64,000 nucleotides of DNA from Bacteroidales bacterium MB20-C3-3 (lineage in GTDB: Bacteria > Bacteroidota > Bacteroidia > Bacteroidales > UBA932), in NCBI GenBank assembly GCA_035609245.1, contig CP141202.1, positions 1,302,001 to 1,366,000 of the forward strand. Reading direction: 5' to 3'. The notes under the pieces are model-generated. The model searched no databases and had not been told where the DNA came from. It saw only the letters and a program-made list of their open reading frames with translations. The first letter of the stretch is position 1. Each line of letters opens with the position of its first letter. Of the stretch, positions 1 through 64,000 are shown in pieces. The translations under genes and the position numbers were made by a program.

Positions 1-1579
1 CTGTTGAGGCAGGTGAATTAGCCGGAATTCTTCTCAGCAATGGTTCTGCAAAATATTTTAAAAGAGGTAATTCATAAATAAGCGCAGAGTTAAACATTAT
101 ATCTGCGTTCTCCTGGAATGGAAATATATTGCTTATTTCACCTCTTCTTACACTTGGCCATCTGAGTATAGTAGCTTCAGGACTTGCTCCTCTGTACTGA
201 CTGTCTCTTACCATTCTTCTAATAAGACGGCTGTCAGATGTAGATATATTGTTATTCTCGTCTAATGAAAGAGAGGTCAGGGCGCTGGCATAAATTTTAT
301 ATACTCTGTCTGCAGGAATATGATTTGTAAGGGCAGGATTAAGTCCGTGAATTCCCTCCATTATCAGAATATCCTTCTCTCCCAGGGTTAGTTTATCTCC
401 GGGAAAAACTCTTTTGCCCTGAGCAAAATCAAATTTTGGAAGTTCAATGGTCTTGCCCTCAAAAAGTTCGTTGAGTTGCTGATTAAGAAACTCTGTATCC
501 ATTGCTCCCAGAGATTCAAAATCAAAATTGCCATCTTTATCCCTTGGTGTTCTCTCTCTGTCTACAAAGTAGTTATCCATCTCAATTACTACAGGATTTA
601 ACCCGAGCACCTTCGCCTGCAGAGCAACTCTTTTTGAAGTGGTGGTTTTTCCGCTGCTTGAGGGTCCGGCAATAAGCACCAGCTTAACCTTATCCCTCCT
701 CTTATATATTTCATCAGCTATAGCAGCATATTTTCTCTCGTGAAGACCCTCTGAAATCTGAATCAGCTCCCTTGCCTTTCCCATTTTTATCGCACTGTTG
801 AGGGCGCCAACTCCGCTTACACCTAAAATACTGCACCAGTTTGAGTACTCTTTAAAAACATCAAAAAGTTTATACTGGTAAGGAGTTTTGACTATTTTAT
901 CAGGATTTGACGGGTTTGGAGTTCTAATGAGGAAACCTCTGCTGAAGAAGTCCAGATCCCAGGCCTGGATTACTCCGGTGGATGGGACAAGTGGTCCGTA
1001 ATAATGATCAGGATATCCGTCAAGGAAATATACAGTAGTGAAGAATTTGCCCCTCAGCTCGTGAAGCAGAGCCTTCTCCGGACGCCTGTTCTGCCTGAAC
1101 ATCTTTATTGCCTCTTCTGTCTTAATCTTGTGTCTGGTAAATGGCAAATCAGCATTAATTATCTGTTGAACTCTGTATTTAAGAGCTTTAACCTCCTCAT
1201 CACTTAGTGGTATCTCTTTAGGAGTACCATCTTCATCTCTCTGCAAATCTCTTATCTCTGCATACATCCCGTTTTGCAGGTTATAATCAATAACAAGTGA
1301 GTATTGTGGGTAGAGATCTGCAACAGCCTTTTGAACAATAAAATTAAGGGAGCGACTGTAGGTTCTCTGCCCATCTGTGTGTGAGTAATCAATAAACCTT
1401 ATATTGTTCTCAACATATATCTGGAAACTTAGCTCTTTAAGCTGATTATCAACAATAGCAGCCAGAACAGGTTGATCAGGTATATATCCTGTTCTCTCCA
1501 GCAATTCGCTAAGAGTGGTTCCCGGTTCACAATCAATTATTGAATTAATATTCTCGCAATAAACTTTAATGTTTGCCAT
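1..1579 (-). CDS. nucleoside kinase, uridine-kinase-like, with TGS-type N-terminus (3' end cut by window)
   Basis: The reading frame is open from an ATG at 1579 to the left edge, so at least 526 residues are present and the C-terminus is missing. The first ~60 residues look like a TGS/ubiquitin-like domain and the next part like the second additional domain of threonyl-tRNA synthetase. Around residues 300-310 lies a P-loop, AGPSSSGKTTTSKR, followed by a phosphoribulokinase/uridine kinase core with EMDNYFVDRERTP and IMEGIHGLNP. This domain order is common in Bacteroidota and Firmicutes 'nucleoside kinase' proteins of about 550 residues. The likely reaction is ATP-dependent nucleoside phosphorylation, but the substrate is not certain. 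It lies 17 bases after uvrA on the same strand and is probably the last gene of the pcm-uvrA operon. Confidence 0.85.
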   Translation of the reverse strand, partial: MANIKVYCENINSIIDCEPGTTLSELLERTGYIPDQPVLAAIVDNQLKELSFQIYVENNIRFIDYSHTDGQRTYSRSLNFIVQKAVADLYPQYSLVIDYNLQNGMYAEIRDLQRDEDGTPKEIPLSDEEVKALKYRVQQIINADLPFTRHKIKTEEAIKMFRQNRRPEKALLHELRGKFFTTVYFLDGYPDHYYGPLVPSTGVIQAWDLDFFSRGFLIRTPNPSNPDKIVKTPYQYKLFDVFKEYSNWCSILGVSGVGALNSAIKMGKARELIQISEGLHERKYAAIADEIYKRRDKVKLVLIAGPSSSGKTTTSKRVALQAKVLGLNPVVIEMDNYFVDRERTPRDKDGNFDFESLGAMDTEFLNQQLNELFEGKTIELPKFDFAQGKRVFPGDKLTLGEKDILIMEGIHGLNPALTNHIPADRVYKIYASALTSLSLDENNNISTSDSRLIRRMVRDSQYRGASPEATILRWPSVRRGEISNIFPFQENADIMFNSALIYELPLLKYFAEPLLRRIPANSPAST

Positions 1580-1596
1580 TTCGTTATTTTTTTGAC

Positions 1597-4404
1597 CTAA
1601 AGATATCGGCCTGTTACTGATTCTTCAATTTTCTTAATCTCCTCAGGAGTTCCTTGTGCAACTATTCTGCCGCCTCCCGAGCCACCCTCGGGCCCCATAT
1701 CAAATATATAATCAACTGACCGGAGCACATCCAGGTTATGTTCAATAATAATTACTGTATTCCCCTTATCAGTAAGTCTCTGGAGAACTCCAAGCAGGAC
1801 CCTTATATCCTCAAAATGTAAGCCGGTTGTAGGCTCATCCAGAATATAAAGGGTATTTCCTGTATCCTTTTTTGCAAGTTCTGCAGCTAGCTTAACTCTC
1901 TGGCTCTCCCCTCCAGACAGGGTTGTTGCAGATTGACCCAGGGTAACATAGCCAAGACCCACCTCATCCAAAGCTCTAAGTTTTTGCACTATAGATGGAA
2001 TATTTTCAAAGAACTCCACAGCCTGACTTATAGTCATATCAAGGATATCACTTATTGATTTCCCCTTGTATTTTACGGCAAGTGTGTCCTGAGTGTACCT
2101 TTTGCCATTACAGCTTTTGCAATGAACATAGACTGCGGGCAGAAAATTCATCTCTATTGTCTGGAGACCGGCACCCTTACAATCCTCACATCTTCCACCT
2201 TTAACATTAAATGAGAATCTGCCCGGCTTAAAGCCTCTGATTTTAGCATCAGGAGTTTCAGTGAGCAACTTCCTGATGTCGGAAAAGAGATTGGTATAGG
2301 TAGCAGGATTACTCCTTGGAGATCTCCCAATGGGAGCCTGATCTATCTCAACAATCTTGTCTATATTGTTAATTCCCTCTACCGAATCATATGGCAGTGG
2401 TGTGTATAAAGAGTGGAAATAGTGGTTGCTTATTACAGGCATTAGTGTCTCATTTATCAATGAAGATTTCCCGCTGCCGCTGACACCACTTACCCCAATA
2501 AAGCATCCCAGTGGAATTTTTATATCTACATTTTTAAGGTTGTTTCCCCTTGCTCCCCTGATCTCCAGGAAAAGGCCATTACCCTCTCTCCTGCTCCTTG
2601 GAACAGGGATAGTTCTGATCTTTTTCAGATATTCAATACTTAAACTATTTGTTGCAATAGCATCACTGACATCCATTTTTGTTATCTCATCCGGCGTTCC
2701 TGAAAAGAGCAGACGACCACCCTTATCTCCGGCACCGGGCCCCAGATCAATAAGCCAGTCTGAACTATTCATCATCTCCTCATCGTGCTCAACGACAATT
2801 ATGGAGTTCCCCTCATCCCTGAGTCTTCTCAGTGAATTTATCAGCTTAATATTATCTCTCTGATGAAGCCCTATACTTGGTTCATCCAGTATATAGAGAA
2901 CATTTACAAGTTTAGAGCCTATCTGTGTGGCCAGTCTGATTCGCTGACTCTCCCCTCCGCTAAGGCTTCTGGTAGATCTTGAGAGCGAAAGGTAACTGAG
3001 ACCTACGTCCAGAAGGAATTGAGTGCGCTCCCTGAGTTCCTTAAGAATGTCCCTTGCAATAGCTTTTTGTCTGGCCGATAGTCTCTCCTCTATGGTGCAC
3101 AGCCAGTTGTGAAGTTGCTGAAGATCCATCTCCGAGACTTCACTGATATTTAGTCCGTCAATTTTAAAGTGCAGTGACTCCTCTTTAAGCCTTGTGCCAT
3201 TGCAGAGCGGGCATAGAATCTCCTCTGTAAAGCGCTCTTTTTTCACAATAAGCTCTTCACTATCCCGCTCCTCCTTTTCAATCATTGAGATTATCCCCGG
3301 AAAACTCATCATCTGAGAAAGCGCAGGTGTTGATCCTACACGGAATAATTCATCTGAGCCATATATAATTATGTTCAGAGCATCCTCCTGTATATCCTTA
3401 ACAGGTTCGTGAAGAGAAAATCCATACTTCTTTGAAACAGCCTCAATCTGGGCAAAAACCATATTGTTCTTAAAAGAGCCAATGGGCGTTATGGCTCCCG
3501 CTGCTATTGACCTGGAATCATCGGGAATAATCTTTGATATATCCGCTTTGGAAATCATTCCCAACCCCTTGCAATGCGGACAGGCCCCCTGAGGTGAGTT
3601 GAATGAGAATGTGTGCGGAGCCGGCTCCGGATATGAGATTCCACTCTCAGGGCACATCAGGTGTTTACTTAAATGCCTTACAGCTCCGCTTTCAGTATCC
3701 AGAACTGAGAGAGCTCCCTTGCCGTGATGAAGGGCAGAAATCACAGATTCTCTGACTCTCTTTTCTGATCCGGGAGCGGGAATAATCTTATCAACTACCA
3801 GCTCTATGTAATGAGCCTTATACCTGTCAAGAGGCTGCAATGTAACAAGCTCTTTTATCTCTCCGTCCACCCTCATCTGCACAAAACCTCTCTTTATGTA
3901 GAGGTCAAAAAGTTCCCTGTAGTGACCCTTCCTCCCCTTAACCAGAGGTGACAATAAAATTGCCTTTTTCCCGGAATAGTCCCCCATTATCAGGTTAACA
4001 ATCTGCTCATCTGTGTACCTTATCATCTCAAGTCCGGTTGCAGGAGAGTAGGCATTTGAGGCTCTTGCGTATAAAAGCCTTAAAAAATCATATATCTCAG
4101 TAATTGTTCCGACTGTAGATCTGGGATTTCTCCCGGTAGTCTTCTGCTCTATGGCAATGATTGGGCTGAGGCCATCAATTGAATCTACATCCGGCCTCTC
4201 CAGAGATCCAATAAATTGTCTGGCGTATGCCGACAGAGTCTCCATATACCGTCTCTGCCCCTCGGCATAAATTGTATCAAAAGCAAGAGAAGATTTTCCA
4301 CTGCCACTAAGACCTGTTATTACAACAAGCTTGTGTCTGGGAATTGTAACATCTACACCTCTCAGATTGTGAACCCTTGCTCCTCTTACCTCAATATCGC
4401 TCAT
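1597..4404 (-). CDS. uvrA: excinuclease ABC subunit A
   Basis: UvrA is the damage-recognition ATPase of nucleotide excision repair. Two ABC ATPase halves are visible: a first Walker A GLSGSGKSS at about residues 31-39 and a second GVSGSGKSS, each with its signature LSGGESQR (followed by IRLATQ and VKLAAE). Zinc-binding Cys pairs are present (CPHCKGLG, CPLCNGTR, CEDCKGAG, CKSCNGKR). Length is about 935 residues, normal for the family. I chose the ATG at 4404 (MSDIEVRGARVHN) because family members begin close to the EVRGARVHNL motif; an in-frame GTG at 4428 would add eight residues. The gene begins 13 bases after the stop of the transglycosylase gene and is co-oriented with it. Confidence 0.97.
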   Translation of the reverse strand: MSDIEVRGARVHNLRGVDVTIPRHKLVVITGLSGSGKSSLAFDTIYAEGQRRYMETLSAYARQFIGSLERPDVDSIDGLSPIIAIEQKTTGRNPRSTVGTITEIYDFLRLLYARASNAYSPATGLEMIRYTDEQIVNLIMGDYSGKKAILLSPLVKGRKGHYRELFDLYIKRGFVQMRVDGEIKELVTLQPLDRYKAHYIELVVDKIIPAPGSEKRVRESVISALHHGKGALSVLDTESGAVRHLSKHLMCPESGISYPEPAPHTFSFNSPQGACPHCKGLGMISKADISKIIPDDSRSIAAGAITPIGSFKNNMVFAQIEAVSKKYGFSLHEPVKDIQEDALNIIIYGSDELFRVGSTPALSQMMSFPGIISMIEKEERDSEELIVKKERFTEEILCPLCNGTRLKEESLHFKIDGLNISEVSEMDLQQLHNWLCTIEERLSARQKAIARDILKELRERTQFLLDVGLSYLSLSRSTRSLSGGESQRIRLATQIGSKLVNVLYILDEPSIGLHQRDNIKLINSLRRLRDEGNSIIVVEHDEEMMNSSDWLIDLGPGAGDKGGRLLFSGTPDEITKMDVSDAIATNSLSIEYLKKIRTIPVPRSRREGNGLFLEIRGARGNNLKNVDIKIPLGCFIGVSGVSGSGKSSLINETLMPVISNHYFHSLYTPLPYDSVEGINNIDKIVEIDQAPIGRSPRSNPATYTNLFSDIRKLLTETPDAKIRGFKPGRFSFNVKGGRCEDCKGAGLQTIEMNFLPAVYVHCKSCNGKRYTQDTLAVKYKGKSISDILDMTISQAVEFFENIPSIVQKLRALDEVGLGYVTLGQSATTLSGGESQRVKLAAELAKKDTGNTLYILDEPTTGLHFEDIRVLLGVLQRLTDKGNTVIIIEHNLDVLRSVDYIFDMGPEGGSGGGRIVAQGTPEEIKKIEESVTGRYL

Positions 4405-4417
4405 TTTAAGGATGTGA

Positions 4418-5323
4418 TTACTGCTCACGGTAACCCTCTGCAGGGACCTTGACTACATAGGTTCTGCCTGGTTTGTTTTCTAACTTGTTTGCTCGGATCC
4501 ACTGGTTGTACATCTTGAGCAATTTAAAATTTGTATTGTGCTTTGATGCAAAATCACTCCAGTTATCAACTCTGCCTTTTACTGTTATTTCACTATATTC
4601 AAGTGGTTTAAAAAGGTCATCCTTACCAATGTAAAAACCAAAAGCTCGTGGATCTTCCAGTAAAATTTTGAACGCAAGTGCTCTGTATACATATCTTCCT
4701 GTCTCCTCAGGAAACTGAGTGTCATAATAGTTGTTCTGGGACTGGATTTTCATCCTGTATCTCACATTACTCATTCCAATGTTAAAAGAGGCGGCAGCCA
4801 TTGTCCAGGAACCAAATTCGGCAAAAGCCTTTTTAAAATAGGCCGCAGCGGCCCTGGTAGATTTCTCAATATTATACCTCTCGTCCACCTCGGCATCAAC
4901 AATAAGTCCGTACTCCTTTGCTGTCCCTGCAAGAAATTGCCAATATCCCCCTGCGTTGGCAGGTGAAACAACCGGCTGGAGGCCGCTCTCTGCAATGCAC
5001 AGATAGTAGAAATCCTCGTGAAGACCCTCCTCTTTAAGAATCTTTACTATTTCATCCCTGTATCTGTTGTTCAACTGGATAATATAAGTAATACTTGCGT
5101 GCCAGTAAGAGATTACCATCAACTCTCTCTGTAATGACTCTTTAACATCAAAGTAGTTAAGAGGTACATCCTCCCCTGCAAAAGATAGTTTTTTGGGAAT
5201 TGCAGGTATCTTAACAACCTGCTCAACCTGAAGAGCATCTCCATCCGCGGCCGTTGCAGAACTATTACCTGCGCCGGTGCAAAAAGCCAGTAAAGGAATG
5301 AGTAGTGTTAATTTTAATCTCAT
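4418..5323 (-). CDS. secreted lytic transglycosylase, MltD/SLT-like
   Basis: This 301-residue protein starts with a signal sequence (MRLKLTLLIPLLAFCTGAG) and is predicted to act on peptidoglycan in the periplasm. The SLT lysozyme-like fold is shown by CIAESGLQPVVSPANAGGYW, with the catalytic Glu at residue 112 in the AESGL motif, then QFLAGTAKEYGL and a second helix pair AAAASFNIGMSNV. No LysM repeats follow, so it is shorter than MltD of enterobacteria. An upstream extension to 5380 exists in frame, but the start at 5323 places the signal peptide at the N-terminus. A Cys at position 15 lies after LAF, which is a poor lipobox, so lipidation is doubtful. Gap to the upstream hydrolase gene is 16 bases. 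Confidence 0.85.
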   Translation of the reverse strand: MRLKLTLLIPLLAFCTGAGNSSATAADGDALQVEQVVKIPAIPKKLSFAGEDVPLNYFDVKESLQRELMVISYWHASITYIIQLNNRYRDEIVKILKEEGLHEDFYYLCIAESGLQPVVSPANAGGYWQFLAGTAKEYGLIVDAEVDERYNIEKSTRAAAAYFKKAFAEFGSWTMAAASFNIGMSNVRYRMKIQSQNNYYDTQFPEETGRYVYRALAFKILLEDPRAFGFYIGKDDLFKPLEYSEITVKGRVDNWSDFASKHNTNFKLLKMYNQWIRANKLENKPGRTYVVKVPAEGYREQ

Positions 5324-5339
5324 AATAAATTCTTTAATT

Positions 5340-5984
5340 CTATTCATATCTAAGAAACGGATTGCTTGCAATCTCCTCACTTATAGTAGTAGCAGGACCA
5401 TGTCCGGGATAGACTTTATAATCACCTCCTAAGGTGATTACCTTATTCAGAAGGCTATCCATAAGCTGCTCATAATCACCCCCGGGCAGATCTGTTCTGC
5501 CAATACTGCCAGCAAAAAGAGAGTCTCCTGTTATCACAAATTTGTCATCATCAGATACCAGACAAATACCACCCTGGGAGTGGCCGGGAGTGTGAATTAC
5601 TCTGATTTTACTGCTTCCAAATTCTATTTGATCACCATCTTTTAAATCGATGGTATTTACAGGGGGCTGTTCAATTTTATAACCGAACATCTCTGTGTAC
5701 TGTTTAGCCCTTTCTATGTGATGTTTGTCATCAATATGAATATATGCAGGCACTCCCCATTTAGAGACGACAAAGGCATTACCCATTATATGGTCAAAAT
5801 GGCCGTGGGTATTGACAAGCTTTACAGGATGAAGATTATTTTGCTCAATAAATTTCACAAGTCTCTCTTGCTCATTTTCTGTATAGCAACCCGGATCTAC
5901 TATTACACACTCTCCTGATTCATCCCATAGCAGATAGCTACACTCTCTCAGGTCATTAAAGTAAAAAGATTTAATCTGTATCAT
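5340..5984 (-). CDS. metallo-beta-lactamase-fold hydrolase, glyoxalase II-like
   Basis: The protein has 214 residues and the complete metal-binding set of the family: NTHGHFDHIMGN at about 59-69 (HxHxDH), HTPGHSQGG, GDSLFAGSIGRTDLPGGD and VYPGHGP near the C-terminus. Small cytosolic members like this hydrolyse thioesters such as S-lactoylglutathione-type substrates or act on persulfides; the true substrate cannot be read from sequence. The start at 5984 (MIQIKSFYFND) is preferred because the longer frame up to 6053 would overlap the upstream pcm gene and has a non-family N-terminus. It is the second gene of the minus-strand operon. Confidence 0.88.
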   Translation of the reverse strand: MIQIKSFYFNDLRECSYLLWDESGECVIVDPGCYTENEQERLVKFIEQNNLHPVKLVNTHGHFDHIMGNAFVVSKWGVPAYIHIDDKHHIERAKQYTEMFGYKIEQPPVNTIDLKDGDQIEFGSSKIRVIHTPGHSQGGICLVSDDDKFVITGDSLFAGSIGRTDLPGGDYEQLMDSLLNKVITLGGDYKVYPGHGPATTISEEIASNPFLRYE

Positions 5985-6000
5985 AATTTTCAGTTTTATA

Positions 6001-6645
6001 CTATTGCTCGGTACCCTCCAACATAGGAACAAATTTAAACTCACCATGTTCACTTAAAGAGTACTCTGTTTCACTCTTTCTCTCAATTACACTCATCACC
6101 TGGGTCCCATTCCCAACAGGTATAACCATTTTACCCCCAATTTCAAGTTGCTCCAGCAGAGTTTTGGGAATTTCAGGGGCTCCGCAAGTAACAAGTATTC
6201 CCTTAAATGGTGCAAATTTGGGTAATCCTGCAAATCCATCTCCAAAAAAAAGGTTTGGAGTGTGATAATCAAGTCTTATAAGATTTTTTTGAGCAAGCTG
6301 ATAGAGTGACCTCTGCCTCTCAATACTAAAGACTCTGTATCCCAACTCAGAGAGCACGGCTGTCTGATATGCGCACCCTGTTCCTATCTCCAGAACCTTG
6401 TCCCATTTTGAGAGTTGAAGAAGCTCTGTCTGCATGGCAACAGTGAATGGCTGCGAAATTGTCTGACCGGCTCCAATAGGGAGCGGCTTATCCTGATATG
6501 CCAGATTATCAAGCCCGTATTCAAGGAACATATGTCTTGGCACGCGTCCCATTGCTTCCAAAATCTCCCTTCTGAACTGATACTTTGAGGAAAGATGTTC
6601 TATCAGTTGCTTCCTCCTGCCTCTATGTTGTAATGTGTCTAACAT
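6001..6645 (-). CDS. pcm: protein-L-isoaspartate O-methyltransferase
   Basis: This enzyme uses S-adenosylmethionine to methylate isoaspartyl residues and start repair of damaged proteins. Diagnostic motifs are AGQTISQPFTVAMQTELLQL, the SAM loop VLEIGTGCAYQTAVLSELG, and LVTCGAPEIPKTLLEQL near the end. The length of 214 residues is typical. It is the first gene of the operon that continues through uvrA. A -7 element lies only four bases before this ATG (6650-6657), so the mRNA should be leaderless or nearly so. Confidence 0.95.
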   Translation of the reverse strand: MLDTLQHRGRRKQLIEHLSSKYQFRREILEAMGRVPRHMFLEYGLDNLAYQDKPLPIGAGQTISQPFTVAMQTELLQLSKWDKVLEIGTGCAYQTAVLSELGYRVFSIERQRSLYQLAQKNLIRLDYHTPNLFFGDGFAGLPKFAPFKGILVTCGAPEIPKTLLEQLEIGGKMVIPVGNGTQVMSVIERKSETEYSLSEHGEFKFVPMLEGTEQ

Positions 6646-6649
6646 TCCA

Positions 6650-6657
6650 CAAAATTA
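6650..6657 (-). promoter_or_regulatory. -7 promoter element of pcm operon
   Basis: TAATTTTG on the minus strand matches the Bacteroidota -7 consensus TAnnTTTG. It is followed by TGGA and then the pcm ATG, so transcription would begin at or just before the start codon. No clear -33 TTG was found at the expected distance. Confidence 0.5.
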
Positions 6658-6671
6658 CTAAAATCTTTTCT

Positions 6672-6679
6672 TAATTTTG
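6672..6679 (+). promoter_or_regulatory. -7 promoter element of deoxynucleoside kinase gene
   Basis: TAATTTTG matches TAnnTTTG and lies 40 bases before the ATG at 6720, diverging from the pcm promoter. No clear -33 element was seen. Confidence 0.45.
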
Positions 6680-6719
6680 CAGAAGCATTCAGTACCAACC
6701 TACACTTAAAGAGAGCATC

Positions 6720-7334
6720 ATGCACATAGCTATAGCAGGAAACATCGGAAGCGGAAAAACAACTTTAACCAGACTACTATCAAAGCATTACGGGTGGGAA
6801 CCAAAATATGAAGAGGTTGATAACAACCCCTATCTTTCTGATTTCTATCACGATATGCAAAGGTGGTCATTCAATTTGCAAATCTATTTTCTGAAGGAGA
6901 GATTTAAGGGTTTGGTTGAGATTGAGAGGAGTGGTATTAATGTAGTTCAGGACAGAACAATTTACGAAGATGCACGCATATTTGCTCCTAATCTTCACGC
7001 TATGGGACTTATGTCAAGCAGAGATTTTGAAAATTACAACTCGCTCTTTGATTTGATGCTCTCTCTTGTAAAGCCACCTGAATTACTTATCTATCTAAGA
7101 TCTTCTATCCCTAATCTTGTTTCTCAGATTCACAAAAGAGGAAGGGATTATGAGAGCGGAATCAGAATTGATTACCTCTCCGGACTAAACGAAAGGTATG
7201 AAAAATGGATCTCTGAATACAAAGACGGAAAAATTCTGATCATTGATGTTGATGAGAATAAATTTGAAGATAAGCTTGAAGATTTGAGTAATGTAATCGA
7301 TAAGATTGACGCAAGACTCAACGGACTCTTCTAA
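6720..7334 (+). CDS. deoxynucleoside kinase
   Basis: The product is 204 residues and belongs to the dCK/dGK-type deoxynucleoside kinases, which phosphorylate deoxynucleosides for dNTP salvage in the cytosol. The P-loop GNIGSGKTT is at residues 7-15. Also visible are DRTIYEDARIF (the DRS/ED substrate region), the LIYLRSS strand, and HKRGRDYESGI, the arginine-rich lid. Family members of this type in Bacteroidota are often annotated deoxyadenosine or deoxyguanosine kinases; base specificity cannot be decided here. It is monocistronic, convergent with the PfkB kinase gene nine bases away. Confidence 0.9.
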   Translation: MHIAIAGNIGSGKTTLTRLLSKHYGWEPKYEEVDNNPYLSDFYHDMQRWSFNLQIYFLKERFKGLVEIERSGINVVQDRTIYEDARIFAPNLHAMGLMSSRDFENYNSLFDLMLSLVKPPELLIYLRSSIPNLVSQIHKRGRDYESGIRIDYLSGLNERYEKWISEYKDGKILIIDVDENKFEDKLEDLSNVIDKIDARLNGLF

Positions 7335-7342
7335 ATCTGCTT

Positions 7343-8335
7343 TTACTGAAGCAAGCCGGTATGCTCCCTGATCTGCTGTTTTGCATGTTTCCAGCGTGGA
7401 ATATCAATCTTTGGCCCAATTACCTCTACAACTTTTGCCGCAACAATAGAGCCAACATCTCCACACTCTTTTAAGGAGAGTCCGTGTGAATGGGCAAACA
7501 AAAAACCTGCCGCATAGATATCTCCAGCTCCTGTTGCATCTATTGTATCTGCCGGCCAAGCCTCAATATAGTGATAATCATCTCCGCTTTTAACCATTGA
7601 GCCATCTTTGCCTATCTTAACAATTGCAATTTTACAAATTTTTGCAATTTCATCAAGAGCCTCCCTTGGGGGCTTTTTAGCAAATACCTCTGCCTCTGTC
7701 TCATTTGCAAAAACAATATCTACATAGTGTTCAATAATGTCGTGAAGAAATGCATCATTGCTCTCTACTACATTGTAGCTTGCCATATCCAGTGATATTA
7801 TCATACCCTCCTCCTTTGCAAGTTCAACGGCTCTTCTCACAAGCTCTTGATTCTGCACAAGATACCCTTCAATATGAAAATAATCATACCCTTTAAACAT
7901 TTCAGCGGTGAGGTCCTCCGGAACAAGCTCAATGGCAGCGCCAAGATATACGGCAAAAGTCCTCTCAGCATTAGGAGCAGTAATAAAAACCATTGCACGC
8001 CCGGAGGCTGCCTTTCCCTTAAGCAGAGTAGAGCTGATACCGTTCCTTGCCTGATCTGACTTAAACAATGATCCCAGTTCGTCTGCTCCTACCTTTCCAA
8101 TAAACGAAGATGGCATTCCAAGAACAGCAGTACCTGCAATAGTATTAGCTGAAGAGCCTCCGGCTACCAGCTGAACCCCCATTGTTCTTAGTCTTTGCCA
8201 GATTTTATCACCTGTTTCACGATCTACATGTTGCATACTGCCCTTTGGCAGATGGTAGTGATCAAGTAAAGAGTCATCCTCCAATACAGCAAGGATGTCA
8301 GTTAGAGCATTGCCTATTCCTAATATTGATTTCAT
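7343..8335 (-). CDS. PfkB-family sugar/nucleoside kinase, adenosine kinase-like
   Basis: The 330-residue protein has the two PfkB signatures: the N-terminal GGSSANTIAGTAVLGMPSSF and the C-terminal DATGAGDIYAAGFL, with the catalytic Asp at about residue 272. The N-terminus (SILGIGNALTDILAVLEDD) resembles adenosine kinase-like members. It probably transfers phosphate from ATP to the hydroxymethyl group of a sugar or nucleoside; the substrate is unknown. The start at 8335 (MKSILGIGN) fits the family better than the in-frame ATG at 8350. It is transcribed toward the deoxynucleoside kinase gene. Confidence 0.88.
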   Translation of the reverse strand: MKSILGIGNALTDILAVLEDDSLLDHYHLPKGSMQHVDRETGDKIWQRLRTMGVQLVAGGSSANTIAGTAVLGMPSSFIGKVGADELGSLFKSDQARNGISSTLLKGKAASGRAMVFITAPNAERTFAVYLGAAIELVPEDLTAEMFKGYDYFHIEGYLVQNQELVRRAVELAKEEGMIISLDMASYNVVESNDAFLHDIIEHYVDIVFANETEAEVFAKKPPREALDEIAKICKIAIVKIGKDGSMVKSGDDYHYIEAWPADTIDATGAGDIYAAGFLFAHSHGLSLKECGDVGSIVAAKVVEVIGPKIDIPRWKHAKQQIREHTGLLQ

Positions 8336-8359
8336 CCCCGCAAAGTTCATATTTTTTTG

Positions 8360-8367
8360 TAGGTTTG
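8360..8367 (+). promoter_or_regulatory. -7 promoter element of the 8384-15038 gene run
   Basis: TAGGTTTG matches TAnnTTTG and ends 16 bases before the ATG at 8384. No clear -33 TTG was found upstream. Confidence 0.45.
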
Positions 8368-8383
8368 CAAAAAATAATACTTA

Positions 8384-9391
8384 ATGACCTTATCTGACTC
8401 CCGACCAGATTATTCAGGGAAAATTTTTTCCGTTTTAAAGTATGTCATACTTCTTTTTTTGGCTGGAACCCTGCTGTGGTTTTCATTCCGGGAGGTTGAG
8501 TGGAGTTCCTTTGCAGAGGGGTTCAGATCTGCAGACTTCAGGTGGATTGGTCTCTCAATGGTAATTAGCGTTCTGGCTTTTTTGATAAGGGCTCTCAGAT
8601 GGAGATTGATTATGCTCCCACTTGGTAACAGAGTAACCCGAATGGACTCCTGGCATGGGATTAATGTAGGTTACATAACAAATTTTGCACTCCCAAGAGC
8701 AGGCGAACTGGCGAGATGCGGAGTGATTACAAGAAGAACAGGAGTGCCATTTGAAACTGTTGCCGGAACAGTTGTACTAGAGAGAAGCATTGATATGCTC
8801 TCCCTTATTTTAGTATCAGCAGGAGTCATGATTTTCTTCTGGGATAGTTTTGGTGGTTTCATTGACAAACAGATTATCTCATCACTTGAGGATAAATTTT
8901 CCTCTGAATTATTATTGATTGGGTTGGTTTTTCTTTTAGCAGTTGTCCTGTTTTTGTATATAGTCTGGAGATACAGAAAGAGTCATCCGGTATTTGCAAA
9001 AATTATAAGCATAGTTAAGGGGATTCTTCAGGGTCTCTCCTCCGGTTTTAAAATGAAGCAGAAGTGGTCTTTTATAGTTTATACCATTATGCTGTGGGTA
9101 TGCTATTGGTTAATGAGTTACACAACAATACTATCATTCTCAGGCAGCGGAATGGAGCTGGGTCCTAAAGATGCTCTTTTTTTGATGATGGTTGGCAGTT
9201 TTGGATGGGTTATTCCCGTTCAGGGAGGAATAGGGGCATATCACTTGATAATATCACTCGCACTATATACAGTATATGGGATTTCTCAAACTACAGGAGT
9301 AATATTCGCAACAATATCACACGGCTCCCAGGCCATAACGATGCTACTTTTTGGCGCAATTTCACTCCTTTCTATAACAATAAGAAAATGA
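8384..9391 (+). CDS. flippase-like membrane protein (lysylphosphatidylglycerol synthase transmembrane / UPF0104 family)
   Basis: The product is 335 residues of mostly hydrophobic sequence with about eight membrane segments. Family features are SFREVEWSSFAEGFRSADFRW at the N-terminus, FLIRALRWRLIM, the conserved GYITNFALPRAGELARC segment, and PVQGGIGAYHLIISLALY near the end. Such proteins are the membrane half of lysyl-phosphatidylglycerol flippase-synthases, standing alone without the synthase domain; the lipid they move is unknown. Its stop overlaps the start of the sensor kinase gene by four bases (ATGA), suggesting translational coupling. Confidence 0.85.
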   Translation: MTLSDSRPDYSGKIFSVLKYVILLFLAGTLLWFSFREVEWSSFAEGFRSADFRWIGLSMVISVLAFLIRALRWRLIMLPLGNRVTRMDSWHGINVGYITNFALPRAGELARCGVITRRTGVPFETVAGTVVLERSIDMLSLILVSAGVMIFFWDSFGGFIDKQIISSLEDKFSSELLLIGLVFLLAVVLFLYIVWRYRKSHPVFAKIISIVKGILQGLSSGFKMKQKWSFIVYTIMLWVCYWLMSYTTILSFSGSGMELGPKDALFLMMVGSFGWVIPVQGGIGAYHLIISLALYTVYGISQTTGVIFATISHGSQAITMLLFGAISLLSITIRK

Positions 9392-11319
9392 AAAATCACC
9401 TTCTCTACCTACTCTTTATAATTACTTTCTTTTCCAAATCAGAGCAAGTTTACAGCACCCCACAGGATCAAGAGAGAGCAGGCACAGGAATAAACCTTGT
9501 AATTGCTTCATATAATCCTGATACAAAAAGGATGAGCGATTTTGTAAATGCATTCCAGAACACTCTTCTTGCAAAGAATCCATCAAATAAGGTTATGCTG
9601 CAGGATATGGGATTTAAGAATTTTCAGACAGAGTCTCATTTATGGTGTGATCAGCTTAAAGAGGTCCTCTCCGGATATGAAAAGGGAGATTTAAGATCAG
9701 TGGTTTTTTTGGGACAGGAGGCCTGGGCTTCATATCTAACCCTGTCAATCAAAGACTCCCAATTTGCAGCACTTATGAAGGATATTCCCACTTTTGCTGC
9801 ATTCGCCAGCCTTAACGGGATTGAAATTCCAAAAGACTCTGTTACTACATACTGGGACCCTGTTTCAATTTCTGTAACGGACCAAAAAGAGTATATAGGC
9901 TACTCCGGTGGTTATCTTAATGTATACGATTTCAGCAAAAACATAGGGTTGATAAAGACCTTCTTTCCTAATGTCAGTACCATTGCCCTCCTTACTGACA
10001 ATACATATGGAGGGGCATCCATTAAATCACTTGTAAAAACTGAATCCAGACTATATCCGGAAATTGATTTTCACTATCTGGACGGGAGGTTATTTACTGA
10101 AGAGGAGGTGACTCGTCAAATTGATGCACTACCTGAAAACAGCGTTATACTGCTTGGCACATGGAGAGTTAACAAAAAGGGGCAATATTTTCTTGGAAAT
10201 TCACTTCAGAATATCATTAGCGGAAGAGTTGAGCTACCAGTCTTTTCTCTGACAGGGCTGGGTTTAGGCAGCCTTGCACTTGGTGGATACATACCTGAGT
10301 ATAATACAGATCCAAAAGAGATTGCAAGACAAATTGATCAGTTCTATATTGGCAATAAAGATGAGATCAGGTTTATTCATAATGAGAGCACTTACAGCTT
10401 TGATCAGAGAAAACTTACCCAGATGGGGGTACAGAATTATCAGCTCCCGGCAAACAGCGTAATAACAGACAGCGAAGATCCTCAGTTAAAACAGTACAAA
10501 CAATTCTTATATCTTGCAGTAATTGCAGTAATTATTTTAATTTCACTTGTAATATTTCTGGCAATCATTTATACAAAAAACAGAAATCTAAGGAGAACTT
10601 TAGAGAAAAACGAGAAGGAGATTCTTGAAGCTAAAGAGAGAGCAGAAGAGGGCGATAAATTAAAATCTGCATTCCTCGCAAATATGAGTCACGAGATCAG
10701 AACTCCGCTAAATGCGATTGTAGGCTTCTCTCAACTTATGAGCGAGGAGAGTTGTGCAAAAGAGGACAGGATAAGTTACAGCAGCGTTATTGCTCAAAAT
10801 TCAGAGATGCTTCTCACCCTGATTTCAGACATCCTTGACATCTCCAAGATGGATACCGGCAAATTTGAACTGGATATAAGAGAAGTGAATCTTAAAGAAC
10901 TCTGCAACAGGATATTTCAGACAACCACACACCTTAAGAGAGAGGGTGTTGAGTATATCTGCAAACCTCATCAGGGAGAGGTTATACTAAAAACAGATCT
11001 TCACAGGATATCACAGGTACTTATAAACCTTATTACAAACTCAAACAAGTTCACCGAGAAGGGCTCAATTACTTTAGGATACGAACTCAGGCCTGAGAAG
11101 GGAGATGTTCTCTTTACTGTCACAGATACCGGGAGAGGTATTCCTGCGGAAAAACACTCCAGACTATTTGCAAGGTTTGAAAAGCTTGATGAATATACAC
11201 AGGGAGCCGGACTTGGCCTTGCCATATCTAAGCAGATTGTAACCAGATTAGGCGGGAAAATATGGATAGATCCTGACTATACCAACGGTGCCAGATTTTG
11301 TTTCACCCATCCTCTTTAA
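9388..11319 (+). CDS. membrane sensor histidine kinase with periplasmic-binding-protein-like sensor domain
   Basis: The protein is 643 residues. After a signal sequence (MKNHLLYLLFIITFF), residues ~30-370 resemble a periplasmic ABC-type substrate-binding domain (LVIASYNPDTKRM, VVFLGQEAWASYL, IALLTDNTYGG). A membrane segment (FLYLAVIAVIILISLVIF) follows, then a HisKA domain with the phospho-accepting His435 in NMSHEIRTPLNAIVGFSQLM, and a HATPase domain with NLITNSNKF, DTGRGIP and GAGLGLAIS. No receiver or DNA-binding domain is attached and no response regulator is adjacent, so the partner lies elsewhere. The start at 9388 overlaps the previous stop; a longer in-frame start at 9205 would lie inside the flippase gene. 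Confidence 0.88.
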   Translation: MKNHLLYLLFIITFFSKSEQVYSTPQDQERAGTGINLVIASYNPDTKRMSDFVNAFQNTLLAKNPSNKVMLQDMGFKNFQTESHLWCDQLKEVLSGYEKGDLRSVVFLGQEAWASYLTLSIKDSQFAALMKDIPTFAAFASLNGIEIPKDSVTTYWDPVSISVTDQKEYIGYSGGYLNVYDFSKNIGLIKTFFPNVSTIALLTDNTYGGASIKSLVKTESRLYPEIDFHYLDGRLFTEEEVTRQIDALPENSVILLGTWRVNKKGQYFLGNSLQNIISGRVELPVFSLTGLGLGSLALGGYIPEYNTDPKEIARQIDQFYIGNKDEIRFIHNESTYSFDQRKLTQMGVQNYQLPANSVITDSEDPQLKQYKQFLYLAVIAVIILISLVIFLAIIYTKNRNLRRTLEKNEKEILEAKERAEEGDKLKSAFLANMSHEIRTPLNAIVGFSQLMSEESCAKEDRISYSSVIAQNSEMLLTLISDILDISKMDTGKFELDIREVNLKELCNRIFQTTTHLKREGVEYICKPHQGEVILKTDLHRISQVLINLITNSNKFTEKGSITLGYELRPEKGDVLFTVTDTGRGIPAEKHSRLFARFEKLDEYTQGAGLGLAISKQIVTRLGGKIWIDPDYTNGARFCFTHPL

Positions 11320-11331
11320 AAATAAATCAAA

Positions 11332-11859
11332 ATGAAAAGATTCCTGATAGTAATCATAACCATTTTATTATTTTCCGAACTCTCCGCTCAGGAGAAAAAA
11401 AACCTGGAATTTTCTGCAGAAGTTGGTTTAATTAAAGGAGTAGGTGCACAAAGGCACGATGTTGCACTTGCAGCTCTTAACCTTGATTTCAGACTATCTA
11501 ACCTATCCCTGGTGGGAATTGGAGCAGGGGCCGGAGTAACGGATGGCACATTTGATAAAATAATATTCCCCCTCTATTTGAGGATGAAACTCTATTTTCT
11601 TGAATCTAAAGTATCTCCCTTTTTCCTGATGAACATAGGATACACATTTAGTTCTGAACACAAACCCGGGGATGGATTTGGAGTTATGTTTGCACCCTAT
11701 ATAGGTGCTGATTTCAGTTACTTTAAAAGAAGTGCTCTTTATGCAATGATAGGCACTAACAATCAGAGCCATGTGGTTTTTAACGAATTAAACATTAGCT
11801 CAAGATATATTAATAAGTTCCTCTGGGGGCCTGAAATCCGCATCGGCTATAGGTTCTGA
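11332..11859 (+). CDS. secreted beta-barrel-like protein, unknown function
   Basis: The 175-residue product has an N-terminal signal peptide (MKRFLIVIITILLFSELSAQ) and then alternating hydrophobic/polar strands with many Gly and aromatic residues, ending in GPEIRIGYRF, a typical final barrel strand with terminal Phe. This suggests a small outer-membrane beta-barrel. I do not recognise a named family. It follows the sensor kinase gene by 12 bases and is probably cotranscribed with it, so it could be part of the same envelope response. Confidence 0.7.
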   Translation: MKRFLIVIITILLFSELSAQEKKNLEFSAEVGLIKGVGAQRHDVALAALNLDFRLSNLSLVGIGAGAGVTDGTFDKIIFPLYLRMKLYFLESKVSPFFLMNIGYTFSSEHKPGDGFGVMFAPYIGADFSYFKRSALYAMIGTNNQSHVVFNELNISSRYINKFLWGPEIRIGYRF

Positions 11860-11921
11860 TTTGGTAAAACCATTTATTTTTCATATATTGCTTCATAACA
11901 TCATTAAACTTGAGCATATTT

Positions 11922-12131
11922 ATGAAAAAGTACATCTTCTTTACTTGTGATGGATCTACTATGGATCCTGACGGAAATGACACTGAAAATTGCCAGATAC
12001 TTGGTTGGGCAGAGGGGAGTGATGAGCAGGAGGCCTTCCTCAATTTCAAAAATGAATATAAATTTGTAAATAGTTACGAAAAAGTTCAGTGTCAGGAATT
12101 GGCAAGTGAAAAAATATACAGACTGATCTGA
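11922..12131 (+). CDS. small hypothetical protein
   Basis: A 69-residue acidic soluble protein beginning MKKYIFFTCDGSTMDPDGND. It has no signal peptide or membrane segment. The beginning could be a beta strand followed by a DGSTMDPDGN loop. It lies 62 bases after the barrel gene and six bases before the DUF1295 gene, and this spacing, its clean start and continuing frame support its being real. I do not recognise its family. Confidence 0.6.
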   Translation: MKKYIFFTCDGSTMDPDGNDTENCQILGWAEGSDEQEAFLNFKNEYKFVNSYEKVQCQELASEKIYRLI

Positions 12132-12137
12132 TAATAC

Positions 12138-13016
12138 ATGGAAAATTTTCTAGTTGATTTCTTTTGGGGTAACAATAGTGTTGCCTCCCTGGCTTCTTTA
12201 TGGATAGTAGTGATGCTCTCAGTTGCTGCTCTTTGCTTTGTAGTCTCTGAATTATCTCAAAATTACAGCCAGGTAGACAAATTATGGAGTTTAATGCCCC
12301 CAATCTACGGGATAATTACTCTTGCATTTTTCCCGGATTCCGGAAGAGTCCTTATTATGACAATTCTTGCAATAGCCTGGGGAGCCAGGTTAACCTGGAA
12401 CTTTGCCAGAAAGGGAGGCTACAGCATTATCCCATGGCAGGGAGACGAAGACTACAGATGGGGAGTGCTGAGAGAAAAACCGCTACTAAAAGGGAGAGTA
12501 AGATTCAGCCTTTTTAATCTTCTATTTATATCCTTTTACCAGCAGCTCCTGATAATGCTATTCTCAACTCCGTTGCTTGTCGCTGCGTCATATCCGGACA
12601 AACCTCTTGGCTGGATTGATATATTGGCTGCCCTTCTGGTTATTGGATTCCTCACACTGGAGACTATCGCAGACAACCAGCTGTTCAATTTCCAAAAACA
12701 GAAAAAAGGCATCGCAGAAAAAGATGGTAAATTTGAAAAATCTCACAAATCGGGATTTATGCAAGATGGCCTTTTTTCAATTTCAAGGCACCCTAACTGG
12801 CTGGGAGAACAATCTGTATGGGTTTGTTTTTATATGTTTAGCATTTCGGCATCCGGTTTAATAATTAACTGGAGCATAGTAGGTGCTATTCTTCTTGTCC
12901 TGCTTTTCCAGGGGAGCGCATGGATTACTGAAGGTATAAGTAAGGGGAAATATCCAGATTACCATAATTACATAAAATCAGTACCAAAATTCCTCCCAAG
13001 GCTCTTTAGAATGTAG
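12138..13016 (+). CDS. DUF1295 family membrane protein (steroid 5-alpha-reductase-like)
   Basis: The product is 292 residues with about seven membrane segments. DUF1295 features are QVDKLWSLMPPIYG in the N-terminal third, WGARLTWNFARKGGY and WQGDEDYRWGVLRE, and the C-terminal LFSISRHPNWLGEQSVW and YHNYIKSVPKFLPRL typical of the 5-alpha reductase / isoprenylcysteine methyltransferase-like fold. Family members are thought to be NAD(P)H-dependent lipid reductases, but the bacterial substrate is unknown. The next gene begins immediately after its stop codon. Confidence 0.88.
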   Translation: MENFLVDFFWGNNSVASLASLWIVVMLSVAALCFVVSELSQNYSQVDKLWSLMPPIYGIITLAFFPDSGRVLIMTILAIAWGARLTWNFARKGGYSIIPWQGDEDYRWGVLREKPLLKGRVRFSLFNLLFISFYQQLLIMLFSTPLLVAASYPDKPLGWIDILAALLVIGFLTLETIADNQLFNFQKQKKGIAEKDGKFEKSHKSGFMQDGLFSISRHPNWLGEQSVWVCFYMFSISASGLIINWSIVGAILLVLLFQGSAWITEGISKGKYPDYHNYIKSVPKFLPRLFRM

Positions 13017-14024
13017 ATGACAAAGGTTGCTTACAGAGTTATTATTCTTACTTTTTCCCTGCTGCTCCTTACACTTCCACAGGTTAGGGGTGAGCTTCGC
13101 AAGGGGGAGAGTGTACAGCCACATACAGACACTATCTTTGAGCTCTCCATTTTTGTCATACCCTCACACAGACCCCTGGACTGGACATCTCCATCTTCAA
13201 TTCTGCGATCTACAGTAAATAGTTTTATGGAGGCCTCCTTTAGCAGAAAACTATATTCGATAGGCCATCTGTTCATAGAACTCAACAATCCGGAGGGGAT
13301 CCCATTAATCAGAACATCTATTGCAAGCAAAGAGCCATCTGAACAGAGGGCTATGGTTCTTAAGGAGAAAATCGGTCTTGCTATGCTGGGGGCTCCTGTT
13401 AAGGGCAGGATGGAGAGCATGGAGGAGCTGGAGACAAAAATTAACCGATTCGCAAAAAAAAAGAAAATCTCTTTTATCTCATATAAAATTTTACCTGCTG
13501 CTGCAGAGAGAGTTATTAATTTTGTTAAAGCTTTCACATCAAGAGATTCAGCTGGTTTTAGCCAGTCCGACAGATACGGCGGGGCATTCTGGCCAAGATT
13601 CAAAGGAGAGGGGGCAGGATGCAGTGCCTTTGGAATGGCAGCATTGGAATTAACCGGTGCCAGGATAGATTACCCTGACTGGTATGTTAAGGTACAGGTT
13701 CCATATGATCTCGTGGGAGGCAAATATAATAATGGCAATAAAATCAGGCCAAGAGATATACTACAAAGAAAATACTGGTATAAGGGATCAGGCATTGAAA
13801 ACGAGGACTATTATACACATTTCATATACGACCCCAGTTATATATACAACTGGATCTTGAATCAGCTTTCAGCAGACCATTTGCCGGAAGGATTTACCAA
13901 AAGCACAAAAACCTCCAAAAATGGCAGGGTGATTGAAGGGTTATCCTTTGACGCTACCAACATTAAAACTCCCTCCGAACCCATTTTTAAAGAGAGAGCC
14001 TACCCCTCCATCTTTGCACACTAA
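13017..14024 (+). CDS. secreted protein with permuted NlpC/P60-like His...Cys signature (paralog 1)
   Basis: The 335-residue protein has a signal peptide ending near residue 25. Two motifs stand out: YSIGHLFIELN with His84, and [19 protein letters not shown] with Cys202. A His box (GH-hydrophobic-strand) followed by a Cys at the start of a helix is the order found in circularly permuted NlpC/P60 (YiiX/LRAT-like) papain-fold enzymes, so a periplasmic cysteine hydrolase or acyltransferase is possible. No family name is certain. It is directly followed by a paralog with the same motifs; the two share long blocks such as YGG(A/V)FWPR and (D/E)GAGCSAF-like sequences. It abuts the DUF1295 stop codon. 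Confidence 0.75.
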   Translation: MTKVAYRVIILTFSLLLLTLPQVRGELRKGESVQPHTDTIFELSIFVIPSHRPLDWTSPSSILRSTVNSFMEASFSRKLYSIGHLFIELNNPEGIPLIRTSIASKEPSEQRAMVLKEKIGLAMLGAPVKGRMESMEELETKINRFAKKKKISFISYKILPAAAERVINFVKAFTSRDSAGFSQSDRYGGAFWPRFKGEGAGCSAFGMAALELTGARIDYPDWYVKVQVPYDLVGGKYNNGNKIRPRDILQRKYWYKGSGIENEDYYTHFIYDPSYIYNWILNQLSADHLPEGFTKSTKTSKNGRVIEGLSFDATNIKTPSEPIFKERAYPSIFAH

Positions 14025-14036
14025 AATCCGGGCTTT

Positions 14037-15038
14037 ATGAAAATAATATCTCTGAGAAGTACATGGGTGCTTTTGTCAGTCATTTGTTTTATAAGTGTTT
14101 CAGGAACAAGTATTAATAAAGTTCAGGATACATTAAAAGCAAATGAACTTATACTCTACACTGTTCCATCTTATATTCCGCTTGACTGGAGCTCCCCCTC
14201 CTCTTTGATGGAGACCTCAATAGATAGTTTTATATACTCCCGATTCTCAAAAAAATCGTATTCAATAGGGCATATGATTATTGTTCTTAACTCCCCTCTG
14301 GCAGACTCATCAGTTAAAATGGCTATGAGGTCAACATCAAACCGGGAAAAAATTAATCTGTTTATTAAAGATGGTGTTGGGATGGGTATCCTGGGTGCTC
14401 CTATGCAGGGAAGACTTGAAACCTCAGGGGAGATAGATGAATTCCTTTTATTGTATCAACAGAGAGAGAGCAGAAAGATCTCATTTTTGAGATATGTACT
14501 AAACGAAAAATCAACCTCACGAGTCATTGAGTTTTTAAATTTATATTCAGGAAAATCCAAAGAGGAGTACCAACCATACAAACTCTACGGAGGAGTCTTC
14601 TGGCCCCGGTATGAAAACGAGGGAGCAGGCTGCTCAGCCTTTGCCATAGCCACTCTTGAGGTAGCAGGAATCTCTGTTGATAATCCGGAGTGGTATATTT
14701 CAGTAAACATCCCGGGGGATATTGTAGGGGGTCCTTTTAACAACGGAAGAAGGGTAAAAGGCGTTGATATTGAATATGCTAAAGAGTGGCATAACGGTGA
14801 TGGTATTCCTGAGAAAGATTTCTTTCCTTACAAAGTTTACGACCCCTCAAAAATCTACAATTGGATAAATACAATTTTCTCTAAAGGATCAGAAAAATAC
14901 AAACCATATTCTATTGGAAGGATAAAAGGTTTGACATGTGATGCAAGGGAGATAATTCCGGATATGAATGAGCCGATCATTTTAAAAAGGGAGCAACCAT
15001 CTTGTTTTGTGACTGTTTTAAAGGAGAGAGTCAAATAG
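14037..15038 (+). CDS. secreted protein with permuted NlpC/P60-like His...Cys signature (paralog 2)
   Basis: This 333-residue protein is a tandem paralog of the preceding gene. It has an N-terminal signal sequence ([13 protein letters not shown]), PLDWSSPSS matching PLDWTSPSS in paralog 1, [11 protein letters not shown] with His79, and [21 protein letters not shown] with Cys199. The region [15 protein letters not shown] matches PYDLVGGKYNNGNKI. Conservation is concentrated around the putative His and Cys, which supports both as functional residues. The spacing of 12 bases makes them one transcript. The role is unknown; a papain-like hydrolase of the envelope is an inference. Confidence 0.75.
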
Positions 15039-15068
15039 TTGCATATTTACAATTTTATAGTACCTTTG
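15039..15068 (+). promoter_or_regulatory. promoter of DEAD-box helicase gene
   Basis: A -33 TTG (15039-15041) directly follows the stop codon of the previous gene and is separated by exactly 19 bases from a -7 TACCTTTG (15061-15068). The ATG at 15077 lies only eight bases further, giving a very short leader. Confidence 0.75.
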
Positions 15069-15076
15069 CGCCCCTA

Positions 15077-16249
15077 ATGACATTCGATAATCTTGAAATT
15101 ATAGAGCCTCTATTGAGAGCTCTTAATCATGAGGGGTATTCTACCCCCACACCCATTCAGCAACAGGCTATTCCGGTAATTCTAAATAACCACGATGTAC
15201 TAGGTTGCGCACAGACAGGCACCGGCAAGACGGCTGCATTCTCCATTCCTATTCTTCAGAATATTTACAAGGCTACAACAAAAGGCCAGAGAAGAGAGGT
15301 AAAAGCTCTTGTATTAACTCCAACCAGGGAACTCGCTGTTCAAATTGACGAAAGTTTTGCAGCATACGGAAGATACACAGATTTAAGACATACAGTAATA
15401 TACGGAGGGGTTGGTCAAAGAACCCAGACAGATGCTCTCAGAAGAGGAGTAGATATTCTTGTTGCAACTCCGGGAAGGCTTCTGGATCTTATGAATCAGG
15501 GATATGTTGACCTTCGCAGGGTTGAGTTTTTTGTACTTGACGAGGCTGACAGAATGCTGGATATGGGATTCATTCACGATATCAGAAAGATTGTATCCAA
15601 AATTCCTCAAAAAAGGCAGACTCTCCTCTTTTCAGCAACTATGCCTGATGAAATTGCTCATCTGGCAGAGAGTATTCTCAGAGATCCGGTAAGAATTGAA
15701 GTTACACCTGCTGCATCCACAGTAGATACAATTGAACAATATCTCTATTACGCAGACAGAGAACATAAAATGCCTCTCCTGGTTGATCTTCTTAAGGATC
15801 AGAGTAAAGAGTCAGTGCTTATTTTCTCCAGAACTAAACACGGAGCAGACAAAATTGCCAAAAACCTTTTAAGAGAAGGTATCAGAAGCGACGCAATTCA
15901 CGGCAATAAATCTCAAACTGCCAGACAAATTGCCCTAAAAAAATTCAAAGCAAAAAAAATCAGGGTACTTATTGCAACAGACATAGCATCCCGTGGAATT
16001 GATATTGATAATCTATCCCATGTAATTAACTATGACCTTCCCGAGGATCCGGAGAGTTATGTTCACAGAATTGGAAGAACAGGCCGTGCAGGCATGACCG
16101 GAATTGCACTCTCATTTTGTGATACAAAAGAGAGGACTCTTCTTAAAAGCATTCAGAAGCTGATTGGTAAAAAACTTAATATTCTGGAGCACGAACTAGC
16201 AATTTCTGAGGCTGTTCAAAAACCTGAACGCAGGAGCAGAAGAAGATAA
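15077..16249 (+). CDS. DEAD-box ATP-dependent RNA helicase, RhlE-like
   Basis: The protein is about 390 residues and carries the helicase core: Q motif ([14 protein letters not shown]), motif [12 protein letters not shown], Ia PTREL, Ib [40 protein letters not shown] and [12 protein letters not shown]. The C-terminal tail is short and basic (KPERRSRRR). It is a cytosolic RNA-remodelling enzyme, of the type used in ribosome assembly or RNA decay. The start at 15077 ([13 protein letters not shown]) is fixed by the promoter at 15039-15068; the frame is open upstream, but an upstream start would lie inside the promoter or the previous gene. Confidence 0.95.
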
Positions 16250-16253
16250 ACCC

Positions 16254-16261
16254 TATATTTG
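16254..16261 (+). promoter_or_regulatory. -7 promoter element
   Basis: TATATTTG ends 19 bases before the ATG at 16281 and just after the helicase stop codon. No -33 TTG is evident, so this is a moderate call. Confidence 0.4.
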
Positions 16262-16280
16262 CAAATAAAATCTGCAAAAT

Positions 16281-16907
16281 ATGGCAAAGTACGGATGGTT
16301 CATCTGGGTATCATTAATTGCTGCAATAGCATCATTTCTGGCAATACCAGTTACAAGAGATCTTTTTGAGACAGCAACTGCTGCTCACCCTTACATAATG
16401 GGTTTTGTAAAATTTGCAATCCTCTCTATGATGGGTGAGTTTCTTGCCGTAAGGTTGGTTAAAGGAGAGTGGCAAGCTGTAAGAGGTATGTTTGCAAAAA
16501 TGGTTGTCTGGGGTATCCTGGGGATGATGATAGTAGCGATGTTTGCTCTCTTCACCGCAGGTGTAACCGGGGCCACAGAGAGAGGTTTACTTTGGACCGG
16601 TGGCTCAAAACTTCTTTTCGCACTATATGTGTCATTCATAATGAACTATACATTTGGGGCAGTATTTATGGCCTCACACAGAATTACAGATTACATTATT
16701 GAAAACAGAGGCTCCGTTACTAATGCCGTTTCAAATATTGACTGGATCGGGTTTATAAAATTCGTAGTGGGCAAGACAATCCCATTATTCTGGGTGCCTG
16801 CCCACACGATTACATTTCTCCTTCCGGACCAGTACCGGGTGCTGTTTGCAGCCTCTCTCTCTATTGTCCTGGGTCTTATTTTGTCTTACGCGAAGCTCCG
16901 TAAATAG
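16281..16907 (+). CDS. multi-pass membrane protein, possibly Mpv17-like
   Basis: The 208-residue product has about five hydrophobic segments. The C-terminal block FWVPAHTITFLLPDQYRVLF followed by a final helix LSIVLGLILSYAKLRK loosely resembles the Mpv17/PMP22 C-terminal signature, but this is a weak match by eye. There is no signal for enzymatic function. Its last 32 bases overlap the convergent gamma-glutamyl hydrolase-like gene, so the two transcripts are complementary at their 3' ends. Confidence 0.75.
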   Translation: MAKYGWFIWVSLIAAIASFLAIPVTRDLFETATAAHPYIMGFVKFAILSMMGEFLAVRLVKGEWQAVRGMFAKMVVWGILGMMIVAMFALFTAGVTGATERGLLWTGGSKLLFALYVSFIMNYTFGAVFMASHRITDYIIENRGSVTNAVSNIDWIGFIKFVVGKTIPLFWVPAHTITFLLPDQYRVLFAASLSIVLGLILSYAKLRK

Positions 16908-17676
16908 AGGCTTCGTCTACCAGATGTCTGAAGATTCCGATAAAAGAGTCATATCCGTTGGATGTAAACACCTCCGGGTGGAACTGAACTCCATAAACCT
17001 TAGAGCTTCCAATCTTCTCCATAGCCTCAATTACTCCATCCTTTGAAAGGGCCGTCACCTTAAATCCCGGCGCCACATCCTTTACAGCCTGATGGTGGAA
17101 TGTATTAACAGCAATACTGTCAACTCCAATCTGTCTGTGCAGCAAAGAGCCCTTCTCAATCATTATTGAGTGGGTTCCGTACCATCCCGGAGTGCTCTGT
17201 CTGTGTTTTACGGAGTATCCCTTTAACTGTGATGGCAGATCCTGGTATAGTGTACCCCCAAAAGCGACATTGAGCAGCTGATGCCCTCTGCAAATTCCCA
17301 GCAGAGGCAATCCCTTTTCAACAGCAAGTCTTATCAGGGCAATATCAAAATCATCTCTCTTTGGAGCTATTTCACCCATAGCCGAGATGGGCTCTTCGCC
17401 AAACCATTTAAGAGGATCTATATCCTCTCCTCCTGTCATAATCACTGCATCCACCCTCTCCAGCATAGAGGATAGAAGCTCAATGTCTGATGTAAGAGGG
17501 AGCACGACTGGAACACCTCCGGCTCTTATAACAGAGTTAACATAGGTAATTGGAACCTGTGTTGATGTACCCTCTCCCCAGGTTGAGGAGATGCCAATAA
17601 CCGGTTTTTTTGCATCCTGAGCTGAGAGGCTCAGGGAGAGAAGAGCAAATAAAACAATAGCGAATAATTTTTTCAT
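16876..17676 (-). CDS. secreted class I glutamine amidotransferase-like / gamma-glutamyl hydrolase (peptidase C26)
   Basis: The 266-residue protein has a signal peptide (MKKLFAIVLFALLSLSLSAQ) and then a peptidase C26 (PuuD-like) domain. The nucleophile elbow is LLGICRGHQLLN with Cys129, and the C-terminal VQFHPEV supplies His and Glu. MTGGEDIDP is the typical loop of gamma-glutamyl-GABA hydrolases. Export is unusual relative to cytosolic PuuD. Being downstream of an AbgT transporter and a secreted serine hydrolase, it may cleave gamma-glutamyl bonds in peptides or folate/peptidoglycan fragments; this is inference. Confidence 0.88.
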   Translation of the reverse strand: MKKLFAIVLFALLSLSLSAQDAKKPVIGISSTWGEGTSTQVPITYVNSVIRAGGVPVVLPLTSDIELLSSMLERVDAVIMTGGEDIDPLKWFGEEPISAMGEIAPKRDDFDIALIRLAVEKGLPLLGICRGHQLLNVAFGGTLYQDLPSQLKGYSVKHRQSTPGWYGTHSIMIEKGSLLHRQIGVDSIAVNTFHHQAVKDVAPGFKVTALSKDGVIEAMEKIGSSKVYGVQFHPEVFTSNGYDSFIGIFRHLVDEASIYGASRKTK

Positions 17677-17695
17677 TATAGTATCAGTTTAATAT

Positions 17696-19210
17696 TTAAG
17701 GCATATGTACAGGCCCGTCAAAGCCGACAGGTATTCCCAGGAGAAGCCATATTGTAATCATCACCGCCCACACTATCAGGAAGATTACTGTATACGGAAT
17801 CATTAAAGAGATAATTGTTCCTATTCCATTCTTCTCATCATATTTCTGTGCGTAGGTTACAATTAAAGCAAAATAGCTCATCATTGGTGTTATAACATTT
17901 GTAACAGAATCTCCTATTCTGAAGGCAGCCTGGGTTAGTCCGGGGTGGTAACCCAGAAGCATAAACATAGGGATAAATACCGGCGCCATAATAGCCCACT
18001 TTGCTGATGCACTTCCCATAAACATATTAAGGAATGCTGCCAGAATTACAAAGGCAATAATTAGCGGAATCCCTGTAAATCCAATATTTTTCAAGAATTC
18101 TGCTCCATCAATAGCTACAACAAGTCCCAGATTTGAGTAGTTAAACCAGTAGATAAACTGGGCAGCAAAAAATACAAGGACAATGTATCCCCCAAGCCCC
18201 TTCATAGAGTGGGTCATGTGTTTGATAACATCCTTATCACTCTTTATTGTACCCACTATTATTCCGTAAATCATCCCCGGCACAAAGAACAGAAGCAGAA
18301 GACCCACAACAATTCCTGAGAAAAATGGTGAACGCAGGATCCCTCCTGTTTCAGGATCCCTCAGCAGCCCATTTTCCGGAATTATAGTCCAGGCCATTGC
18401 AGCCATAAAAATTAGTGTACCCCATCCGGCCCATTTAAGCCCCTTCTTCTCTTTTGATGTTATCTGCTCTATCTCCAAAGGCTTTTCAGTGCCATGATAT
18501 GTCCCCAGCCTTGGTTCTACAATCTTTTCGGTAATCCAGGTTCCCACGAATACAACCATTATTGCACTGGCTACCATAAAGAAATAGTTTACCATTGGAT
18601 TAATATTCATCTCCGGATCAATAATGTTTGCTGCAGAGGTTGAGAGTCCTGCCAGGATAGGGTCTACTGACCCAATCAGGAAGTTGGAGCCGAACCCTGC
18701 GCTTACACCCGCAAAGGCAGCGGCAAAACCTGCCATAGGATGCCTCCCTAGTGCATGGAATATCATTGCACCTAATGGGATAAGAATGACATATCCCACC
18801 TCTGATGCAAGGTGAGAGAAGATCCCTGCTACAATTATTGATGCAGTAATAAGTTTTTTTGGGGCTCCTAAAACAAGCTGTCTTACCAGTACGGTAAAGA
18901 GGCCGGAACCCTCAGCAACCCCAATACCAATCATAATTACAAGCACAAGGCCAAGGGGTGGAAATTCCACAAAATTGTGCTCAACATTTGTGTAGATCCA
19001 TCTGATTCCATCTGCATCCAAAAGGTTTCTAACCTTAATAATCTCGCCTGTTGCAGGATGAAGTGCCTGCAATCCGGCAGCAGAGGCCCACCAGGAGAGT
19101 AGTGCAACCAGGGCTGCCATCATAAAAAAGAGAGTGGCGGGGTGTGGCAATCTGTTTCCCACCACTTCAATAGTATCCAGTACTCTTGCAAAACGGCTCT
19201 TTTTAGTCAT
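17696..19210 (-). CDS. AbgT family transporter
   Basis: This 504-residue inner-membrane protein has about 12 membrane segments and AbgT family hallmarks: VVGNRLPHPATLFFMMA at the N-terminus, EGSGLFTVLVRQLV, GVSAGFGSNFLIGSVDPIL, and NMFMGSASAKWAIMAPVFIP followed by RIGDSVTNVITPMMSYFALI. AbgT proteins take up p-aminobenzoyl-glutamate, and others export antimetabolites such as sulfonamides. It sits between a secreted serine hydrolase (33 bases upstream) and a secreted gamma-glutamyl hydrolase (19 bases downstream), which suggests import of glutamyl-containing products. Confidence 0.93.
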   Translation of the reverse strand: MTKKSRFARVLDTIEVVGNRLPHPATLFFMMAALVALLSWWASAAGLQALHPATGEIIKVRNLLDADGIRWIYTNVEHNFVEFPPLGLVLVIMIGIGVAEGSGLFTVLVRQLVLGAPKKLITASIIVAGIFSHLASEVGYVILIPLGAMIFHALGRHPMAGFAAAFAGVSAGFGSNFLIGSVDPILAGLSTSAANIIDPEMNINPMVNYFFMVASAIMVVFVGTWITEKIVEPRLGTYHGTEKPLEIEQITSKEKKGLKWAGWGTLIFMAAMAWTIIPENGLLRDPETGGILRSPFFSGIVVGLLLLFFVPGMIYGIIVGTIKSDKDVIKHMTHSMKGLGGYIVLVFFAAQFIYWFNYSNLGLVVAIDGAEFLKNIGFTGIPLIIAFVILAAFLNMFMGSASAKWAIMAPVFIPMFMLLGYHPGLTQAAFRIGDSVTNVITPMMSYFALIVTYAQKYDEKNGIGTIISLMIPYTVIFLIVWAVMITIWLLLGIPVGFDGPVHMP

Positions 19211-19243
19211 TTTGTAGTTGTGTTGTTAGTTTATAATTTATTT

Positions 19244-20776
19244 TTAGTTCTGAATTTTTAACCAAGGTCCAAAGTTCTCGTCTCCTCCAAAATCAATATC
19301 CAAAGATGGCCTGTCACCAAAAATGAATTTAACCCTGAAACCGTGTCCATCACTACGGAAAGTAAACTCATTCCCATCTCTGTGAACAAGTTTATTCCTC
19401 CAGCCTTTAGGGCCTACGGTGATATAAGCCTCTCCTTCCTCTATATCAACTATAGCTCTTCCAAAAAGTTCACCCTTATCATACACTCCGGCAATCTGAT
19501 CCAGTGATGGTGCGGCCCTCTTTTCAGAGGGTGTATCCCTCTTCATTGCCTTTTCTCTGCTCTCCTTAGAGCTCTTTATCCACTCAGCCAGATAATCAGC
19601 ACTATAATCCCTCAGAACCTCCTCTCCCCTGTACATATCAATAAGCCTCCTCATCAGAGAGTATCTGAGATTTGCAGGAGCATCCGAATTTACCAGAAAA
19701 ACCATTCCCAGATTCATCTCAGGCACAAAAGCAACGAGAGTTGTAAATCCCCATGTGGTTCCTGTATGAAACCACAGTCTGTATTTACTGTTTTGTTCAA
19801 CAAACCAGCAATGAGCATAAAGCGTTGTTCTGGCAGAATCCTGGGACGTAATGGTCTGTCCCCTGTGAAGATAGTCCATTCCCCTCTTTGTTATAATCTC
19901 CTTTCCGCCGGCCTTGCCCTTATCCAGATGGAAACGGACATATTTAAGCATATCCGGCACAGTTGAATTTACCGAACCTGCAGGGCCGACTACAGTAAGC
20001 CAGTGCAGAGCCTGCTCCTCACCCAGCAGAGGGGAGTGGTAGATAGAATCTCTCCAGCCGTAGTCGTTGGGTACTGCCGCGTAGGGCGATGCTGCAAAGG
20101 GCTCTCCGTTTGCTGATGTATTGTACATCCCAAGAGGGTCAAGTATCACATCTTTTAAGTTATCCTCCCAGCTCTTTCCTGAAAGTTTCTCAATTATTTT
20201 CTGAGCTATAATAAAAGTTATATTATTATACTCGTATGATCCCCTAAAACTGTATCCCGGTTTTAGAAGATGCATCATTTTGTATACATCATCCCTTGAG
20301 TAGCCTAGATTTGGAATATAAGTTCCCTGCTGACCCTTAATCCCCATCCTGTGGGTCATAATATCTTTTACCTGGAGATTCTCCTCAATCCAGTTATCGT
20401 ATAAATCCAGGTCCGGAAGTATCCTCTTTACTGTATCATCCCATTTAACCTTACCCTCATCAACCAGCCTGGCCATTAGTGTGGCTGTAAAAGATTTTGA
20501 AACAGATCCAATCTGAAAAAGTGTTGTTTCATTTACAGGAGTTCCATCGGGTCTGGCCTCTCCAAATCCCTCAAGGAAGACAACCTCTCCATCTTTAATT
20601 ACTCCGGCAGCTATTCCGGGAATTTTCCACTCATTTTTAACCTTGAGGATATAATCTCTGTAGTTGTTAAAATCTACTGTGCCTTTGTTCTGAGCATAAA
20701 CAGCTGCAGAACATAATGATGCAAGTATCAGCAGGGCTGATGCTAAGGTGTGGGTTAGTTTCATTGTAAAAGTCAT
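19244..20776 (-). CDS. secreted serine beta-lactamase-like hydrolase (class C / peptidase S12 family) with C-terminal DUF3471-like domain
   Basis: The product is about 510 residues with a signal peptide (LTHTLASALLILASLCSAAVYA). The SxxK motif is in QIGSVSKSFT (Ser91, Lys94), the YxN motif is YEYNN, and the third box is WFHTGTTWG. The C-terminal ~100 residues look like the DUF3471 domain often fused to such enzymes. Members include D-aminopeptidases, esterases and peptidoglycan peptidases. The ATG at 20785 falls inside the -7 element, so the start is 20776 (six bases after the element) or 20764 (MKLTH). Confidence 0.88.
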   Translation of the reverse strand: MTFTMKLTHTLASALLILASLCSAAVYAQNKGTVDFNNYRDYILKVKNEWKIPGIAAGVIKDGEVVFLEGFGEARPDGTPVNETTLFQIGSVSKSFTATLMARLVDEGKVKWDDTVKRILPDLDLYDNWIEENLQVKDIMTHRMGIKGQQGTYIPNLGYSRDDVYKMMHLLKPGYSFRGSYEYNNITFIIAQKIIEKLSGKSWEDNLKDVILDPLGMYNTSANGEPFAASPYAAVPNDYGWRDSIYHSPLLGEEQALHWLTVVGPAGSVNSTVPDMLKYVRFHLDKGKAGGKEIITKRGMDYLHRGQTITSQDSARTTLYAHCWFVEQNSKYRLWFHTGTTWGFTTLVAFVPEMNLGMVFLVNSDAPANLRYSLMRRLIDMYRGEEVLRDYSADYLAEWIKSSKESREKAMKRDTPSEKRAAPSLDQIAGVYDKGELFGRAIVDIEEGEAYITVGPKGWRNKLVHRDGNEFTFRSDGHGFRVKFIFGDRPSLDIDFGGDENFGPWLKIQN

Positions 20777-20782
20777 TTCAGA

Positions 20783-20790
20783 CAAAGATA
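20783..20790 (-). promoter_or_regulatory. -7 promoter element of serine hydrolase-AbgT-hydrolase operon
   Basis: TATCTTTG on the minus strand matches TAnnTTTG. It excludes the ATG at 20785 as start codon and places the next ATG (20776) six bases downstream. Confidence 0.5.
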
Positions 20791-20792
20791 AT

Positions 20793-20800
20793 TATATTTG
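20793..20800 (+). promoter_or_regulatory. -7 promoter element of radA
   Basis: TATATTTG ends 22 bases before the radA ATG at 20823, back to back with the serine hydrolase promoter. No -33 TTG at standard distance. Confidence 0.45.
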
Positions 20801-20822
20801 TAAAGTAATAAATGATATAAGA

Positions 20823-22202
20823 ATGGCTAAGGTGAAAAAGGCGTGGTTCTGTACTTCGTGCGGGAACGAGAGTGCTAAATGGATGGGAAAGTGCCCTGCC
20901 TGCGGTGAGTGGAATACAATGCAGGAGGAGATTGTTTCAAAAGAGGGGAGCTCAGCTGTGCCTTTTGGCAGAGGAGGATCAAGAGACAACGGACACGCTC
21001 CTCGTCCTGAGCCCCTCTCTGCTGTCTCTTCATCTGAAGAGCAGAGGGTTTTGCTTGGTATTTCTGAGATGGACAGAATTCTTGGAGGTGGTCTTGTAAA
21101 GGGCTCTATGGTATTGATTGGTGGAGAGCCCGGAATAGGAAAATCTACCCTTTCTCTTCAGATTCCTCTTCACTGCCCTCAGATCAAGACTCTTTATGTA
21201 TCGGGAGAGGAGAGCACCAGACAAATTAAACTCAGAGCACAAAGACTTGGAGGAGATGATTCAAACACACTGATACTTAGCGAGACTCTTATAGAGAATA
21301 TTCTTATCCAGGCAAAAGAGCAGACTCCCTCATTAATGGTCATAGACTCTATCCAGACCATGTACTCAGAGGCGCTTGAAAGCTCCCCCGGAACTGTTTC
21401 TCAGGTGAGAGAGTGTGCAGCAATGCTTTTAAGATTTGCAAAAGAGACAGGAACACCTGTGCTGATAATCGGTCATATAACTAAAGACGGGAGTATAGCC
21501 GGGCCCAAAGTTCTTGAGCACATTGTAGATGTTGTACTTCAGTTTGAAGGAGATACAAGACACTCTTACAGAATACTCAGAAGTATAAAAAACCGGTTTG
21601 GTTCCACTGCTGAACTGGCAATTTTTGAGATGGTGGCAACAGGGCTCAGAGAGGTCTCTAATCCATCTGAAATGCTGATTCCCATGCACGGAGAGGATCT
21701 ATCCGGTATAGCCGTTGCAGCTATGCTTGACGGCACCAGACCCTTCCTTATTGAAACTCAGGCCCTGGTGAGTACTGCCGCATATGGCACACCACAAAGA
21801 TCTGCAACCGGTTTTGACTCCAGGAGAACAAATATGCTCCTTGCCGTACTGGAGAAGAGAGCCGGTTTTAAACTTGCAGCTAAGGATGTTTTTCTTAATA
21901 TGGCAGGAGGGCTGAGGGTAACAGATCCAGCTTGCGATCTTGCTGTTGTTTGCGCAATCCTCTCATCAAATTTTGATTACGCCATACCGTCAGGATATTG
22001 TTTTGCAGCCGAGGTTGGACTCAGCGGAGAGATAAGACCGGTAAGTCAGGTTGACAGGCGGATAGCAGAGGCCGAGAAGCTCGGCTTTAAAAAAATATTT
22101 GTCTCCGCATTCAGCAAACACCCTAAGGATAATAAGCAAAGAATTAAGATTGTTGAAATTAAAGATATACCTGAACTTGTAAGGGAGCTCTTTAAAGGGT
22201 AG
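20823..22202 (+). CDS. radA: DNA repair protein RadA
   Basis: RadA (Sms) is a RecA-like helicase that helps branch migration in recombination. The ~459-residue product shows the N-terminal C4 zinc finger CTSCGNESAKWMGKCPACGE, Walker A GGEPGIGKSTLSL, the RadA-specific IKNRFGS, and a C-terminal Lon-protease-like domain (LNMAGGLRVTDPACDLAV). The start MAKVKKAWFC at 20823 is preferred: it puts the zinc finger at the N-terminus as in homologs and follows a -7 element; the frame is open upstream to 20748. Confidence 0.97.
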   Translation: MAKVKKAWFCTSCGNESAKWMGKCPACGEWNTMQEEIVSKEGSSAVPFGRGGSRDNGHAPRPEPLSAVSSSEEQRVLLGISEMDRILGGGLVKGSMVLIGGEPGIGKSTLSLQIPLHCPQIKTLYVSGEESTRQIKLRAQRLGGDDSNTLILSETLIENILIQAKEQTPSLMVIDSIQTMYSEALESSPGTVSQVRECAAMLLRFAKETGTPVLIIGHITKDGSIAGPKVLEHIVDVVLQFEGDTRHSYRILRSIKNRFGSTAELAIFEMVATGLREVSNPSEMLIPMHGEDLSGIAVAAMLDGTRPFLIETQALVSTAAYGTPQRSATGFDSRRTNMLLAVLEKRAGFKLAAKDVFLNMAGGLRVTDPACDLAVVCAILSSNFDYAIPSGYCFAAEVGLSGEIRPVSQVDRRIAEAEKLGFKKIFVSAFSKHPKDNKQRIKIVEIKDIPELVRELFKG

Positions 22203-22206
22203 CATC

Positions 22207-23226
22207 CTACATAAAAAAGAGAGAAACTCCCACAACACTCAGTACTGCACCCAAAGTCTCTACCCAGGTCACCTTTTTCTTGTAAATCAGCACATAAGGG
22301 AGCAGGATTATTATTGGGGTTGTGGCCATAATTGTTGAGGCTACAGCTGTGTTGGCATTCTGAACAGCCAGCAGGGAGAGGGAGACCCCGATAAAAGGGC
22401 CAAAAATTGAACCCATAAATGTAGCTCCCATAGCCTTTTTATCCCTCACACCCTCTTTAAGAAATTTCATTCTGCCCGTCAGAACAATAATCAGGGCAAA
22501 GCCGATTGCACCACTTATAATCCTCATATGCGTAGCTGCAAAGGGAATGTATGAGGCCACCTCTGTACCCTCTGCCGATAGCGCGTAATGGTTCATACCA
22601 ACTTTGCTCAATACAATCCCGAATCCCTGACCCAGTGCAGCTCCAATCCCAAGAAGGACTCCCTTCATAGGGAGATGCAACTCTACATCAGGAAGGATTT
22701 TTTTGACAAAACTACGCTTCTCTTTTTCACAACTTGTTACTACAGCCATATGGCTTGTTCCGGCAATTGCAGTAGCTTCGCCATTTTTGGGAGCACTCCT
22801 TTTTAATATTGATATTCCGATACCAAACATTGTTACAGCCATTCCCAGAAATCCCATAGGAGAGAGCTTTTCTCCCAGTAATATCCAACCGAAAAGAGCA
22901 GCAAAAGGTGGGGCAAGAGTCATAAGAAGCTGAGAGAATCTTGCTGTAATAATTGTATATGAATAAAAGAGACAGAGGTCTCCAAAAACAAAACCCACCA
23001 GTCCGGAGAGAGACATCCACAGCCAGGTCTTTCCATCTGCCTCAGCAGGGAGAAATGATCCTGTTGTAAAAAATAACATTATCCCCAGCAGGAAAAATGC
23101 AAACAGAAGCCTGAGCAGATTAACTGACAGAGATCCAATTCTTTTTCCGGCAAATTCAAAAAAGAGAGCGGTAAATGTCCATGAGACAGCTACCGCTATT
23201 GATATAATTTCCCCAAAGTATTGCAT
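22207..23226 (-). CDS. EamA/DMT family transporter
   Basis: The 339-residue protein has about ten membrane segments in two EamA repeats, the first with SLSGLVGFVFGDLCLFYSY, ARFSQLLMTLAPPFAALFGW and LGEKLSPMGFLGMAVTMFGI, the second ending NTAVASTIMATTPIIILLPY and TWVETLGAVLSVVGVSLFFM. DMT transporters move metabolites such as amino acids; no substrate can be assigned. It begins 35 bases after the trpB stop and may be read through from the trp-attenuated transcript, although a candidate -7 element of its own lies at 23245-23252. If cotranscribed, an aromatic amino acid or indole substrate would be a reasonable guess. It converges on radA, four bases away. Confidence 0.9.
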   Translation of the reverse strand: MQYFGEIISIAVAVSWTFTALFFEFAGKRIGSLSVNLLRLLFAFFLLGIMLFFTTGSFLPAEADGKTWLWMSLSGLVGFVFGDLCLFYSYTIITARFSQLLMTLAPPFAALFGWILLGEKLSPMGFLGMAVTMFGIGISILKRSAPKNGEATAIAGTSHMAVVTSCEKEKRSFVKKILPDVELHLPMKGVLLGIGAALGQGFGIVLSKVGMNHYALSAEGTEVASYIPFAATHMRIISGAIGFALIIVLTGRMKFLKEGVRDKKAMGATFMGSIFGPFIGVSLSLLAVQNANTAVASTIMATTPIIILLPYVLIYKKKVTWVETLGAVLSVVGVSLFFM

Positions 23227-23244
23227 AAATTAATTTTTGAGGTC

Positions 23245-23252
23245 CAAATGTA
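23245..23252 (-). promoter_or_regulatory. possible -7 promoter element of EamA transporter gene
   Basis: TACATTTG on the minus strand matches TAnnTTTG between the trpB stop and the EamA start. No -33 TTG lies at the right distance, so independent transcription is only a possibility. Confidence 0.35.
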
Positions 23253-23261
23253 AGAATATGT

Positions 23262-24539
23262 TCAGAATTCCGGTAAAAAATCCTCATATGCAGCCAAATC
23301 AAGAAGGCCGTGTCCTGAGAGATTAAAAAGGATAACTTCACTCTTGCCGGATTCTCTGGCCTTCAAAGCCTCTCTTACAACTGCTGCAATGGCATGAGTG
23401 CTCTCAGGTGCCGGAATAATCCCCTCACTTCTGGCAAACATCAAACCGGATTTAAATGCCTCTGACTGCTCTATTGCAACACTATCAAGCAACCCATCAA
23501 GTTTAAGCCTGCTCACTATTCTGCCACCTCCGTGGTACCTGAGCCCTGCAGCGTGAATCTGTTCAGGAGAGAATTCGTGACCAAGAGTGAACATTGGTAT
23601 CAGCGGAGTCATCCCCGCACTATCTCCAAAATCATATTCAAATTTTCCGGTTGTAAGTTTTGGACAGGCAGAGGGTTCAGCAGCAATGGCCTTTACTCCG
23701 TTACGGATAAATGGAAATGCTATTCCTGCAAAATTTGAGCCCCCTCCAAAACAGGCAATAACCTTATCAGGACGCTCTCCTGCCATCTCCATCTGCTTCT
23801 CGGCCTCTAAGCCTATTATTGACTGGTGAAGAAGAACATGATCAAGAACACTCCCCAGCGAATATCTTGTATCCGGATTTGTAACAGCCATCTCAACCGC
23901 TTCAGAGATTGCAATTCCCAGACTGCCTCTCTCATTTGGAGATGATGATAGAAGTTTACGCCCGTACATTGTCAAATTTGATGGAGATGGGTGAACAGAT
24001 GCACCAAACGAGTTCATAAATATCTTTCTGTATGGCTTTGCGTCATAGCTCTGCCTTACCATAAAAACATCCAGCTCCATACCAAAGTGCTTACAGGCAA
24101 TACTCATAGCACTACCCCACTGTCCTGCTCCTGTCTCTGTAGTTATTCTTTTAATCCCCTGAATTTTGTTGTAATAGGCTTGAGCTATAGCTGTGTTAAA
24201 TTTATGAGATCCCACAGGACTTACGCTCTCATTTTTAAAGAATATTTTTGCAGGTGTGTCAAGTACCTTCTCCAGTTCATAAGCCCTTACAAGAGGTGTG
24301 GGTCTGTACATTTTATACATATCCCTTACCTCATCCGGAATCTCAATCCACCTTTCGTTTGAGAACTCCTGTTTTACAAGTTCTTTAGCAAATAGTGGCT
24401 CCATCTCCTCCGGCTTAAGAGGATTTCTGGTTGCCGGATTTAACATTGGATCAGGCAAATTTTTCATATCTGCCTTAATGTTGTACCACATTCTGGGTAC
24501 CTCCTTCTCGTCAAGCAAGAATCGTTTTTTGTTTGTCAT
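23262..24539 (-). CDS. trpB: tryptophan synthase beta chain, TrpB2 type
   Basis: The 425-residue PLP enzyme joins indole and serine to make tryptophan. The PLP lysine is Lys113 in VSPVGSHKFN, with TGAGQWGSAMSIACK and the glycine loop CFGGGSNFAG. The N-terminal extension (MWYNIKADMKNLPDP...LNPATRNPLKPEE) and overall length mark the TrpB2 subfamily, which does not depend on TrpA in the usual way. No trpA or other trp gene is adjacent. The upstream 170 bases hold a leader peptide gene and a terminator, so expression should be controlled by tryptophan attenuation. Confidence 0.95.
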   Translation of the reverse strand: MTNKKRFLLDEKEVPRMWYNIKADMKNLPDPMLNPATRNPLKPEEMEPLFAKELVKQEFSNERWIEIPDEVRDMYKMYRPTPLVRAYELEKVLDTPAKIFFKNESVSPVGSHKFNTAIAQAYYNKIQGIKRITTETGAGQWGSAMSIACKHFGMELDVFMVRQSYDAKPYRKIFMNSFGASVHPSPSNLTMYGRKLLSSSPNERGSLGIAISEAVEMAVTNPDTRYSLGSVLDHVLLHQSIIGLEAEKQMEMAGERPDKVIACFGGGSNFAGIAFPFIRNGVKAIAAEPSACPKLTTGKFEYDFGDSAGMTPLIPMFTLGHEFSPEQIHAAGLRYHGGGRIVSRLKLDGLLDSVAIEQSEAFKSGLMFARSEGIIPAPESTHAIAAVVREALKARESGKSEVILFNLSGHGLLDLAAYEDFLPEF

Positions 24540-24558
24540 AATGTTAATAATTAAAAAT

Positions 24559-24593
24559 AAAAAAAAGGCCCGGAGCGTGAGCTCCGGACCTTT
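24559..24593 (-). terminator. trp attenuator (intrinsic terminator in trpB leader)
   Basis: On the minus strand GGTCCGGAGC (24590-24581), loop TCAC, GCTCCGGGCC (24576-24567) form a 10-bp stem with one G-T pair, extended by three A-T pairs, followed by eight T residues (24566-24559). It ends about 20 bases before the trpB ATG. The 5' arm and loop contain GCTCAC (24582-24577), complementary to GTGAGC in the leader peptide gene (24651-24646), a candidate antiterminator pairing. Confidence 0.85.
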
Positions 24594-24628
24594 GTATATT
24601 GGTAATAGGTTAAACCCTTATCAAAATA

Positions 24629-24709
24629 TTACGGCATAATGAAGTGCTCACAAATCAAATTTGACTTGTGCCACCACCATGACTGAATATTTGATATAAC
24701 TGCTTTCAT
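24629..24709 (-). CDS. trpL: trp operon leader peptide
   Basis: A 26-residue open frame from ATG at 24709 to TAA at 24629 encodes a peptide with three consecutive Trp codons (24679-24671) in the context NIQSWWWHKSNL. A promoter with both elements lies just upstream and a strong terminator lies 36 bases after the stop codon, before trpB. Three adjacent codons for the rarest amino acid upstream of a tryptophan gene are diagnostic for ribosome-mediated attenuation. When charged tRNA-Trp is scarce, a ribosome stalled on the Trp codons would leave GTGAGC (about 19 bases downstream) free to pair with the terminator arm and allow transcription of trpB. Confidence 0.88.
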   Translation of the reverse strand: MKAVISNIQSWWWHKSNLICEHFIMP

Positions 24710-24723
24710 TCTGTTTGTTGAGG

Positions 24724-24753
24724 CAAATCTAAAAAGAATCTCTGAAAATACAA
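24724..24753 (-). promoter_or_regulatory. promoter of trpL-trpB
   Basis: The minus strand has a -33 TTG (24753-24751), a 19-base spacer and a -7 TAGATTTG (24731-24724). The trpL ATG follows 14 bases later. The promoter lies within the 3' end of prmC: the -7 element begins with the prmC TAG stop codon. Confidence 0.8.
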
Positions 24754-25634
24754 TGGAGCATCCTATCTTTTCCGTTAATATCTTTCCTTAACTCCACTTC
24801 ACAATAATCCATCTCCATAAATAGTTCTGCAGTCTCCAATGCCTTTGCCTCATTAAGTTCAAGGTAAATTTCACCACCATTCTTTAATAGAGCTCTGCCC
24901 CAGTTTGCAATAGATTTATAAAAAAGAAGAGGATCATAATCAGGCACAAATAGAGCGCTATATGGCTCATAATCAAGAACATTACTTCTCATCAAAACCT
25001 TTTCGGACTCAAGAACATAAGGGGGATTGCTCACAATAATATCAAGAGTCCCACCCCCTATAATATACTGACTAAGAGGTCCTGTTAAAAGATCACATTT
25101 AAATATTACAGGGTTTTTTACGGCTGACCTGGTTTTTATTTCATCACTGCAAATCCTTTTTGAGTTTTCTGAAGCAACCTCCAAAGCCACATCTGAGATA
25201 TCAAACATAAAGATCTCTGATCCCGGCATTTCACAAGCAAGTGTTATACCAATACAACCGGAACCTGTAGCAGCATCCAGAATTTTAAGGCCTGCTCCAC
25301 CCTGTTTTTCGCTTGAAATCCACGATACCAGCTCCTCCGTCTCAGGTCTGGGAATTAGCACCCCCTCTTTAACAATAAAATCTCTGCTGAAAAACTCCTG
25401 AAAACCCAGAACATATTGGAGTGGCCTGCCTCTTTTAAGCTCCTCTGCCATAATATTTAGTTTAGGTAAGAATACCTCTCCAATTTCCATCTCAGGATCG
25501 GTCAGATGGGCATAAGGTGGTAAAGAGCAAACATGGTTTATCAGGTTTACAGAAATGGCTTTTGCCTCATTAGCCCCGTACATAGCCTCAAGAGAGGAGA
25601 TTAGAGTCTGAACAAAATTCCTGTATGTTACCAT
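24729..25634 (-). CDS. prmC: peptide chain release factor N5-glutamine methyltransferase
   Basis: PrmC methylates the Gln of the GGQ motif in release factors RF1 and RF2. The ~301-residue protein has the N-terminal helical domain, RPLQYVLGFQEFFSRDF, the RPETEELVSW segment, the SAM loop ILDAATGSGCIGITLA and the catalytic NPPYV. The ATG at 25634 lies two bases after the stop of the upstream gene; a TTG at 25640 would add two residues. The trp leader promoter overlaps its last codons. Confidence 0.95.
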   Translation of the reverse strand: MVTYRNFVQTLISSLEAMYGANEAKAISVNLINHVCSLPPYAHLTDPEMEIGEVFLPKLNIMAEELKRGRPLQYVLGFQEFFSRDFIVKEGVLIPRPETEELVSWISSEKQGGAGLKILDAATGSGCIGITLACEMPGSEIFMFDISDVALEVASENSKRICSDEIKTRSAVKNPVIFKCDLLTGPLSQYIIGGGTLDIIVSNPPYVLESEKVLMRSNVLDYEPYSALFVPDYDPLLFYKSIANWGRALLKNGGEIYLELNEAKALETAELFMEMDYCEVELRKDINGKDRMLHCIFRDSF

Positions 25635-25636
25635 AG

Positions 25637-27976
25637 TCAAAGTTTCAGCGCCCAGATATTACCGGCAAAATCAGCAATATAAAGTACACCACTCTCTATT
25701 ACAGGGGAGGCGAGATTAGGAGAGCCCGTGTTAAATCTCCACTTAAAAACACCTGTCTCTGCATTAACACAGTAAACATATCCGTCATTCGCTCCAAAGT
25801 AGACATCGCCTGCATAAAGCAAGGGGCTGCTCTCAACTGTAAGCTGGAAGTCCTTTGTATATGGAGCTGTGTAAATCAATGCAGGATTTGTTCTGAAATT
25901 CCACATCTCTCTGTAGTCCTCCCTTCTGTTGAAAGCCACAACTCCTTTGTCAGTAGTTCCTACAATGTAGTATTTATCTGTAACAAGAGGCTTTGAGTAG
26001 CTGTTAACTGTGTAAGAGATATGTCTTTTCACCCTCTCTTCTCCGCTGAGAGGATCTACTTCTGTTATATAATTTGGTGATGTATAGAAGAATGAGCCTC
26101 CAAAGGCAACAGGAGAGTTATCGGCAATTCTGGTATCGTTATCTCTCTTCTCCCACAAGAGCTTTCCATCCTCTGAGCTATGTGCAAACCTGCCTGTCCA
26201 GTAAGCCGATGTCAGAAGAACGCCTGAACCTGGTTCAACTACAGGCGATGCTACAGTTGTAACTCCCCCTCTCCAGGAGTTGTTTACCCAAAGGATCTTT
26301 CCATCTTTAGCCCTCATTGCAGTAAGGAAATCCCCCTGACCGGCATAAACAACATCATTATACACAACTACTCCCTGGTTATATGACGGGTGAATAGCCC
26401 CCCGCCTAAGCTCCCTGCTCCATTTTAGCGAACCTTTTGATACATCTGCAGCATAAACCTTACCCTCTACATCCGCAGCATAAAGCATTCCGTTCCAGTA
26501 CTCCATCCTGTTCTTAACAGAGTTATCTACCGGTATTTTCCAGGCTATCTTTCCGCTGCTCTTTTCGAAAGCAACAATCGCGGATTTTTTTGCTGACTCA
26601 TCATCAGCAGTTGCAGTTATTACATATTTGTCTGTTAAAACGGGGGTTACCATATGGATAGCTCCCCCTGCTGATGCTCTCCAGGATACGACCGGAGCTG
26701 AATAAATATCAGCCGGTTTTACGATAACACTCCCGTCAGAAAATTCAGCCTTTATTTTTACGGCATCAGCTGAGTTCAAATCTTTTACTGCAGATGAAGG
26801 GAATGAGACACTCCATGTGAAGTCAGACTCTTTTGTCATTTTGTACTCCTTTTTCCCAGCTACAGCGTTCGCAACTGTAACGTTAGAAGGGGTATCATAA
26901 ATGGTTGCTACTACCTTTATCTCTTTACGCTCCCTCCCAAACAGTGATCTTGAACCTGTCTCATCTTCATATCCTGTTGCCCTTACATGTTTATCCAGCG
27001 GAGAGTAGATTAATTTTGTTTCAACCTCTCCAGCGGAATTAAAGTTTATAACTCTGAATGATGATGGTGAATGGTTAATTCCCCCTTTGTTTGGAGACAT
27101 CGATGAGATAGTTGTTACGCCACCCCTGGATGTCTTGTGGAACATATTAGTATGATAATGAGCATATAAATATGCTTTAAGGTTGTATGCCTTAAGATCC
27201 AGTTCAAATCCTGTTGTTTTAAGAACAAAATCAGATTCAAATCCTACAAGGTGGTGGTTAAAGATTATAACGGGTGTCCCCGGCTTAATTGCCTCAAGGT
27301 CATTTTTAAGCCATGTGTATACATCTTCTGATGTATATCCTGGCTTTCTGTCTCCCTGTAATACGGGAAGATTTACAAAGTGTACGCCATTAATATTAAA
27401 TGAGTACCACACAGGACCAAAGAGCTCTTCGTAGAGAGCCTCACCGGAAGGGCCGTCAACAAGATCGTGGTTTCCAAGGGTGTATACCGTACGAACCCCC
27501 AGCTTTGACTCATTTAGCTCTTTTGCGTGAAAACGCATCCCCTTTTCATAACATATGTCACCGTTTAAAAGCACAAAGGCAGGCTTGGTATTATTCACAT
27601 AACTCTTGAAGAGTGTTACCCAGTCCTTGTAGACACTAGCCTCTGTATCTCCGGTATGGATAAAAAACCCGGGATAGTTATCCCTTCTAACAAGTTTAAA
27701 AGTATAGCTTTCTGATGAGGGGTCCAGCCTGTGGTAAAACCCTCCTTCATGATCAAAACCATCAGGAGTTGAGACAAATATAAATTTTGCAGCGGGACTG
27801 GTATTAAAAAAGAAGGTCCCGGCTGAATCACTTTTAACTACTGAATAGCCATCTGAGACCACAACATCCTTTATGCCTGCACCTTTTACATCCTCTACCC
27901 GTCCTGATACCCAGTGAGCCATGGCAGTATGGGAGATGGCAAGCAAGAATGCAGCGACAGATAATAAAATTCTCAT
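25637..27976 (-). CDS. secreted calcineurin-like phosphoesterase fused to PQQ-type beta-propeller
   Basis: The 779-residue protein has a signal peptide (ILLSVAAFLLAISHTAMA), then a short carboxypeptidase-regulatory-like beta domain (VSGRVEDVKGAGIKDVVVSD), then a metallophosphoesterase domain with LLNGDICYEKG, YTLGNHDLVDG, FNHHLVG and LYAHYHTN. The usual first D-x-H motif appears altered (FIHTGDTEAS). The C-terminal ~350 residues form a pyrrolo-quinoline-quinone-like propeller with repeated VxxSPLLYAGDVYFGANDGY-type blades. The substrate is unknown. Its ATG overlaps the ddl stop by four bases, and prmC starts two bases after it, so it is in the PBP1A-ddl transcript. Confidence 0.85.
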   Translation of the reverse strand: MRILLSVAAFLLAISHTAMAHWVSGRVEDVKGAGIKDVVVSDGYSVVKSDSAGTFFFNTSPAAKFIFVSTPDGFDHEGGFYHRLDPSSESYTFKLVRRDNYPGFFIHTGDTEASVYKDWVTLFKSYVNNTKPAFVLLNGDICYEKGMRFHAKELNESKLGVRTVYTLGNHDLVDGPSGEALYEELFGPVWYSFNINGVHFVNLPVLQGDRKPGYTSEDVYTWLKNDLEAIKPGTPVIIFNHHLVGFESDFVLKTTGFELDLKAYNLKAYLYAHYHTNMFHKTSRGGVTTISSMSPNKGGINHSPSSFRVINFNSAGEVETKLIYSPLDKHVRATGYEDETGSRSLFGRERKEIKVVATIYDTPSNVTVANAVAGKKEYKMTKESDFTWSVSFPSSAVKDLNSADAVKIKAEFSDGSVIVKPADIYSAPVVSWRASAGGAIHMVTPVLTDKYVITATADDESAKKSAIVAFEKSSGKIAWKIPVDNSVKNRMEYWNGMLYAADVEGKVYAADVSKGSLKWSRELRRGAIHPSYNQGVVVYNDVVYAGQGDFLTAMRAKDGKILWVNNSWRGGVTTVASPVVEPGSGVLLTSAYWTGRFAHSSEDGKLLWEKRDNDTRIADNSPVAFGGSFFYTSPNYITEVDPLSGEERVKRHISYTVNSYSKPLVTDKYYIVGTTDKGVVAFNRREDYREMWNFRTNPALIYTAPYTKDFQLTVESSPLLYAGDVYFGANDGYVYCVNAETGVFKWRFNTGSPNLASPVIESGVLYIADFAGNIWALKL

Positions 27977-28950
27977 TTCAGTGAAGAGTAAATTAGTTTT
28001 GTTATGAAATCTTTAATTGACATCCCTGCAGATCTGACCTGCTGAGGAACAAGGCTCATCTCGGTCATTCCAGGGACAGTATTAATTTCAAGGAAGAAAA
28101 TATCCTCTTCCCTGACTATATAATCAACCCTCACAACCCCACGACAGCCCAGATATCTGTATATCTCGTGAGTCGTTTTCTGTATCTTTTCTGACAGTTT
28201 ATCAGGAATAACGGCAGGACATATCTCCCTGGATGCTCCAAGATACTTTGCCTCATAGTCAAAAAACTCGTTGTCAGGGATAATCTCTGTAACCGGCAAT
28301 TTTACAAGCTCTCCATCAGACTCAAAAACACCATTTGTCATCTCTCTCCCCTTAATATACTCCTCTGCAAGGATTGAATCGGCCTCAGCAAAGGCAGCCT
28401 CAAGTGCCCCTTTCAGCTCCTCCCTGCTCTTTACTTTTGTCACCCCGAAGCTGCTACCCCCTACATTTGGTTTCACAAAAAGAGGAAGGCCAAGTTTTGA
28501 AATTATCCTCTCCTCATCAGGAGTCTCCCTTCTGTGAAGGAGAATCTCCTTTGCAAGGGCAATTCCGGTATCTCTCAGGAAACATTTGCATGCATATTTA
28601 TCAAATGTTATTGCGGAGACTGTAGATGGGCATGTGGTATATCTCATCCCTATCATCTCAAAATATGCCTGGAGTAAACCATTCTCGCCAGGAGTACCAT
28701 GTATCATAATCAAGGCTGTGTCAAACTTCACCTTTTGCCCATCCATCATAAATGAAAAATCTGCCTTGTCAATGTCGCAAATGACATCACTCTCCGCAAC
28801 AACTCTCCACTCACTCCCTGATAAATGTACCTCGTGGACATCAAAAAGATCTCTGTCTATATGAGATAAAACATGCTTGCCGCTTTTTACAGAGACCTCA
28901 GCCTCAGAAGAGTCTCCCCCATAAACGAGAGCTATACTCAATTTTTTCAT
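27973..28950 (-). CDS. ddl: D-alanine--D-alanine ligase
   Basis: This cytosolic ATP-grasp enzyme makes the D-Ala-D-Ala dipeptide for peptidoglycan. The 325-residue sequence has IALVYGGDSSEAEVSVKSG at the start, MIHGTPGENG (the conserved HGxxGEDG loop with Thr-Pro replacing part of it), PLFVKPNVGGSSFGVTKV, and the C-terminal FLEINTVPGMTEMSLVPQQ metal-binding segment. It follows PBP1A by 13 bases and overlaps the next gene by four, forming a cell-wall operon. Confidence 0.95.
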   Translation of the reverse strand: MKKLSIALVYGGDSSEAEVSVKSGKHVLSHIDRDLFDVHEVHLSGSEWRVVAESDVICDIDKADFSFMMDGQKVKFDTALIMIHGTPGENGLLQAYFEMIGMRYTTCPSTVSAITFDKYACKCFLRDTGIALAKEILLHRRETPDEERIISKLGLPLFVKPNVGGSSFGVTKVKSREELKGALEAAFAEADSILAEEYIKGREMTNGVFESDGELVKLPVTEIIPDNEFFDYEAKYLGASREICPAVIPDKLSEKIQKTTHEIYRYLGCRGVVRVDYIVREEDIFFLEINTVPGMTEMSLVPQQVRSAGMSIKDFITKLIYSSLK

Positions 28951-28963
28951 TAGGAATAATCAA

Positions 28964-31315
28964 TTAATTGAAAAATGGGTCATTCGCCGTTGATGTCCCT
29001 TCAAGTTCGTCGTCCGATCCACTGCAGTTAAGAATGGCTGAAAATCCTGCCGGCGCAAGGAATGTGTCATATTCAGTTATGCCGAGAGTTCCGTCGGCAA
29101 GCACCTTTTGCATAAATATCCCCCAGATAGGAAGAGCCATATTAGATCCACCTCCAAGGGCAAGACCCTCAAAATGGACCTGTCTGTCCTCTCCACCTAC
29201 CCAAACTCCCGCTGTAAGCTTTGGAACATAACCAATAAACCATCCGTCTGACTGATCATTGGTTGTTCCGGTCTTCCCGGCAATGGGACCTCTTGGAACA
29301 TATTTATATCTTAACCTGGCAGCTGTTCCCTCATTTACAACCCCCTGCATCAGATTGACCATAAGGTAAGCAGTTGACTCACTTATAGCCTCCCTCTTTC
29401 TGCCGGTGAAATTACCAAGTACATTGCCGGCTTTATCCTCAATCCTCAGAACAAATGTCGGCTCAACATGAACCCCTCTGCTTGGATATGTGTTGTACGC
29501 CCCAACCATCTCATAAAGTGTAATATCTGCAGGTCCCAGACATAATGAAACTACCGGATCCAGGAATGTTTTAACCCCAAGTCTTCTTGCCATATCAACC
29601 AAAGCATATGGTCCAAACTGCTTCATAAGATAGGCCGATATATTATTGGAGCTTTTTGTAAGTCCCCATTTAAGCGTAACATGTTTGCCAATCCATTCAG
29701 GTTTATCAGTACTCTCAGGTGTCCAGGTAGTATCCCCCACAATAAATGTCTGGGGAACATTCACAACCTTATCGCAAGGTGTGTATCCCTCCTGCATGGC
29801 AAGAGTATAGAGGAACGGTTTGATTGTAGAGCCAACCTGTCTCTTTGCCTGTCTGGCATTGTCATACTTGAAATATCTGTAATTGGGACCTCCAACATAA
29901 GCCCTCACAAATCCTGTCTGTGGCTCCATAGCCATAAATGATGCCCTGAGAAATGACTTGTAATATCTGATTGAATCATTTGGAGTCATGGTTGTGTCAA
30001 TGTGCCCTCTTCCATTCCATGTGAAGACCGTCATCCTTGAAGGCTTATCAAAAGTTGCCTCAATCTCCCTGTCAGAGAGCCCCTCCTGTTTTAGCATTCT
30101 CCACCTGTCACTCCATCTCCTGGCCTGCTTCATTATATTATCTGTAACAGCCTTAGGCTCTCCGTTTGAGAAGGGCCTGTTACTCTTCCATCTTAACTCT
30201 CTGTTAAATGCCGGCTGAAGATCCTTTCCCAAATGCTCTGCAATTGCCTCCTCGGCATATTGCTGCATTCTTGCATTAATAGTCGTATAAATCTTCAGAC
30301 CATCCTTGTCCAGGTTGTATTTTGTACCATCAGGCTTAAGATTTTTATTAAGCCATCCATAAAGCGGGTCACTTCTCCAGAGAGTAGAATCAGCAGCAAA
30401 GTCCTCCCTGTGACGATAGTCAGATCTCACCGGCTCTTTTGCATTCATCACCCTCCTTAACATATCTCTGAAATAGGGGGCGAGTCCTGAATTGTGATCC
30501 TGCTGAGAATATGCAAGCTTCACCGGAATTTGGGAAACAGAATCATAAACATCCCTCTCAATATAACCATACTTCCTCATCTGATTAAGAACATGGTTCC
30601 TCCTCTGGAGAGAGAGCTCCGGATTTATAACAGGATTAAACCTTGTAGGTTTATTAACCATTCCCACCAAAATTGCAGCCTCCTCAATTGTGAGTTCAGA
30701 TGGGTGCTTTGCAAAGAAGGTATTTGATGCTGCCCTTATTCCGTATGCATTACTGCCAAAGAAGACAGCATTCATATACATACTCAGAATCTCATTTTTT
30801 GTATAGTTTCTCTCAAGCTTAACAGCAGTAATCCACTCCCTGAACTTATTAACTCCAAGAACAACATATCTCGCCCCGGGAATATTGCTTCTTACAGTAT
30901 CCCTTGGAAACAGGGTCTTTGCAAGTTGCTGGGTTAATGTACTGCCACCGCCGCCGGATCTGGTCTGACCAAGAATAATTGATTTAACAGCCACCCTTGC
31001 AAGACTTTTAAAGTCTATGCCGCTGTGATTCATAAATCTTGCATCCTCCGTTGCAATTACTGCAGCAACAAGATTGGGCGATAATTCGTCATAGGTTACA
31101 TAAGATCTGTTCTCTATATGAAATGTTGTAAGAATCTCACCCTCTTCAGATATTATTTCAGTTGCCAGATTGCTCTTAGGGTCCTCAAGCTCACTGAATG
31201 AAGGTATATCCGCAAATATGCCCACCAGAAGCAAGACAAACAGCAGAAGAAGAAATGGCCCGAAAACTATGATTCTGAACCACTTCAGAAATTTTTGCCT
31301 CTTTTTTATCTCCAT
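28964..31315 (-). CDS. mrcA: penicillin-binding protein 1A (bifunctional transglycosylase/transpeptidase)
   Basis: The 783-residue class A PBP has a short cytoplasmic tail and one membrane helix (IIVFGPFLLLLFVLLLVGIF). The GT51 domain shows ATEDARFMNHSGID with the catalytic Glu and GGGGSTLTQQLAKTLFPRD. The transpeptidase domain has the SxxK motif in QVGSTIKPFLYTLA, SSN in LTKSSNNISAYL, and KTGTTNDQSDGWFIG. It polymerises and crosslinks peptidoglycan at the outer face of the inner membrane. It is the first gene of the operon with ddl. Confidence 0.95.
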   Translation of the reverse strand: MEIKKRQKFLKWFRIIVFGPFLLLLFVLLLVGIFADIPSFSELEDPKSNLATEIISEEGEILTTFHIENRSYVTYDELSPNLVAAVIATEDARFMNHSGIDFKSLARVAVKSIILGQTRSGGGGSTLTQQLAKTLFPRDTVRSNIPGARYVVLGVNKFREWITAVKLERNYTKNEILSMYMNAVFFGSNAYGIRAASNTFFAKHPSELTIEEAAILVGMVNKPTRFNPVINPELSLQRRNHVLNQMRKYGYIERDVYDSVSQIPVKLAYSQQDHNSGLAPYFRDMLRRVMNAKEPVRSDYRHREDFAADSTLWRSDPLYGWLNKNLKPDGTKYNLDKDGLKIYTTINARMQQYAEEAIAEHLGKDLQPAFNRELRWKSNRPFSNGEPKAVTDNIMKQARRWSDRWRMLKQEGLSDREIEATFDKPSRMTVFTWNGRGHIDTTMTPNDSIRYYKSFLRASFMAMEPQTGFVRAYVGGPNYRYFKYDNARQAKRQVGSTIKPFLYTLAMQEGYTPCDKVVNVPQTFIVGDTTWTPESTDKPEWIGKHVTLKWGLTKSSNNISAYLMKQFGPYALVDMARRLGVKTFLDPVVSLCLGPADITLYEMVGAYNTYPSRGVHVEPTFVLRIEDKAGNVLGNFTGRKREAISESTAYLMVNLMQGVVNEGTAARLRYKYVPRGPIAGKTGTTNDQSDGWFIGYVPKLTAGVWVGGEDRQVHFEGLALGGGSNMALPIWGIFMQKVLADGTLGITEYDTFLAPAGFSAILNCSGSDDELEGTSTANDPFFN

Positions 31316-31347
31316 ATTTTCTCCCCAATAAATGGTATCGTGAAGGG

Positions 31348-31355
31348 CAAAATTA
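31348..31355 (-). promoter_or_regulatory. -7 promoter element of PBP1A-ddl operon
   Basis: TAATTTTG on the minus strand, 32 bases before the PBP1A ATG. No clear -33 element. Confidence 0.45.
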
Positions 31356-31365
31356 GGAATAAAAA

Positions 31366-31398
31366 TTTTGATTATACCTTATTTTATACCTTACTTTG
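31366..31398 (+). promoter_or_regulatory. promoter of topA
   Basis: A -33 TTTTG (31366-31370), 20-base spacer and -7-like TTACTTTG (31391-31398, one mismatch to TAnnTTTG) precede the topA ATG at 31426. It diverges from the PBP1A promoter. Confidence 0.55.
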
Positions 31399-31425
31399 CA
31401 ACCATCACGGTTTATAACAGACGAT

Positions 31426-33732
31426 ATGGGAGAGAATTTAGTAATTGTCGAGTCTCCTGCAAAAGCAAAGACTATCGGCAAGTTTCTGGGGGAAGGATTC
31501 ACGGTAAAATCGAGCTTTGGACACATAAGAGATCTCGCATCCAACACCTTAAGCGTTGATCTGGAAAATGGCTATGAGCCAAACTATGTGATCTCTGACG
31601 ATAAAAAGAAGGTTGTTTCTGAGTTAAAGGCAATAGCAAAAAAGGCTTCTGTTATTTGGCTCGCGTCCGATGAGGACCGCGAGGGAGAGGCTATAGCATG
31701 GCACCTCAGTGAAGCATTAAAACTAGACCCCGCTAAGACAAAAAGGATTGTTTTTCACGAAATCACAAAAGATGCGATTGAAAATGCAGTAAAAAATCCG
31801 AGAGATATTGATATGAATCTGGTTATGGCCCAGCAGGCAAGAAGAGTGCTGGATCGCATAGTCGGATTTCAGCTCTCTCCTCTGCTATGGAAGAAGGTCA
31901 GACCAAAATTATCTGCCGGAAGAGTTCAGTCAGTAGCTGTCAGACTTGTTGTTGAGCGCGAACGGGAAATTCTTGCATTTATACCAAAATCTCAGTTTAA
32001 GATTGAGGGAATATTCACTCCCGGTGATTCTAAAACTTCAGTTAAAGTTAAAGCAGAAATCCCCGAGAAGTTTGAAAGCGAAAAAGAGGCTCTCTCTATT
32101 CTGCAATCCTGTCTGAATGCAGATTTCAGAATAATTTCAATAGAGGAGAAAGAGGCTAAACGGAGTCCATCTCCTCCATTCACAACATCTACGCTGCAGC
32201 AGGAGGCCTCCAGAAAACTGGGATTTTCGCTTAATCAGACAATGAGGGTTGCCCAGTCTCTTTACGAATCGGGCTACATTACATACATGCGTACGGACTC
32301 CGTAAACCTGTCAAAACTGGCACTTGGTGCAGCTAAACAGGTTATAACTGATATCTACGGAAAGGAGTATTCAAAAACAAGGCAATTTTCCACAAAGAGC
32401 AAAGGGGCACAGGAGGCTCACGAGGCAATAAGGCCAACATACATGAGTAATGTTGAAATTGACGCCACCCCTCAGGAGAAGAAACTTTATAATCTTATTT
32501 GGAAAAGGACAGTCGCATCACAGATGGCAGATGCCTCAATTTTAAGAACAGAGATTCTAATAGGTGCGGATGCTCTTTCTCATCGTTTTGCAGCTACAGC
32601 AGACAGAATTAAATTTGACGGGTTTCTGAAAGTTTATACTGAATCATCTGATGATGATCAGGACGAGTCTGACTCACCTCTGAATCTCCCTGAGCTTAAA
32701 GAGGGGCAGAGAATGTCCAGAATTAAGGTTACGGCTTCAGAGAAATTTACACAAAAACCCCCAAGGTATTCAGAGGCAAGTCTTGTAAAAAAACTTGAGG
32801 AGCTTGGAATAGGCAGACCATCGACATATGCTCCAACAATCTCCACAATTGTACAGAGAGGATATGTAACCAAGGACAACAGACCTGGTTTTGAGAGAAG
32901 CTGCAAACTCTTTACTCTTGAAAAGGAGACCATTAAAGAGAGCAGCAATATTGAAAAGTGGGGAGCAGAGAAGGGTAGACTTTTTCCTGAAGACATTGGA
33001 ATGCTTGTTAACGATTTCCTCCTGGACAACTTTGAAAGTGTTATAGATTACGGATTCACTGCAAAAGTTGAAGAGCAGTTTGACATTGTTGCTCAAGGGA
33101 AGCTTCTGTGGAATAAACTTATTGATGATTTTTACCTTCCTTTCAGTAAAAAGGTTAATGAAACTCTCCTTGAGTCAAGGCCAAAGAATGCCGAGAGGGA
33201 GCTGGGCCAGGACCCTGCCTCCGGGAAAAAGGTTATTGTAAGGCTGGGGAGGTTTGGTCCCCTTGCACAAATAGGTGACAGCGAAGATCCGGAGAAGAGG
33301 TTTGTATCTCTTGCAAAAGGGCAGCTTCTGGAGACAATCACACTTGAAGAGGCTCTGAAACTCTTTGCTCTTCCAAGGGTGGTAGGTCAATATAAAAACA
33401 AAGAGATAATTGCATCTTCCGGAAGATTTGGCCCATATCTTAAATTTGACGGAAAATTTATCTCAATGGGTAAAGATCACAGCCCATACACTGTAGATAT
33501 TGAGACAGCGGTATCAATTATTGAGGAGAATAGCAAGAAAGAGGAGCAAAAACTCATCAAATCCTTTTCAGATGAGGGTATTGAGATTCTTAACGGAAGA
33601 TTTGGACCTTATATCAAGAGAGGAAAAAACAACTACAAAATACCAAAAGGAAAAGATCCTGTTTCACTGGAGCTGGAAGAAATTTTAAAGATAATTGAAA
33701 CTACCCCGGAAAAGTCTCCAAAAAAGCGATAA
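31426..33732 (+). CDS. topA: DNA topoisomerase I
   Basis: The 768-residue type IA topoisomerase relaxes negative supercoils. It has the Toprim start LVIVESPAKAKTIGKFLG, DEDREGEAIAWHL, and the catalytic Tyr287 in YITYMRTDSVNL. The C-terminal part lacks Cys4 zinc fingers and instead has repeated basic blocks such as VRLGRFGPLAQIGD, SSGRFGPYLKFDGKF and LNGRFGPYIKRG, typical of Bacteroidota and other zinc-less TopA. The start MGENLVIVES at 31426 is preferred over the in-frame ATG at 31396, which would sit at the promoter. Confidence 0.96.
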   Translation: MGENLVIVESPAKAKTIGKFLGEGFTVKSSFGHIRDLASNTLSVDLENGYEPNYVISDDKKKVVSELKAIAKKASVIWLASDEDREGEAIAWHLSEALKLDPAKTKRIVFHEITKDAIENAVKNPRDIDMNLVMAQQARRVLDRIVGFQLSPLLWKKVRPKLSAGRVQSVAVRLVVEREREILAFIPKSQFKIEGIFTPGDSKTSVKVKAEIPEKFESEKEALSILQSCLNADFRIISIEEKEAKRSPSPPFTTSTLQQEASRKLGFSLNQTMRVAQSLYESGYITYMRTDSVNLSKLALGAAKQVITDIYGKEYSKTRQFSTKSKGAQEAHEAIRPTYMSNVEIDATPQEKKLYNLIWKRTVASQMADASILRTEILIGADALSHRFAATADRIKFDGFLKVYTESSDDDQDESDSPLNLPELKEGQRMSRIKVTASEKFTQKPPRYSEASLVKKLEELGIGRPSTYAPTISTIVQRGYVTKDNRPGFERSCKLFTLEKETIKESSNIEKWGAEKGRLFPEDIGMLVNDFLLDNFESVIDYGFTAKVEEQFDIVAQGKLLWNKLIDDFYLPFSKKVNETLLESRPKNAERELGQDPASGKKVIVRLGRFGPLAQIGDSEDPEKRFVSLAKGQLLETITLEEALKLFALPRVVGQYKNKEIIASSGRFGPYLKFDGKFISMGKDHSPYTVDIETAVSIIEENSKKEEQKLIKSFSDEGIEILNGRFGPYIKRGKNNYKIPKGKDPVSLELEEILKIIETTPEKSPKKR

Positions 33733-33748
33733 TTCGTAATACTAAAAT

Positions 33749-34750
33749 ATGAAAGCGAATAATTCGAGTTTTGAAGCTATTCCTGTAGCAGCTCTAAGTG
33801 AGCTGACATCAGGAAGTGCTCTTGCAGTTATTATAAATACTACAGGAGAGAGTAATATATTCAAGGCCCTTAGTCAATTATACTGCCACTCATCCTACAA
33901 GGTATACTACCTTGAGCCCGGAGTCAGCCAGTTAAGAAAGACTCTTGAATTTTGCGAAGAGTTAAAGATCAGATCAGTAGTACTATGCGGTGAGGAACTT
34001 CCCGCAACAAACACATTCATTCCTGACAGAAATTACTCAGCTACACTTGTCTCAGCCGGCAGTGAATTCAACAATACAGATATCCTGACTCATATTATCA
34101 GCGACAAAAACGCCCACTCATTTTCTCATGTTGGTTATCAATTATATCGCTATAATCCATTTAAACTAAGTGAAATAAGAGGTCGCTTTTTTGAAGAGAT
34201 GCGTCTTGGATCTCTCAGGGGAGCGGTAAATAATGCCGAGCCTCTGATGAGAAACTCCACCCATTTTTTTGTAGATATGCGGAGTATCAGACAGGCAGAC
34301 TTTCCTGACAACAGCAATCAGCTCCCAAACGGGTTGTACGGAGAGGAGATGTGCCAGCTGGCCAGATACATGGGTATGGGACAAAGGTTCGTATCGCTGT
34401 TCCTTTTTGGATACCTTTCAAAGAGTAAGTTCAGCTCTACTAGTACACAGCTCACCGCCGAGGTGCTTTGGCACCTGTTTGAGGCAATGGCAGCAAGCAT
34501 CTCAGAAGATCCCGGCATAACAGCACCAGAGGAAATATTTAATAAGAAAATTGTAAGTATGGGGCAGGAGGGGCAAGAAATAGTTTTTATTTCAAGTCCA
34601 ACAACCGGAAGATGGTGGATGGTAGTTCCTGATGTAAAAAACAATATAAATCAATTTATTGCGTGCTCGTATTCTGATTATTTGACAGCATATTCAGGTG
34701 AGATTCCATTAAGATGGCTTTTCTTTTATCAAAAAATTAATCCATCTTAA
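33749..34750 (+). CDS. arginase/formimidoylglutamase-fold protein, probably without a full metal site
   Basis: The 333-residue protein resembles formimidoylglutamase-like proteins of Bacteroidota: SFSHVGYQLYRYNPF, GRFFEEMRLGSLRG, then FFVDMRSIRQADFPDNSNQL in place of the usual DxDxxD-containing arginase motif, and LPNGLYGEEMCQLARYMG. Several Asp/His metal ligands expected of active arginases seem absent, so it may be a degenerate or non-catalytic member. It follows topA by 16 bases, probably in the same transcript. Function is unknown. Confidence 0.7.
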   Translation: MKANNSSFEAIPVAALSELTSGSALAVIINTTGESNIFKALSQLYCHSSYKVYYLEPGVSQLRKTLEFCEELKIRSVVLCGEELPATNTFIPDRNYSATLVSAGSEFNNTDILTHIISDKNAHSFSHVGYQLYRYNPFKLSEIRGRFFEEMRLGSLRGAVNNAEPLMRNSTHFFVDMRSIRQADFPDNSNQLPNGLYGEEMCQLARYMGMGQRFVSLFLFGYLSKSKFSSTSTQLTAEVLWHLFEAMAASISEDPGITAPEEIFNKKIVSMGQEGQEIVFISSPTTGRWWMVVPDVKNNINQFIACSYSDYLTAYSGEIPLRWLFFYQKINPS

Positions 34751-34764
34751 TTATAATTTATTAT

Positions 34765-34772
34765 TATATTTG
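34765..34772 (+). promoter_or_regulatory. -7 promoter element of Lrp-family gene
   Basis: TATATTTG within a very AT-rich stretch, 27 bases before the ATG at 34800. Confidence 0.4.
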
Positions 34773-34799
34773 TATGTTTAGATAACAAATTTAACTTAT

Positions 34800-35297
34800 A
34801 TGCCTAAATATCAAATTGATCAAATTGATCAGAAAATCCTCTCTTTTCTTGTAAAAAATGCAAGAATGCCATTCCTTGAGATAGCACGGGAGTGTGGTGT
34901 CTCAGGCGCAGCAATCCACCAGCGGGTAAAAAAGATGGAGAACCTTGGAATTATTACTGGTTCCAGGCTTTTGGTCAAACCGCAAACTCTGGGCCTCAAT
35001 GTGTGTGCATTTGTTGGTGTTAGTCTGGCTCAGGCAAACCACTATCCACAGGTAATTGAAGCTCTAAAGAACATCTCTGAAGTCGTAGAGTGTCACTTTG
35101 TAACAGGTAAGCACGCCCTGATGCTTAAAATTTATTGTCAGAATCACGACCACCTTATGGAGATTCTGATTAACACTATTCAAAACATCCCATCTGTTGA
35201 GCAGACAGAGACATTTATCTCTCTTGATCAGGCTATCGAAAGACAAGTATGGGTTAAGGATTTCCCTCAGAAAGGGAGTTCTCTCAAAAAGAAGTAA
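34800..35297 (+). CDS. Lrp/AsnC family transcriptional regulator
   Basis: The 165-residue protein has an N-terminal AsnC-type winged helix-turn-helix (IDQKILSFLVKNARMPFLEI, ECGVSGAAIHQRVKKMENLG) and a C-terminal RAM domain (AFVGVSLAQANHYPQVIEAL, EVVECHFVTGKHALMLKIYC) that usually binds an amino acid effector. Its targets cannot be read here. Its 3' end overlaps the convergent ispD gene by 14 bases. Confidence 0.92.
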   Translation: MPKYQIDQIDQKILSFLVKNARMPFLEIARECGVSGAAIHQRVKKMENLGIITGSRLLVKPQTLGLNVCAFVGVSLAQANHYPQVIEALKNISEVVECHFVTGKHALMLKIYCQNHDHLMEILINTIQNIPSVEQTETFISLDQAIERQVWVKDFPQKGSSLKKK

Positions 35298-35958
35298 GAA
35301 TTGCATTAGCCAGGATCATATCCTCAGGCTTAGTAATCTTTATATTTGCCGTCAACCCCGCGGCAAATTTTATTTTCACACCTATACTCTCAACAACTGA
35401 TGCATCATCGGTAAATTCCGGTGTGTATGCTTGTTCGTATGATTTCAACAAATACTCAGACCAGAAGAGCTGGGGTGTTTGAACAGCAATAAATCTCTCC
35501 CTGTCAACCGGTTTACTTACATCACCATCTACCATTCTCAAGGAATCCGTTACTTTAATAACAGGAATTACAGCTCCGTGATCTTCTGCCTCTGTATACA
35601 ACTCTTCAATAAATTCTGTTGAAGCGAATGGCCTCACTCCATCATGAACAGCAACCAGAGAATCTGGCTCAATATATTTCAATGCATTTTTTACTGAATG
35701 GAATCTGGTAATTCCTCCGCTTACGAGTGTGTGGCTGACGGCAAAACGATACTCTTTACAAATGGCTTTCCAATCCTCTCTTAATCCGGATGGGACCACA
35801 ATTATGATCTCCGGTCTCTCTTTTAAATTAAGAAACTTCTCAACTGTATGGAGCAGTACAGGCCTCTCTCCCAGCATCATAAACTGTTTTGCAACATCTC
35901 CGCCCATCCGGGTTCCTGAACCGCCTGCAACTATTATTGCGTATCTTTTTTTGCCCAT
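35284..35958 (-). CDS. ispD: 2-C-methyl-D-erythritol 4-phosphate cytidylyltransferase
   Basis: IspD makes CDP-methylerythritol in the non-mevalonate isoprenoid pathway. The 224-residue sequence begins with the nucleotidyltransferase motif IVAGGSGTRMGGDVAKQFM and has VAVHDGVRPFAS, PVDRERFIAVQTPQ and TDDASVVESIG, all family hallmarks. It is monocistronic on the minus strand, divergent from purH. Confidence 0.95.
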   Translation of the reverse strand: MGKKRYAIIVAGGSGTRMGGDVAKQFMMLGERPVLLHTVEKFLNLKERPEIIIVVPSGLREDWKAICKEYRFAVSHTLVSGGITRFHSVKNALKYIEPDSLVAVHDGVRPFASTEFIEELYTEAEDHGAVIPVIKVTDSLRMVDGDVSKPVDRERFIAVQTPQLFWSEYLLKSYEQAYTPEFTDDASVVESIGVKIKFAAGLTANIKITKPEDMILANAILTSF

Positions 35959-35980
35959 TTTTTACTTTCTGTTATATATG

Positions 35981-35988
35981 CAAAATTA
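35981..35988 (-). promoter_or_regulatory. -7 promoter element of ispD
   Basis: TAATTTTG on the minus strand, 22 bases before the ispD ATG. Confidence 0.45.
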
Positions 35989-36011
35989 AACATTAATTGC
36001 CCTTTTTTTCC

Positions 36012-36019
36012 TACTTTTG
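36012..36019 (+). promoter_or_regulatory. -7 promoter element of purH
   Basis: TACTTTTG, 16 bases before the purH ATG at 36036; a TTG at 35997-35999 is too close (12 bases) to be a standard -33. Confidence 0.45.
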
Positions 36020-36035
36020 TATCTATTTAAGAAGT

Positions 36036-37556
36036 ATGGAACAAAGGACTATCAAAAGGGCAATAATCTCTGTTTACGACAAAAATGGCATTGAACAGAT
36101 TTCTAAGAGACTCATTGAGTTAAATGTTGAAATTGTATCTACCGGAGGCACCTTCGATTATTTAAAATCTTTGGGAATTCCTGTAAAAAGTGTGGAAGAG
36201 ATTACCGGCTACCCCTCAATCCTTGGAGGCAGGGTGAAGACTCTTCATCCTAAGGTATTCGGAGGTATACTATTCAGGAGAGATCTGAGTGAAGACTCTC
36301 TGCAGAGAGATGAGTATGAAATTCCTGCACTTGACCTGGTAATAGTTGATCTGTATCCCTTTGAAAAATATGTTGCATCGTCTGCTTCTCATCAAGAGAT
36401 TATTGAGAAAATTGATATAGGTGGTATTTCTCTTATAAGAGCTGCTGCAAAGAACTATCGCGATGTATTAATAGTCCCGTCAATGAAATATTACGGAGAG
36501 CTGGGCGCAATCCTCTCCCGGGGTGCCGGGACATCCGTTGAAGAGAGGGCCAGATTTGCCGCCTACGCTTTTGAGACCAGTTCCGGATACGATACTGCGA
36601 TATTTAAATATCTTAACAGGGAGCAAGGTATCGAGTGTTTCAAAGAGAGTTTTTCTGAATCAAGAACACTCAGGTACGGAGAGAATCCACACCAAAAAGC
36701 GCTCTATTTTGGAGAGAAGGGCTCTCTGCCGGAGCAAATATGGGGAAAAGAGATATCATACAACAATTTACTGGACATAGAGGCTGCCATTGAATTAATT
36801 GGAGATTTTGAAAAGCCGACCGTAGCTATTCTTAAACATAACAACGCCTGCGGGTGTGCCTCCAGAAATATTATTAAAGATGCCTGGGAGGCGGCCCTTG
36901 CATGCGACCCTGTATCGGCCTACGGAGGAATAATTATCTCCAACGGGAAGATTGACCTCAGCACTGCCGAAGGGATGAATAAACTCTTTTTTGAGGTTGT
37001 AATTGCACCATCCTACACTGACGAAGCACTCAATATCCTGAAAGAGAAAAAAAACAGGATTATCCTTGTTAATAAAGAAGATTTGAGGACTCCCTCAAAA
37101 TTCAGATCTCTGCTGGGAGGAGTATTGGCACAGGACAGAGACTCTGCAACAGAGAATGCCTCTGAGCATACGGTTGCAACCACTACTCTGCCCTCTGACT
37201 CAGAGTTGAGAGATCTTACCTTTGCAAATAAACTGGTTAAACACTCAAAGTCAAACGCAATTGTTCTGGCTGCAGAAGAGACACTGCTGGCAAGTGGTGT
37301 CGGACAAACATCAAGAGTAGATGCTCTAAGACAAGCTATTGCAAAAGCAGAGAATTTCGGATTCTCACTCAACGGAGCAGTAATGGCTTCAGATGCTTTT
37401 TTCCCATTCCCTGACTGTGTTGAGATTGCTCACAAGGCGGGAATCAAATCAGTTATTCATCCGGGAGGGTCAGTAAGGGATCAGGAGAGTACAGATTACT
37501 GCAATAACAATGGCCTCTCTATGGTAGTTACAGGACACAGGCATTTTAAACACTGA
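36036..37556 (+). CDS. purH: bifunctional AICAR formyltransferase/IMP cyclohydrolase
   Basis: PurH performs the last two steps of de novo IMP synthesis. The N-terminal MGS-like IMP cyclohydrolase domain shows AIISVYDKNGIEQISKRL, STGGTFDYLKSLGIPVK and GGRVKTLHPKVFGGIL; the transformylase domain has RYGENPHQKALYF, KHNNACGCASR, DPVSAYGGII and SDAFFPFPDCVEIA. The ~506-residue product starts with MEQRTIKRA at 36036; a longer in-frame start at 35997 would lie upstream of the -7 element. Confidence 0.97.
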   Translation: MEQRTIKRAIISVYDKNGIEQISKRLIELNVEIVSTGGTFDYLKSLGIPVKSVEEITGYPSILGGRVKTLHPKVFGGILFRRDLSEDSLQRDEYEIPALDLVIVDLYPFEKYVASSASHQEIIEKIDIGGISLIRAAAKNYRDVLIVPSMKYYGELGAILSRGAGTSVEERARFAAYAFETSSGYDTAIFKYLNREQGIECFKESFSESRTLRYGENPHQKALYFGEKGSLPEQIWGKEISYNNLLDIEAAIELIGDFEKPTVAILKHNNACGCASRNIIKDAWEAALACDPVSAYGGIIISNGKIDLSTAEGMNKLFFEVVIAPSYTDEALNILKEKKNRIILVNKEDLRTPSKFRSLLGGVLAQDRDSATENASEHTVATTTLPSDSELRDLTFANKLVKHSKSNAIVLAAEETLLASGVGQTSRVDALRQAIAKAENFGFSLNGAVMASDAFFPFPDCVEIAHKAGIKSVIHPGGSVRDQESTDYCNNNGLSMVVTGHRHFKH

Positions 37557-37573
37557 TAAATAAAAAATAACAT

Positions 37574-38593
37574 ATGGCATTCTCATTTTTAACACAAGAA
37601 CTGGCTATTGACCTTGGTACGGCTAATACAATTATCCTTATGAATGATAAGGTGGTTGTTGACGAACCATCCATCGTAGCGATTGATCTCAACACAGGAA
37701 AGCCTATTGCTTTTGGACAGAAAGCAAGAATGATGCACGGTAAAACTCACGCCAACATTAAAACTGTAAGGCCGCTGAGAGATGGAGTTATTGCTGACTT
37801 TAACGCTGCAGAGGCAATGATTAGGGGCTTTATCAAAATGATTAATTACAGGAACAGCTTTTTCACCCCAAGCCTCAGAATGGTTGTGTGCATCCCTTCC
37901 GGAAGTACGGAGGTTGAGATTCGTGCGGTTCGCGACTCCTCTGAACATGCCGGTGGCAGGGATGTATATTTGATTTATGAGCCTATGGCTGCCGCAATAG
38001 GTATTGGTCTGGATGTTGAGGCACCTTCAGGAAATATGGTTGTTGACATAGGAGGCGGAACTACAGAGATAGCTGTTATCTCACTTGGGGGTATTGTATT
38101 CAATCAAAGCATCAGAGTTGCCGGTGATGTCTTCACAAACGAGATTCAGCAGTATATGAGACAACAGCACAATATAAAGATTGGAGAGCTTACCGCAGAG
38201 GATATAAAACTCAGGGTAGGTGCTGCAATGTCTGAACTTGATGAATATCCTGAGCCATATGTTGTAAGAGGACCAAATCTTATGACAGCTCACCCGGTTG
38301 AGGTTAGTGTTACAAGTCAGGAGATAGCTCACTGTATAGACAAGTCTGTTGCAAAAATTGAGGCAGCTGTTATTTCAGTTTTAGAGCAGACTCCTCCTGA
38401 GCTATATGCAGACATTGTTCAGAAGGGGATATTTCTGACAGGAGGCGGTGCGCTTCTCAGAGGACTGGATAAGAGACTAACAGACAAGATTAATATTAAG
38501 TTTCATATTTCTGAAGATCCGCTGCATGCAGTTGCACGAGGAACAAGCATAGCACTTAAGAATTGCGACAAACTCCCTTATCTGATAAGATAA
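37574..38593 (+). CDS. mreB: rod shape-determining protein MreB
   Basis: This 339-residue actin homolog forms the cytoplasmic filaments that guide lateral wall synthesis. Phosphate-binding motifs are LAIDLGTANTIILM and NMVVDIGGGTTEIAVISLGG, and the adenosine motif is GIFLTGGGALLRGLDKRL. It begins 17 bases after purH and leads the mreBCD-mrdA-mrdB operon, so purH and the shape genes may share transcripts. Confidence 0.97.
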   Translation: MAFSFLTQELAIDLGTANTIILMNDKVVVDEPSIVAIDLNTGKPIAFGQKARMMHGKTHANIKTVRPLRDGVIADFNAAEAMIRGFIKMINYRNSFFTPSLRMVVCIPSGSTEVEIRAVRDSSEHAGGRDVYLIYEPMAAAIGIGLDVEAPSGNMVVDIGGGTTEIAVISLGGIVFNQSIRVAGDVFTNEIQQYMRQQHNIKIGELTAEDIKLRVGAAMSELDEYPEPYVVRGPNLMTAHPVEVSVTSQEIAHCIDKSVAKIEAAVISVLEQTPPELYADIVQKGIFLTGGGALLRGLDKRLTDKINIKFHISEDPLHAVARGTSIALKNCDKLPYLIR

Positions 38594-38603
38594 TAATAAC
38601 ACA

Positions 38604-39422
38604 ATGACACAGAAGAGATCTCCCCGTTTTCAATGGCTGGTATCTCTGTTGCTCTTCCTGGTACTTGAGGGGTTTTCGCTGATAATGATATCAGAGAATT
38701 CATTTTTTCAGCACCTGAAGATCAGTGGGGCGTATATGGCTGTCAGAGGTTCTCTTAGTAAAACAGGTTCTGAGATAAGGTATTTTTTTAATCTGAGGGA
38801 TGTAAACCGGGAGCTTGAAAAGGAGAACCAGAGGTTGCTAAGCTCTCTTGAGTCATTTAGAGGTTCCGGTGCTGAGGCAGATACTTCAGAGGCGCAATAT
38901 ATTTATATACCGGCAAGAATTGTAGCAAACAGCACCAATAACAAGCAGAATTTCATCATTATAGACAAGGGGAGCAGGGATGGAGTAAAGGAGGATATGG
39001 GTGTAATATCCCCTCTGGGAGTCGCCGGAGTTATTAGCAAGGTCTCAGATAGATACTCGTATGTTATTTCTTTGCTTAACATAAATCAAAGCATCAGTGC
39101 CCGTATTGGAAGAGAGGGGGCCTTCGGGCCAATGGTCTGGGACGGGAAAAGTGCCCAAAGGGCATTACTTACTGACATCCCGCAGCACATTAGATTTACG
39201 GTTGGGGATACAATATTTACCAGCGGATTTTCAACAATTTTTCCCGAAAATATTCCGCTCGGTACAGCAGGAAAATCAAAAATACTGAGAGGTACACATA
39301 AGGAGATTCAGGTAAGGCTGTTTCAGGACTTCAAATCTCTCAGATATGTAAGGGTAGTTATCAACAGACATAAGGAGGAGCTTGACAGCTTGATACAAAA
39401 AGATGAAACAAGGGGTAAATAA
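38604..39422 (+). CDS. mreC: rod shape-determining protein MreC
   Basis: The 272-residue protein has one N-terminal membrane helix (WLVSLLLFLVLEGFSLIMI), a coiled coil with RDVNRELEKENQRLLSSLES, and the periplasmic beta domain typical of MreC (DKGSRDGVKEDMGVISPLGV, RIGREGAFGPMVWDG, FTSGFSTIFPENIPLG). It links MreB, MreD and PBP2. Its 3' end overlaps mreD by 20 bases. Confidence 0.95.
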   Translation: MTQKRSPRFQWLVSLLLFLVLEGFSLIMISENSFFQHLKISGAYMAVRGSLSKTGSEIRYFFNLRDVNRELEKENQRLLSSLESFRGSGAEADTSEAQYIYIPARIVANSTNNKQNFIIIDKGSRDGVKEDMGVISPLGVAGVISKVSDRYSYVISLLNINQSISARIGREGAFGPMVWDGKSAQRALLTDIPQHIRFTVGDTIFTSGFSTIFPENIPLGTAGKSKILRGTHKEIQVRLFQDFKSLRYVRVVINRHKEELDSLIQKDETRGK

Positions 39423-39918
39423 TACGGTAATCTTCTTCAGCTTTTTAATTGCTCAGCTGCTGGTCTCAAATTTCATAGATTTTGGACCAATGCTGTTTAT
39501 TGTTCTCTACCCCCTCTTTATACTTACGCTCCCTGTAGGCCTCTCCCCTGCCTATGTTCTTTTATGGGCATTTGCCATGGGAATGGGTACCGATCTCTTA
39601 TATAACGGGATGCCGGGTATTAACTCGGCCTCAGCAGTTATGATGGCCTTCCTTCGTCAGCCGGTTCAGGGCCTGCTTATAAGAAAGGGAGAGCTGGACA
39701 GTCAGATAAGGCCGGGGATTGCAGAAGTGGGATTAAGCCGATTTCTCGCCTATGCGCTTATATGTCTTACAATCCACCATCTGACATATATTTTTGCAGA
39801 GAGTTTCTCATTTGTGTACTTCTCAGGTAATCTTCCCAGATTACTGATTAGTCTTGCAGTAAATCTCGCTCTTCTGCTGTTGTTAGAGTTTGGTGTCTTT
39901 TACAAAAACTGGAAATAG
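39403..39918 (+). CDS. mreD: rod shape-determining protein MreD
   Basis: The 171-residue hydrophobic protein with about five membrane segments sits between mreC and mrdA, the usual MreD position. Sequence of MreD is poorly conserved; LVSNFIDFGPMLFIVLYPLF and GMGTDLLYNGMPGINSASAV fit Bacteroidota members. The start at 39403 lies within the last codons of mreC, implying coupled translation. Confidence 0.88.
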   Translation: MKQGVNNTVIFFSFLIAQLLVSNFIDFGPMLFIVLYPLFILTLPVGLSPAYVLLWAFAMGMGTDLLYNGMPGINSASAVMMAFLRQPVQGLLIRKGELDSQIRPGIAEVGLSRFLAYALICLTIHHLTYIFAESFSFVYFSGNLPRLLISLAVNLALLLLLEFGVFYKNWK

Positions 39919-39930
39919 GGGGGACTATAA

Positions 39931-41766
39931 ATGGGCGTTGAACTTAAGGATAAAAGGAGCATACTGATAGTGGGGCTGATAGTGGTTGCTGTTGTAATGA
40001 TCCTTCAGCTGTTCAATCTGCAGATACTTGATGAGCAGTATAAAATCACAGCAAGTAACAACGCTTTCAGATATGATGTAAGGTACCCTGCAAGGGGAAT
40101 TATATATGACAGGAATGGCAAAATACTTGTAGGTAATGCCACTGCATACGATATAATGATTACCCCTTACGAGGTCAAAGAGCTGGATACTGCAGATCTT
40201 TGTGAGATTTTTGACCTTAATCTGGAGGATATCCGGAAAACACTTGCTGACTACAGAAAAAACAGGCGCCGGATTGGATACCAGTCCCTCCCTTTTGTTA
40301 AACAGATTACTCCGGAGCAGTATTCAATCTTTCTTGAAAAATCCTATAAATTTACCGGATTCAGTGCAATACCAAGAACTATCAGAACCTATCCATATAA
40401 CGCCTGCGGAAATCTGCTGGGCTATATTACAGAAGTTGACACCGCCTTTATCAGGAAGAATCCTGAATACAGAAGAGGAGACTATGTAGGGAAGACCGGA
40501 ATTGAACAATCCTATGAAGGTTTCCTTAAAGGCGAAAAGGGATATAACATATTTTTAAGGGATGTTCACAACAAAGTAAAATCAAGCTTCTCGGAGGGGA
40601 AATATGACAAAGAGGCTATCCCCGGAAAAAACATTACATCATCTATTGACGCTGAACTTCAGCAATATGTTGAATCTCTTATGCAAAATAAGATAGGCAG
40701 TGTTGTTGCCATTGAGCCGTCAACCGGAGAGATACTGGCACTGGTCTCAAGCCCCGGTCTTGAGGTATCAAAACTCGCTTCAATCAGTAAATATTACAAC
40801 GAAATAGTAAATGACCCCCTGAAACCAATGTTTAACAGAGCTGTTATGTCTCCCTACCCTCCCGGTTCTGTATTTAAACTTGTAAACGGACTTATCGCTC
40901 TTCAGGAGGGTGTAATTGATACAACTACAACATATCCCTGCAACATGGGGTACAAAGTTGGGAGAGGCATAGCCTGCCACGCACACCCCTCCCCCACAAA
41001 CCTTACCACCTCAATAATGATGTCATGTAATGCATATTATGCAAATGCATTCAGACTTACAATTGACAACCCTAAATACTCAAGCGTAACAGATGCATTT
41101 ATTAAATGGAGAGAGTATGTTCAGAGTTTTGGGTTTGGAGTTAAACTTGGGAGTGACCTCCCCGGGGAGCAGGGTGGTGTGCTGCCATCAACAGAGGGTT
41201 ATAATAAAATCCACGGACTCAACAGATGGAAATCCCTCTCAATTATATCTCTGTCCATTGGACAGGGGGAGTTGGGGACAACACCTTTGCACCTTGCAAA
41301 TCTTGCTGCAACTATTGCTAACAGAGGATATTATCATACCCCGCATATTATTAAAGGAGCTGAAGACACTACATTGCAAACAGATTTTTCTGAAAGACAC
41401 TACACTTTGGTAGATACCACAAATTTCAAAAAAATAATACACGGAATGTACCTTGCCGTTAATGCTCCTCCGGGTTCCGGAGCAACCGCATCAAGAGTTG
41501 CTGTACCCGGTCTGGACATATGCGGCAAAACAGGTACCGCTCAAAACCCTCACGGCAAAGATCACTCGGTTTTTATATGTTTTGCTCCCAGAGAGAACCC
41601 TAAGATAGCAGTAGCAGCTTATATCGAGAATTCCGGATTTGGAGGCACCTGGGCTGCTCCCATTGCCTCTTTGCTTGTTGAAAGGTATCTTAAAGGAGTT
41701 GTTGAGAGAAAGGATCTTGAGGCTCATATAATAAGTTCCAACCTTATACAGAACAATAAAAGATGA
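39931..41766 (+). CDS. mrdA: penicillin-binding protein 2 (elongasome transpeptidase)
   Basis: The 611-residue class B PBP has an N-terminal membrane helix (ILIVGLIVVAVVMILQLF), the pedestal motif RGIIYDRNGKILVGN, the catalytic SxxK in PPGSVFKLVNGL, SCN in MMSCNAYYANAF, and KTGTAQNPHGKDHSVF. It crosslinks lateral-wall peptidoglycan with RodA. It follows mreD by 12 bases and overlaps rodA by four (ATGA). Confidence 0.96.
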   Translation: MGVELKDKRSILIVGLIVVAVVMILQLFNLQILDEQYKITASNNAFRYDVRYPARGIIYDRNGKILVGNATAYDIMITPYEVKELDTADLCEIFDLNLEDIRKTLADYRKNRRRIGYQSLPFVKQITPEQYSIFLEKSYKFTGFSAIPRTIRTYPYNACGNLLGYITEVDTAFIRKNPEYRRGDYVGKTGIEQSYEGFLKGEKGYNIFLRDVHNKVKSSFSEGKYDKEAIPGKNITSSIDAELQQYVESLMQNKIGSVVAIEPSTGEILALVSSPGLEVSKLASISKYYNEIVNDPLKPMFNRAVMSPYPPGSVFKLVNGLIALQEGVIDTTTTYPCNMGYKVGRGIACHAHPSPTNLTTSIMMSCNAYYANAFRLTIDNPKYSSVTDAFIKWREYVQSFGFGVKLGSDLPGEQGGVLPSTEGYNKIHGLNRWKSLSIISLSIGQGELGTTPLHLANLAATIANRGYYHTPHIIKGAEDTTLQTDFSERHYTLVDTTNFKKIIHGMYLAVNAPPGSGATASRVAVPGLDICGKTGTAQNPHGKDHSVFICFAPRENPKIAVAAYIENSGFGGTWAAPIASLLVERYLKGVVERKDLEAHIISSNLIQNNKR

Positions 41767-43193
41767 AGACACCACTTAATCTTTACAAGAAACTTGACTG
41801 GCCTCTGATAGTTACCTATCTGGCTCTTGTTCTGATAGGATGGATATCAGTATTTGCATCTGTATATGATGAAGAGCATGCTCATATTCTTGATATGTCT
41901 CAGCGTTATGGAATGCAGTTTATCTGGATTGTAACATCAATGGTTATTGCAACCCTTATTCTTTTTGTAATTAACCCAAAACTTTATAATGTACTGGCCT
42001 GGATCTTATACTTTCTAAGTTTGCTCCTGCTTTTTGCCGTAATTTTTATTGGAGTTGAGGTAAATGGCTCTAAATCCTGGTTTATGATTGGCCCTTTCAG
42101 ATTTCAACCGGCAGAGCTCGCAAAAATTACAACTTCTCTGGCTCTTGCAACCATGATGAGTGCCTATAATTTCAAACTCAAACACTTTACCTCTTTTGCA
42201 AAGATTGGGCTGACAATACTGGTTCCAATGGCACTTATAATTCTTGAAAAGGAGACCGGTTCTGCTCTTGTTTTCTTCAGTTTTATCTTTGTCCTGTACA
42301 GGGAGGGGCTAAGCGGATGGTTCCTGGTATTTGGGATCCTTGCAATACTTCTTTTTGTCCTTACACTTGCCTTCTCTCCGTTTGTATCACTGATTGTTCT
42401 TTTTGGTCTTACCCTGACCGCTCTCACTTTAATATCCAGAGAGTATATAAAGGGCTTCTTGTTAGCAGTGGTATCTATACCTATGCTAATTTTTTCACCT
42501 GAACTTGGACAGCTTGACCTTCTGAGTTTTGCATCTTCTCTCTCTCCTGCTCAGTGGATGCTGATTGTTGCCTCCCCATTTCTTACATATTTCACATACA
42601 TAACTTTTAAAAAGAGAGAGGTTTACTATAAATATATTCTACTCTCTTTTTTGATTTCAACAATTTTGATCTTCTCTGTTGACTATTTTTTTGAAGAGAT
42701 ACTGCAAGAGCATCAAAGATCCAGGATTGAAAACCTACTGGGTGTTACAGAGGATCTGCAGGGAGCCGGATATAATGTTCACCAGTCAAAAATTGCTATT
42801 GGATCAGGTGGCTTCTGGGGGAAGGGATTCCTTAAGGGGACTCAGACTAAGTTTAATTTTGTCCCCGAGCAGAGCACAGACTTTATCTTTTGCTCAATTG
42901 GTGAGGAGTGGGGCTTTGCAGGCTCGGTTATTGTGATTGGACTATTCCTCTTTTTAATAATCCGAATATTATCACTTGCAGACAGACAAAAGGATACATT
43001 TATTCGCATATATGGTTACTCTCTTGCATCTGTACTATTCCTCCACTTTTTTATAAACATTGGCATGACAATAGGAATAATGCCCGTAATAGGGATTCCG
43101 TTGCCATTTATAAGCTACGGCGGCTCCTCATTATGGGCATTTACTATATTCCTGTTTATCTTTATACGACTGGATCTGGAACGATGGCGCTAA
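41763..43193 (+). CDS. mrdB: peptidoglycan polymerase RodA
   Basis: The SEDS glycosyltransferase of 476 residues carries FRFQPAELAKITTSLALA, EKETGSALVFFSFIFVLYREG, the long periplasmic loop with ENLLGVTEDLQGAGYNVHQS, GSGGFWGKGFLKGTQTKFNF, VPEQSTDFIFCSIGEEWGF and IGIPLPFISYGGSSLW. It is longer than enterobacterial RodA because of an extra hydrophobic segment in the middle (about residues 200-280), as is usual in this phylum. Its last 32 bases overlap the convergent biotinyl-carrier gene. Confidence 0.96.
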   Translation: MKTPLNLYKKLDWPLIVTYLALVLIGWISVFASVYDEEHAHILDMSQRYGMQFIWIVTSMVIATLILFVINPKLYNVLAWILYFLSLLLLFAVIFIGVEVNGSKSWFMIGPFRFQPAELAKITTSLALATMMSAYNFKLKHFTSFAKIGLTILVPMALIILEKETGSALVFFSFIFVLYREGLSGWFLVFGILAILLFVLTLAFSPFVSLIVLFGLTLTALTLISREYIKGFLLAVVSIPMLIFSPELGQLDLLSFASSLSPAQWMLIVASPFLTYFTYITFKKREVYYKYILLSFLISTILIFSVDYFFEEILQEHQRSRIENLLGVTEDLQGAGYNVHQSKIAIGSGGFWGKGFLKGTQTKFNFVPEQSTDFIFCSIGEEWGFAGSVIVIGLFLFLIIRILSLADRQKDTFIRIYGYSLASVLFLHFFINIGMTIGIMPVIGIPLPFISYGGSSLWAFTIFLFIFIRLDLERWR

Positions 43194-43575
43194 GATCATC
43201 GTTTATATCCTCGTAAACAAACTCTACATCTGATTTCAGGTACATCATTACTACGCCTTTTGCAACCTTCTCGCCCGTTTTAACAAAAATTTGCTCAACA
43301 GTTCCGTCAAAGGGAGCTCTTATGATATTCTGCATTTTCATTGCCTCATATATCATAATCTCATCTCCCTTATTAACATGACTACCAAGTTCTACAGAAA
43401 AAGAGGTAACAACGCCCGGAATCACGGAGAGTATCTCCTGAGGATCAGGTCTTTTCCATTGCTTTCTGTTCCTGTATTTTTTAGTTAAGTTAGTCTTGTA
43501 GTTTCTGGCATTTGGAAAGATCTGCAATGTTTCATAAACAGTCATCTCTTCCGGGTTTATTTTATTTTTTTTCAT
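43162..43575 (-). CDS. biotinyl carrier protein of acyl-CoA carboxylase/decarboxylase
   Basis: The 137-residue protein has a basic N-terminal half (TKKYRNRKQWKRPDPQEI) and a C-terminal biotinyl domain with the biotinylation motif EAMKMQN, Lys80, followed by APFDGTVEQIFVKTGEKVAKG. An acidic tail (VYEDINDDLSAIVPD) follows. It starts one base after the carboxyltransferase stop codon region, so both are cotranscribed. It accepts CO2 on biotin and passes it between subunits. The 3' end overlaps rodA by 32 bases. Confidence 0.92.
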   Translation of the reverse strand: MKKNKINPEEMTVYETLQIFPNARNYKTNLTKKYRNRKQWKRPDPQEILSVIPGVVTSFSVELGSHVNKGDEIMIYEAMKMQNIIRAPFDGTVEQIFVKTGEKVAKGVVMMYLKSDVEFVYEDINDDLSAIVPDPVV

Positions 43576-43576
43576 A

Positions 43577-45124
43577 TTAAAATGGTGGAATACCGTGCTT
43601 TTTTGTAGGCCTCTTTACAACTTTATTCTCTGAGACACTAAGGGCATGCTTCAGGTAGTTTCTTGTCTCCGTAGGATCAATAACAGAGTCAATATATCCT
43701 TTGGCAGCAGCAACATAAGGATTAGCAAATTTCTTCTTGTACTCTTCAACCTTCTGCTTTCTCATTGCCTCGGGATCTTCCGCCTCCATTATCTCCTTAC
43801 GGAAGATTATATTTGCGGCACCCTCAGGTCCCATAACAGCAATCTCCGCAAGTGGCCATGCAAATACAAAATCGGCCCTTAGATGGCGGGAATTCATCGC
43901 AATATATCCACCACCATAAGCCTTTCTGAGGATAACTGTAATTTTTGGAACAGTTGCCTCACTATATGCATAGAGAAGCTTAGCTCCGTGACGGATAACC
44001 CCGGCATGCTCCTGATCTACACCAGGCAGATAACCCGGCATATCTTCAAGTGTAATCATAGGAATTTCAAATGCATCGCAGAATCTGATAAACCTTGCAG
44101 CCTTGTCTGAAGAGTCGCAATCAAGTACTCCTGCCAAAACCAAAGGCTGGTTGGCAATAAAGCCCACTGTTCTTCCGTCAATCCGGCCAAAGCCAACAAC
44201 AATATTTGCAGCCCACATCTCCTGCACCTCAAAAAACTCAGAAGAGTCAGTCAATGCCTTAATTACATCTCTTACATCATATGGTTTTGTTGGCTCAACA
44301 GGTACAATTTTTTCAATTTTAAATTTCTTGAGAGGTTCTGTACTTTTTCTAGGTTTCCCTTTACACTCATTGCAAGCGGGTATGTAGTCCAAAAGTGTTT
44401 TTATCTGAGTGAAACACTCGGCCTCACTGTTAGCAAAAAAATGGGCATTACCTGTTATCTCACTGTGAACGCGGGCTCCACCAAGAGATTCCATATCTAT
44501 CTCCTCTCCAAGAACAGACTTAATTACTTCCGGCCCCGTTATAAACATCTTTGATATTTTGTCTACAACAAATACAAAGTCTGTAAGAGCAGGCGAGTAG
44601 ACAGCACCCCCGGCACACGGGCCGAGTATAACTGACAATTGAGGAATTACCCCACTGGCAAGGGTGTTTCTGAAAAAGATTTCACCATAACCTGCAAGAG
44701 AGTTTACACCCTCCTGGATCCTTGCACCACCTGAATCATTAATTCCAATCAAAGGAATTTTCATTCTAAGGGCGTAGTCCATAATTTTTGTGATTTTACG
44801 AGCGTGCATTGATCCTAGTGATCCACCTGCAACTGTAAAATCCTGTGCATAAATTGCTACAGGCTTACCATTTATAGTACCTGTACCAATAACCACTCCA
44901 TCTCCGGCAAGATTTTTTCCCTCCATACCAAATTCACGAGCTTCGTGTTCAATAAAAAGGTCGTATTCAAAAAAAGAACCGGCGTCTAAGAGCTGGTTGA
45001 TTCTCTCTCGCGCCGGAAGCTTTCCCATAGCTATTTGCTTTGCAATGGCAGACTCGCCTCCGCCTTGCACAGCCTTTTCCCTCCTGTCCTGCAGCTCAGA
45101 GATTTTTCTACTTAATAAACTCAT
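43577..45124 (-). CDS. acyl-CoA carboxylase carboxyltransferase subunit (propionyl-CoA carboxylase beta / methylmalonyl-CoA decarboxylase alpha type)
   Basis: The 515-residue crotonase-fold carboxyltransferase has ARERINQLLDAGSFFEYD, the acyl-CoA oxyanion segments GGSLGSMHARKI and NDSGGARIQEGVNSLAGYG, GPCAGGAVYSPALTDF, and DMPGYLPGVDQEHAG. It moves CO2 between biotin and propionyl/methylmalonyl-CoA. The neighbouring gene supplies the biotinyl protein, but neither a biotin carboxylase nor a membrane decarboxylase beta subunit is next to it, so direction (carboxylase or decarboxylase) cannot be decided. The ATG at 45124 (MSLLSRKISEL) matches the promoter spacing; an in-frame ATG at 45148 lies next to the -7 element. 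Confidence 0.92.
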   Translation of the reverse strand: MSLLSRKISELQDRREKAVQGGGESAIAKQIAMGKLPARERINQLLDAGSFFEYDLFIEHEAREFGMEGKNLAGDGVVIGTGTINGKPVAIYAQDFTVAGGSLGSMHARKITKIMDYALRMKIPLIGINDSGGARIQEGVNSLAGYGEIFFRNTLASGVIPQLSVILGPCAGGAVYSPALTDFVFVVDKISKMFITGPEVIKSVLGEEIDMESLGGARVHSEITGNAHFFANSEAECFTQIKTLLDYIPACNECKGKPRKSTEPLKKFKIEKIVPVEPTKPYDVRDVIKALTDSSEFFEVQEMWAANIVVGFGRIDGRTVGFIANQPLVLAGVLDCDSSDKAARFIRFCDAFEIPMITLEDMPGYLPGVDQEHAGVIRHGAKLLYAYSEATVPKITVILRKAYGGGYIAMNSRHLRADFVFAWPLAEIAVMGPEGAANIIFRKEIMEAEDPEAMRKQKVEEYKKKFANPYVAAAKGYIDSVIDPTETRNYLKHALSVSENKVVKRPTKKHGIPPF

Positions 45125-45145
45125 AGATTTTTGTTTTAGTTCACA

Positions 45146-45174
45146 CAAAAATATGAAAATATTTTAATTCGCAA
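45146..45174 (-). promoter_or_regulatory. promoter of carboxyltransferase-biotinyl carrier operon
   Basis: On the minus strand a -33 TTG (45174-45172), 18-base spacer and -7 TATTTTTG (45153-45146) precede the ATG at 45124. Confidence 0.7.
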
Positions 45175-45192
45175 TGTTCAGAAAATATTGTA

Positions 45193-45200
45193 TAAATTTG
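45193..45200 (+). promoter_or_regulatory. -7 promoter element of gcvP
   Basis: TAAATTTG ends 41 bases before the gcvP ATG, divergent from the carboxyltransferase promoter. No riboswitch-like fold is evident in the leader. Confidence 0.45.
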
Positions 45201-45241
45201 CAGGATAACCCTTGTAATAACAATCTAATAAATAGAATAAT

Positions 45242-48097
45242 ATGTCACTTTCATTCGTCGACAGACACAATGGACCAAGACCACACGATGAGCAGGAAAT
45301 GCTCTCCGTTCTGGGGGCATCCAGCCTGGAGGAGCTTGTTAAACAGACCGTTCCGGCTGATATCTTACTGGACAAGCCACTTGCTCTTGACAAAGCTCTA
45401 ACTGAGCACGAATATTTATCAAAGATTAAGGCAATGGCCTCAAAAAACAAAAATTTCCGCTCAATGATTGGTCAGGGATTCTACGGAACAGCCTCTCTAC
45501 CTGTTGTAATCAGGAACATTTTTGAGAACCCGAGCTGGTATACTTCATACACTCCATATCAGGCAGAAATTTCACAAGGCCGCCTTGAGGGACTCCTTAA
45601 TTTTCAGACAATGGTTGCTGACCTTACCGGCTTTAAGATGGCAAACAGTTCAATGCTTGATGATGCCACAGCTGCAGGAGAGGCGGTAAGGATGATGTAT
45701 GAACTTCGCTCCCGTGACGCTGTAAAGGCAGGTAAAAACAAAGTATTTATTGATGAAAACATATTTCCTCATGTACTGGCTGTTATAGAGACCCGCGCTG
45801 AGGTACTGGGAATAGAGGTTGTTTCAGGCAAATTCAACACTGTTAAATTTGATGATATGTTTTTTGGGGCTGTGCTCCAGTACCCTGCCGGCAACGGAGA
45901 GGTATGCGACTATACAGATTTCTGTACAAACGCTCATGCAAAGGGTATTCTTGTAACAGCTGTAACTGACCTCCTTGCCCTTACCGTTCTTAAGGAGCCT
46001 GCTGCGTGGGGTGCAGATATAGCAGTTGGTACAGCACAAAGATTTGGTCTGCCTATGGGTTTTGGAGGACCTACAGCCGGATTTATGGCTACCAGGGATG
46101 AGTACAAACGAAATATGCCGGGTAGAATCATTGGAATTTCTGTTGACAGACTGGGAAATCAGGCTCTCCGTATGGCTCTCCAGACAAGAGAGCAGCATAT
46201 TAAAAGGGAGAAGGCAACCTCAAATATTTGTACAGCCACTGCCCTTATGGCAACAATGACCGGTATGTATGCAGCTTACCACGGACCTGAAGGGTTGAAA
46301 TCTATTGCAATGAATGCTTATGGTTACGCCCATGCGGTTGCATCTGAACTGAAAAAAGTGGGATTTAAACTTGCTGCTGAGAATTTCTTTGACACAATTC
46401 ATATCACAGGCGTAAAGGCATCTGATATAAAATACAAGGCAGAACAAAAGGGAATTAACTTTTACTACCCTTCTGAGGATTCGGTAATTATCAGCTTTGA
46501 CGAGCTTTCAAATTGTGCGGAGGCTACAACAATTCTGGAAATTTTTGGACGAAATCTTTATGAATGCCCCGGACTCCCTGAAGGAAAAATATTCATGGCA
46601 CGTGAGAGCAGTTATCTGACTGCCGAGGTGTTCAGCAAATACCATTCAGAGACCGAGATGATGAGGTACATCAAGAAGCTGGAGAGAAGAGACATCTCTC
46701 TAACCCACTCAATGATTCCTCTTGGCTCTTGTACAATGAAGCTTAATGCAGCTGTAGAGATGTTCCCGATGAGCTTCTCTGAGCTTGGTAATGTTCACCC
46801 GTTTGCACCTGCTGATCAGGTACAGGGATATATGGAGCTTATCAAGGAGGTTGAAAATGATCTTGCTGTTATAACAGGATTCCACGCAACTTCACTTCAG
46901 CCAAATGCGGGCTCTGCAGGTGAGTTTGCCGGTCTCATGACAATTCGTGCATACCATATTGCCCATGGACAAACCCAGAGAAACGTAGTGCTTATTCCTA
47001 CATCCGCTCACGGAACAAATCCTGCATCGGCAGCAATGGCCGGAATGGAGATAGTTCTTGTATCATGCGATGAGATGGGAAATATCAATGTTGATGAATT
47101 CCGCCAGAAGGCAGCACAGTACAAGGAGAGACTCTCCTGCACAATGATTACATACCCTTCCACTCATGGTGTTTTCGAAGTTAAGATAAAGGAGATGATG
47201 GATATCGTCCACAAAAACGGCGGATTGGTATATATGGACGGAGCAAATATGAATGCTCAGGTGGGTCTTACAAATCCCGGCTTCATAGGAGCTGATGTTT
47301 GCCACCTGAACCTGCACAAAACATTTGCAATTCCTCACGGCGGCGGCGGTCCCGGAATCGGCCCTATCTGCTGTACAAAAGAGCTTGCACCATACCTTCC
47401 TTGCCATCCTTTCCTTACCGATTGCGACCACAACGGTGTGAAAGCAGTCAGCTCTGCCCCTTACGGATACCCAATGGCACTTCCTGTAACACATGCTTAC
47501 ATAAAACTGCTCGGCCCGGATGGTCTGAAAAAGGCAACAGAGGTGGCAATCCTAAATGCAAATTATATGTCGGCAAAACTGGCCGAAGCGGGCTATGCTA
47601 CTCTCTACACAGGAAAACCTGTTGGAAAGGGCAAAAGTGCTCACGGAAGAGTTGCACATGAATGCATTATAGATGTACGCCATTACAAAGCAACATACGG
47701 AGTTGATGCATCGGACATAGCCAAGCGACTGATGGACTTTGGATTCCACGCCCCTACCCTCTCATTCCCTGTTCACGAAACCTTAATGATTGAGCCTACC
47801 GAGAGCGAATCAAAAGCTGAGATGGACAGATTCATTGATGCAATGATTGTAATCAAGAGTGAGTGCGAAGCCATCAAGGCTGGTGAAATGGACAAGGCAG
47901 ACAATCCGCTCAAGAATGCTCCTCACACTGCCGCAGAGGTCTCTGCCGACACCTGGAGCCACCCATACGGACGCGAACAGGCCGCCTATCCACTTGCCTG
48001 GATCCGCGACAATAAATTCTGGCCTCACGTAACCCGCGTAGACAACGGCTACGGAGACAGAAATCTGATGTGCAGCTGCGAAGACTGGAAAAACTAG
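45242..48097 (+). CDS. gcvP: glycine dehydrogenase (decarboxylating), P protein
   Basis: The 951-residue PLP enzyme decarboxylates glycine and loads the aminomethyl group onto the H protein of the glycine cleavage system. Both halves are fused: the N-terminal half shows DRHNGPRPHDEQEML, GQGFYGTASLPVVIRN and TPYQAEISQGRLEGLLNFQ; the C-terminal half has GSCTMKLNAAVEMFP, TSAHGTNPASAAMAGM and the PLP Lys693 in LNLHKTFAIPHGGGG. No gcvT or gcvH is adjacent. A terminator follows at 48120. Confidence 0.97.
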   Translation: MSLSFVDRHNGPRPHDEQEMLSVLGASSLEELVKQTVPADILLDKPLALDKALTEHEYLSKIKAMASKNKNFRSMIGQGFYGTASLPVVIRNIFENPSWYTSYTPYQAEISQGRLEGLLNFQTMVADLTGFKMANSSMLDDATAAGEAVRMMYELRSRDAVKAGKNKVFIDENIFPHVLAVIETRAEVLGIEVVSGKFNTVKFDDMFFGAVLQYPAGNGEVCDYTDFCTNAHAKGILVTAVTDLLALTVLKEPAAWGADIAVGTAQRFGLPMGFGGPTAGFMATRDEYKRNMPGRIIGISVDRLGNQALRMALQTREQHIKREKATSNICTATALMATMTGMYAAYHGPEGLKSIAMNAYGYAHAVASELKKVGFKLAAENFFDTIHITGVKASDIKYKAEQKGINFYYPSEDSVIISFDELSNCAEATTILEIFGRNLYECPGLPEGKIFMARESSYLTAEVFSKYHSETEMMRYIKKLERRDISLTHSMIPLGSCTMKLNAAVEMFPMSFSELGNVHPFAPADQVQGYMELIKEVENDLAVITGFHATSLQPNAGSAGEFAGLMTIRAYHIAHGQTQRNVVLIPTSAHGTNPASAAMAGMEIVLVSCDEMGNINVDEFRQKAAQYKERLSCTMITYPSTHGVFEVKIKEMMDIVHKNGGLVYMDGANMNAQVGLTNPGFIGADVCHLNLHKTFAIPHGGGGPGIGPICCTKELAPYLPCHPFLTDCDHNGVKAVSSAPYGYPMALPVTHAYIKLLGPDGLKKATEVAILNANYMSAKLAEAGYATLYTGKPVGKGKSAHGRVAHECIIDVRHYKATYGVDASDIAKRLMDFGFHAPTLSFPVHETLMIEPTESESKAEMDRFIDAMIVIKSECEAIKAGEMDKADNPLKNAPHTAAEVSADTWSHPYGREQAAYPLAWIRDNKFWPHVTRVDNGYGDRNLMCSCEDWKN

Positions 48098-48119
48098 TCA
48101 GAAGCAGCTCTAATTTTTC

Positions 48120-48163
48120 AACCTCCTCCAATTTCAATTCGTTTGAAGAGGAGGAGGTTTTGT
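48120..48163 (+). terminator. intrinsic terminator of gcvP
   Basis: AACCTCCTCC (48120-48129) pairs perfectly with GGAGGAGGTT (48150-48159); the loop itself can pair further (TTCAA with TTGAA). A T-rich tail TTTGTTTT follows. It begins 22 bases after the gcvP stop. Confidence 0.8.
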
Positions 48164-48223
48164 TTTCAAAGACTTGTCGCTTACCATCCCAAGGCCTGCA
48201 TACACATCCTTCCCCAGTCAACA

Positions 48224-48405
48224 GCAGCCCCTCAGGAACTTTTCCTCCTCATTCGCTTCGCTGCTTCCGGCGGAGGTTCCTTCGCTCAAAGACCTGCTCC
48301 TTATCCCTACCTGAATCACCCGCAGCCCCTCCGGAACTTTTCCTCCTCGCTCACTTCGTTCGCTGTGGCGGAGGTTCCTTCGTGTCTCGGTTGATTCAGG
48401 CAGGG
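48224..48405. repeat. ~98-bp tandem repeat, two copies, each forming a hairpin
   Basis: A 27-base segment (48224-48250) recurs at 48322-48348 with one mismatch, and GGCGGAGGTTCCTTCG recurs at 48269-48284 and 48367-48382 identically, giving a 98-base period. Within each copy GGAAC...CTCC pairs with GGAGGTTCC across a bulge. The second copy is also bracketed by CCCTACCTGAATCA (48305-48318) and TGATTCAGGCAGGG (48392-48405), which pair in 13 of 14 positions. This looks like a REP/BIME-type intergenic element. A more diverged third copy may begin at 48150. Confidence 0.75.
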
Positions 48406-48508
48406 ACATGGCAATCTTTTTACATAGTTCACATTGCAGATCAACCGCAAAAAGTGTTAATAAGGAGAAAAACAGCGTTATACAGAGGTGCAGGTATGAC
48501 GGATAACC

Positions 48509-48715
48509 GGCTGTATAAACTGCGAAGCACCTTTTAAACTTGGCGGGAGGTTTGACAGGGATATTTGTTTATCTAACAGGTAGTTAGGTGTTTAAAAATT
48601 GGTTTTTTAAAAAGTTTTTCAAAAAGCAATTTGCAATTACCAGATTTATAAGCATATATACGAATATCCCTGTCAACCTACCCGCCCACCCGGCCTGAGT
48701 TGGCCATTCGGCAGA
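48509..48715. repeat. ~200-bp element, copy 1 (shared ends with copy 2 at 49027)
   Basis: The left end GGCTGTATAAACTGCGAAGC (48509-48528) matches copy 2 except for two bases, and the right end GCCATTCGGCAGA (48703-48715) matches GCCGTTCGGCAGA. The interior is different between copies. In this copy a 24-base imperfect inverted repeat (48542-48565 against 48663-48686, outer GGCGGG/CCCGCC, inner GACAGGGATATT/AATATCCCTGTC) encloses about 97 bases, so the whole can fold into one long stem-loop. Confidence 0.65.
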
Positions 48716-48767
48716 TGATTTTTGCGAAACCCGTGCGGTTCTAAGTCTCAGATTATCAATGTGTAGA

Positions 48768-48802
48768 CAATCCACCTGTCAGGTGACCTGACAGGTGGAT
48801 TG
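48768..48802. repeat. 35-bp perfect palindrome with 1-base centre
   Basis: Seventeen bases starting CAATCCACCTGTCAGGT are followed by one G and their exact reverse complement. The centre is GGTGACC. It is unflanked by a T-run, so it is not an ordinary terminator. Confidence 0.85.
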
Positions 48803-48887
48803 CTTATGTTTAGGTAATCAGCGTGTTATAGCGGTGTGGGTATATAGTTTACTTCTGGACTTTGACGTGGGAAACTTTAGGCGTGGT

Positions 48888-49002
48888 TGGGACGAACCTC
48901 CATCATCTTTATTATGAGTTAATTGCAAATCGCAATTTATTGATAATGTGAGAATTGTGTTTTAGAATAACCTGCAAATCAACCTCGTGGAGGTTCGTCC
49001 CA
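48888..49002. repeat. 15-bp perfect inverted repeat with 85-bp centre
   Basis: TGGGACGAACCTCCA (48888-48902) and its exact reverse complement (48988-49002) bracket 85 AT-rich bases that contain AATTGCAAATCGCAATT, itself a small hairpin. A very similar sequence (TAATTGCAAATTGC on the opposite strand) occurs in the loop of the copy-1 element near 48627-48640. Confidence 0.75.
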
Positions 49003-49026
49003 CCCAAACCAAGATCTCCGGCCGCA

Positions 49027-49225
49027 GGCCGTATAAACTGCGCAGCACCATATAACTCTGCGGAAGGTGGTTTGAACCCGTATGACTGTAACACACAGAT
49101 TAAGAGTAAAATGACACTTTATCCGAGGGGTGACCCCTCGGATAAAGTGTTAAAGCACACATTGCTAGAAAGTTCAGGCCGCACGGATATTCGAAAACTT
49201 GAACCGGGTTAAGCCGTTCGGCAGA
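49027..49225. repeat. ~200-bp element, copy 2
   Basis: The left end GGCCGTATAAACTGCGCAGC (49027-49046), continuing ACC, and the right end GCCGTTCGGCAGA (49213-49225) match copy 1 at 48509-48715. Conservation continues about 25 bases inward on the left (CTGCGGAAGGTGGTTTGA versus TGGCGGGAGGTTTGA). The interior here contains the 37-bp palindrome at 49114-49150 instead of the 24-bp inverted repeat of copy 1. Confidence 0.65.
49114..49150. repeat. 37-bp perfect palindrome with 1-base centre
   Basis: Eighteen bases starting ACACTTTATCCGAGGGGT are followed by one G and the exact reverse complement. The centre is again GGTGACC, as in the palindrome at 48768-48802, although the arms differ. Confidence 0.85.
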
Positions 49226-49267
49226 AATTATTTGTTATATTTATGATTCAAAACGTGACCTGGAATT

Positions 49268-49699
49268 ATGCAGAGTAAATATCCAATATTTGAATTGAGA
49301 GAAATAAAGAGGATTGTATTCTTTTCTCTGATAATTACATTATGTTTGGCTTGTATTGCTGTATTTTTCGATTTGAGACTATTTAACCTTATTGCTTTTC
49401 TGGGTCCGGCCTTTATTATTGTCCAGAAAATCCGAACAAAATATTTAATAAATTCTGAGGAGATGACCTTCTCAATAATGTTCGGCAAAAAAGAGTGGCG
49501 AAAAGTTAATCTGAATGATATCTCCAAGATGGAAATTCATCGCAAGAAAAATGGAAAAATCAAGAAGATTAACCTTCGCAATTCATCCAATATCTTCTTT
49601 ACTGCTGAGCCAGCAAGAGGAGATGAATTTGCCGCTCAGATAAAAAAGTTGCTTCCCGGAATCAACACAGAGGAGCGCAAAGCTAAATGGTATAGTTGA
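49268..49699 (+). CDS. small membrane protein with PH-like domain, unknown function
   Basis: The 143-residue product has two adjacent membrane segments (IVFFSLIITLCLACIAVFF and LFNLIAFLGPAFIIVQKI) and a soluble C-terminal part with beta-strand pattern EMTFSIMFGKKEWRKVNLND and ISKMEIHRKKNGKIKKINLR, which resembles bacterial PH-like (bPH2) domains found in small Bacteroidota proteins. The frame has a normal codon pattern, unlike the surrounding palindromes. It is isolated, 43 bases after the copy-2 element. I do not know its role. Confidence 0.65.
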   Translation: MQSKYPIFELREIKRIVFFSLIITLCLACIAVFFDLRLFNLIAFLGPAFIIVQKIRTKYLINSEEMTFSIMFGKKEWRKVNLNDISKMEIHRKKNGKIKKINLRNSSNIFFTAEPARGDEFAAQIKKLLPGINTEERKAKWYS

Positions 49700-50024
49700 T
49701 ATCTATGTCCATAAGCAGTATTAAAAAAATTGTCTATATTCGTTCAAAATTTCTCCGTAATGGCCTCATACAAATTCACATTTGTGCTGAATCTTTACCA
49801 CAAACCCGGTAGAGGTCTCTTCTCTTGTCTAATGAACTGACCCCACCCCACCGCCCGGCAAAGCCCGGCAGCACCCGGCCACTACCTCAGGGGTAAATGG
49901 CCAAACAACACATAATCAGACGTTTAAAAAACTTGCCGCTTATTAGGGAACAGCTTAACTAACAGCATTTTGGCCATTTACCCCTGAGGTAGTAGCCAAA
50001 CCACACCACATACACACCAACACA
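49700..50024. other. 325-bp noncoding leader of hypD
   Basis: This stretch has no gene. Around 49852-49880 it has three CCCGGC units spaced by four bases. The main feature is the 25-bp inverted repeat at 49881-49993. The last 30 bases before the hypD ATG are C/A-rich (CACACCACATACACACCAAC) and lack a Shine-Dalgarno. I see no full TAnnTTTG promoter on the plus strand. Confidence 0.7.
49881..49993. repeat. perfect 25-bp inverted repeat with 63-bp centre upstream of hypD
   Basis: The left arm (49881-49905) starts ACTACCTCAGGGGTAAATGG and its exact reverse complement forms the right arm (49969-49993), 25 of 25 bases. The 63 bases between are AT-rich and unrelated to neighbours. The right arm ends 31 bases before the hypD ATG. 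It could be an invertible segment, a miniature transposable element, or an RNA stem; no recombinase gene is nearby. Confidence 0.85.
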
Positions 50025-52427
50025 ATGACAGAGAGAATTTCAAAACTTAGAAAAATATCGGTGGAGACCGAACCTTCGCTCTCAATTGAGAGGGCGTTGA
50101 TAGAGACTCAATTCTATAAAGAGAATCTGGACAAGTATCCGGTGCCTGTATTAAGGGCGCTCAATTTTTTGGAAATCTGCAAGAAAAAAACAATTTACAT
50201 AGGTGAGGATGAGCTTATAGTAGGTGAGAGGGGTCCAAAGCCAAAGGCTGTACCCACCTTCCCGGAGCTCACCTGCCATTCGGTGGAGGACCTGAACGTA
50301 CTAAACACAAGAGAGTTGCAGAGATATACAATAAATCAGGAGGATATAAAAAGATATGAAGAGGAGGTAATCCCGTTCTGGAGTGGCCGTACGCAAAGGG
50401 AGAGGATATTCTCTCATGTGCCACAGGAGTGGAGAGATGCCTATGAATCAGGCCTCTTCACAGAGTTTATGGAGCAGAGGGCACCCGGACACACCGCCCT
50501 TGATGGTAAGATTTACAAATTCGGGATGCTGGATTTTAAACGGCAGATAATAGAGCATCTGGACTCCCTCGACTTCCTTAACGACCCTGAGGCCACAGAC
50601 AAGCAGGAGCAGCTCCGGGCAATGGATATCTCCTGCGATGCGGCAATCCTTTTTGCTGAGAGGCACGCTCTTCTGGCGGAGAGAATGGCTGCTGATTTAC
50701 AGAAAGAGTTGGAGAGTAAGGCCGATGATTCCGTGAGGAGGAGAGCTATTGACAGACGCATTCAGGAGCTTCGCAAAATTGCGGAGGTGTGCCGGTGGGT
50801 TCCGGCAAATGCGCCGCGGAACCTGCACGAGGCACTGCAGATGTACTGGTTTGTTCACCTCGGCACCATAACTGAGCTAAATGGGTGGGATGCAATGAAC
50901 CCGGGCCATCTTGACCAGCATCTGGCTCCGTTTTATGAAAAGGAGTTTGCAGAGGGCACCCTGACCCGCGATGAGGCAAAGGAGCTCGTCTCCTGCTTCT
51001 GGATTAAGGTAAACAACCACCCTGCCCCTCCAAAGGTGGGAATTACTGCAAGGGAGAGCGGCACATACAACGACTTCACAAACATAAATATAGGGGGTGT
51101 AAAACCAGACGGTACAGATGGCAGCAGCGAGATTTCATACATAATCCTGGAGGTCATAGAGGAGCTTCATATCCTCCAGCCGGGCAGCTCAATCCACATC
51201 AGCAGCAGAACTCCCGACAGGTTCCTCCTGGCCGGGTGCGAAGTAATCCGGAAAGGGTACGGATATCCGTCGGTTTTTAATGCCGACGCCTATATTCAGG
51301 AGATGGTGAGGCAGGGTAAAAGTCTGCAGGATGCACGCGAAGGTGGTTGCAGCGGCTGCATAGAGGTGGGCGCATTCGGCAAGGAGGCCTATCTTCTTAC
51401 CGGCTATCTGAATGTCCCTAAAATTCTGGAAGTTACCTTAAACAACGGCGTTGATCCTGTGGGCGGAAAACAGGTGGGTCTCAAAATCGGAGAGGCTGCA
51501 GATTTTAAAAACTTTGATGAGCTTTATGATGCTTTTATAAAGCAGCTCAACTATATAACTGATTTAAAGATACGGGTAAGCAACTATATTGACAGAATGT
51601 TTGCAAAATATGCCCCGGCCACCTTCCTCTCAGTTGTAATTGAAGATTGTATCAAAAAGGGGAAGGATTATTACAACGGAGGCCCGAGGTATAACACAAA
51701 CTACATTCAGTGTACCGGTCTGGGTACCGTTACCGACTCCCTGGCCGCCATTAAATGGCATGTTTTTGAAAAGCAAACAGTCACAATGGAGAGGCTGTTG
51801 ACGGCTGTGGCAAACAATTTCAGCGGAGAGGAGATTCTGAGGCAGAGGATTATCAACAAAACCCCGTTCTTTGGAAACGATAATGACTATGCCGATTCAA
51901 TAGCAGTAAGGGTTTATGAAGACCTCTTTAAAGCCATAGAGGGCAAGCCAAATACAAAGGGGGAGAGTTTCCATCTAAATATGCTCTCAACTACTTGTCA
52001 CGTATATTTTGGCAAGGTTACAGGAGCAACTCCCAACGGCCGCCTTGCCGGTCTGTCAATATCAGACGGCACCTCCCCTTCACAGGGGGCAGACACCCAC
52101 GGCCCCACAGCTGTAATAAAATCTCTGGGCAAACTGGACCAGATAAAATCCGGCGGAACATTGCTAAACCTCCGGTTCCTTCCATCACTGGTAAAGAGCA
52201 ACTCAGACCTTGTGAAACTCGCCTCCCTTATAAGGAGCTATTTCTCAATGAACGGCCACCACATTCAGTTTAACATAGTTGATACCGATACACTTCGTGA
52301 CGCCCAGAAAAACCCCGGAGAGTACCGGGACCTGCTTGTACGAATGGCCGGATACAGCGACTATTTCAATGATATGAACAGAGACCTCCAGGAGGAGATA
52401 ATCTCCAGGACAGAGAATTCATTATGA
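50025..52427 (+). CDS. hypD: glycyl radical enzyme, trans-4-hydroxy-L-proline dehydratase type
   Basis: The 800-residue protein is a glycyl radical enzyme: C-terminal radical loop VRMAGYSDYF and active-site GGCSGCIEVGAFGKEAY with Cys445 and Glu447. From recall of the published Clostridioides difficile HypD residues (F152, H160, D278, S334, D339, C434, E436, Y450), this protein has Phe148, His156, Asp289, Ser345, Asp350, Cys445, Glu447 and Tyr461, all with consistent spacing (offset -4 early, +11 later). That supports dehydration of trans-4-hydroxy-L-proline to pyrroline-5-carboxylate, rather than a pyruvate formate-lyase or choline lyase role. No pyrroline-5-carboxylate reductase gene is adjacent. 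By eye its codons are richer in GC than the neighbours, possibly a sign of transfer. The activase gene overlaps by four bases. Confidence 0.8.
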   Translation: MTERISKLRKISVETEPSLSIERALIETQFYKENLDKYPVPVLRALNFLEICKKKTIYIGEDELIVGERGPKPKAVPTFPELTCHSVEDLNVLNTRELQRYTINQEDIKRYEEEVIPFWSGRTQRERIFSHVPQEWRDAYESGLFTEFMEQRAPGHTALDGKIYKFGMLDFKRQIIEHLDSLDFLNDPEATDKQEQLRAMDISCDAAILFAERHALLAERMAADLQKELESKADDSVRRRAIDRRIQELRKIAEVCRWVPANAPRNLHEALQMYWFVHLGTITELNGWDAMNPGHLDQHLAPFYEKEFAEGTLTRDEAKELVSCFWIKVNNHPAPPKVGITARESGTYNDFTNINIGGVKPDGTDGSSEISYIILEVIEELHILQPGSSIHISSRTPDRFLLAGCEVIRKGYGYPSVFNADAYIQEMVRQGKSLQDAREGGCSGCIEVGAFGKEAYLLTGYLNVPKILEVTLNNGVDPVGGKQVGLKIGEAADFKNFDELYDAFIKQLNYITDLKIRVSNYIDRMFAKYAPATFLSVVIEDCIKKGKDYYNGGPRYNTNYIQCTGLGTVTDSLAAIKWHVFEKQTVTMERLLTAVANNFSGEEILRQRIINKTPFFGNDNDYADSIAVRVYEDLFKAIEGKPNTKGESFHLNMLSTTCHVYFGKVTGATPNGRLAGLSISDGTSPSQGADTHGPTAVIKSLGKLDQIKSGGTLLNLRFLPSLVKSNSDLVKLASLIRSYFSMNGHHIQFNIVDTDTLRDAQKNPGEYRDLLVRMAGYSDYFNDMNRDLQEEIISRTENSL

Positions 52428-53332
52428 GTCTGATATTTGACATTAAAAGATACTCAATTAACGACGGCCCCGGAATAAGAGTCACCATCTTCTTCAAAGG
52501 GTGTCCGCTTAATTGTGTCTGGTGCCACAATCCGGAGGGCATAAGCCAAAAAAAAGAGAAGCTTTACAACAGACAAAAGTGCATTAACTGCAAAAGCTGT
52601 GTGGCCAGCTGCCCAAACTCGGCTCTTGCTATGGAGTATGATGATATCTCTACTGATGCAAATCTTTGCATTAACTGCGGAGAGTGCACAGAGGCCTGCC
52701 CAACCGGAGCACTGGAGATTTCAGGCGAGGAGCTCTCTGCAGAGCAGGTAATGACTGAAATTAAAAAGGAGTCAATCGTACTTGATCAAAGTGAGGGAGG
52801 GGTGACTTTTTGCGGCGGAGAGCCTTTAATTCACAAGAAGATGCTCATGGAACTTCTCGACAGATGTGGTGAATTGAGGATTCACAGAGCAGTTGACACA
52901 TGCCTCTTTGCAAGCGAAGAGGTTGTAAGAGAGGTCGCCGGCAACTGCGAACTTATACTTGCAGATTTAAAACATATGGACCCTCAAAAGCACAAAGAGT
53001 TTACCGGTCAGACAAACGAACTGATTCTGGCAAATATCAGGATGCTGGCAGAGGAGGGCTACAATTTCATCGTCCGCATACCGCTGATTGAGGGGGTTAA
53101 TGCCGATGTGGAGAACATAAAATCCACCGCAGAATTCCTGGCTTCACTCCCCGGAGCAGAAGAGAGGCAAGTAGAGCTGCTGCCATACCACAATGTTGGA
53201 ATGGGAAAACACTCGCGAATGGGAAGCAGATATAACCCGCTCAATATCCCTATGGAGAAACCATCTTCTGAAACAATCTCCCGCTGCATTTCCTTATTCG
53301 AAGAGTTTGGAATTGAGGCCACTGCAAAGTAA
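52424..53332 (+). CDS. glycyl radical enzyme activating enzyme (radical SAM)
   Basis: The 302-residue radical SAM activase installs the glycyl radical on the preceding enzyme. The N-terminal cluster motif FFKGCPLNCVWCHNP has Cys27, Cys31 and Cys34 (CxxxCxxC). It is followed by a ferredoxin-like insert with two 4Fe-4S sites (CINCKSCVASCPNSAL and CINCGECTEACPTGAL), and VTFCGGEPLIHKKMLMELLD. The four-base ATGA overlap with hypD implies coupled translation and specific pairing. Confidence 0.93.
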   Translation: MSLIFDIKRYSINDGPGIRVTIFFKGCPLNCVWCHNPEGISQKKEKLYNRQKCINCKSCVASCPNSALAMEYDDISTDANLCINCGECTEACPTGALEISGEELSAEQVMTEIKKESIVLDQSEGGVTFCGGEPLIHKKMLMELLDRCGELRIHRAVDTCLFASEEVVREVAGNCELILADLKHMDPQKHKEFTGQTNELILANIRMLAEEGYNFIVRIPLIEGVNADVENIKSTAEFLASLPGAEERQVELLPYHNVGMGKHSRMGSRYNPLNIPMEKPSSETISRCISLFEEFGIEATAK

Positions 53333-53357
53333 GCTGAAGCCCTTCCGTCATTTTTAG

Positions 53358-53365
53358 TATATTTG
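53358..53365 (+). promoter_or_regulatory. -7 promoter element of mechanosensitive channel gene
   Basis: TATATTTG, 25 bases before the ATG at 53391. No -33 TTG at standard distance. Confidence 0.4.
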
Positions 53366-53390
53366 CATTCAGACTTCATATATAAAAGTT

Positions 53391-54683
53391 ATGTTAGAGA
53401 ACGAAATAACCACAAGAGCAACGGCACTGTTTGGAATTGTAGATGGCATAAATGCACTCCTCATTGAGTGGGGACTATCTCCAGCACTGGCAGGCTGGCT
53501 TGACGAGATTATATCTATGACACTGCTCTTCCTGCTTGCATATGGTATAGACCTTATCGCAAGATTTGTTCTGCACAGGGTTGTGGGTCATCTGGCAAAA
53601 TTCACAAAAACTCAGTGGGATGACCTTTTTGTTGAGGAGAAGGTATTTAAGCACATCGCACATGTAATCCCTGCTATTGTATTTTATCTGAGCACTCCAA
53701 TAGCATTAAAGTCTCTGTTCTGGATTAATCTGTTTGAAAAAGGTGCTCTTATTTATATTGTTTTTGTAATCATAAGAGCAGTTCACGCCTCAACAAAGGC
53801 GATGACCAAAGTTTACACCAAGTCAGAAGATTACTCAAACAAACCCATACAGATTATATTTCAGATAGTTGCAGTTATTGCATATTTTGTAGGGGGTATT
53901 TCGCTCCTCAGCATTCTTCTTGACACATCATTTGCAACACTCTTCGCAGGGCTTGGAGCCTCTATGGCAATTATAATTCTGGTATTCAAAGATACAATTC
54001 TGGGCTTTGTTGCCGGTTGGCAACTCTCCTCAAATGATATGCTGAGACAGGGTGACTGGATTACAGTTCCCAAATATGGTGCAGATGGAAATGTTGAAGA
54101 GGTAAGCCTATACTCAGTTAAGGTGAGAAACTTTGACAATACTATAACTACTGTTCCTCCATATGCACTGGTAAGTGATTCATTCCAGAATTGGAGAGGT
54201 ATGCAGGAGTCAGGAGGGAGAAGAATAAAGAGGTCCATTATCATTGATATGACAAGCATTCAGTTCTGTACTCCGGAGATGCTTGATAAATTCAGAAAAA
54301 TAAAATACCTCACAGAGTATATAGATACAACTGAGGAGGTTATCCGCAATTACAATCAGGAGAATGGCACAGACAACACAATGATTGTCAACGGAAGAAG
54401 ACAAACCAATATAGGAGTCTTCAGAGCATATATTCAGAAGTATCTGGAAAACCATCCTGAGGTTAACCACGAAATGACAACAATGGTCAGACAGCTTCAG
54501 CCAACCGAAAAGGGTATTCCGCTTGAACTTTATTTCTTTACAAAGATCAAAGACTGGATTTACTATGAAAATGTTCAGTCAGATATTTTTGACCACATCA
54601 TGGCTGTTGTAACAGCTTTTGGACTGAGAGTTTTCCAGTACCCTTCAAGTAGCGGAGCCCCCTACCATTTATATACTGAATAG
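53391..54683 (+). CDS. mechanosensitive ion channel, MscS family (YbdG-like)
   Basis: The 430-residue inner-membrane protein has about five membrane segments. The pore helix and beta domain are seen in ATLFAGLGASMAIIILVFKD, ILGFVAGWQLSSNDMLRQGD, WITVPKYGADGNVEEVSLYS, VKVRNFDNTITTVPPYALV and SFQNWRGMQESGGRRIKRSI. The long C-terminal domain and KTQWDDLFVEEKVF segment resemble E. coli YbdG rather than short MscS. It would protect against osmotic downshock. It is monocistronic, convergent with the SGNH hydrolase gene. Confidence 0.93.
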   Translation: MLENEITTRATALFGIVDGINALLIEWGLSPALAGWLDEIISMTLLFLLAYGIDLIARFVLHRVVGHLAKFTKTQWDDLFVEEKVFKHIAHVIPAIVFYLSTPIALKSLFWINLFEKGALIYIVFVIIRAVHASTKAMTKVYTKSEDYSNKPIQIIFQIVAVIAYFVGGISLLSILLDTSFATLFAGLGASMAIIILVFKDTILGFVAGWQLSSNDMLRQGDWITVPKYGADGNVEEVSLYSVKVRNFDNTITTVPPYALVSDSFQNWRGMQESGGRRIKRSIIIDMTSIQFCTPEMLDKFRKIKYLTEYIDTTEEVIRNYNQENGTDNTMIVNGRRQTNIGVFRAYIQKYLENHPEVNHEMTTMVRQLQPTEKGIPLELYFFTKIKDWIYYENVQSDIFDHIMAVVTAFGLRVFQYPSSSGAPYHLYTE

Positions 54684-54709
54684 CCAGCCATCAAACCAAT
54701 GGCATTAAT

Positions 54710-55810
54710 TTAGTCCCTAAGAAATTTTACAAGGCTTTCTGAAAATCTCTGAAACCCAAGATCTGTTAAGTGCACTCCATCTACAGTGGCCTCATTATCA
54801 TCTCCTATAAGCCCCTCTCCTCTGACATATTTTATGTTTCTATATCCCTCTTTTCTGAATTTTTCATACAGAGATCTCCAAACCTCATTCTCCTCCTTTA
54901 TCTCAGCAGCATTTTTACTGTCAATAAACAGATGCGGAAAGCGCGGATTTTCAACCATTATAAAGTATTTACCGGGATTTGCAGATAATATGGTTCTTAT
55001 AAAATACTCGGCACTGTCTCTTACCATCTGAGCATTCATATTGGGTAGACAATCCAGAACAAGTGTGTGAAAATCCACCATATTTATTGCCTTAGCTATG
55101 GCCTTATCCATACGGGCATTACCGGAAAAGCCCAGGTTAATGGTCTCTCTGTTGAGCATCCTGCCAAGTATTGCCGGATAGGCCATCCCGGGTCTTGATG
55201 CACAGCCACCCTGAGTAATACTTGTTCCGTAGAATATTACAGGTTTCCTCTCTGTGGAAAATATTAGTGCAGGATTGATGGGCTTACCCAAAAAAGCATC
55301 AGGCTCCACGCCAATTTCAAGAGACTCTACACCATCATAAAGCGGAAGATATGCAATATATTCCCTCATAACACTATCACCATTTCTTATAAATGCAGAC
55401 ATACTCTCCTTTGCTACCGGTTTGGCTGTTCCAATATATTTCCACTTATCCCCATCCAGAGTATACAGGTCAAGACCTCTTATTCCTGTATCTGGCATAT
55501 GATTCATTGAAAAATTGTTTCTCACACTCCACCTTGCCGCAATAACAGGGCTGTCAGACCTGAATCTTACAGCAATCCCGGCTGAATTCACTCCGAGAGA
55601 GAGTAAAGACTCTCTAAACTCCCCCCTTAACTGCTCTGGTAATCTGGAATACTCCGCAAGTGGTGTATCATAAGCCATTCCCGTTATCTGGAGCGAGCGG
55701 GCATCTGTGTATTTAAGGTCCTTTAGTTCTGTTGCATTAGAAACAACAGGTTTTACCAGTGCAAAAAGGGTAACAGCCAGAAGGCACGAAACTCTGCTTG
55801 AAATTTTCAT
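54710..55810 (-). CDS. secreted SGNH/GDSL hydrolase
   Basis: The 366-residue protein has a signal peptide and an N-terminal beta-sandwich (SGNH_hydro_N-like) of about 160 residues. The catalytic SGNH domain follows: block I YGTSITQGGC with Ser197, block II GFSGNARMD, block III VLDCLPNMNA, and block V VDGVHLTDLGFQRF with Asp and His. Such enzymes deacylate or deacetylate polysaccharides or lipids in the periplasm. It lies nine bases after miaA on the same strand. Confidence 0.88.
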   Translation of the reverse strand: MKISSRVSCLLAVTLFALVKPVVSNATELKDLKYTDARSLQITGMAYDTPLAEYSRLPEQLRGEFRESLLSLGVNSAGIAVRFRSDSPVIAARWSVRNNFSMNHMPDTGIRGLDLYTLDGDKWKYIGTAKPVAKESMSAFIRNGDSVMREYIAYLPLYDGVESLEIGVEPDAFLGKPINPALIFSTERKPVIFYGTSITQGGCASRPGMAYPAILGRMLNRETINLGFSGNARMDKAIAKAINMVDFHTLVLDCLPNMNAQMVRDSAEYFIRTILSANPGKYFIMVENPRFPHLFIDSKNAAEIKEENEVWRSLYEKFRKEGYRNIKYVRGEGLIGDDNEATVDGVHLTDLGFQRFSESLVKFLRD

Positions 55811-55819
55811 ATATTGAAT

Positions 55820-56683
55820 TTATAATTTTATCCACTCTATTTTTACCCCCCTTCTCTCCATCCCTCTAAACCAGGTCATCTGCCTCTTGGCAAACTGATG
55901 AATAGCAGTTGCCAGCTGATTTCTCATCTCCTCAAACGAGAGTCTTCCCAGAATATAAAGAGTCACAAACTTATACTCAAGCCCGTAGTAAATCAGGTCA
56001 TCGGGGTTAATTCCAGAATCGATAAGAGCCTTTACCTCCTCAACCATCCCCTGCCTCAGCCTCTCATCAAGCCGATTGTCAATCCTTCTGATTCTCTCCT
56101 CCCTGCTTACATCAATCCCAATATATCTGGTTTTTAATGGTGAGAACTCTTGCCTTTGAGATGGGTTTTCTGAATTGAAAATGGCTATCTCCAAAGCACG
56201 AATCACTCTTTTTTTACTGTCAGTATCTGTTGTATTGTGAAGATTTTTATAACCCTTAAGCATCTCCGCAAGCTCCTCAATTGGGAGCCTCTCAAGCCTC
56301 TCTCTCAGCTCTGTATTGGGCGGCACCTCTGCCAGGCTGTATCCCATTGTAACAGAGTCAATATACAAACCCGAACCTCCGCAAAGGATGGGCTCTCTGC
56401 CCCTTGAAACAATGTCCCTGTAAGCTTTTTGAAAATCTTTCTGATACTCAAAGATATTATATTTTGTACCCGGATTTGCAATATCTATAAGATGATAAGG
56501 CACCTCTACTCCATTTACAATATAATCACTCAGATCCTTACCCGTCCCTATATCCATTCCTCTGTAAACCTGACGGGAATCGGCAGAAATAATTTCTCCA
56601 CCCAACTCCAGTGCCATATTAACGGCATACCTGGTCTTGCCGGAGGCGGTTGGACCCAATATACAAATCAAATCTTGGTTCAT
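55820..56683 (-). CDS. miaA: tRNA dimethylallyltransferase
   Basis: MiaA adds a dimethylallyl group to A37 of tRNAs that read UNN codons. The 287-residue sequence has the P-loop [34 protein letters not shown], the [19 protein letters not shown] region and [14 protein letters not shown]. It lies upstream of the SGNH hydrolase gene. A -7 element sits only four bases before its ATG. Confidence 0.96.
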
Positions 56684-56706
56684 TCCACAAATTTACACTA
56701 TTTTTG
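56675..56706 (+). promoter_or_regulatory. promoter of smpB
   Basis: TTG (56675-56677), 21-base spacer and TATTTTTG (56699-56706). The smpB ATG at 56714 is only seven bases after the -7 element. Confidence 0.6.
56688..56695 (-). promoter_or_regulatory. -7 promoter element of miaA
   Basis: TAAATTTG on the minus strand followed by TGGA and the miaA ATG. The arrangement TTTGTGGAATG is identical to that at pcm (6643-6652), implying a leaderless mRNA. Confidence 0.55.
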
Positions 56707-56713
56707 CACTCCC

Positions 56714-57166
56714 ATGCCTAAAGCAAAAAGCAAAATAGAGATTAAAAACAAGAGGGCCTCGTTTGATTACGAGTTCCTGGAGACATTTACGGCAGGTGTT
56801 GTCCTTAGCGGAACTGAGATTAAATCAATCCGTGCAGGCAAGGCCTCTCTGGCAGATTCCTACTGCTATTTTGCAAATGGAGAGCTCTATGTTAAGAATA
56901 TGCATATTGCAGATTACTGGTGGGGTAGTTTTAATGCTCACGATCCAAGAAGAGACAGGAAACTATTGCTAAACCGAACAGAGCTCCGCAGACTTTTCAG
57001 AGGCTCCCGGGAGAAGGGGCTGACAATTGTTGCAACCAGACTCTTCATCTCTGACCGCGGTTATGCAAAACTAAACATAGCCCTCGCAAAAGGAAAACGC
57101 GAATACGACAAGAGACACTCCATCAAGGAGAAGGATATCAGGCGCGAACTTGACAGAGAAAATTAG
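56714..57166 (+). CDS. smpB: SsrA-binding protein SmpB
   Basis: SmpB delivers tmRNA to stalled ribosomes. The 150-residue protein begins [20 protein letters not shown] and includes [39 protein letters not shown], and the C-terminal [18 protein letters not shown] tail. The start at 56714 is fixed by family length and the promoter; the frame is open upstream through the miaA antisense. Its last four bases overlap the convergent lgt gene. Confidence 0.97.
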
Positions 57167-57990
57167 GCTTTGTTTTTTATCATTGCCGGCTTCCCTCTGG
57201 TAATGCTGTAAATCAAAAGGGCTACTCCACCAATTATAAACGGTACGCTAAGCCACTGTCCCATATTTAGTGACATAGTCTGCTCAAATGCAACCTGTGG
57301 TTCTTTCACAAACTCAATAAAGAATCTGGCGGCAAAGAGACCTATAAGGAAGAGTGCAAACAGGGTACCTCTTTTAAGCTTAGGGAGGAATCTTTTGTAA
57401 ATGAACATCAAACCGAGGAAGAGCGCAAGATATGAAAGGGCTTCATAAAGTTGAGTAGGATGTTTTGCTACAGTCTCACCCCTTAACTGAAAGATAAACC
57501 CCCAGGGAAGATCTGTAGGATTTCCGTATATCTCGGAATTCATGAGGTTTCCCAGTCTTATCATCATTCCGGCAAGTGCAGTAGCGATGCCCAACCTATC
57601 CATAATCCAGAGGAAATCAAATTTATAGGCAGGTCCGTATTTGCGGACAAACCACCACATTGCCAGCAAAATTGCAAGAGCTCCCCCATGGCTCGCGAGT
57701 CCCCCCTCCCATACCTTTAGTATCTCAATGGGACGAGCAAGATAGTATTCCGGTTCATAGAACAGACAGTGGCCGAGTCTGGCTCCAACCATTGTTGCTA
57801 TTAACAGGGTATAGAGAAGGTTCTCAAGAATCCTCTCAGGAACTCCCTCCCTTTTGAAAAACCATTTGAAAATATAGTATCCTATTATAAATCCCGATAC
57901 AAAAAGAACGCTGTAGTATCTAACCGCAACAGGTCCTATTGAAAATATCTCAGGCGATGGTGCCCAATTGATTGCCAGAAAATTTATCAT
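57163..57990 (-). CDS. lgt: prolipoprotein diacylglyceryl transferase
   Basis: Lgt is the inner-membrane enzyme that transfers diacylglycerol to the lipobox Cys of prelipoproteins. The 275-residue protein has about seven membrane segments, [33 protein letters not shown], the Lgt signature [20 protein letters not shown] and [13 protein letters not shown]. It is nine bases after the methyltransferase gene on the same strand. Confidence 0.96.
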
Positions 57991-57999
57991 AATATCAAT

Positions 58000-58950
58000 T
58001 TATCTGCTTAACCGGACAAAAACGCTTAATGGCAGAGCCTTTTCAAATTTGTCTTTAAGCATAAGTTCTCCAAATGTAAGTGAATAACTCTTCCCCTTAT
58101 CCTCTTGTTTCAGTGAAAACGATGTATTAATAAGGGTCTCTGCCAGTACCGCCGAATAACCATTAGAGTAGAGATTCAGTACTACAAAGCTACTCTTTTT
58201 GTCAACAATTGTATTTACCTCAGCAAGAAACTCATATAAAAGCTCATCCAGTTTCCACTTCTCTCCGTCAGGGCCATGTCCGTAAGCTGGAGGATCCATT
58301 ATAACACCCTGATAAATATTACCTCTTCTTGCCTCTCTCTTTACAAACTTTAAAGCATCCTCAATAACCCAGCGGATATTATCCAGACCGCTGAGTTCCA
58401 TATTACCCTTTGCCCAGGTGACAACCTGCCTGACTGAATCCAGATGAGTAACATCGGCCCCGGCACATTTTGCAGCCAGTGAGGCTGCGCCTGTATAGGC
58501 AAACAGATTAAGAATCTTTGGAGGAGCCCCGTTTATTGATTTAATTCTGTTTACCTCACTGAATATAAAATCCCAGTTGGGTGCCTGCTCAGGAAACACC
58601 CCAACATGTTTAAAAGATGTAAGACCCATTCTCAGTGAGAAGCGCAGAGAGCCTTTCCTGTATTCAACAGGCCACTGATCATCCATTTTTTTGAGTCTGT
58701 GCCAGGTTCCAGAGTCCTCTTTTCCTGCTTTACCAAATCCGGCTCCGGTAGTAAATTTTGTGTGAGCCATTCTGCTCCATTCTGCAGCTGACATAGACCT
58801 TTTCCAAAGAGCCTTTGGTTCCGGCCTAATTAGTATGTACTCTCCAAACCTTTCAAGTTTCTCAAACTCTCCCGAATCTAACAATTCGTAATCTTTCCAA
58901 CCTATTGGGGATTCAAGCAATATCACCTTTTCAACAATTTTAGTTTTCAA
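58000..58950 (-). CDS. class I SAM-dependent rRNA methyltransferase (RlmI/RlmL-C-like)
   Basis: The ~316-residue protein has a Rossmann SAM fold: NLFAYTGAASLAAKCAGADV (motif I), VTHLDSVRQVVTWAKGN, and the catalytic MDPPAYGHGPDGEKW (DPPxF/Y-like). This pattern fits 23S rRNA m5C/m2G methyltransferases of the RlmI type. The start is uncertain: no ATG precedes the conserved region except at 59016, which would overlap the pgk promoter, so I prefer the TTG at 58950 (LKTKIVEKVILLESP) or possibly GTG at 58926. It leads lgt by nine bases. Confidence 0.85.
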   Translation of the reverse strand: MKTKIVEKVILLESPIGWKDYELLDSGEFEKLERFGEYILIRPEPKALWKRSMSAAEWSRMAHTKFTTGAGFGKAGKEDSGTWHRLKKMDDQWPVEYRKGSLRFSLRMGLTSFKHVGVFPEQAPNWDFIFSEVNRIKSINGAPPKILNLFAYTGAASLAAKCAGADVTHLDSVRQVVTWAKGNMELSGLDNIRWVIEDALKFVKREARRGNIYQGVIMDPPAYGHGPDGEKWKLDELLYEFLAEVNTIVDKKSSFVVLNLYSNGYSAVLAETLINTSFSLKQEDKGKSYSLTFGELMLKDKFEKALPLSVFVRLSR

Positions 58951-58988
58951 TAACGCCTCTAAGGTAATTATTTTTGTAAGAATATTTC

Positions 58989-58996
58989 TAAATTTG
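58989..58996 (+). promoter_or_regulatory. -7 promoter element of pgk
   Basis: TAAATTTG, 35 bases before the pgk ATG at 59032. Confidence 0.5.
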
Positions 58997-59031
58997 CCTC
59001 TTGATATAAGACACAATTAACAATTACGAAG

Positions 59032-60288
59032 ATGCAAAAGATTGACAGTTACAACTTTTCAGGGAAGAGAGCAATTGTAAGGGTAGATTTCAATGTGCCA
59101 CTTAATGAAAACTTCCAGATTACAGACGACACCAGAATTCGTGCAGCCGTTCCCACACTCAAAAAAGTACTGGAGAAGGGTGGTTCGCTTATTATAATGT
59201 CACACCTGGGCAGACCAAAAGGACCCACTGATAAATACTCACTCAAACACATAATTGGAGCAATAGAAGAGAAGCTGGGTACTACTGTTAAATTTGCACC
59301 TGACTGTATGGGAAATGAGGCAGCTGAACTATCTCAGAATCTGAGACCGGGTGAAGTTCTGCTTCTGGAGAATCTTCGTTTTTATGCAGAGGAGGAGGGT
59401 AAACCACGCGGTCTGGCTGAGGATGCCTCTGATGATGTAAAAAAGGCTGCAAAGGCAGAGATCAAAGAGAAGCAGAAAGAGTTCACCAAGAGGCTGGCAT
59501 CATACGCAGACTGCTACATCAACGATGCATTCGGCACTGCACACCGCGCCCACGCATCCACTGCTCTTATAGCAAAATACTTCCCTCAGGACAAAATGTT
59601 TGGCTATGTAATGGAGGGTGAAATTAAAGCAATAGATAAAGTTCTTCACTCACCTGATAAACCTGTAACAGCAATTATTGGAGGGGCTAAGGTCTCTTCA
59701 AAGATAACTATCATTGAAAAGTTGTTTGATGTTGCAGACAACATGATTATTTGCGGAGGTATGGCCTTCACATTTGCTAAAGCAAAGGGTGGAAAAATTG
59801 GTCTCTCATTATGTGAAGATGACCAGTTGGAACTTGCGCTTACAACATTGGAGAAAGCAAAAGCAAAAGGGGTTAATATTATCTTTGACGGAGAGGTTGT
59901 TGTGGCTGATAAATTCAGTAATGAAGCAAATAAGCAGACTTGCGATATCTATAATATTCCTGATGGATGGATGGGTATGGATGCTGCCCCTTCTACACTT
60001 AAACTATGGGAAAATATACTAAACTCTTCCAAAACCATTCTGTGGAATGGCCCTGCCGGAGTATTTGAGATGCCTGAATTCGCACACGGCACTTTAAGGA
60101 TAGCAGAGATTCTTGCCCAGGTTACCGCTAAAGGAGCCTTTACACTTGTAGGAGGCGGAGATTCCGTTGCCGCAGTTACTCAAATGGGATACGCAGACAA
60201 AGTAAGCTATGTCTCAACTGGTGGAGGAGCAATGCTGGAGTATCTTGAGGGAATTGAACTTCCCGGAATTAAAGCTGTAAAAGAGTAA
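59032..60288 (+). CDS. pgk: phosphoglycerate kinase
   Basis: Pgk converts 1,3-bisphosphoglycerate and ADP to 3-phosphoglycerate and ATP in glycolysis. The 418-residue protein has the N-terminal signature [53 protein letters not shown], and the C-terminal nucleotide loop [16 protein letters not shown] with [14 protein letters not shown]. Confidence 0.98.
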
Positions 60289-60302
60289 ATCAGAGAGAAG
60301 CA

Positions 60303-61697
60303 ATGCGCAGGCCGGGCATTATTTTATGGGTGGCATATTTGCTTACCCTGCTGATAGCGGGCAGTTGCGGTAGTGCTTTAAAGATAGAGGGGCCTCCGGA
60401 GTCATATACTCCTGAGGCCTTTCTTCCATCTCCATCTGTTCTGCCTATTGTTGCCGAAATTGACCTCAAAGGTCTGGAGAGATCTGTAAACAGGAGGTTT
60501 GAGGGGCTGCTCTATGAAAACACAGGAGAAGAGAAAAAAGATCTGGAGATTAAGGTATGGAAAGCCGGAAACTTCTCTGTGTTTGCAAACAATGATGAAA
60601 TTTCATACAGAATACCTCTGAAAATATGGAGCAGGTTTTCCTGGAAAGTAGAGAAATTCGGACTCAGTATAAGTGATAAATATGAGGCGACCGGGAGTTT
60701 GGCTCTTATCTATAAAACAAAATTTAATGTAGATTCTGAGTGGAATCTTAAAACAAGGACAACATCGGCAGGATACAACTGGATTGAATCTCCAAAGATG
60801 AGCATTGCAGGAGTATCCATTCCGGTAAAACCCATAGCAGATTTTGCTCTGTCAAAAACAGAAAGACAAATTACCCGGGAGATTGACAAATCAATTGCCG
60901 AGTCATTTAACCTTCGGGAGTATGTTGAGGGGTTCTGGAATTATCTCCAGGAACCTGTCCAAGTAGATAGCACATTCGATGTGTGGGTTAAAATTACTCC
61001 TGCAGGAATAGCTCTCTCTCCTATTGGATCCGCTTCAGGAAAACTTATTATCCCGGTTACATTTACCGGAGAGGTTGAATCTATCGCAGGAGACAGCATC
61101 AAAGTTTCCAGCCCGATTGCCCTTCCACCTTTGGGAAAAAATCAGGATAATCCGGGAAAATTCAATATTAATGTAAAGGCCGATGTTACATTTAGCCAGA
61201 TTACCAAAGCAGCAATGATGCAGCTTGCCGGAATGGAATTTAAAGAGGGAGGAAAAAGCATCCTTGTAAAAGGGCTGAATCTATACAGCAGCTCAGGAAA
61301 GGCAGTTCTTGAGATGGATGTTGAGGGCTCTCTTAAGGGACGGCTGTATCTTACCGGAGAGCTGGTTTATAATCCAGACTCTCTCTCTGTTTCAGTAATT
61401 AATCCGGAATTTGATGTAAAAACCAGAAATGCTCTGGTTAAATCTGCCAACTGGCTTCTTCACGGAATGTTACTCAGAAAATTACAGCCATATCTTACTT
61501 ATAAAATTGACAGTTTACTTGAGGATGTTAGGCTGGAGACAGACAATATGTTAAAAAAATACTCCCTTATGGAGGGAGTATATCTTATGGGAAATTTGCA
61601 TGCTGTAAAAGTCACCAACATCAGTATGATTCCGGGAGCTGTCCGAATCAATGCAAGCCTGAGCGGAGATGTTAAGATAATTACAACAGATTTTTAA
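60303..61697 (+). CDS. DUF4403 family lipoprotein
   Basis: The 464-residue protein has a lipoprotein signal (LLTLLIAGSC, Cys22), and family features such as LPIVAEIDLKGLERSVNRRF near the start, PVKPIADFALSKTERQITRE, and a C-terminal lipid-tube-like beta/alpha region. DUF4403 proteins are common in Bacteroidota and their fold is thought to relate to tubular lipid-binding domains; function is unknown. It follows pgk by 14 bases and overlaps frr by four at the 3' end. Confidence 0.85.
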   Translation: MRRPGIILWVAYLLTLLIAGSCGSALKIEGPPESYTPEAFLPSPSVLPIVAEIDLKGLERSVNRRFEGLLYENTGEEKKDLEIKVWKAGNFSVFANNDEISYRIPLKIWSRFSWKVEKFGLSISDKYEATGSLALIYKTKFNVDSEWNLKTRTTSAGYNWIESPKMSIAGVSIPVKPIADFALSKTERQITREIDKSIAESFNLREYVEGFWNYLQEPVQVDSTFDVWVKITPAGIALSPIGSASGKLIIPVTFTGEVESIAGDSIKVSSPIALPPLGKNQDNPGKFNINVKADVTFSQITKAAMMQLAGMEFKEGGKSILVKGLNLYSSSGKAVLEMDVEGSLKGRLYLTGELVYNPDSLSVSVINPEFDVKTRNALVKSANWLLHGMLLRKLQPYLTYKIDSLLEDVRLETDNMLKKYSLMEGVYLMGNLHAVKVTNISMIPGAVRINASLSGDVKIITTDF

Positions 61698-62260
61698 ACT
61701 GTAAGGATCTCTTTCTCCTTAACTGCCAGAGCCTCTTCAATCTTCTTGTTGTAGTTGTCTGTCTCTTTCTGAAGAATTGACTCACCATCTTTAGCCACAT
61801 CTTCCGGAAGACCATCTTTCTGATATTTCTTAAGAAGATCAACTCCATCTCTGCGTGCATTCCTCACACTGATTTTTGCATTCTCACCCTCTGCCTTTAC
61901 TCTTTTCACAAGATCCTTTCTTCTCTCCTCAGTGAGCGGCGGAACATTAATCCTCACATGCTCTCCGTTGTTTGATGGTGTAAATCCAATATTGGCAACC
62001 ATAATGGCCTTCTCAATCATTGGAATCATCTTTTTATCCCAAGGCTGAATCAGCATGGTTTTAGCATCAGGAGTGGTTATACTGGCTACCTGAGGAATAG
62101 GTGTGGGCGAGCCGTAGTAGTCAATCATCACATTGTTGAAGACTGCAGGGTTAGCTTTTCCTGCCCTGTATGTCTTGAGCTCCTCTTCTAGGTGCAGCAA
62201 CGCTTTATGCATTTTATCCTTAGCTGCATCAATTACCTCTTTCTGTTTGCTTATATCCAT
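61694..62260 (-). CDS. frr: ribosome recycling factor
   Basis: RRF splits post-termination ribosomes with EF-G. The 188-residue protein shows LEEELKTYRAGKANPAVFNN, PIPQVASITTPDAKTMLIQP, WDKKMIPMIEKAIM and the C-terminal arm VKAEGENAKISVRNARRDG. It begins 29 bases after pyrH, the usual pyrH-frr pair. Confidence 0.97.
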   Translation of the reverse strand: MDISKQKEVIDAAKDKMHKALLHLEEELKTYRAGKANPAVFNNVMIDYYGSPTPIPQVASITTPDAKTMLIQPWDKKMIPMIEKAIMVANIGFTPSNNGEHVRINVPPLTEERRKDLVKRVKAEGENAKISVRNARRDGVDLLKKYQKDGLPEDVAKDGESILQKETDNYNKKIEEALAVKEKEILTV

Positions 62261-62279
62261 ATTCTTAGAATTAATTTTA

Positions 62280-62287
62280 CAAAGATA
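62280..62287 (-). promoter_or_regulatory. possible internal -7 element between pyrH and frr
   Basis: TATCTTTG on the minus strand, just after the pyrH stop and 19 bases before the frr ATG. No -33 element seen. Confidence 0.35.
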
Positions 62288-62289
62288 GA

Positions 62290-63000
62290 TTATTGTGTGG
62301 AAATTATTGTTCCTATACTCTCCCCTTTAACAATTCGTAAAAGGTTACCTGCTGTATTCATGTTAAAAACACCTATTGGCATTTTATTCTCTTTACAAAG
62401 AGCAAAAGCTGTCATATCCATCACTTTAAGATTATCAGCCAAAGCTTTGTCATAAGTTAAACTATGGTATTTTACGGCATCCCTGTTTTTCTCCGGATCA
62501 CTGTCATAAACGCCATCCACCCTTGTACCTTTAAGAAGAATATCTGCACTTAACTCTACTGCCCTGAGAGCAGAAGCAGAGTCTGTTGTAAAGAAAGGGT
62601 TACCTGTTCCCCCGGCGATAATAGCCACACCCCCTCTCTCTAAAATAGACAGAGCACAGTCCCTTATATAATAGTTTGCAAAGGGTTCCATTGGTGTAGC
62701 ACTGTATACCACAGCTTCAACCCCCAGCCCCTTCAGAGATAGCGAGAGACCTATACTATTAATAACTGTTGCGAGCATCCCCATCTGGTCACCTCTCACT
62801 CTGTCAAAACCCATCTTTACACCGGAGAGACCTCTGAAGATATTACCCCCTCCAATAACTACAGCTACCTGAACACCCATAGAGGTGAGTTCTTTAATTT
62901 CTGAGGCATATTTTTCAAACATATCCTCATCTATACCTTGGCCATCCGGCCCTCCTAGACTTTCTCCGCTCAATTTGAGCAGAACTCTTTTGTATTTCAT
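62290..63000 (-). CDS. pyrH: UMP kinase
   Basis: This amino-acid-kinase-fold enzyme makes UDP from UMP. The 236-residue protein has RVLLKLSGESLGGPDGQGID, VVIGGGNIFRGLSG, DQMGMLATVINSIGLS, and GGTGNPFFTTDSASALRAVE. It is the promoter-proximal gene of pyrH-frr. Confidence 0.97.
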   Translation of the reverse strand: MKYKRVLLKLSGESLGGPDGQGIDEDMFEKYASEIKELTSMGVQVAVVIGGGNIFRGLSGVKMGFDRVRGDQMGMLATVINSIGLSLSLKGLGVEAVVYSATPMEPFANYYIRDCALSILERGGVAIIAGGTGNPFFTTDSASALRAVELSADILLKGTRVDGVYDSDPEKNRDAVKYHSLTYDKALADNLKVMDMTAFALCKENKMPIGVFNMNTAGNLLRIVKGESIGTIISTQ

Positions 63001-63017
63001 TAGTAGGATTTATCAAA

Positions 63018-63048
63018 CAAAAATAGCCAAATATTATGAAAATACCAA
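63018..63048 (-). promoter_or_regulatory. promoter of pyrH-frr
   Basis: On the minus strand a TTG (63048-63046), 20-base spacer and TATTTTTG (63025-63018) precede the pyrH ATG by 17 bases. Confidence 0.7.
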
Positions 63049-63057
63049 GTTAGGGGT

Positions 63058-63065
63058 TATCTTTG
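63058..63065 (+). promoter_or_regulatory. -7 promoter element of sdhC
   Basis: TATCTTTG followed by CGGCGG, 36 bases before the sdhC ATG at 63102; it sits next to the -33 element of the divergent pyrH promoter. Confidence 0.5.
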
Positions 63066-63101
63066 CGGCGGCTTGAAAAGAGTAATCAAAAGATAAAAAA
63101 T

Positions 63102-63767
63102 ATGGCAAACATTTTCACATCGTCTATCGGCAAAAAGCTTGTAATGAGCATATCCGGACTATTTTTGATTTTATTTCTACTGGTACACCTACTGGCAAAT
63201 TCCGCTTACCTTTTTGGGCCGGAGGCTTTTGATACAATTATTGTGATCATGAGTTCCCCAGTTGTTGTTGCTATGGTTCCGGTTCTGGCAGCAGGTTTTG
63301 CTGTTCACATTATCTATGCACTTATTCTTAACAGAATGAACTACAAAGCAAGAGGGAAAGAGAGATATGCTGTTACTCACAAGGGCGAAGCAGACTCATG
63401 GGCATCAAAAAACATGCTTGTACTGGGATTGATTGTTCTTGGTTTTCTGGTTTTCCACCTTTCACATTTCTGGGCTAAAATGCAGCTTCCGGAATTCACC
63501 GGTGGTCATGCAGAGAATGTTAATGATTTAATGCATATTACATTTGGCAACACTTTCATTTACATATCATATATTGTTTGGTTTGCAGCTCTGTGGTTCC
63601 ATCTTACCCACGGATTCTGGAGTGCTCTTCAGACTGTTGGGGCTAATAACCAGAAATGGATTCCCAGACTAAAAGCAGTATCATATATATATGCAACTGT
63701 AGTTTGCGGAGGATTCGTGATAATTGCAACTACTGCGTTCCTCAGAGCTAACGGCTACATAGGCTAG
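63102..63767 (+). CDS. sdhC: succinate dehydrogenase/fumarate reductase cytochrome b subunit
   Basis: The ~221-residue membrane anchor has five helices and the Bacteroidota/epsilonproteobacterial FrdC/SdhC type pattern: FTSSIGKKLVMSISGLFLIL, LLVHLLANSAYLFGPEAFD, HIIYALILNRMNY, VFHLSHFWAKMQL and WFHLTHGFWSALQTVGANNQ, with His residues suitable for two b hemes. It passes electrons between menaquinone and the catalytic subunits. SdhA and SdhB normally follow directly, but here a terminator and the convergent hemW end follow. The start MANIFTSS at 63102 fits the family. Confidence 0.92.
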   Translation: MANIFTSSIGKKLVMSISGLFLILFLLVHLLANSAYLFGPEAFDTIIVIMSSPVVVAMVPVLAAGFAVHIIYALILNRMNYKARGKERYAVTHKGEADSWASKNMLVLGLIVLGFLVFHLSHFWAKMQLPEFTGGHAENVNDLMHITFGNTFIYISYIVWFAALWFHLTHGFWSALQTVGANNQKWIPRLKAVSYIYATVVCGGFVIIATTAFLRANGYIG

Positions 63768-63772
63768 CTTAG

Positions 63773-64000
63773 TTATCTAAACAGTACCCTGATAATCCCG
63801 TCAGAGAGAAATAACTTTCCTGACGGGATTTTTATATTCCCGCCATCTCTTTGCAGTTCTCCTTTTTCAACCAGAAAGTTTATCTCATTTAAAAATGAGT
63901 CCCTGTCAACACTCTTAAACTTATCAAGCAGTACTGTTAAATTAAGTCCCTCTACTCTTCTTAAAGAGAGCATCAGACTCTCGTTGAAAAGGTCGTTTTC
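63773..64000 (-). CDS. hemW: C-terminus of oxygen-independent coproporphyrinogen III oxidase-like heme chaperone HemW (5' end cut by window)
   Basis: The frame is open from the right edge to a TAA at 63773 and encodes 75 residues ending LFLSDGIIRVLFR. The pattern LMLSLRRVEGLNLTVLLDKF and an F-N-E-I-N-F-L-V-E-K-G-E-L segment match the HemN_C winged domain of HemW/HemN proteins (E-x-L-M-L-x-L-R-x-x-x-G). The radical SAM part lies outside the window, so HemW versus another HemN-like member is not certain. Confidence 0.7.
   Translation of the reverse strand, partial: ENDLFNESLMLSLRRVEGLNLTVLLDKFKSVDRDSFLNEINFLVEKGELQRDGGNIKIPSGKLFLSDGIIRVLFR
63794..63834 (+). terminator. intrinsic terminator of sdhC, embedded in hemW
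   Basis: AATCCCGTCAG (63794-63804) pairs perfectly with CTGACGGGATT (63820-63830), then TTTATATT follows. It starts 26 bases after the sdhC stop and lies inside the last codons of the convergent hemW gene. Confidence 0.75.

Follow-up and report, generated by a model that had tools for sequence, protein, structure and literature searches.

The window (the whole stretch of 64,000 nucleotides analysed, whose numbering is used throughout) carries on its minus strand, between prmC and a stand-alone trpB2, a short open reading frame rich in tryptophan codons followed by a terminator-like hairpin. This arrangement raises the question of whether a single tryptophan synthase beta-like gene is placed under the control of tryptophan supply. 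The reading favoured here, at a probability of about 0.9 on sequence evidence, is that the element is a ribosome-mediated transcription attenuator which would sense charged tRNA-Trp and control trpB2, the product of which most likely makes tryptophan from scavenged indole.

Organisation of the trpB2 locus

Base-by-base inspection of the minus strand between prmC and trpB2 confirmed a promoter, a leader open reading frame (ORF) and a hairpin with a T-tract. All of the parts named in the initial annotation, namely the promoter, a 26-codon frame with three tryptophan codons, a 13-bp stem with eight T's and trpB2, are present at the positions given below. The promoter (24753-24724) consists of TTG (24753-24751), a spacer of 19 nt and TAGATTTG (24731-24724), is of the TAnnTTTG type, and presumably fits the Bacteroidota promoter consensus. 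It overlaps the stop codon of prmC (24729-25640, minus strand), the upstream gene, which lies outside the switch, was found upstream of trpB2 in many loci and often adjoins it in relatives. Of the 72 attenuators collected below, 53 have TAnnTTTG at a distance of 10-100 nt upstream of the Trp codons, as against 124 of 1440 shuffles. A scan for sigma-70 promoters returned 27 sites, compared with 35.9 in shuffles, and was left unused.

The leader ORF (24709-24629), running from an ATG at 24709 to a TAA, encodes the 26-codon peptide MKAVISNIQSWWWHKSNLICEHFIMP, in which three consecutive TGG codons (24679-24671) are the putative regulatory codons; the Trp codons are conserved among relatives. Strand 1 (CACAAGTCA, 24670-24662) and strand 2 (TGATTTGTG, 24657-24649), which would pair with strand 1 in the absence of a stalled ribosome, were assigned from folds and from a genus alignment (A1), in which the outer six pairs of helix 1:2 are formed in 97% of cells. 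The candidate antiterminator strand GTGAGC (24651-24646) is complementary to GCTCAC (24582-24577), bases that belong to the upper end of the terminator 5' arm and to the loop. The intrinsic terminator (24593-24559) comprises a stem (24593-24564) closed by a TCAC loop and eight T's (24566-24559). This stem covaries in relatives and has 13 pairs, 8 of them G-C, the most among the 20 terminator-like sites listed in 15000-34000.

The end of the T-tract is separated by 19 bases from the start of trpB2 (24539-23262, minus strand). The product of this gene scored 614 bits with TIGR01415 (cut-off 519) and 155 bits with the TrpB1 model TIGR00263 (cut-off 392), indicating a TrpB2 and not a TrpB1, and it is the sole TIGR01415 match in its genome. 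An EamA-family transporter gene (23226-22207, minus strand) lies 35 nt downstream and is possibly co-transcribed with trpB2 in this genome. Its linkage is variable: in L001, L002, L082 and L008 the transporter follows trpB2 directly, and in L083, L089 and L005 a distance of 0.5-3.5 kb separates the two. Comparison of the transporter with the aromatic amino acid exporter YddG gave a weak match (25 bits, cut-off 300).

The leader within its own genome

For the 181-nt leader the folding energy is -55.3 kcal/mol (z -5.8), and none of 200 shuffles was equally good. The genome contains 35 TGGTGGTGG sites, among which the trpB2 site is the only one on a short frame without a longer ORF over it: at 32 of the other 34 a different frame or strand holds a longer ORF across the site, and the remaining 2 (L184 and L193) encode WWW within long ORFs of 115 and at least 267 codons. 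When the 64-kb window was scanned for terminators preceded by a leader in which three like residues are clustered, six terminator sites were listed, trpB2's included; the other five were judged unconvincing by eye. The complementarity of GTGAGC to GCTCAC noted in the initial annotation is correct as described. Taken alone, however, the 6-7 bp of leader:terminator complementarity are within chance (p = 0.175 against shuffled leaders), so significance rests on the comparative set.

Conservation upstream of trpB2 in relatives

Two trpB2 samples, with some records in common, were assembled: 80 named loci (the best 80 of 576) and 84 family loci, L001 included, from 149 genomes drawn from a larger group, where family is the assignment that the search tool gave to the window's own genome. 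Split trpB2 matches and those cut by a contig end (G028, G029, G033, G074, G099 and G113) were left out. Upstream regions were screened automatically for a terminator together with a short ORF that encodes WW, WWW or WxW at 95-400 nt ahead of trpB2. This test was passed at 55 of the 84 family loci. Among the controls it was passed by no dinucleotide shuffle (0 of 420), no reverse complement (0 of 84) and 2 of 345 other ORFs, both of the latter being shadow frames overlapping trpB2 (L069 and L073). Four further family leaders were recognised by eye (L091, L104, L115 and L125), giving 59 of 84, and at 25 family loci no leader was found by the automatic test or by eye. Among the named loci 17 of 80 passed, L006, with just 29 nt upstream, being counted as a miss and L069 being excluded; the detector's pass at L069 was false by eye, its WWW being the end of the upstream gene, and dropping it left 72 attenuators. 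The first refuting condition of the initial annotation, that relatives lack the Trp codons or the terminator, is not borne out by these counts.

The leader peptides diverge while the Trp codons are kept (WWWHKSN, MINRWWWLGEY, NNNWWWLLQLS, CFWWWRAPF, TFSWRWQN). Interrupted Trp runs (WRWQ, WYWRW, FFWRAWFWQ) with terminators were seen at L023, L024, L077, L099, L148, L152, L155 and L165, of which L148 has no clear antiterminator. In a tabulation made by hand, genomes in which trpA does not exceed its cut-off had a leader at 53 of 70 loci and genomes with trpA at 6 of 14 (p = 0.02), or 51 of 70 and 4 of 14 by automatic detection alone (p = 0.004). This association is given little weight because it ignores relatedness, several of the trpA-bearing loci being from one genus.

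Covariation of the leader with the terminator

Within the genus the antiterminator element is GTGAGC with GCTCAC. Outside the genus both sides change together by eye, as GTCGCAAG with CTTGCGAC (L129), GTCGCGAG with CTCGCGAC (L135), TGTGAACA with TGTTCACA (L115) and GCTGTAAGTC with GACTTACAGC (L143). Pairing was tested on 34 of the 72 attenuators, those below 75% identity. The duplex energies of leaders with their own terminators summed to -561.0 kcal/mol, compared with -404.5 (sd 17.4) when partners were permuted, and 0 of 20,000 permutations reached the sum for own partners. A gap-free score restricted to nucleotides 4-46 downstream of the Trp codons gave the same result (624.8 against 463.4, sd 17.6; 0 of 20,000), and with this score no pairing excess was seen for the 34 loci in two control regions, one before the Trp codons and one just before the terminator. 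In 30 of the 34 loci bases of the terminator loop take part in the pairing, which starts at a median of 18 nt past the last Trp codon. When single loci were compared with shuffled leaders, 18 of 34 gave p below 0.05 and 16 gave p of 0.05 or more; those that did not beat their shuffles singly include L001, L007, L075, L083, L148, L162 and L163.

Within the genus, the helices were assessed on A1, an alignment of 17 rows made from 19 prepared references from which the near copies L008 and L086 were left out. Helices 1:2 and 3:4 are paired in 91.3% of cells, and nine pairs, of which 8 lie in the terminator and 1 in 1:2, have both of their bases changed, a result matched by 0 of 500 shuffles, a control that ignores relatedness. 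The 2:3 pairing is formed in 98% of cells without significant covariation on A1 (68 of 500 shuffles as high). Since 2:3 is nearly invariant in the genus, A1 is uninformative for it, and the permutation tests were used for this reason. The 0 of 420 shuffles passing the leader test, together with cognate pairing at 0 of 20,000 permutations, led us to read the element as a ribosome-mediated trp attenuator. The trpL-type attenuation of a stand-alone trpB2 put forward in the initial annotation is thus strongly supported, as the Trp codons, the terminator and the leader:terminator pairing are all kept despite sequence change.

Proposed mechanism

When tryptophan is sufficient, a ribosome translating the leader would pass WWW and reach the stop codon, GTGAGC would be covered or else hidden in the 1:2 hairpin, and the terminator would halt RNA polymerase ahead of trpB2. 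A shortage of charged tRNA-Trp would make the ribosome stall on WWW, where it would cover strand 1. GTGAGC would then be free to pair with the upper end of the terminator 5' arm and with the loop while the 3' arm is still to be transcribed. This pairing would prevent the terminator from forming, and transcription would continue into trpB2.

Folding was carried out with parts of the RNA masked according to known ribosome footprint sizes. A ribosome on the Trp codons would cover CACAAGTCA (24670-24662) and leave TGATTTGTGAGC (24657-24646) free. In the ribosome-masked fold of the RNA up to the end of the terminator loop, GUGAGC:GCUCAC forms before the 3' arm exists, and when no ribosome is placed on the RNA some of GTGAGC is drawn into the 1:2 hairpin; the covering of the GTGAGC strand by a ribosome at the stop codon was imposed by construction. 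Once the folded RNA took in the complete terminator, this was the minimum-energy structure in each case tried, stalled ribosome included. Because the completed terminator wins energetically, the choice would have to be kinetic, made while RNA polymerase moves. In the E. coli trp operon, likewise, the choice is made during RNA polymerase movement.

Tryptophan metabolism in the genome and genus

The window's own genome (G000) is a single contig and 97% complete; incomplete genomes could hide trp genes. Searches of it with family models gave no trpA match and no indole-glycerol phosphate synthase (IGPS/trpC) match, and its one match to the trpE model (104 bits) is PabB (387 bits, cut-off 275). 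trpA over cut-off was absent from 18 of 19 genus genomes, own included, G064 being the exception, and G030 has one 20-bit trpA match. IGPS exceeded its cut-off in 0 of 13 genus genomes, own included. Both models exceeded cut-off in 14 of 14 control genomes, and trpA did so in 25 of the 149 family genomes. In G064 a trp operon (trpE, trpB and trpA checked) lies behind its own WWW leader (MSKQLQNNVWWWLTKSQIGFCW, L167:5448) and terminator, and a separate trpB2 lies behind a second WWW leader.

A tryptophanase (TnaA) gene is present in the window's genome (G000:C1:1554970-1556322, L216; NF053783, 896 bits, cut-off 750), with no Trp leader by eye in the approximately 350 nt upstream. With a tryptophanase model of cut-off 826, 12 of 13 genus genomes gave matches above 500 bits, all under that cut-off. 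Indole is probably at hand, and TrpB2 is likely to offer a route back to tryptophan. As trpA and IGPS/trpC are undetected, the trpE-like match is pabB and tryptophanase is present, the switch most likely gates indole salvage, and attenuation would keep TrpB2 off when tryptophan is plentiful.

Alternative explanations

The hairpin could be merely the terminator of prmC, and the Trp-rich frame a chance ORF. The terminator does lie about 135 nt after prmC, and the window's own pairing is not significant by itself, but a coincidence of this kind is very hard to reconcile with the persistence of the Trp codons, their spacing and the terminator pairing despite sequence divergence (55 of the 84 family loci pass, no shuffle out of 420 does, and cognate pairing is reached in 0 of 20,000 permutations), and the attenuator is also found where prmC was not detected using the window's PrmC (for example L015, L023 and L075); we give this explanation almost no credence. 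Nascent-chain arrest by free tryptophan in the manner of TnaC, in place of slow decoding of the Trp codons, appears nearly as improbable. The residues before WWW are indeed alike within the genus (NIQSWWWH, NTQSWWWH), whereas what the family shares is mainly the Trp run, the flanks being variable (MINRWWWLGEY, MNNNWWWLLQLS, CFWWWRAPF). TnaC-type arrest, moreover, switches genes on at high tryptophan, the wrong sign for an enzyme that makes tryptophan.

The switch may also be real and TrpB2 not a plain indole salvage enzyme, acting for example on O-phosphoserine or another substrate, a proposal we consider unlikely but worth weighing. TrpB2 proteins of some archaea have been described as users of O-phosphoserine, and the nearest chain of known structure, 6hul_B, which scores 431 bits and is named tryptophan synthase beta chain 1, leaves the substrate unfixed. 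On the other hand, a switch that senses tryptophan implies a product related to tryptophan, and TrpB1 and TrpB2 of T. kodakarensis are reported to convert indole to tryptophan in the available part of PMC11085991. Attenuation of trpB2 by tryptophan supply, with indole as the probable substrate, is accordingly the explanation we prefer.

A tyrosine phenol-lyase-like gene behind tyrosine-rich leaders

A second tryptophanase homolog (L217) is encoded in the same genome outside the window. Comparison with the PDB, made for the own-genome L217 protein only, gave tyrosine phenol-lyase as the best match (376 bits, against 320 for the best-scoring tryptophanase), and the protein scored 433 bits with TIGR02618, under the cut-off of 721. 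Upstream lie two tandem Tyr-rich leaders, MKFNSTYYYSYYYFNRG and MNINRAYYYSYYYYRTYRG..., each with a terminator (L217:322-635, G000:C1 about 65621-65934); Tyr-rich leader ORFs and terminators are also found at L218-L222, in tandem in L218 as in L217. The gene is present in 6 of 13 genus genomes, always with a Tyr-rich leader and, by eye, a terminator. The TyrA (prephenate dehydrogenase) domain PF02153 was found in none of these six, the five genomes with the domain all lack the gene, and two genomes have neither, a mutual exclusion with p = 0.02 uncorrected for relatedness. Six of the eight genus genomes without a TyrA domain thus carry the gene behind Tyr-rich leaders, which suggests a tyrosine attenuator on a lyase used for making tyrosine.

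A broader hypothesis, to which we give slightly less than even odds, is that in this lineage lost de novo pathways have given way to single-step salvage enzymes under leader-peptide attenuators. Tryptophan starvation would open trpB2, so that indole set free by tryptophanase, whether of the cell itself or of its neighbours, is recaptured, with no futile TnaA-TrpB2 cycle at high tryptophan. Where the TyrA domain is lacking, tyrosine starvation would open the tyrosine phenol-lyase-like enzyme, working in the synthetic direction, and aromatic biosynthesis would be replaced by an aromatic salvage regulon of two genes. The known targets of Trp attenuation are biosynthetic operons, in Bacteroidota too, and the target here is a lone enzyme of the indole-to-tryptophan type. 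If the reading is true, tryptophan supply would control the uptake of indole, a signal molecule of microbial communities, and trpB2-bearing 'auxotrophs' would be conditional auxotrophs, a testable prediction for many uncultured Bacteroidales. Divergent leaders of this kind are missed by current Rfam models.

Comparison with known systems

No Rfam family matched the window at its gathering threshold, and the 16 weak matches obtained when E was raised to 10, MicC and Thr_leader among them, were rejected, being mostly terminator matches. The nearest described element is RF01692, Bacteroid-trp, which appears in Table 1 of Weinberg 2010 (PMC2864571, as far as its text was available) and is named 'Bacteroidete tryptophan peptide leader RNA' in Rfam. 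The initial annotation had called the attenuator unusual both in its target and in its phylum; the stand-alone trpB2 target is new, and the second part was mistaken, since RF01692 is a described tryptophan leader of Bacteroidetes. Under stricter filters RF01692 was found in 16 of 198 genomes of the order, in 10 of them over cut-off, and matches were absent from G000, G022 and G005, the family genomes among those listed. All 16 matches encode WW or WWW, and inspection by eye showed trpB or trpE alongside in 15 of 16, the locus at L175 being interrupted by a contig end; gene identity was checked for L172 and L183.

RF01692 and the window element have in common their phylum and a Trp leader ORF with a terminator, and several RF01692 members show by eye a T-tailed hairpin and a post-Trp strand able to pair with its top, like the window. 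They differ in that RF01692 precedes canonical trpB or trpE and the window element precedes trpB2, and in that several RF01692 leaders (L168-L183, by eye) pair with the loop and 3' arm whereas the window pairs with the 5' arm and loop. An example of matching to the loop and 3' arm is GTCGTGAG with CTCACGAC in L173. As the window gave no RF01692 match at the gathering threshold (49 bits) or at E up to 10, it was not assigned to this family; among 20 loci scanned with RF01692, four family trpB2 leaders came near to 49 bits without reaching it (42.2, 41.7, 36.5 and 35.4). The window element would work like RF01692 and is probably kin to it.

In E. coli trpL, pairings 1:2, 2:3 and 3:4 compete and the choice is kinetic. 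The window shares with trpL (RF00513) a leader peptide with tandem Trp codons, and its predicted pairings and kinetic choice are of the same sort. It departs from trpL in that the stop codon comes after strand 2, the antiterminator meets only the top of the terminator, and the target is one salvage-type gene. The window had no RF00513 match (threshold 41 bits), the best of the 20 loci scanned being L124 at 32.4 bits.

Attenuation of more than one trp unit per genome has been predicted in Actinobacteria, where C. diphtheriae has attenuators ahead of both trpB1EDGC and trpB2A (PMC1262725, in the part available). The second unit of C. diphtheriae, however, carries trpA and is called a biosynthetic operon there, whereas here trpB2 stands alone and trpA is undetectable in the genome. 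The trpRBA genes of Chlamydia trachomatis are also regulated tryptophan salvage genes, but according to the accessible portions of PMC7755916 and PMC6504234 their control is by the protein repressors TrpR and YtgR, with trpBA beside trpR, and not by a leader peptide before a lone trpB2. Attenuation has been argued, for a marine setting, to be superfluous for detached trp genes (PMC2395257, in part), and an attenuator on trpB2 would go against that view as a general rule. In favour of the initial annotation's view of the phylum, another 2010 paper stated, in the text available, that leader-peptide systems were not known outside Proteobacteria and Actinobacteria except for ermC and its own case in Firmicutes (PMC2965389). 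In a partial search of the literature no attenuator before a lone trpB2 was described, and Lopatovskaya 2010 (cited in PMC4833913) could hold one. On comparative evidence the element thus appears to be a genuine attenuator, its kind already described in the phylum, and what is new is its target, a stand-alone trpB2, and its setting.
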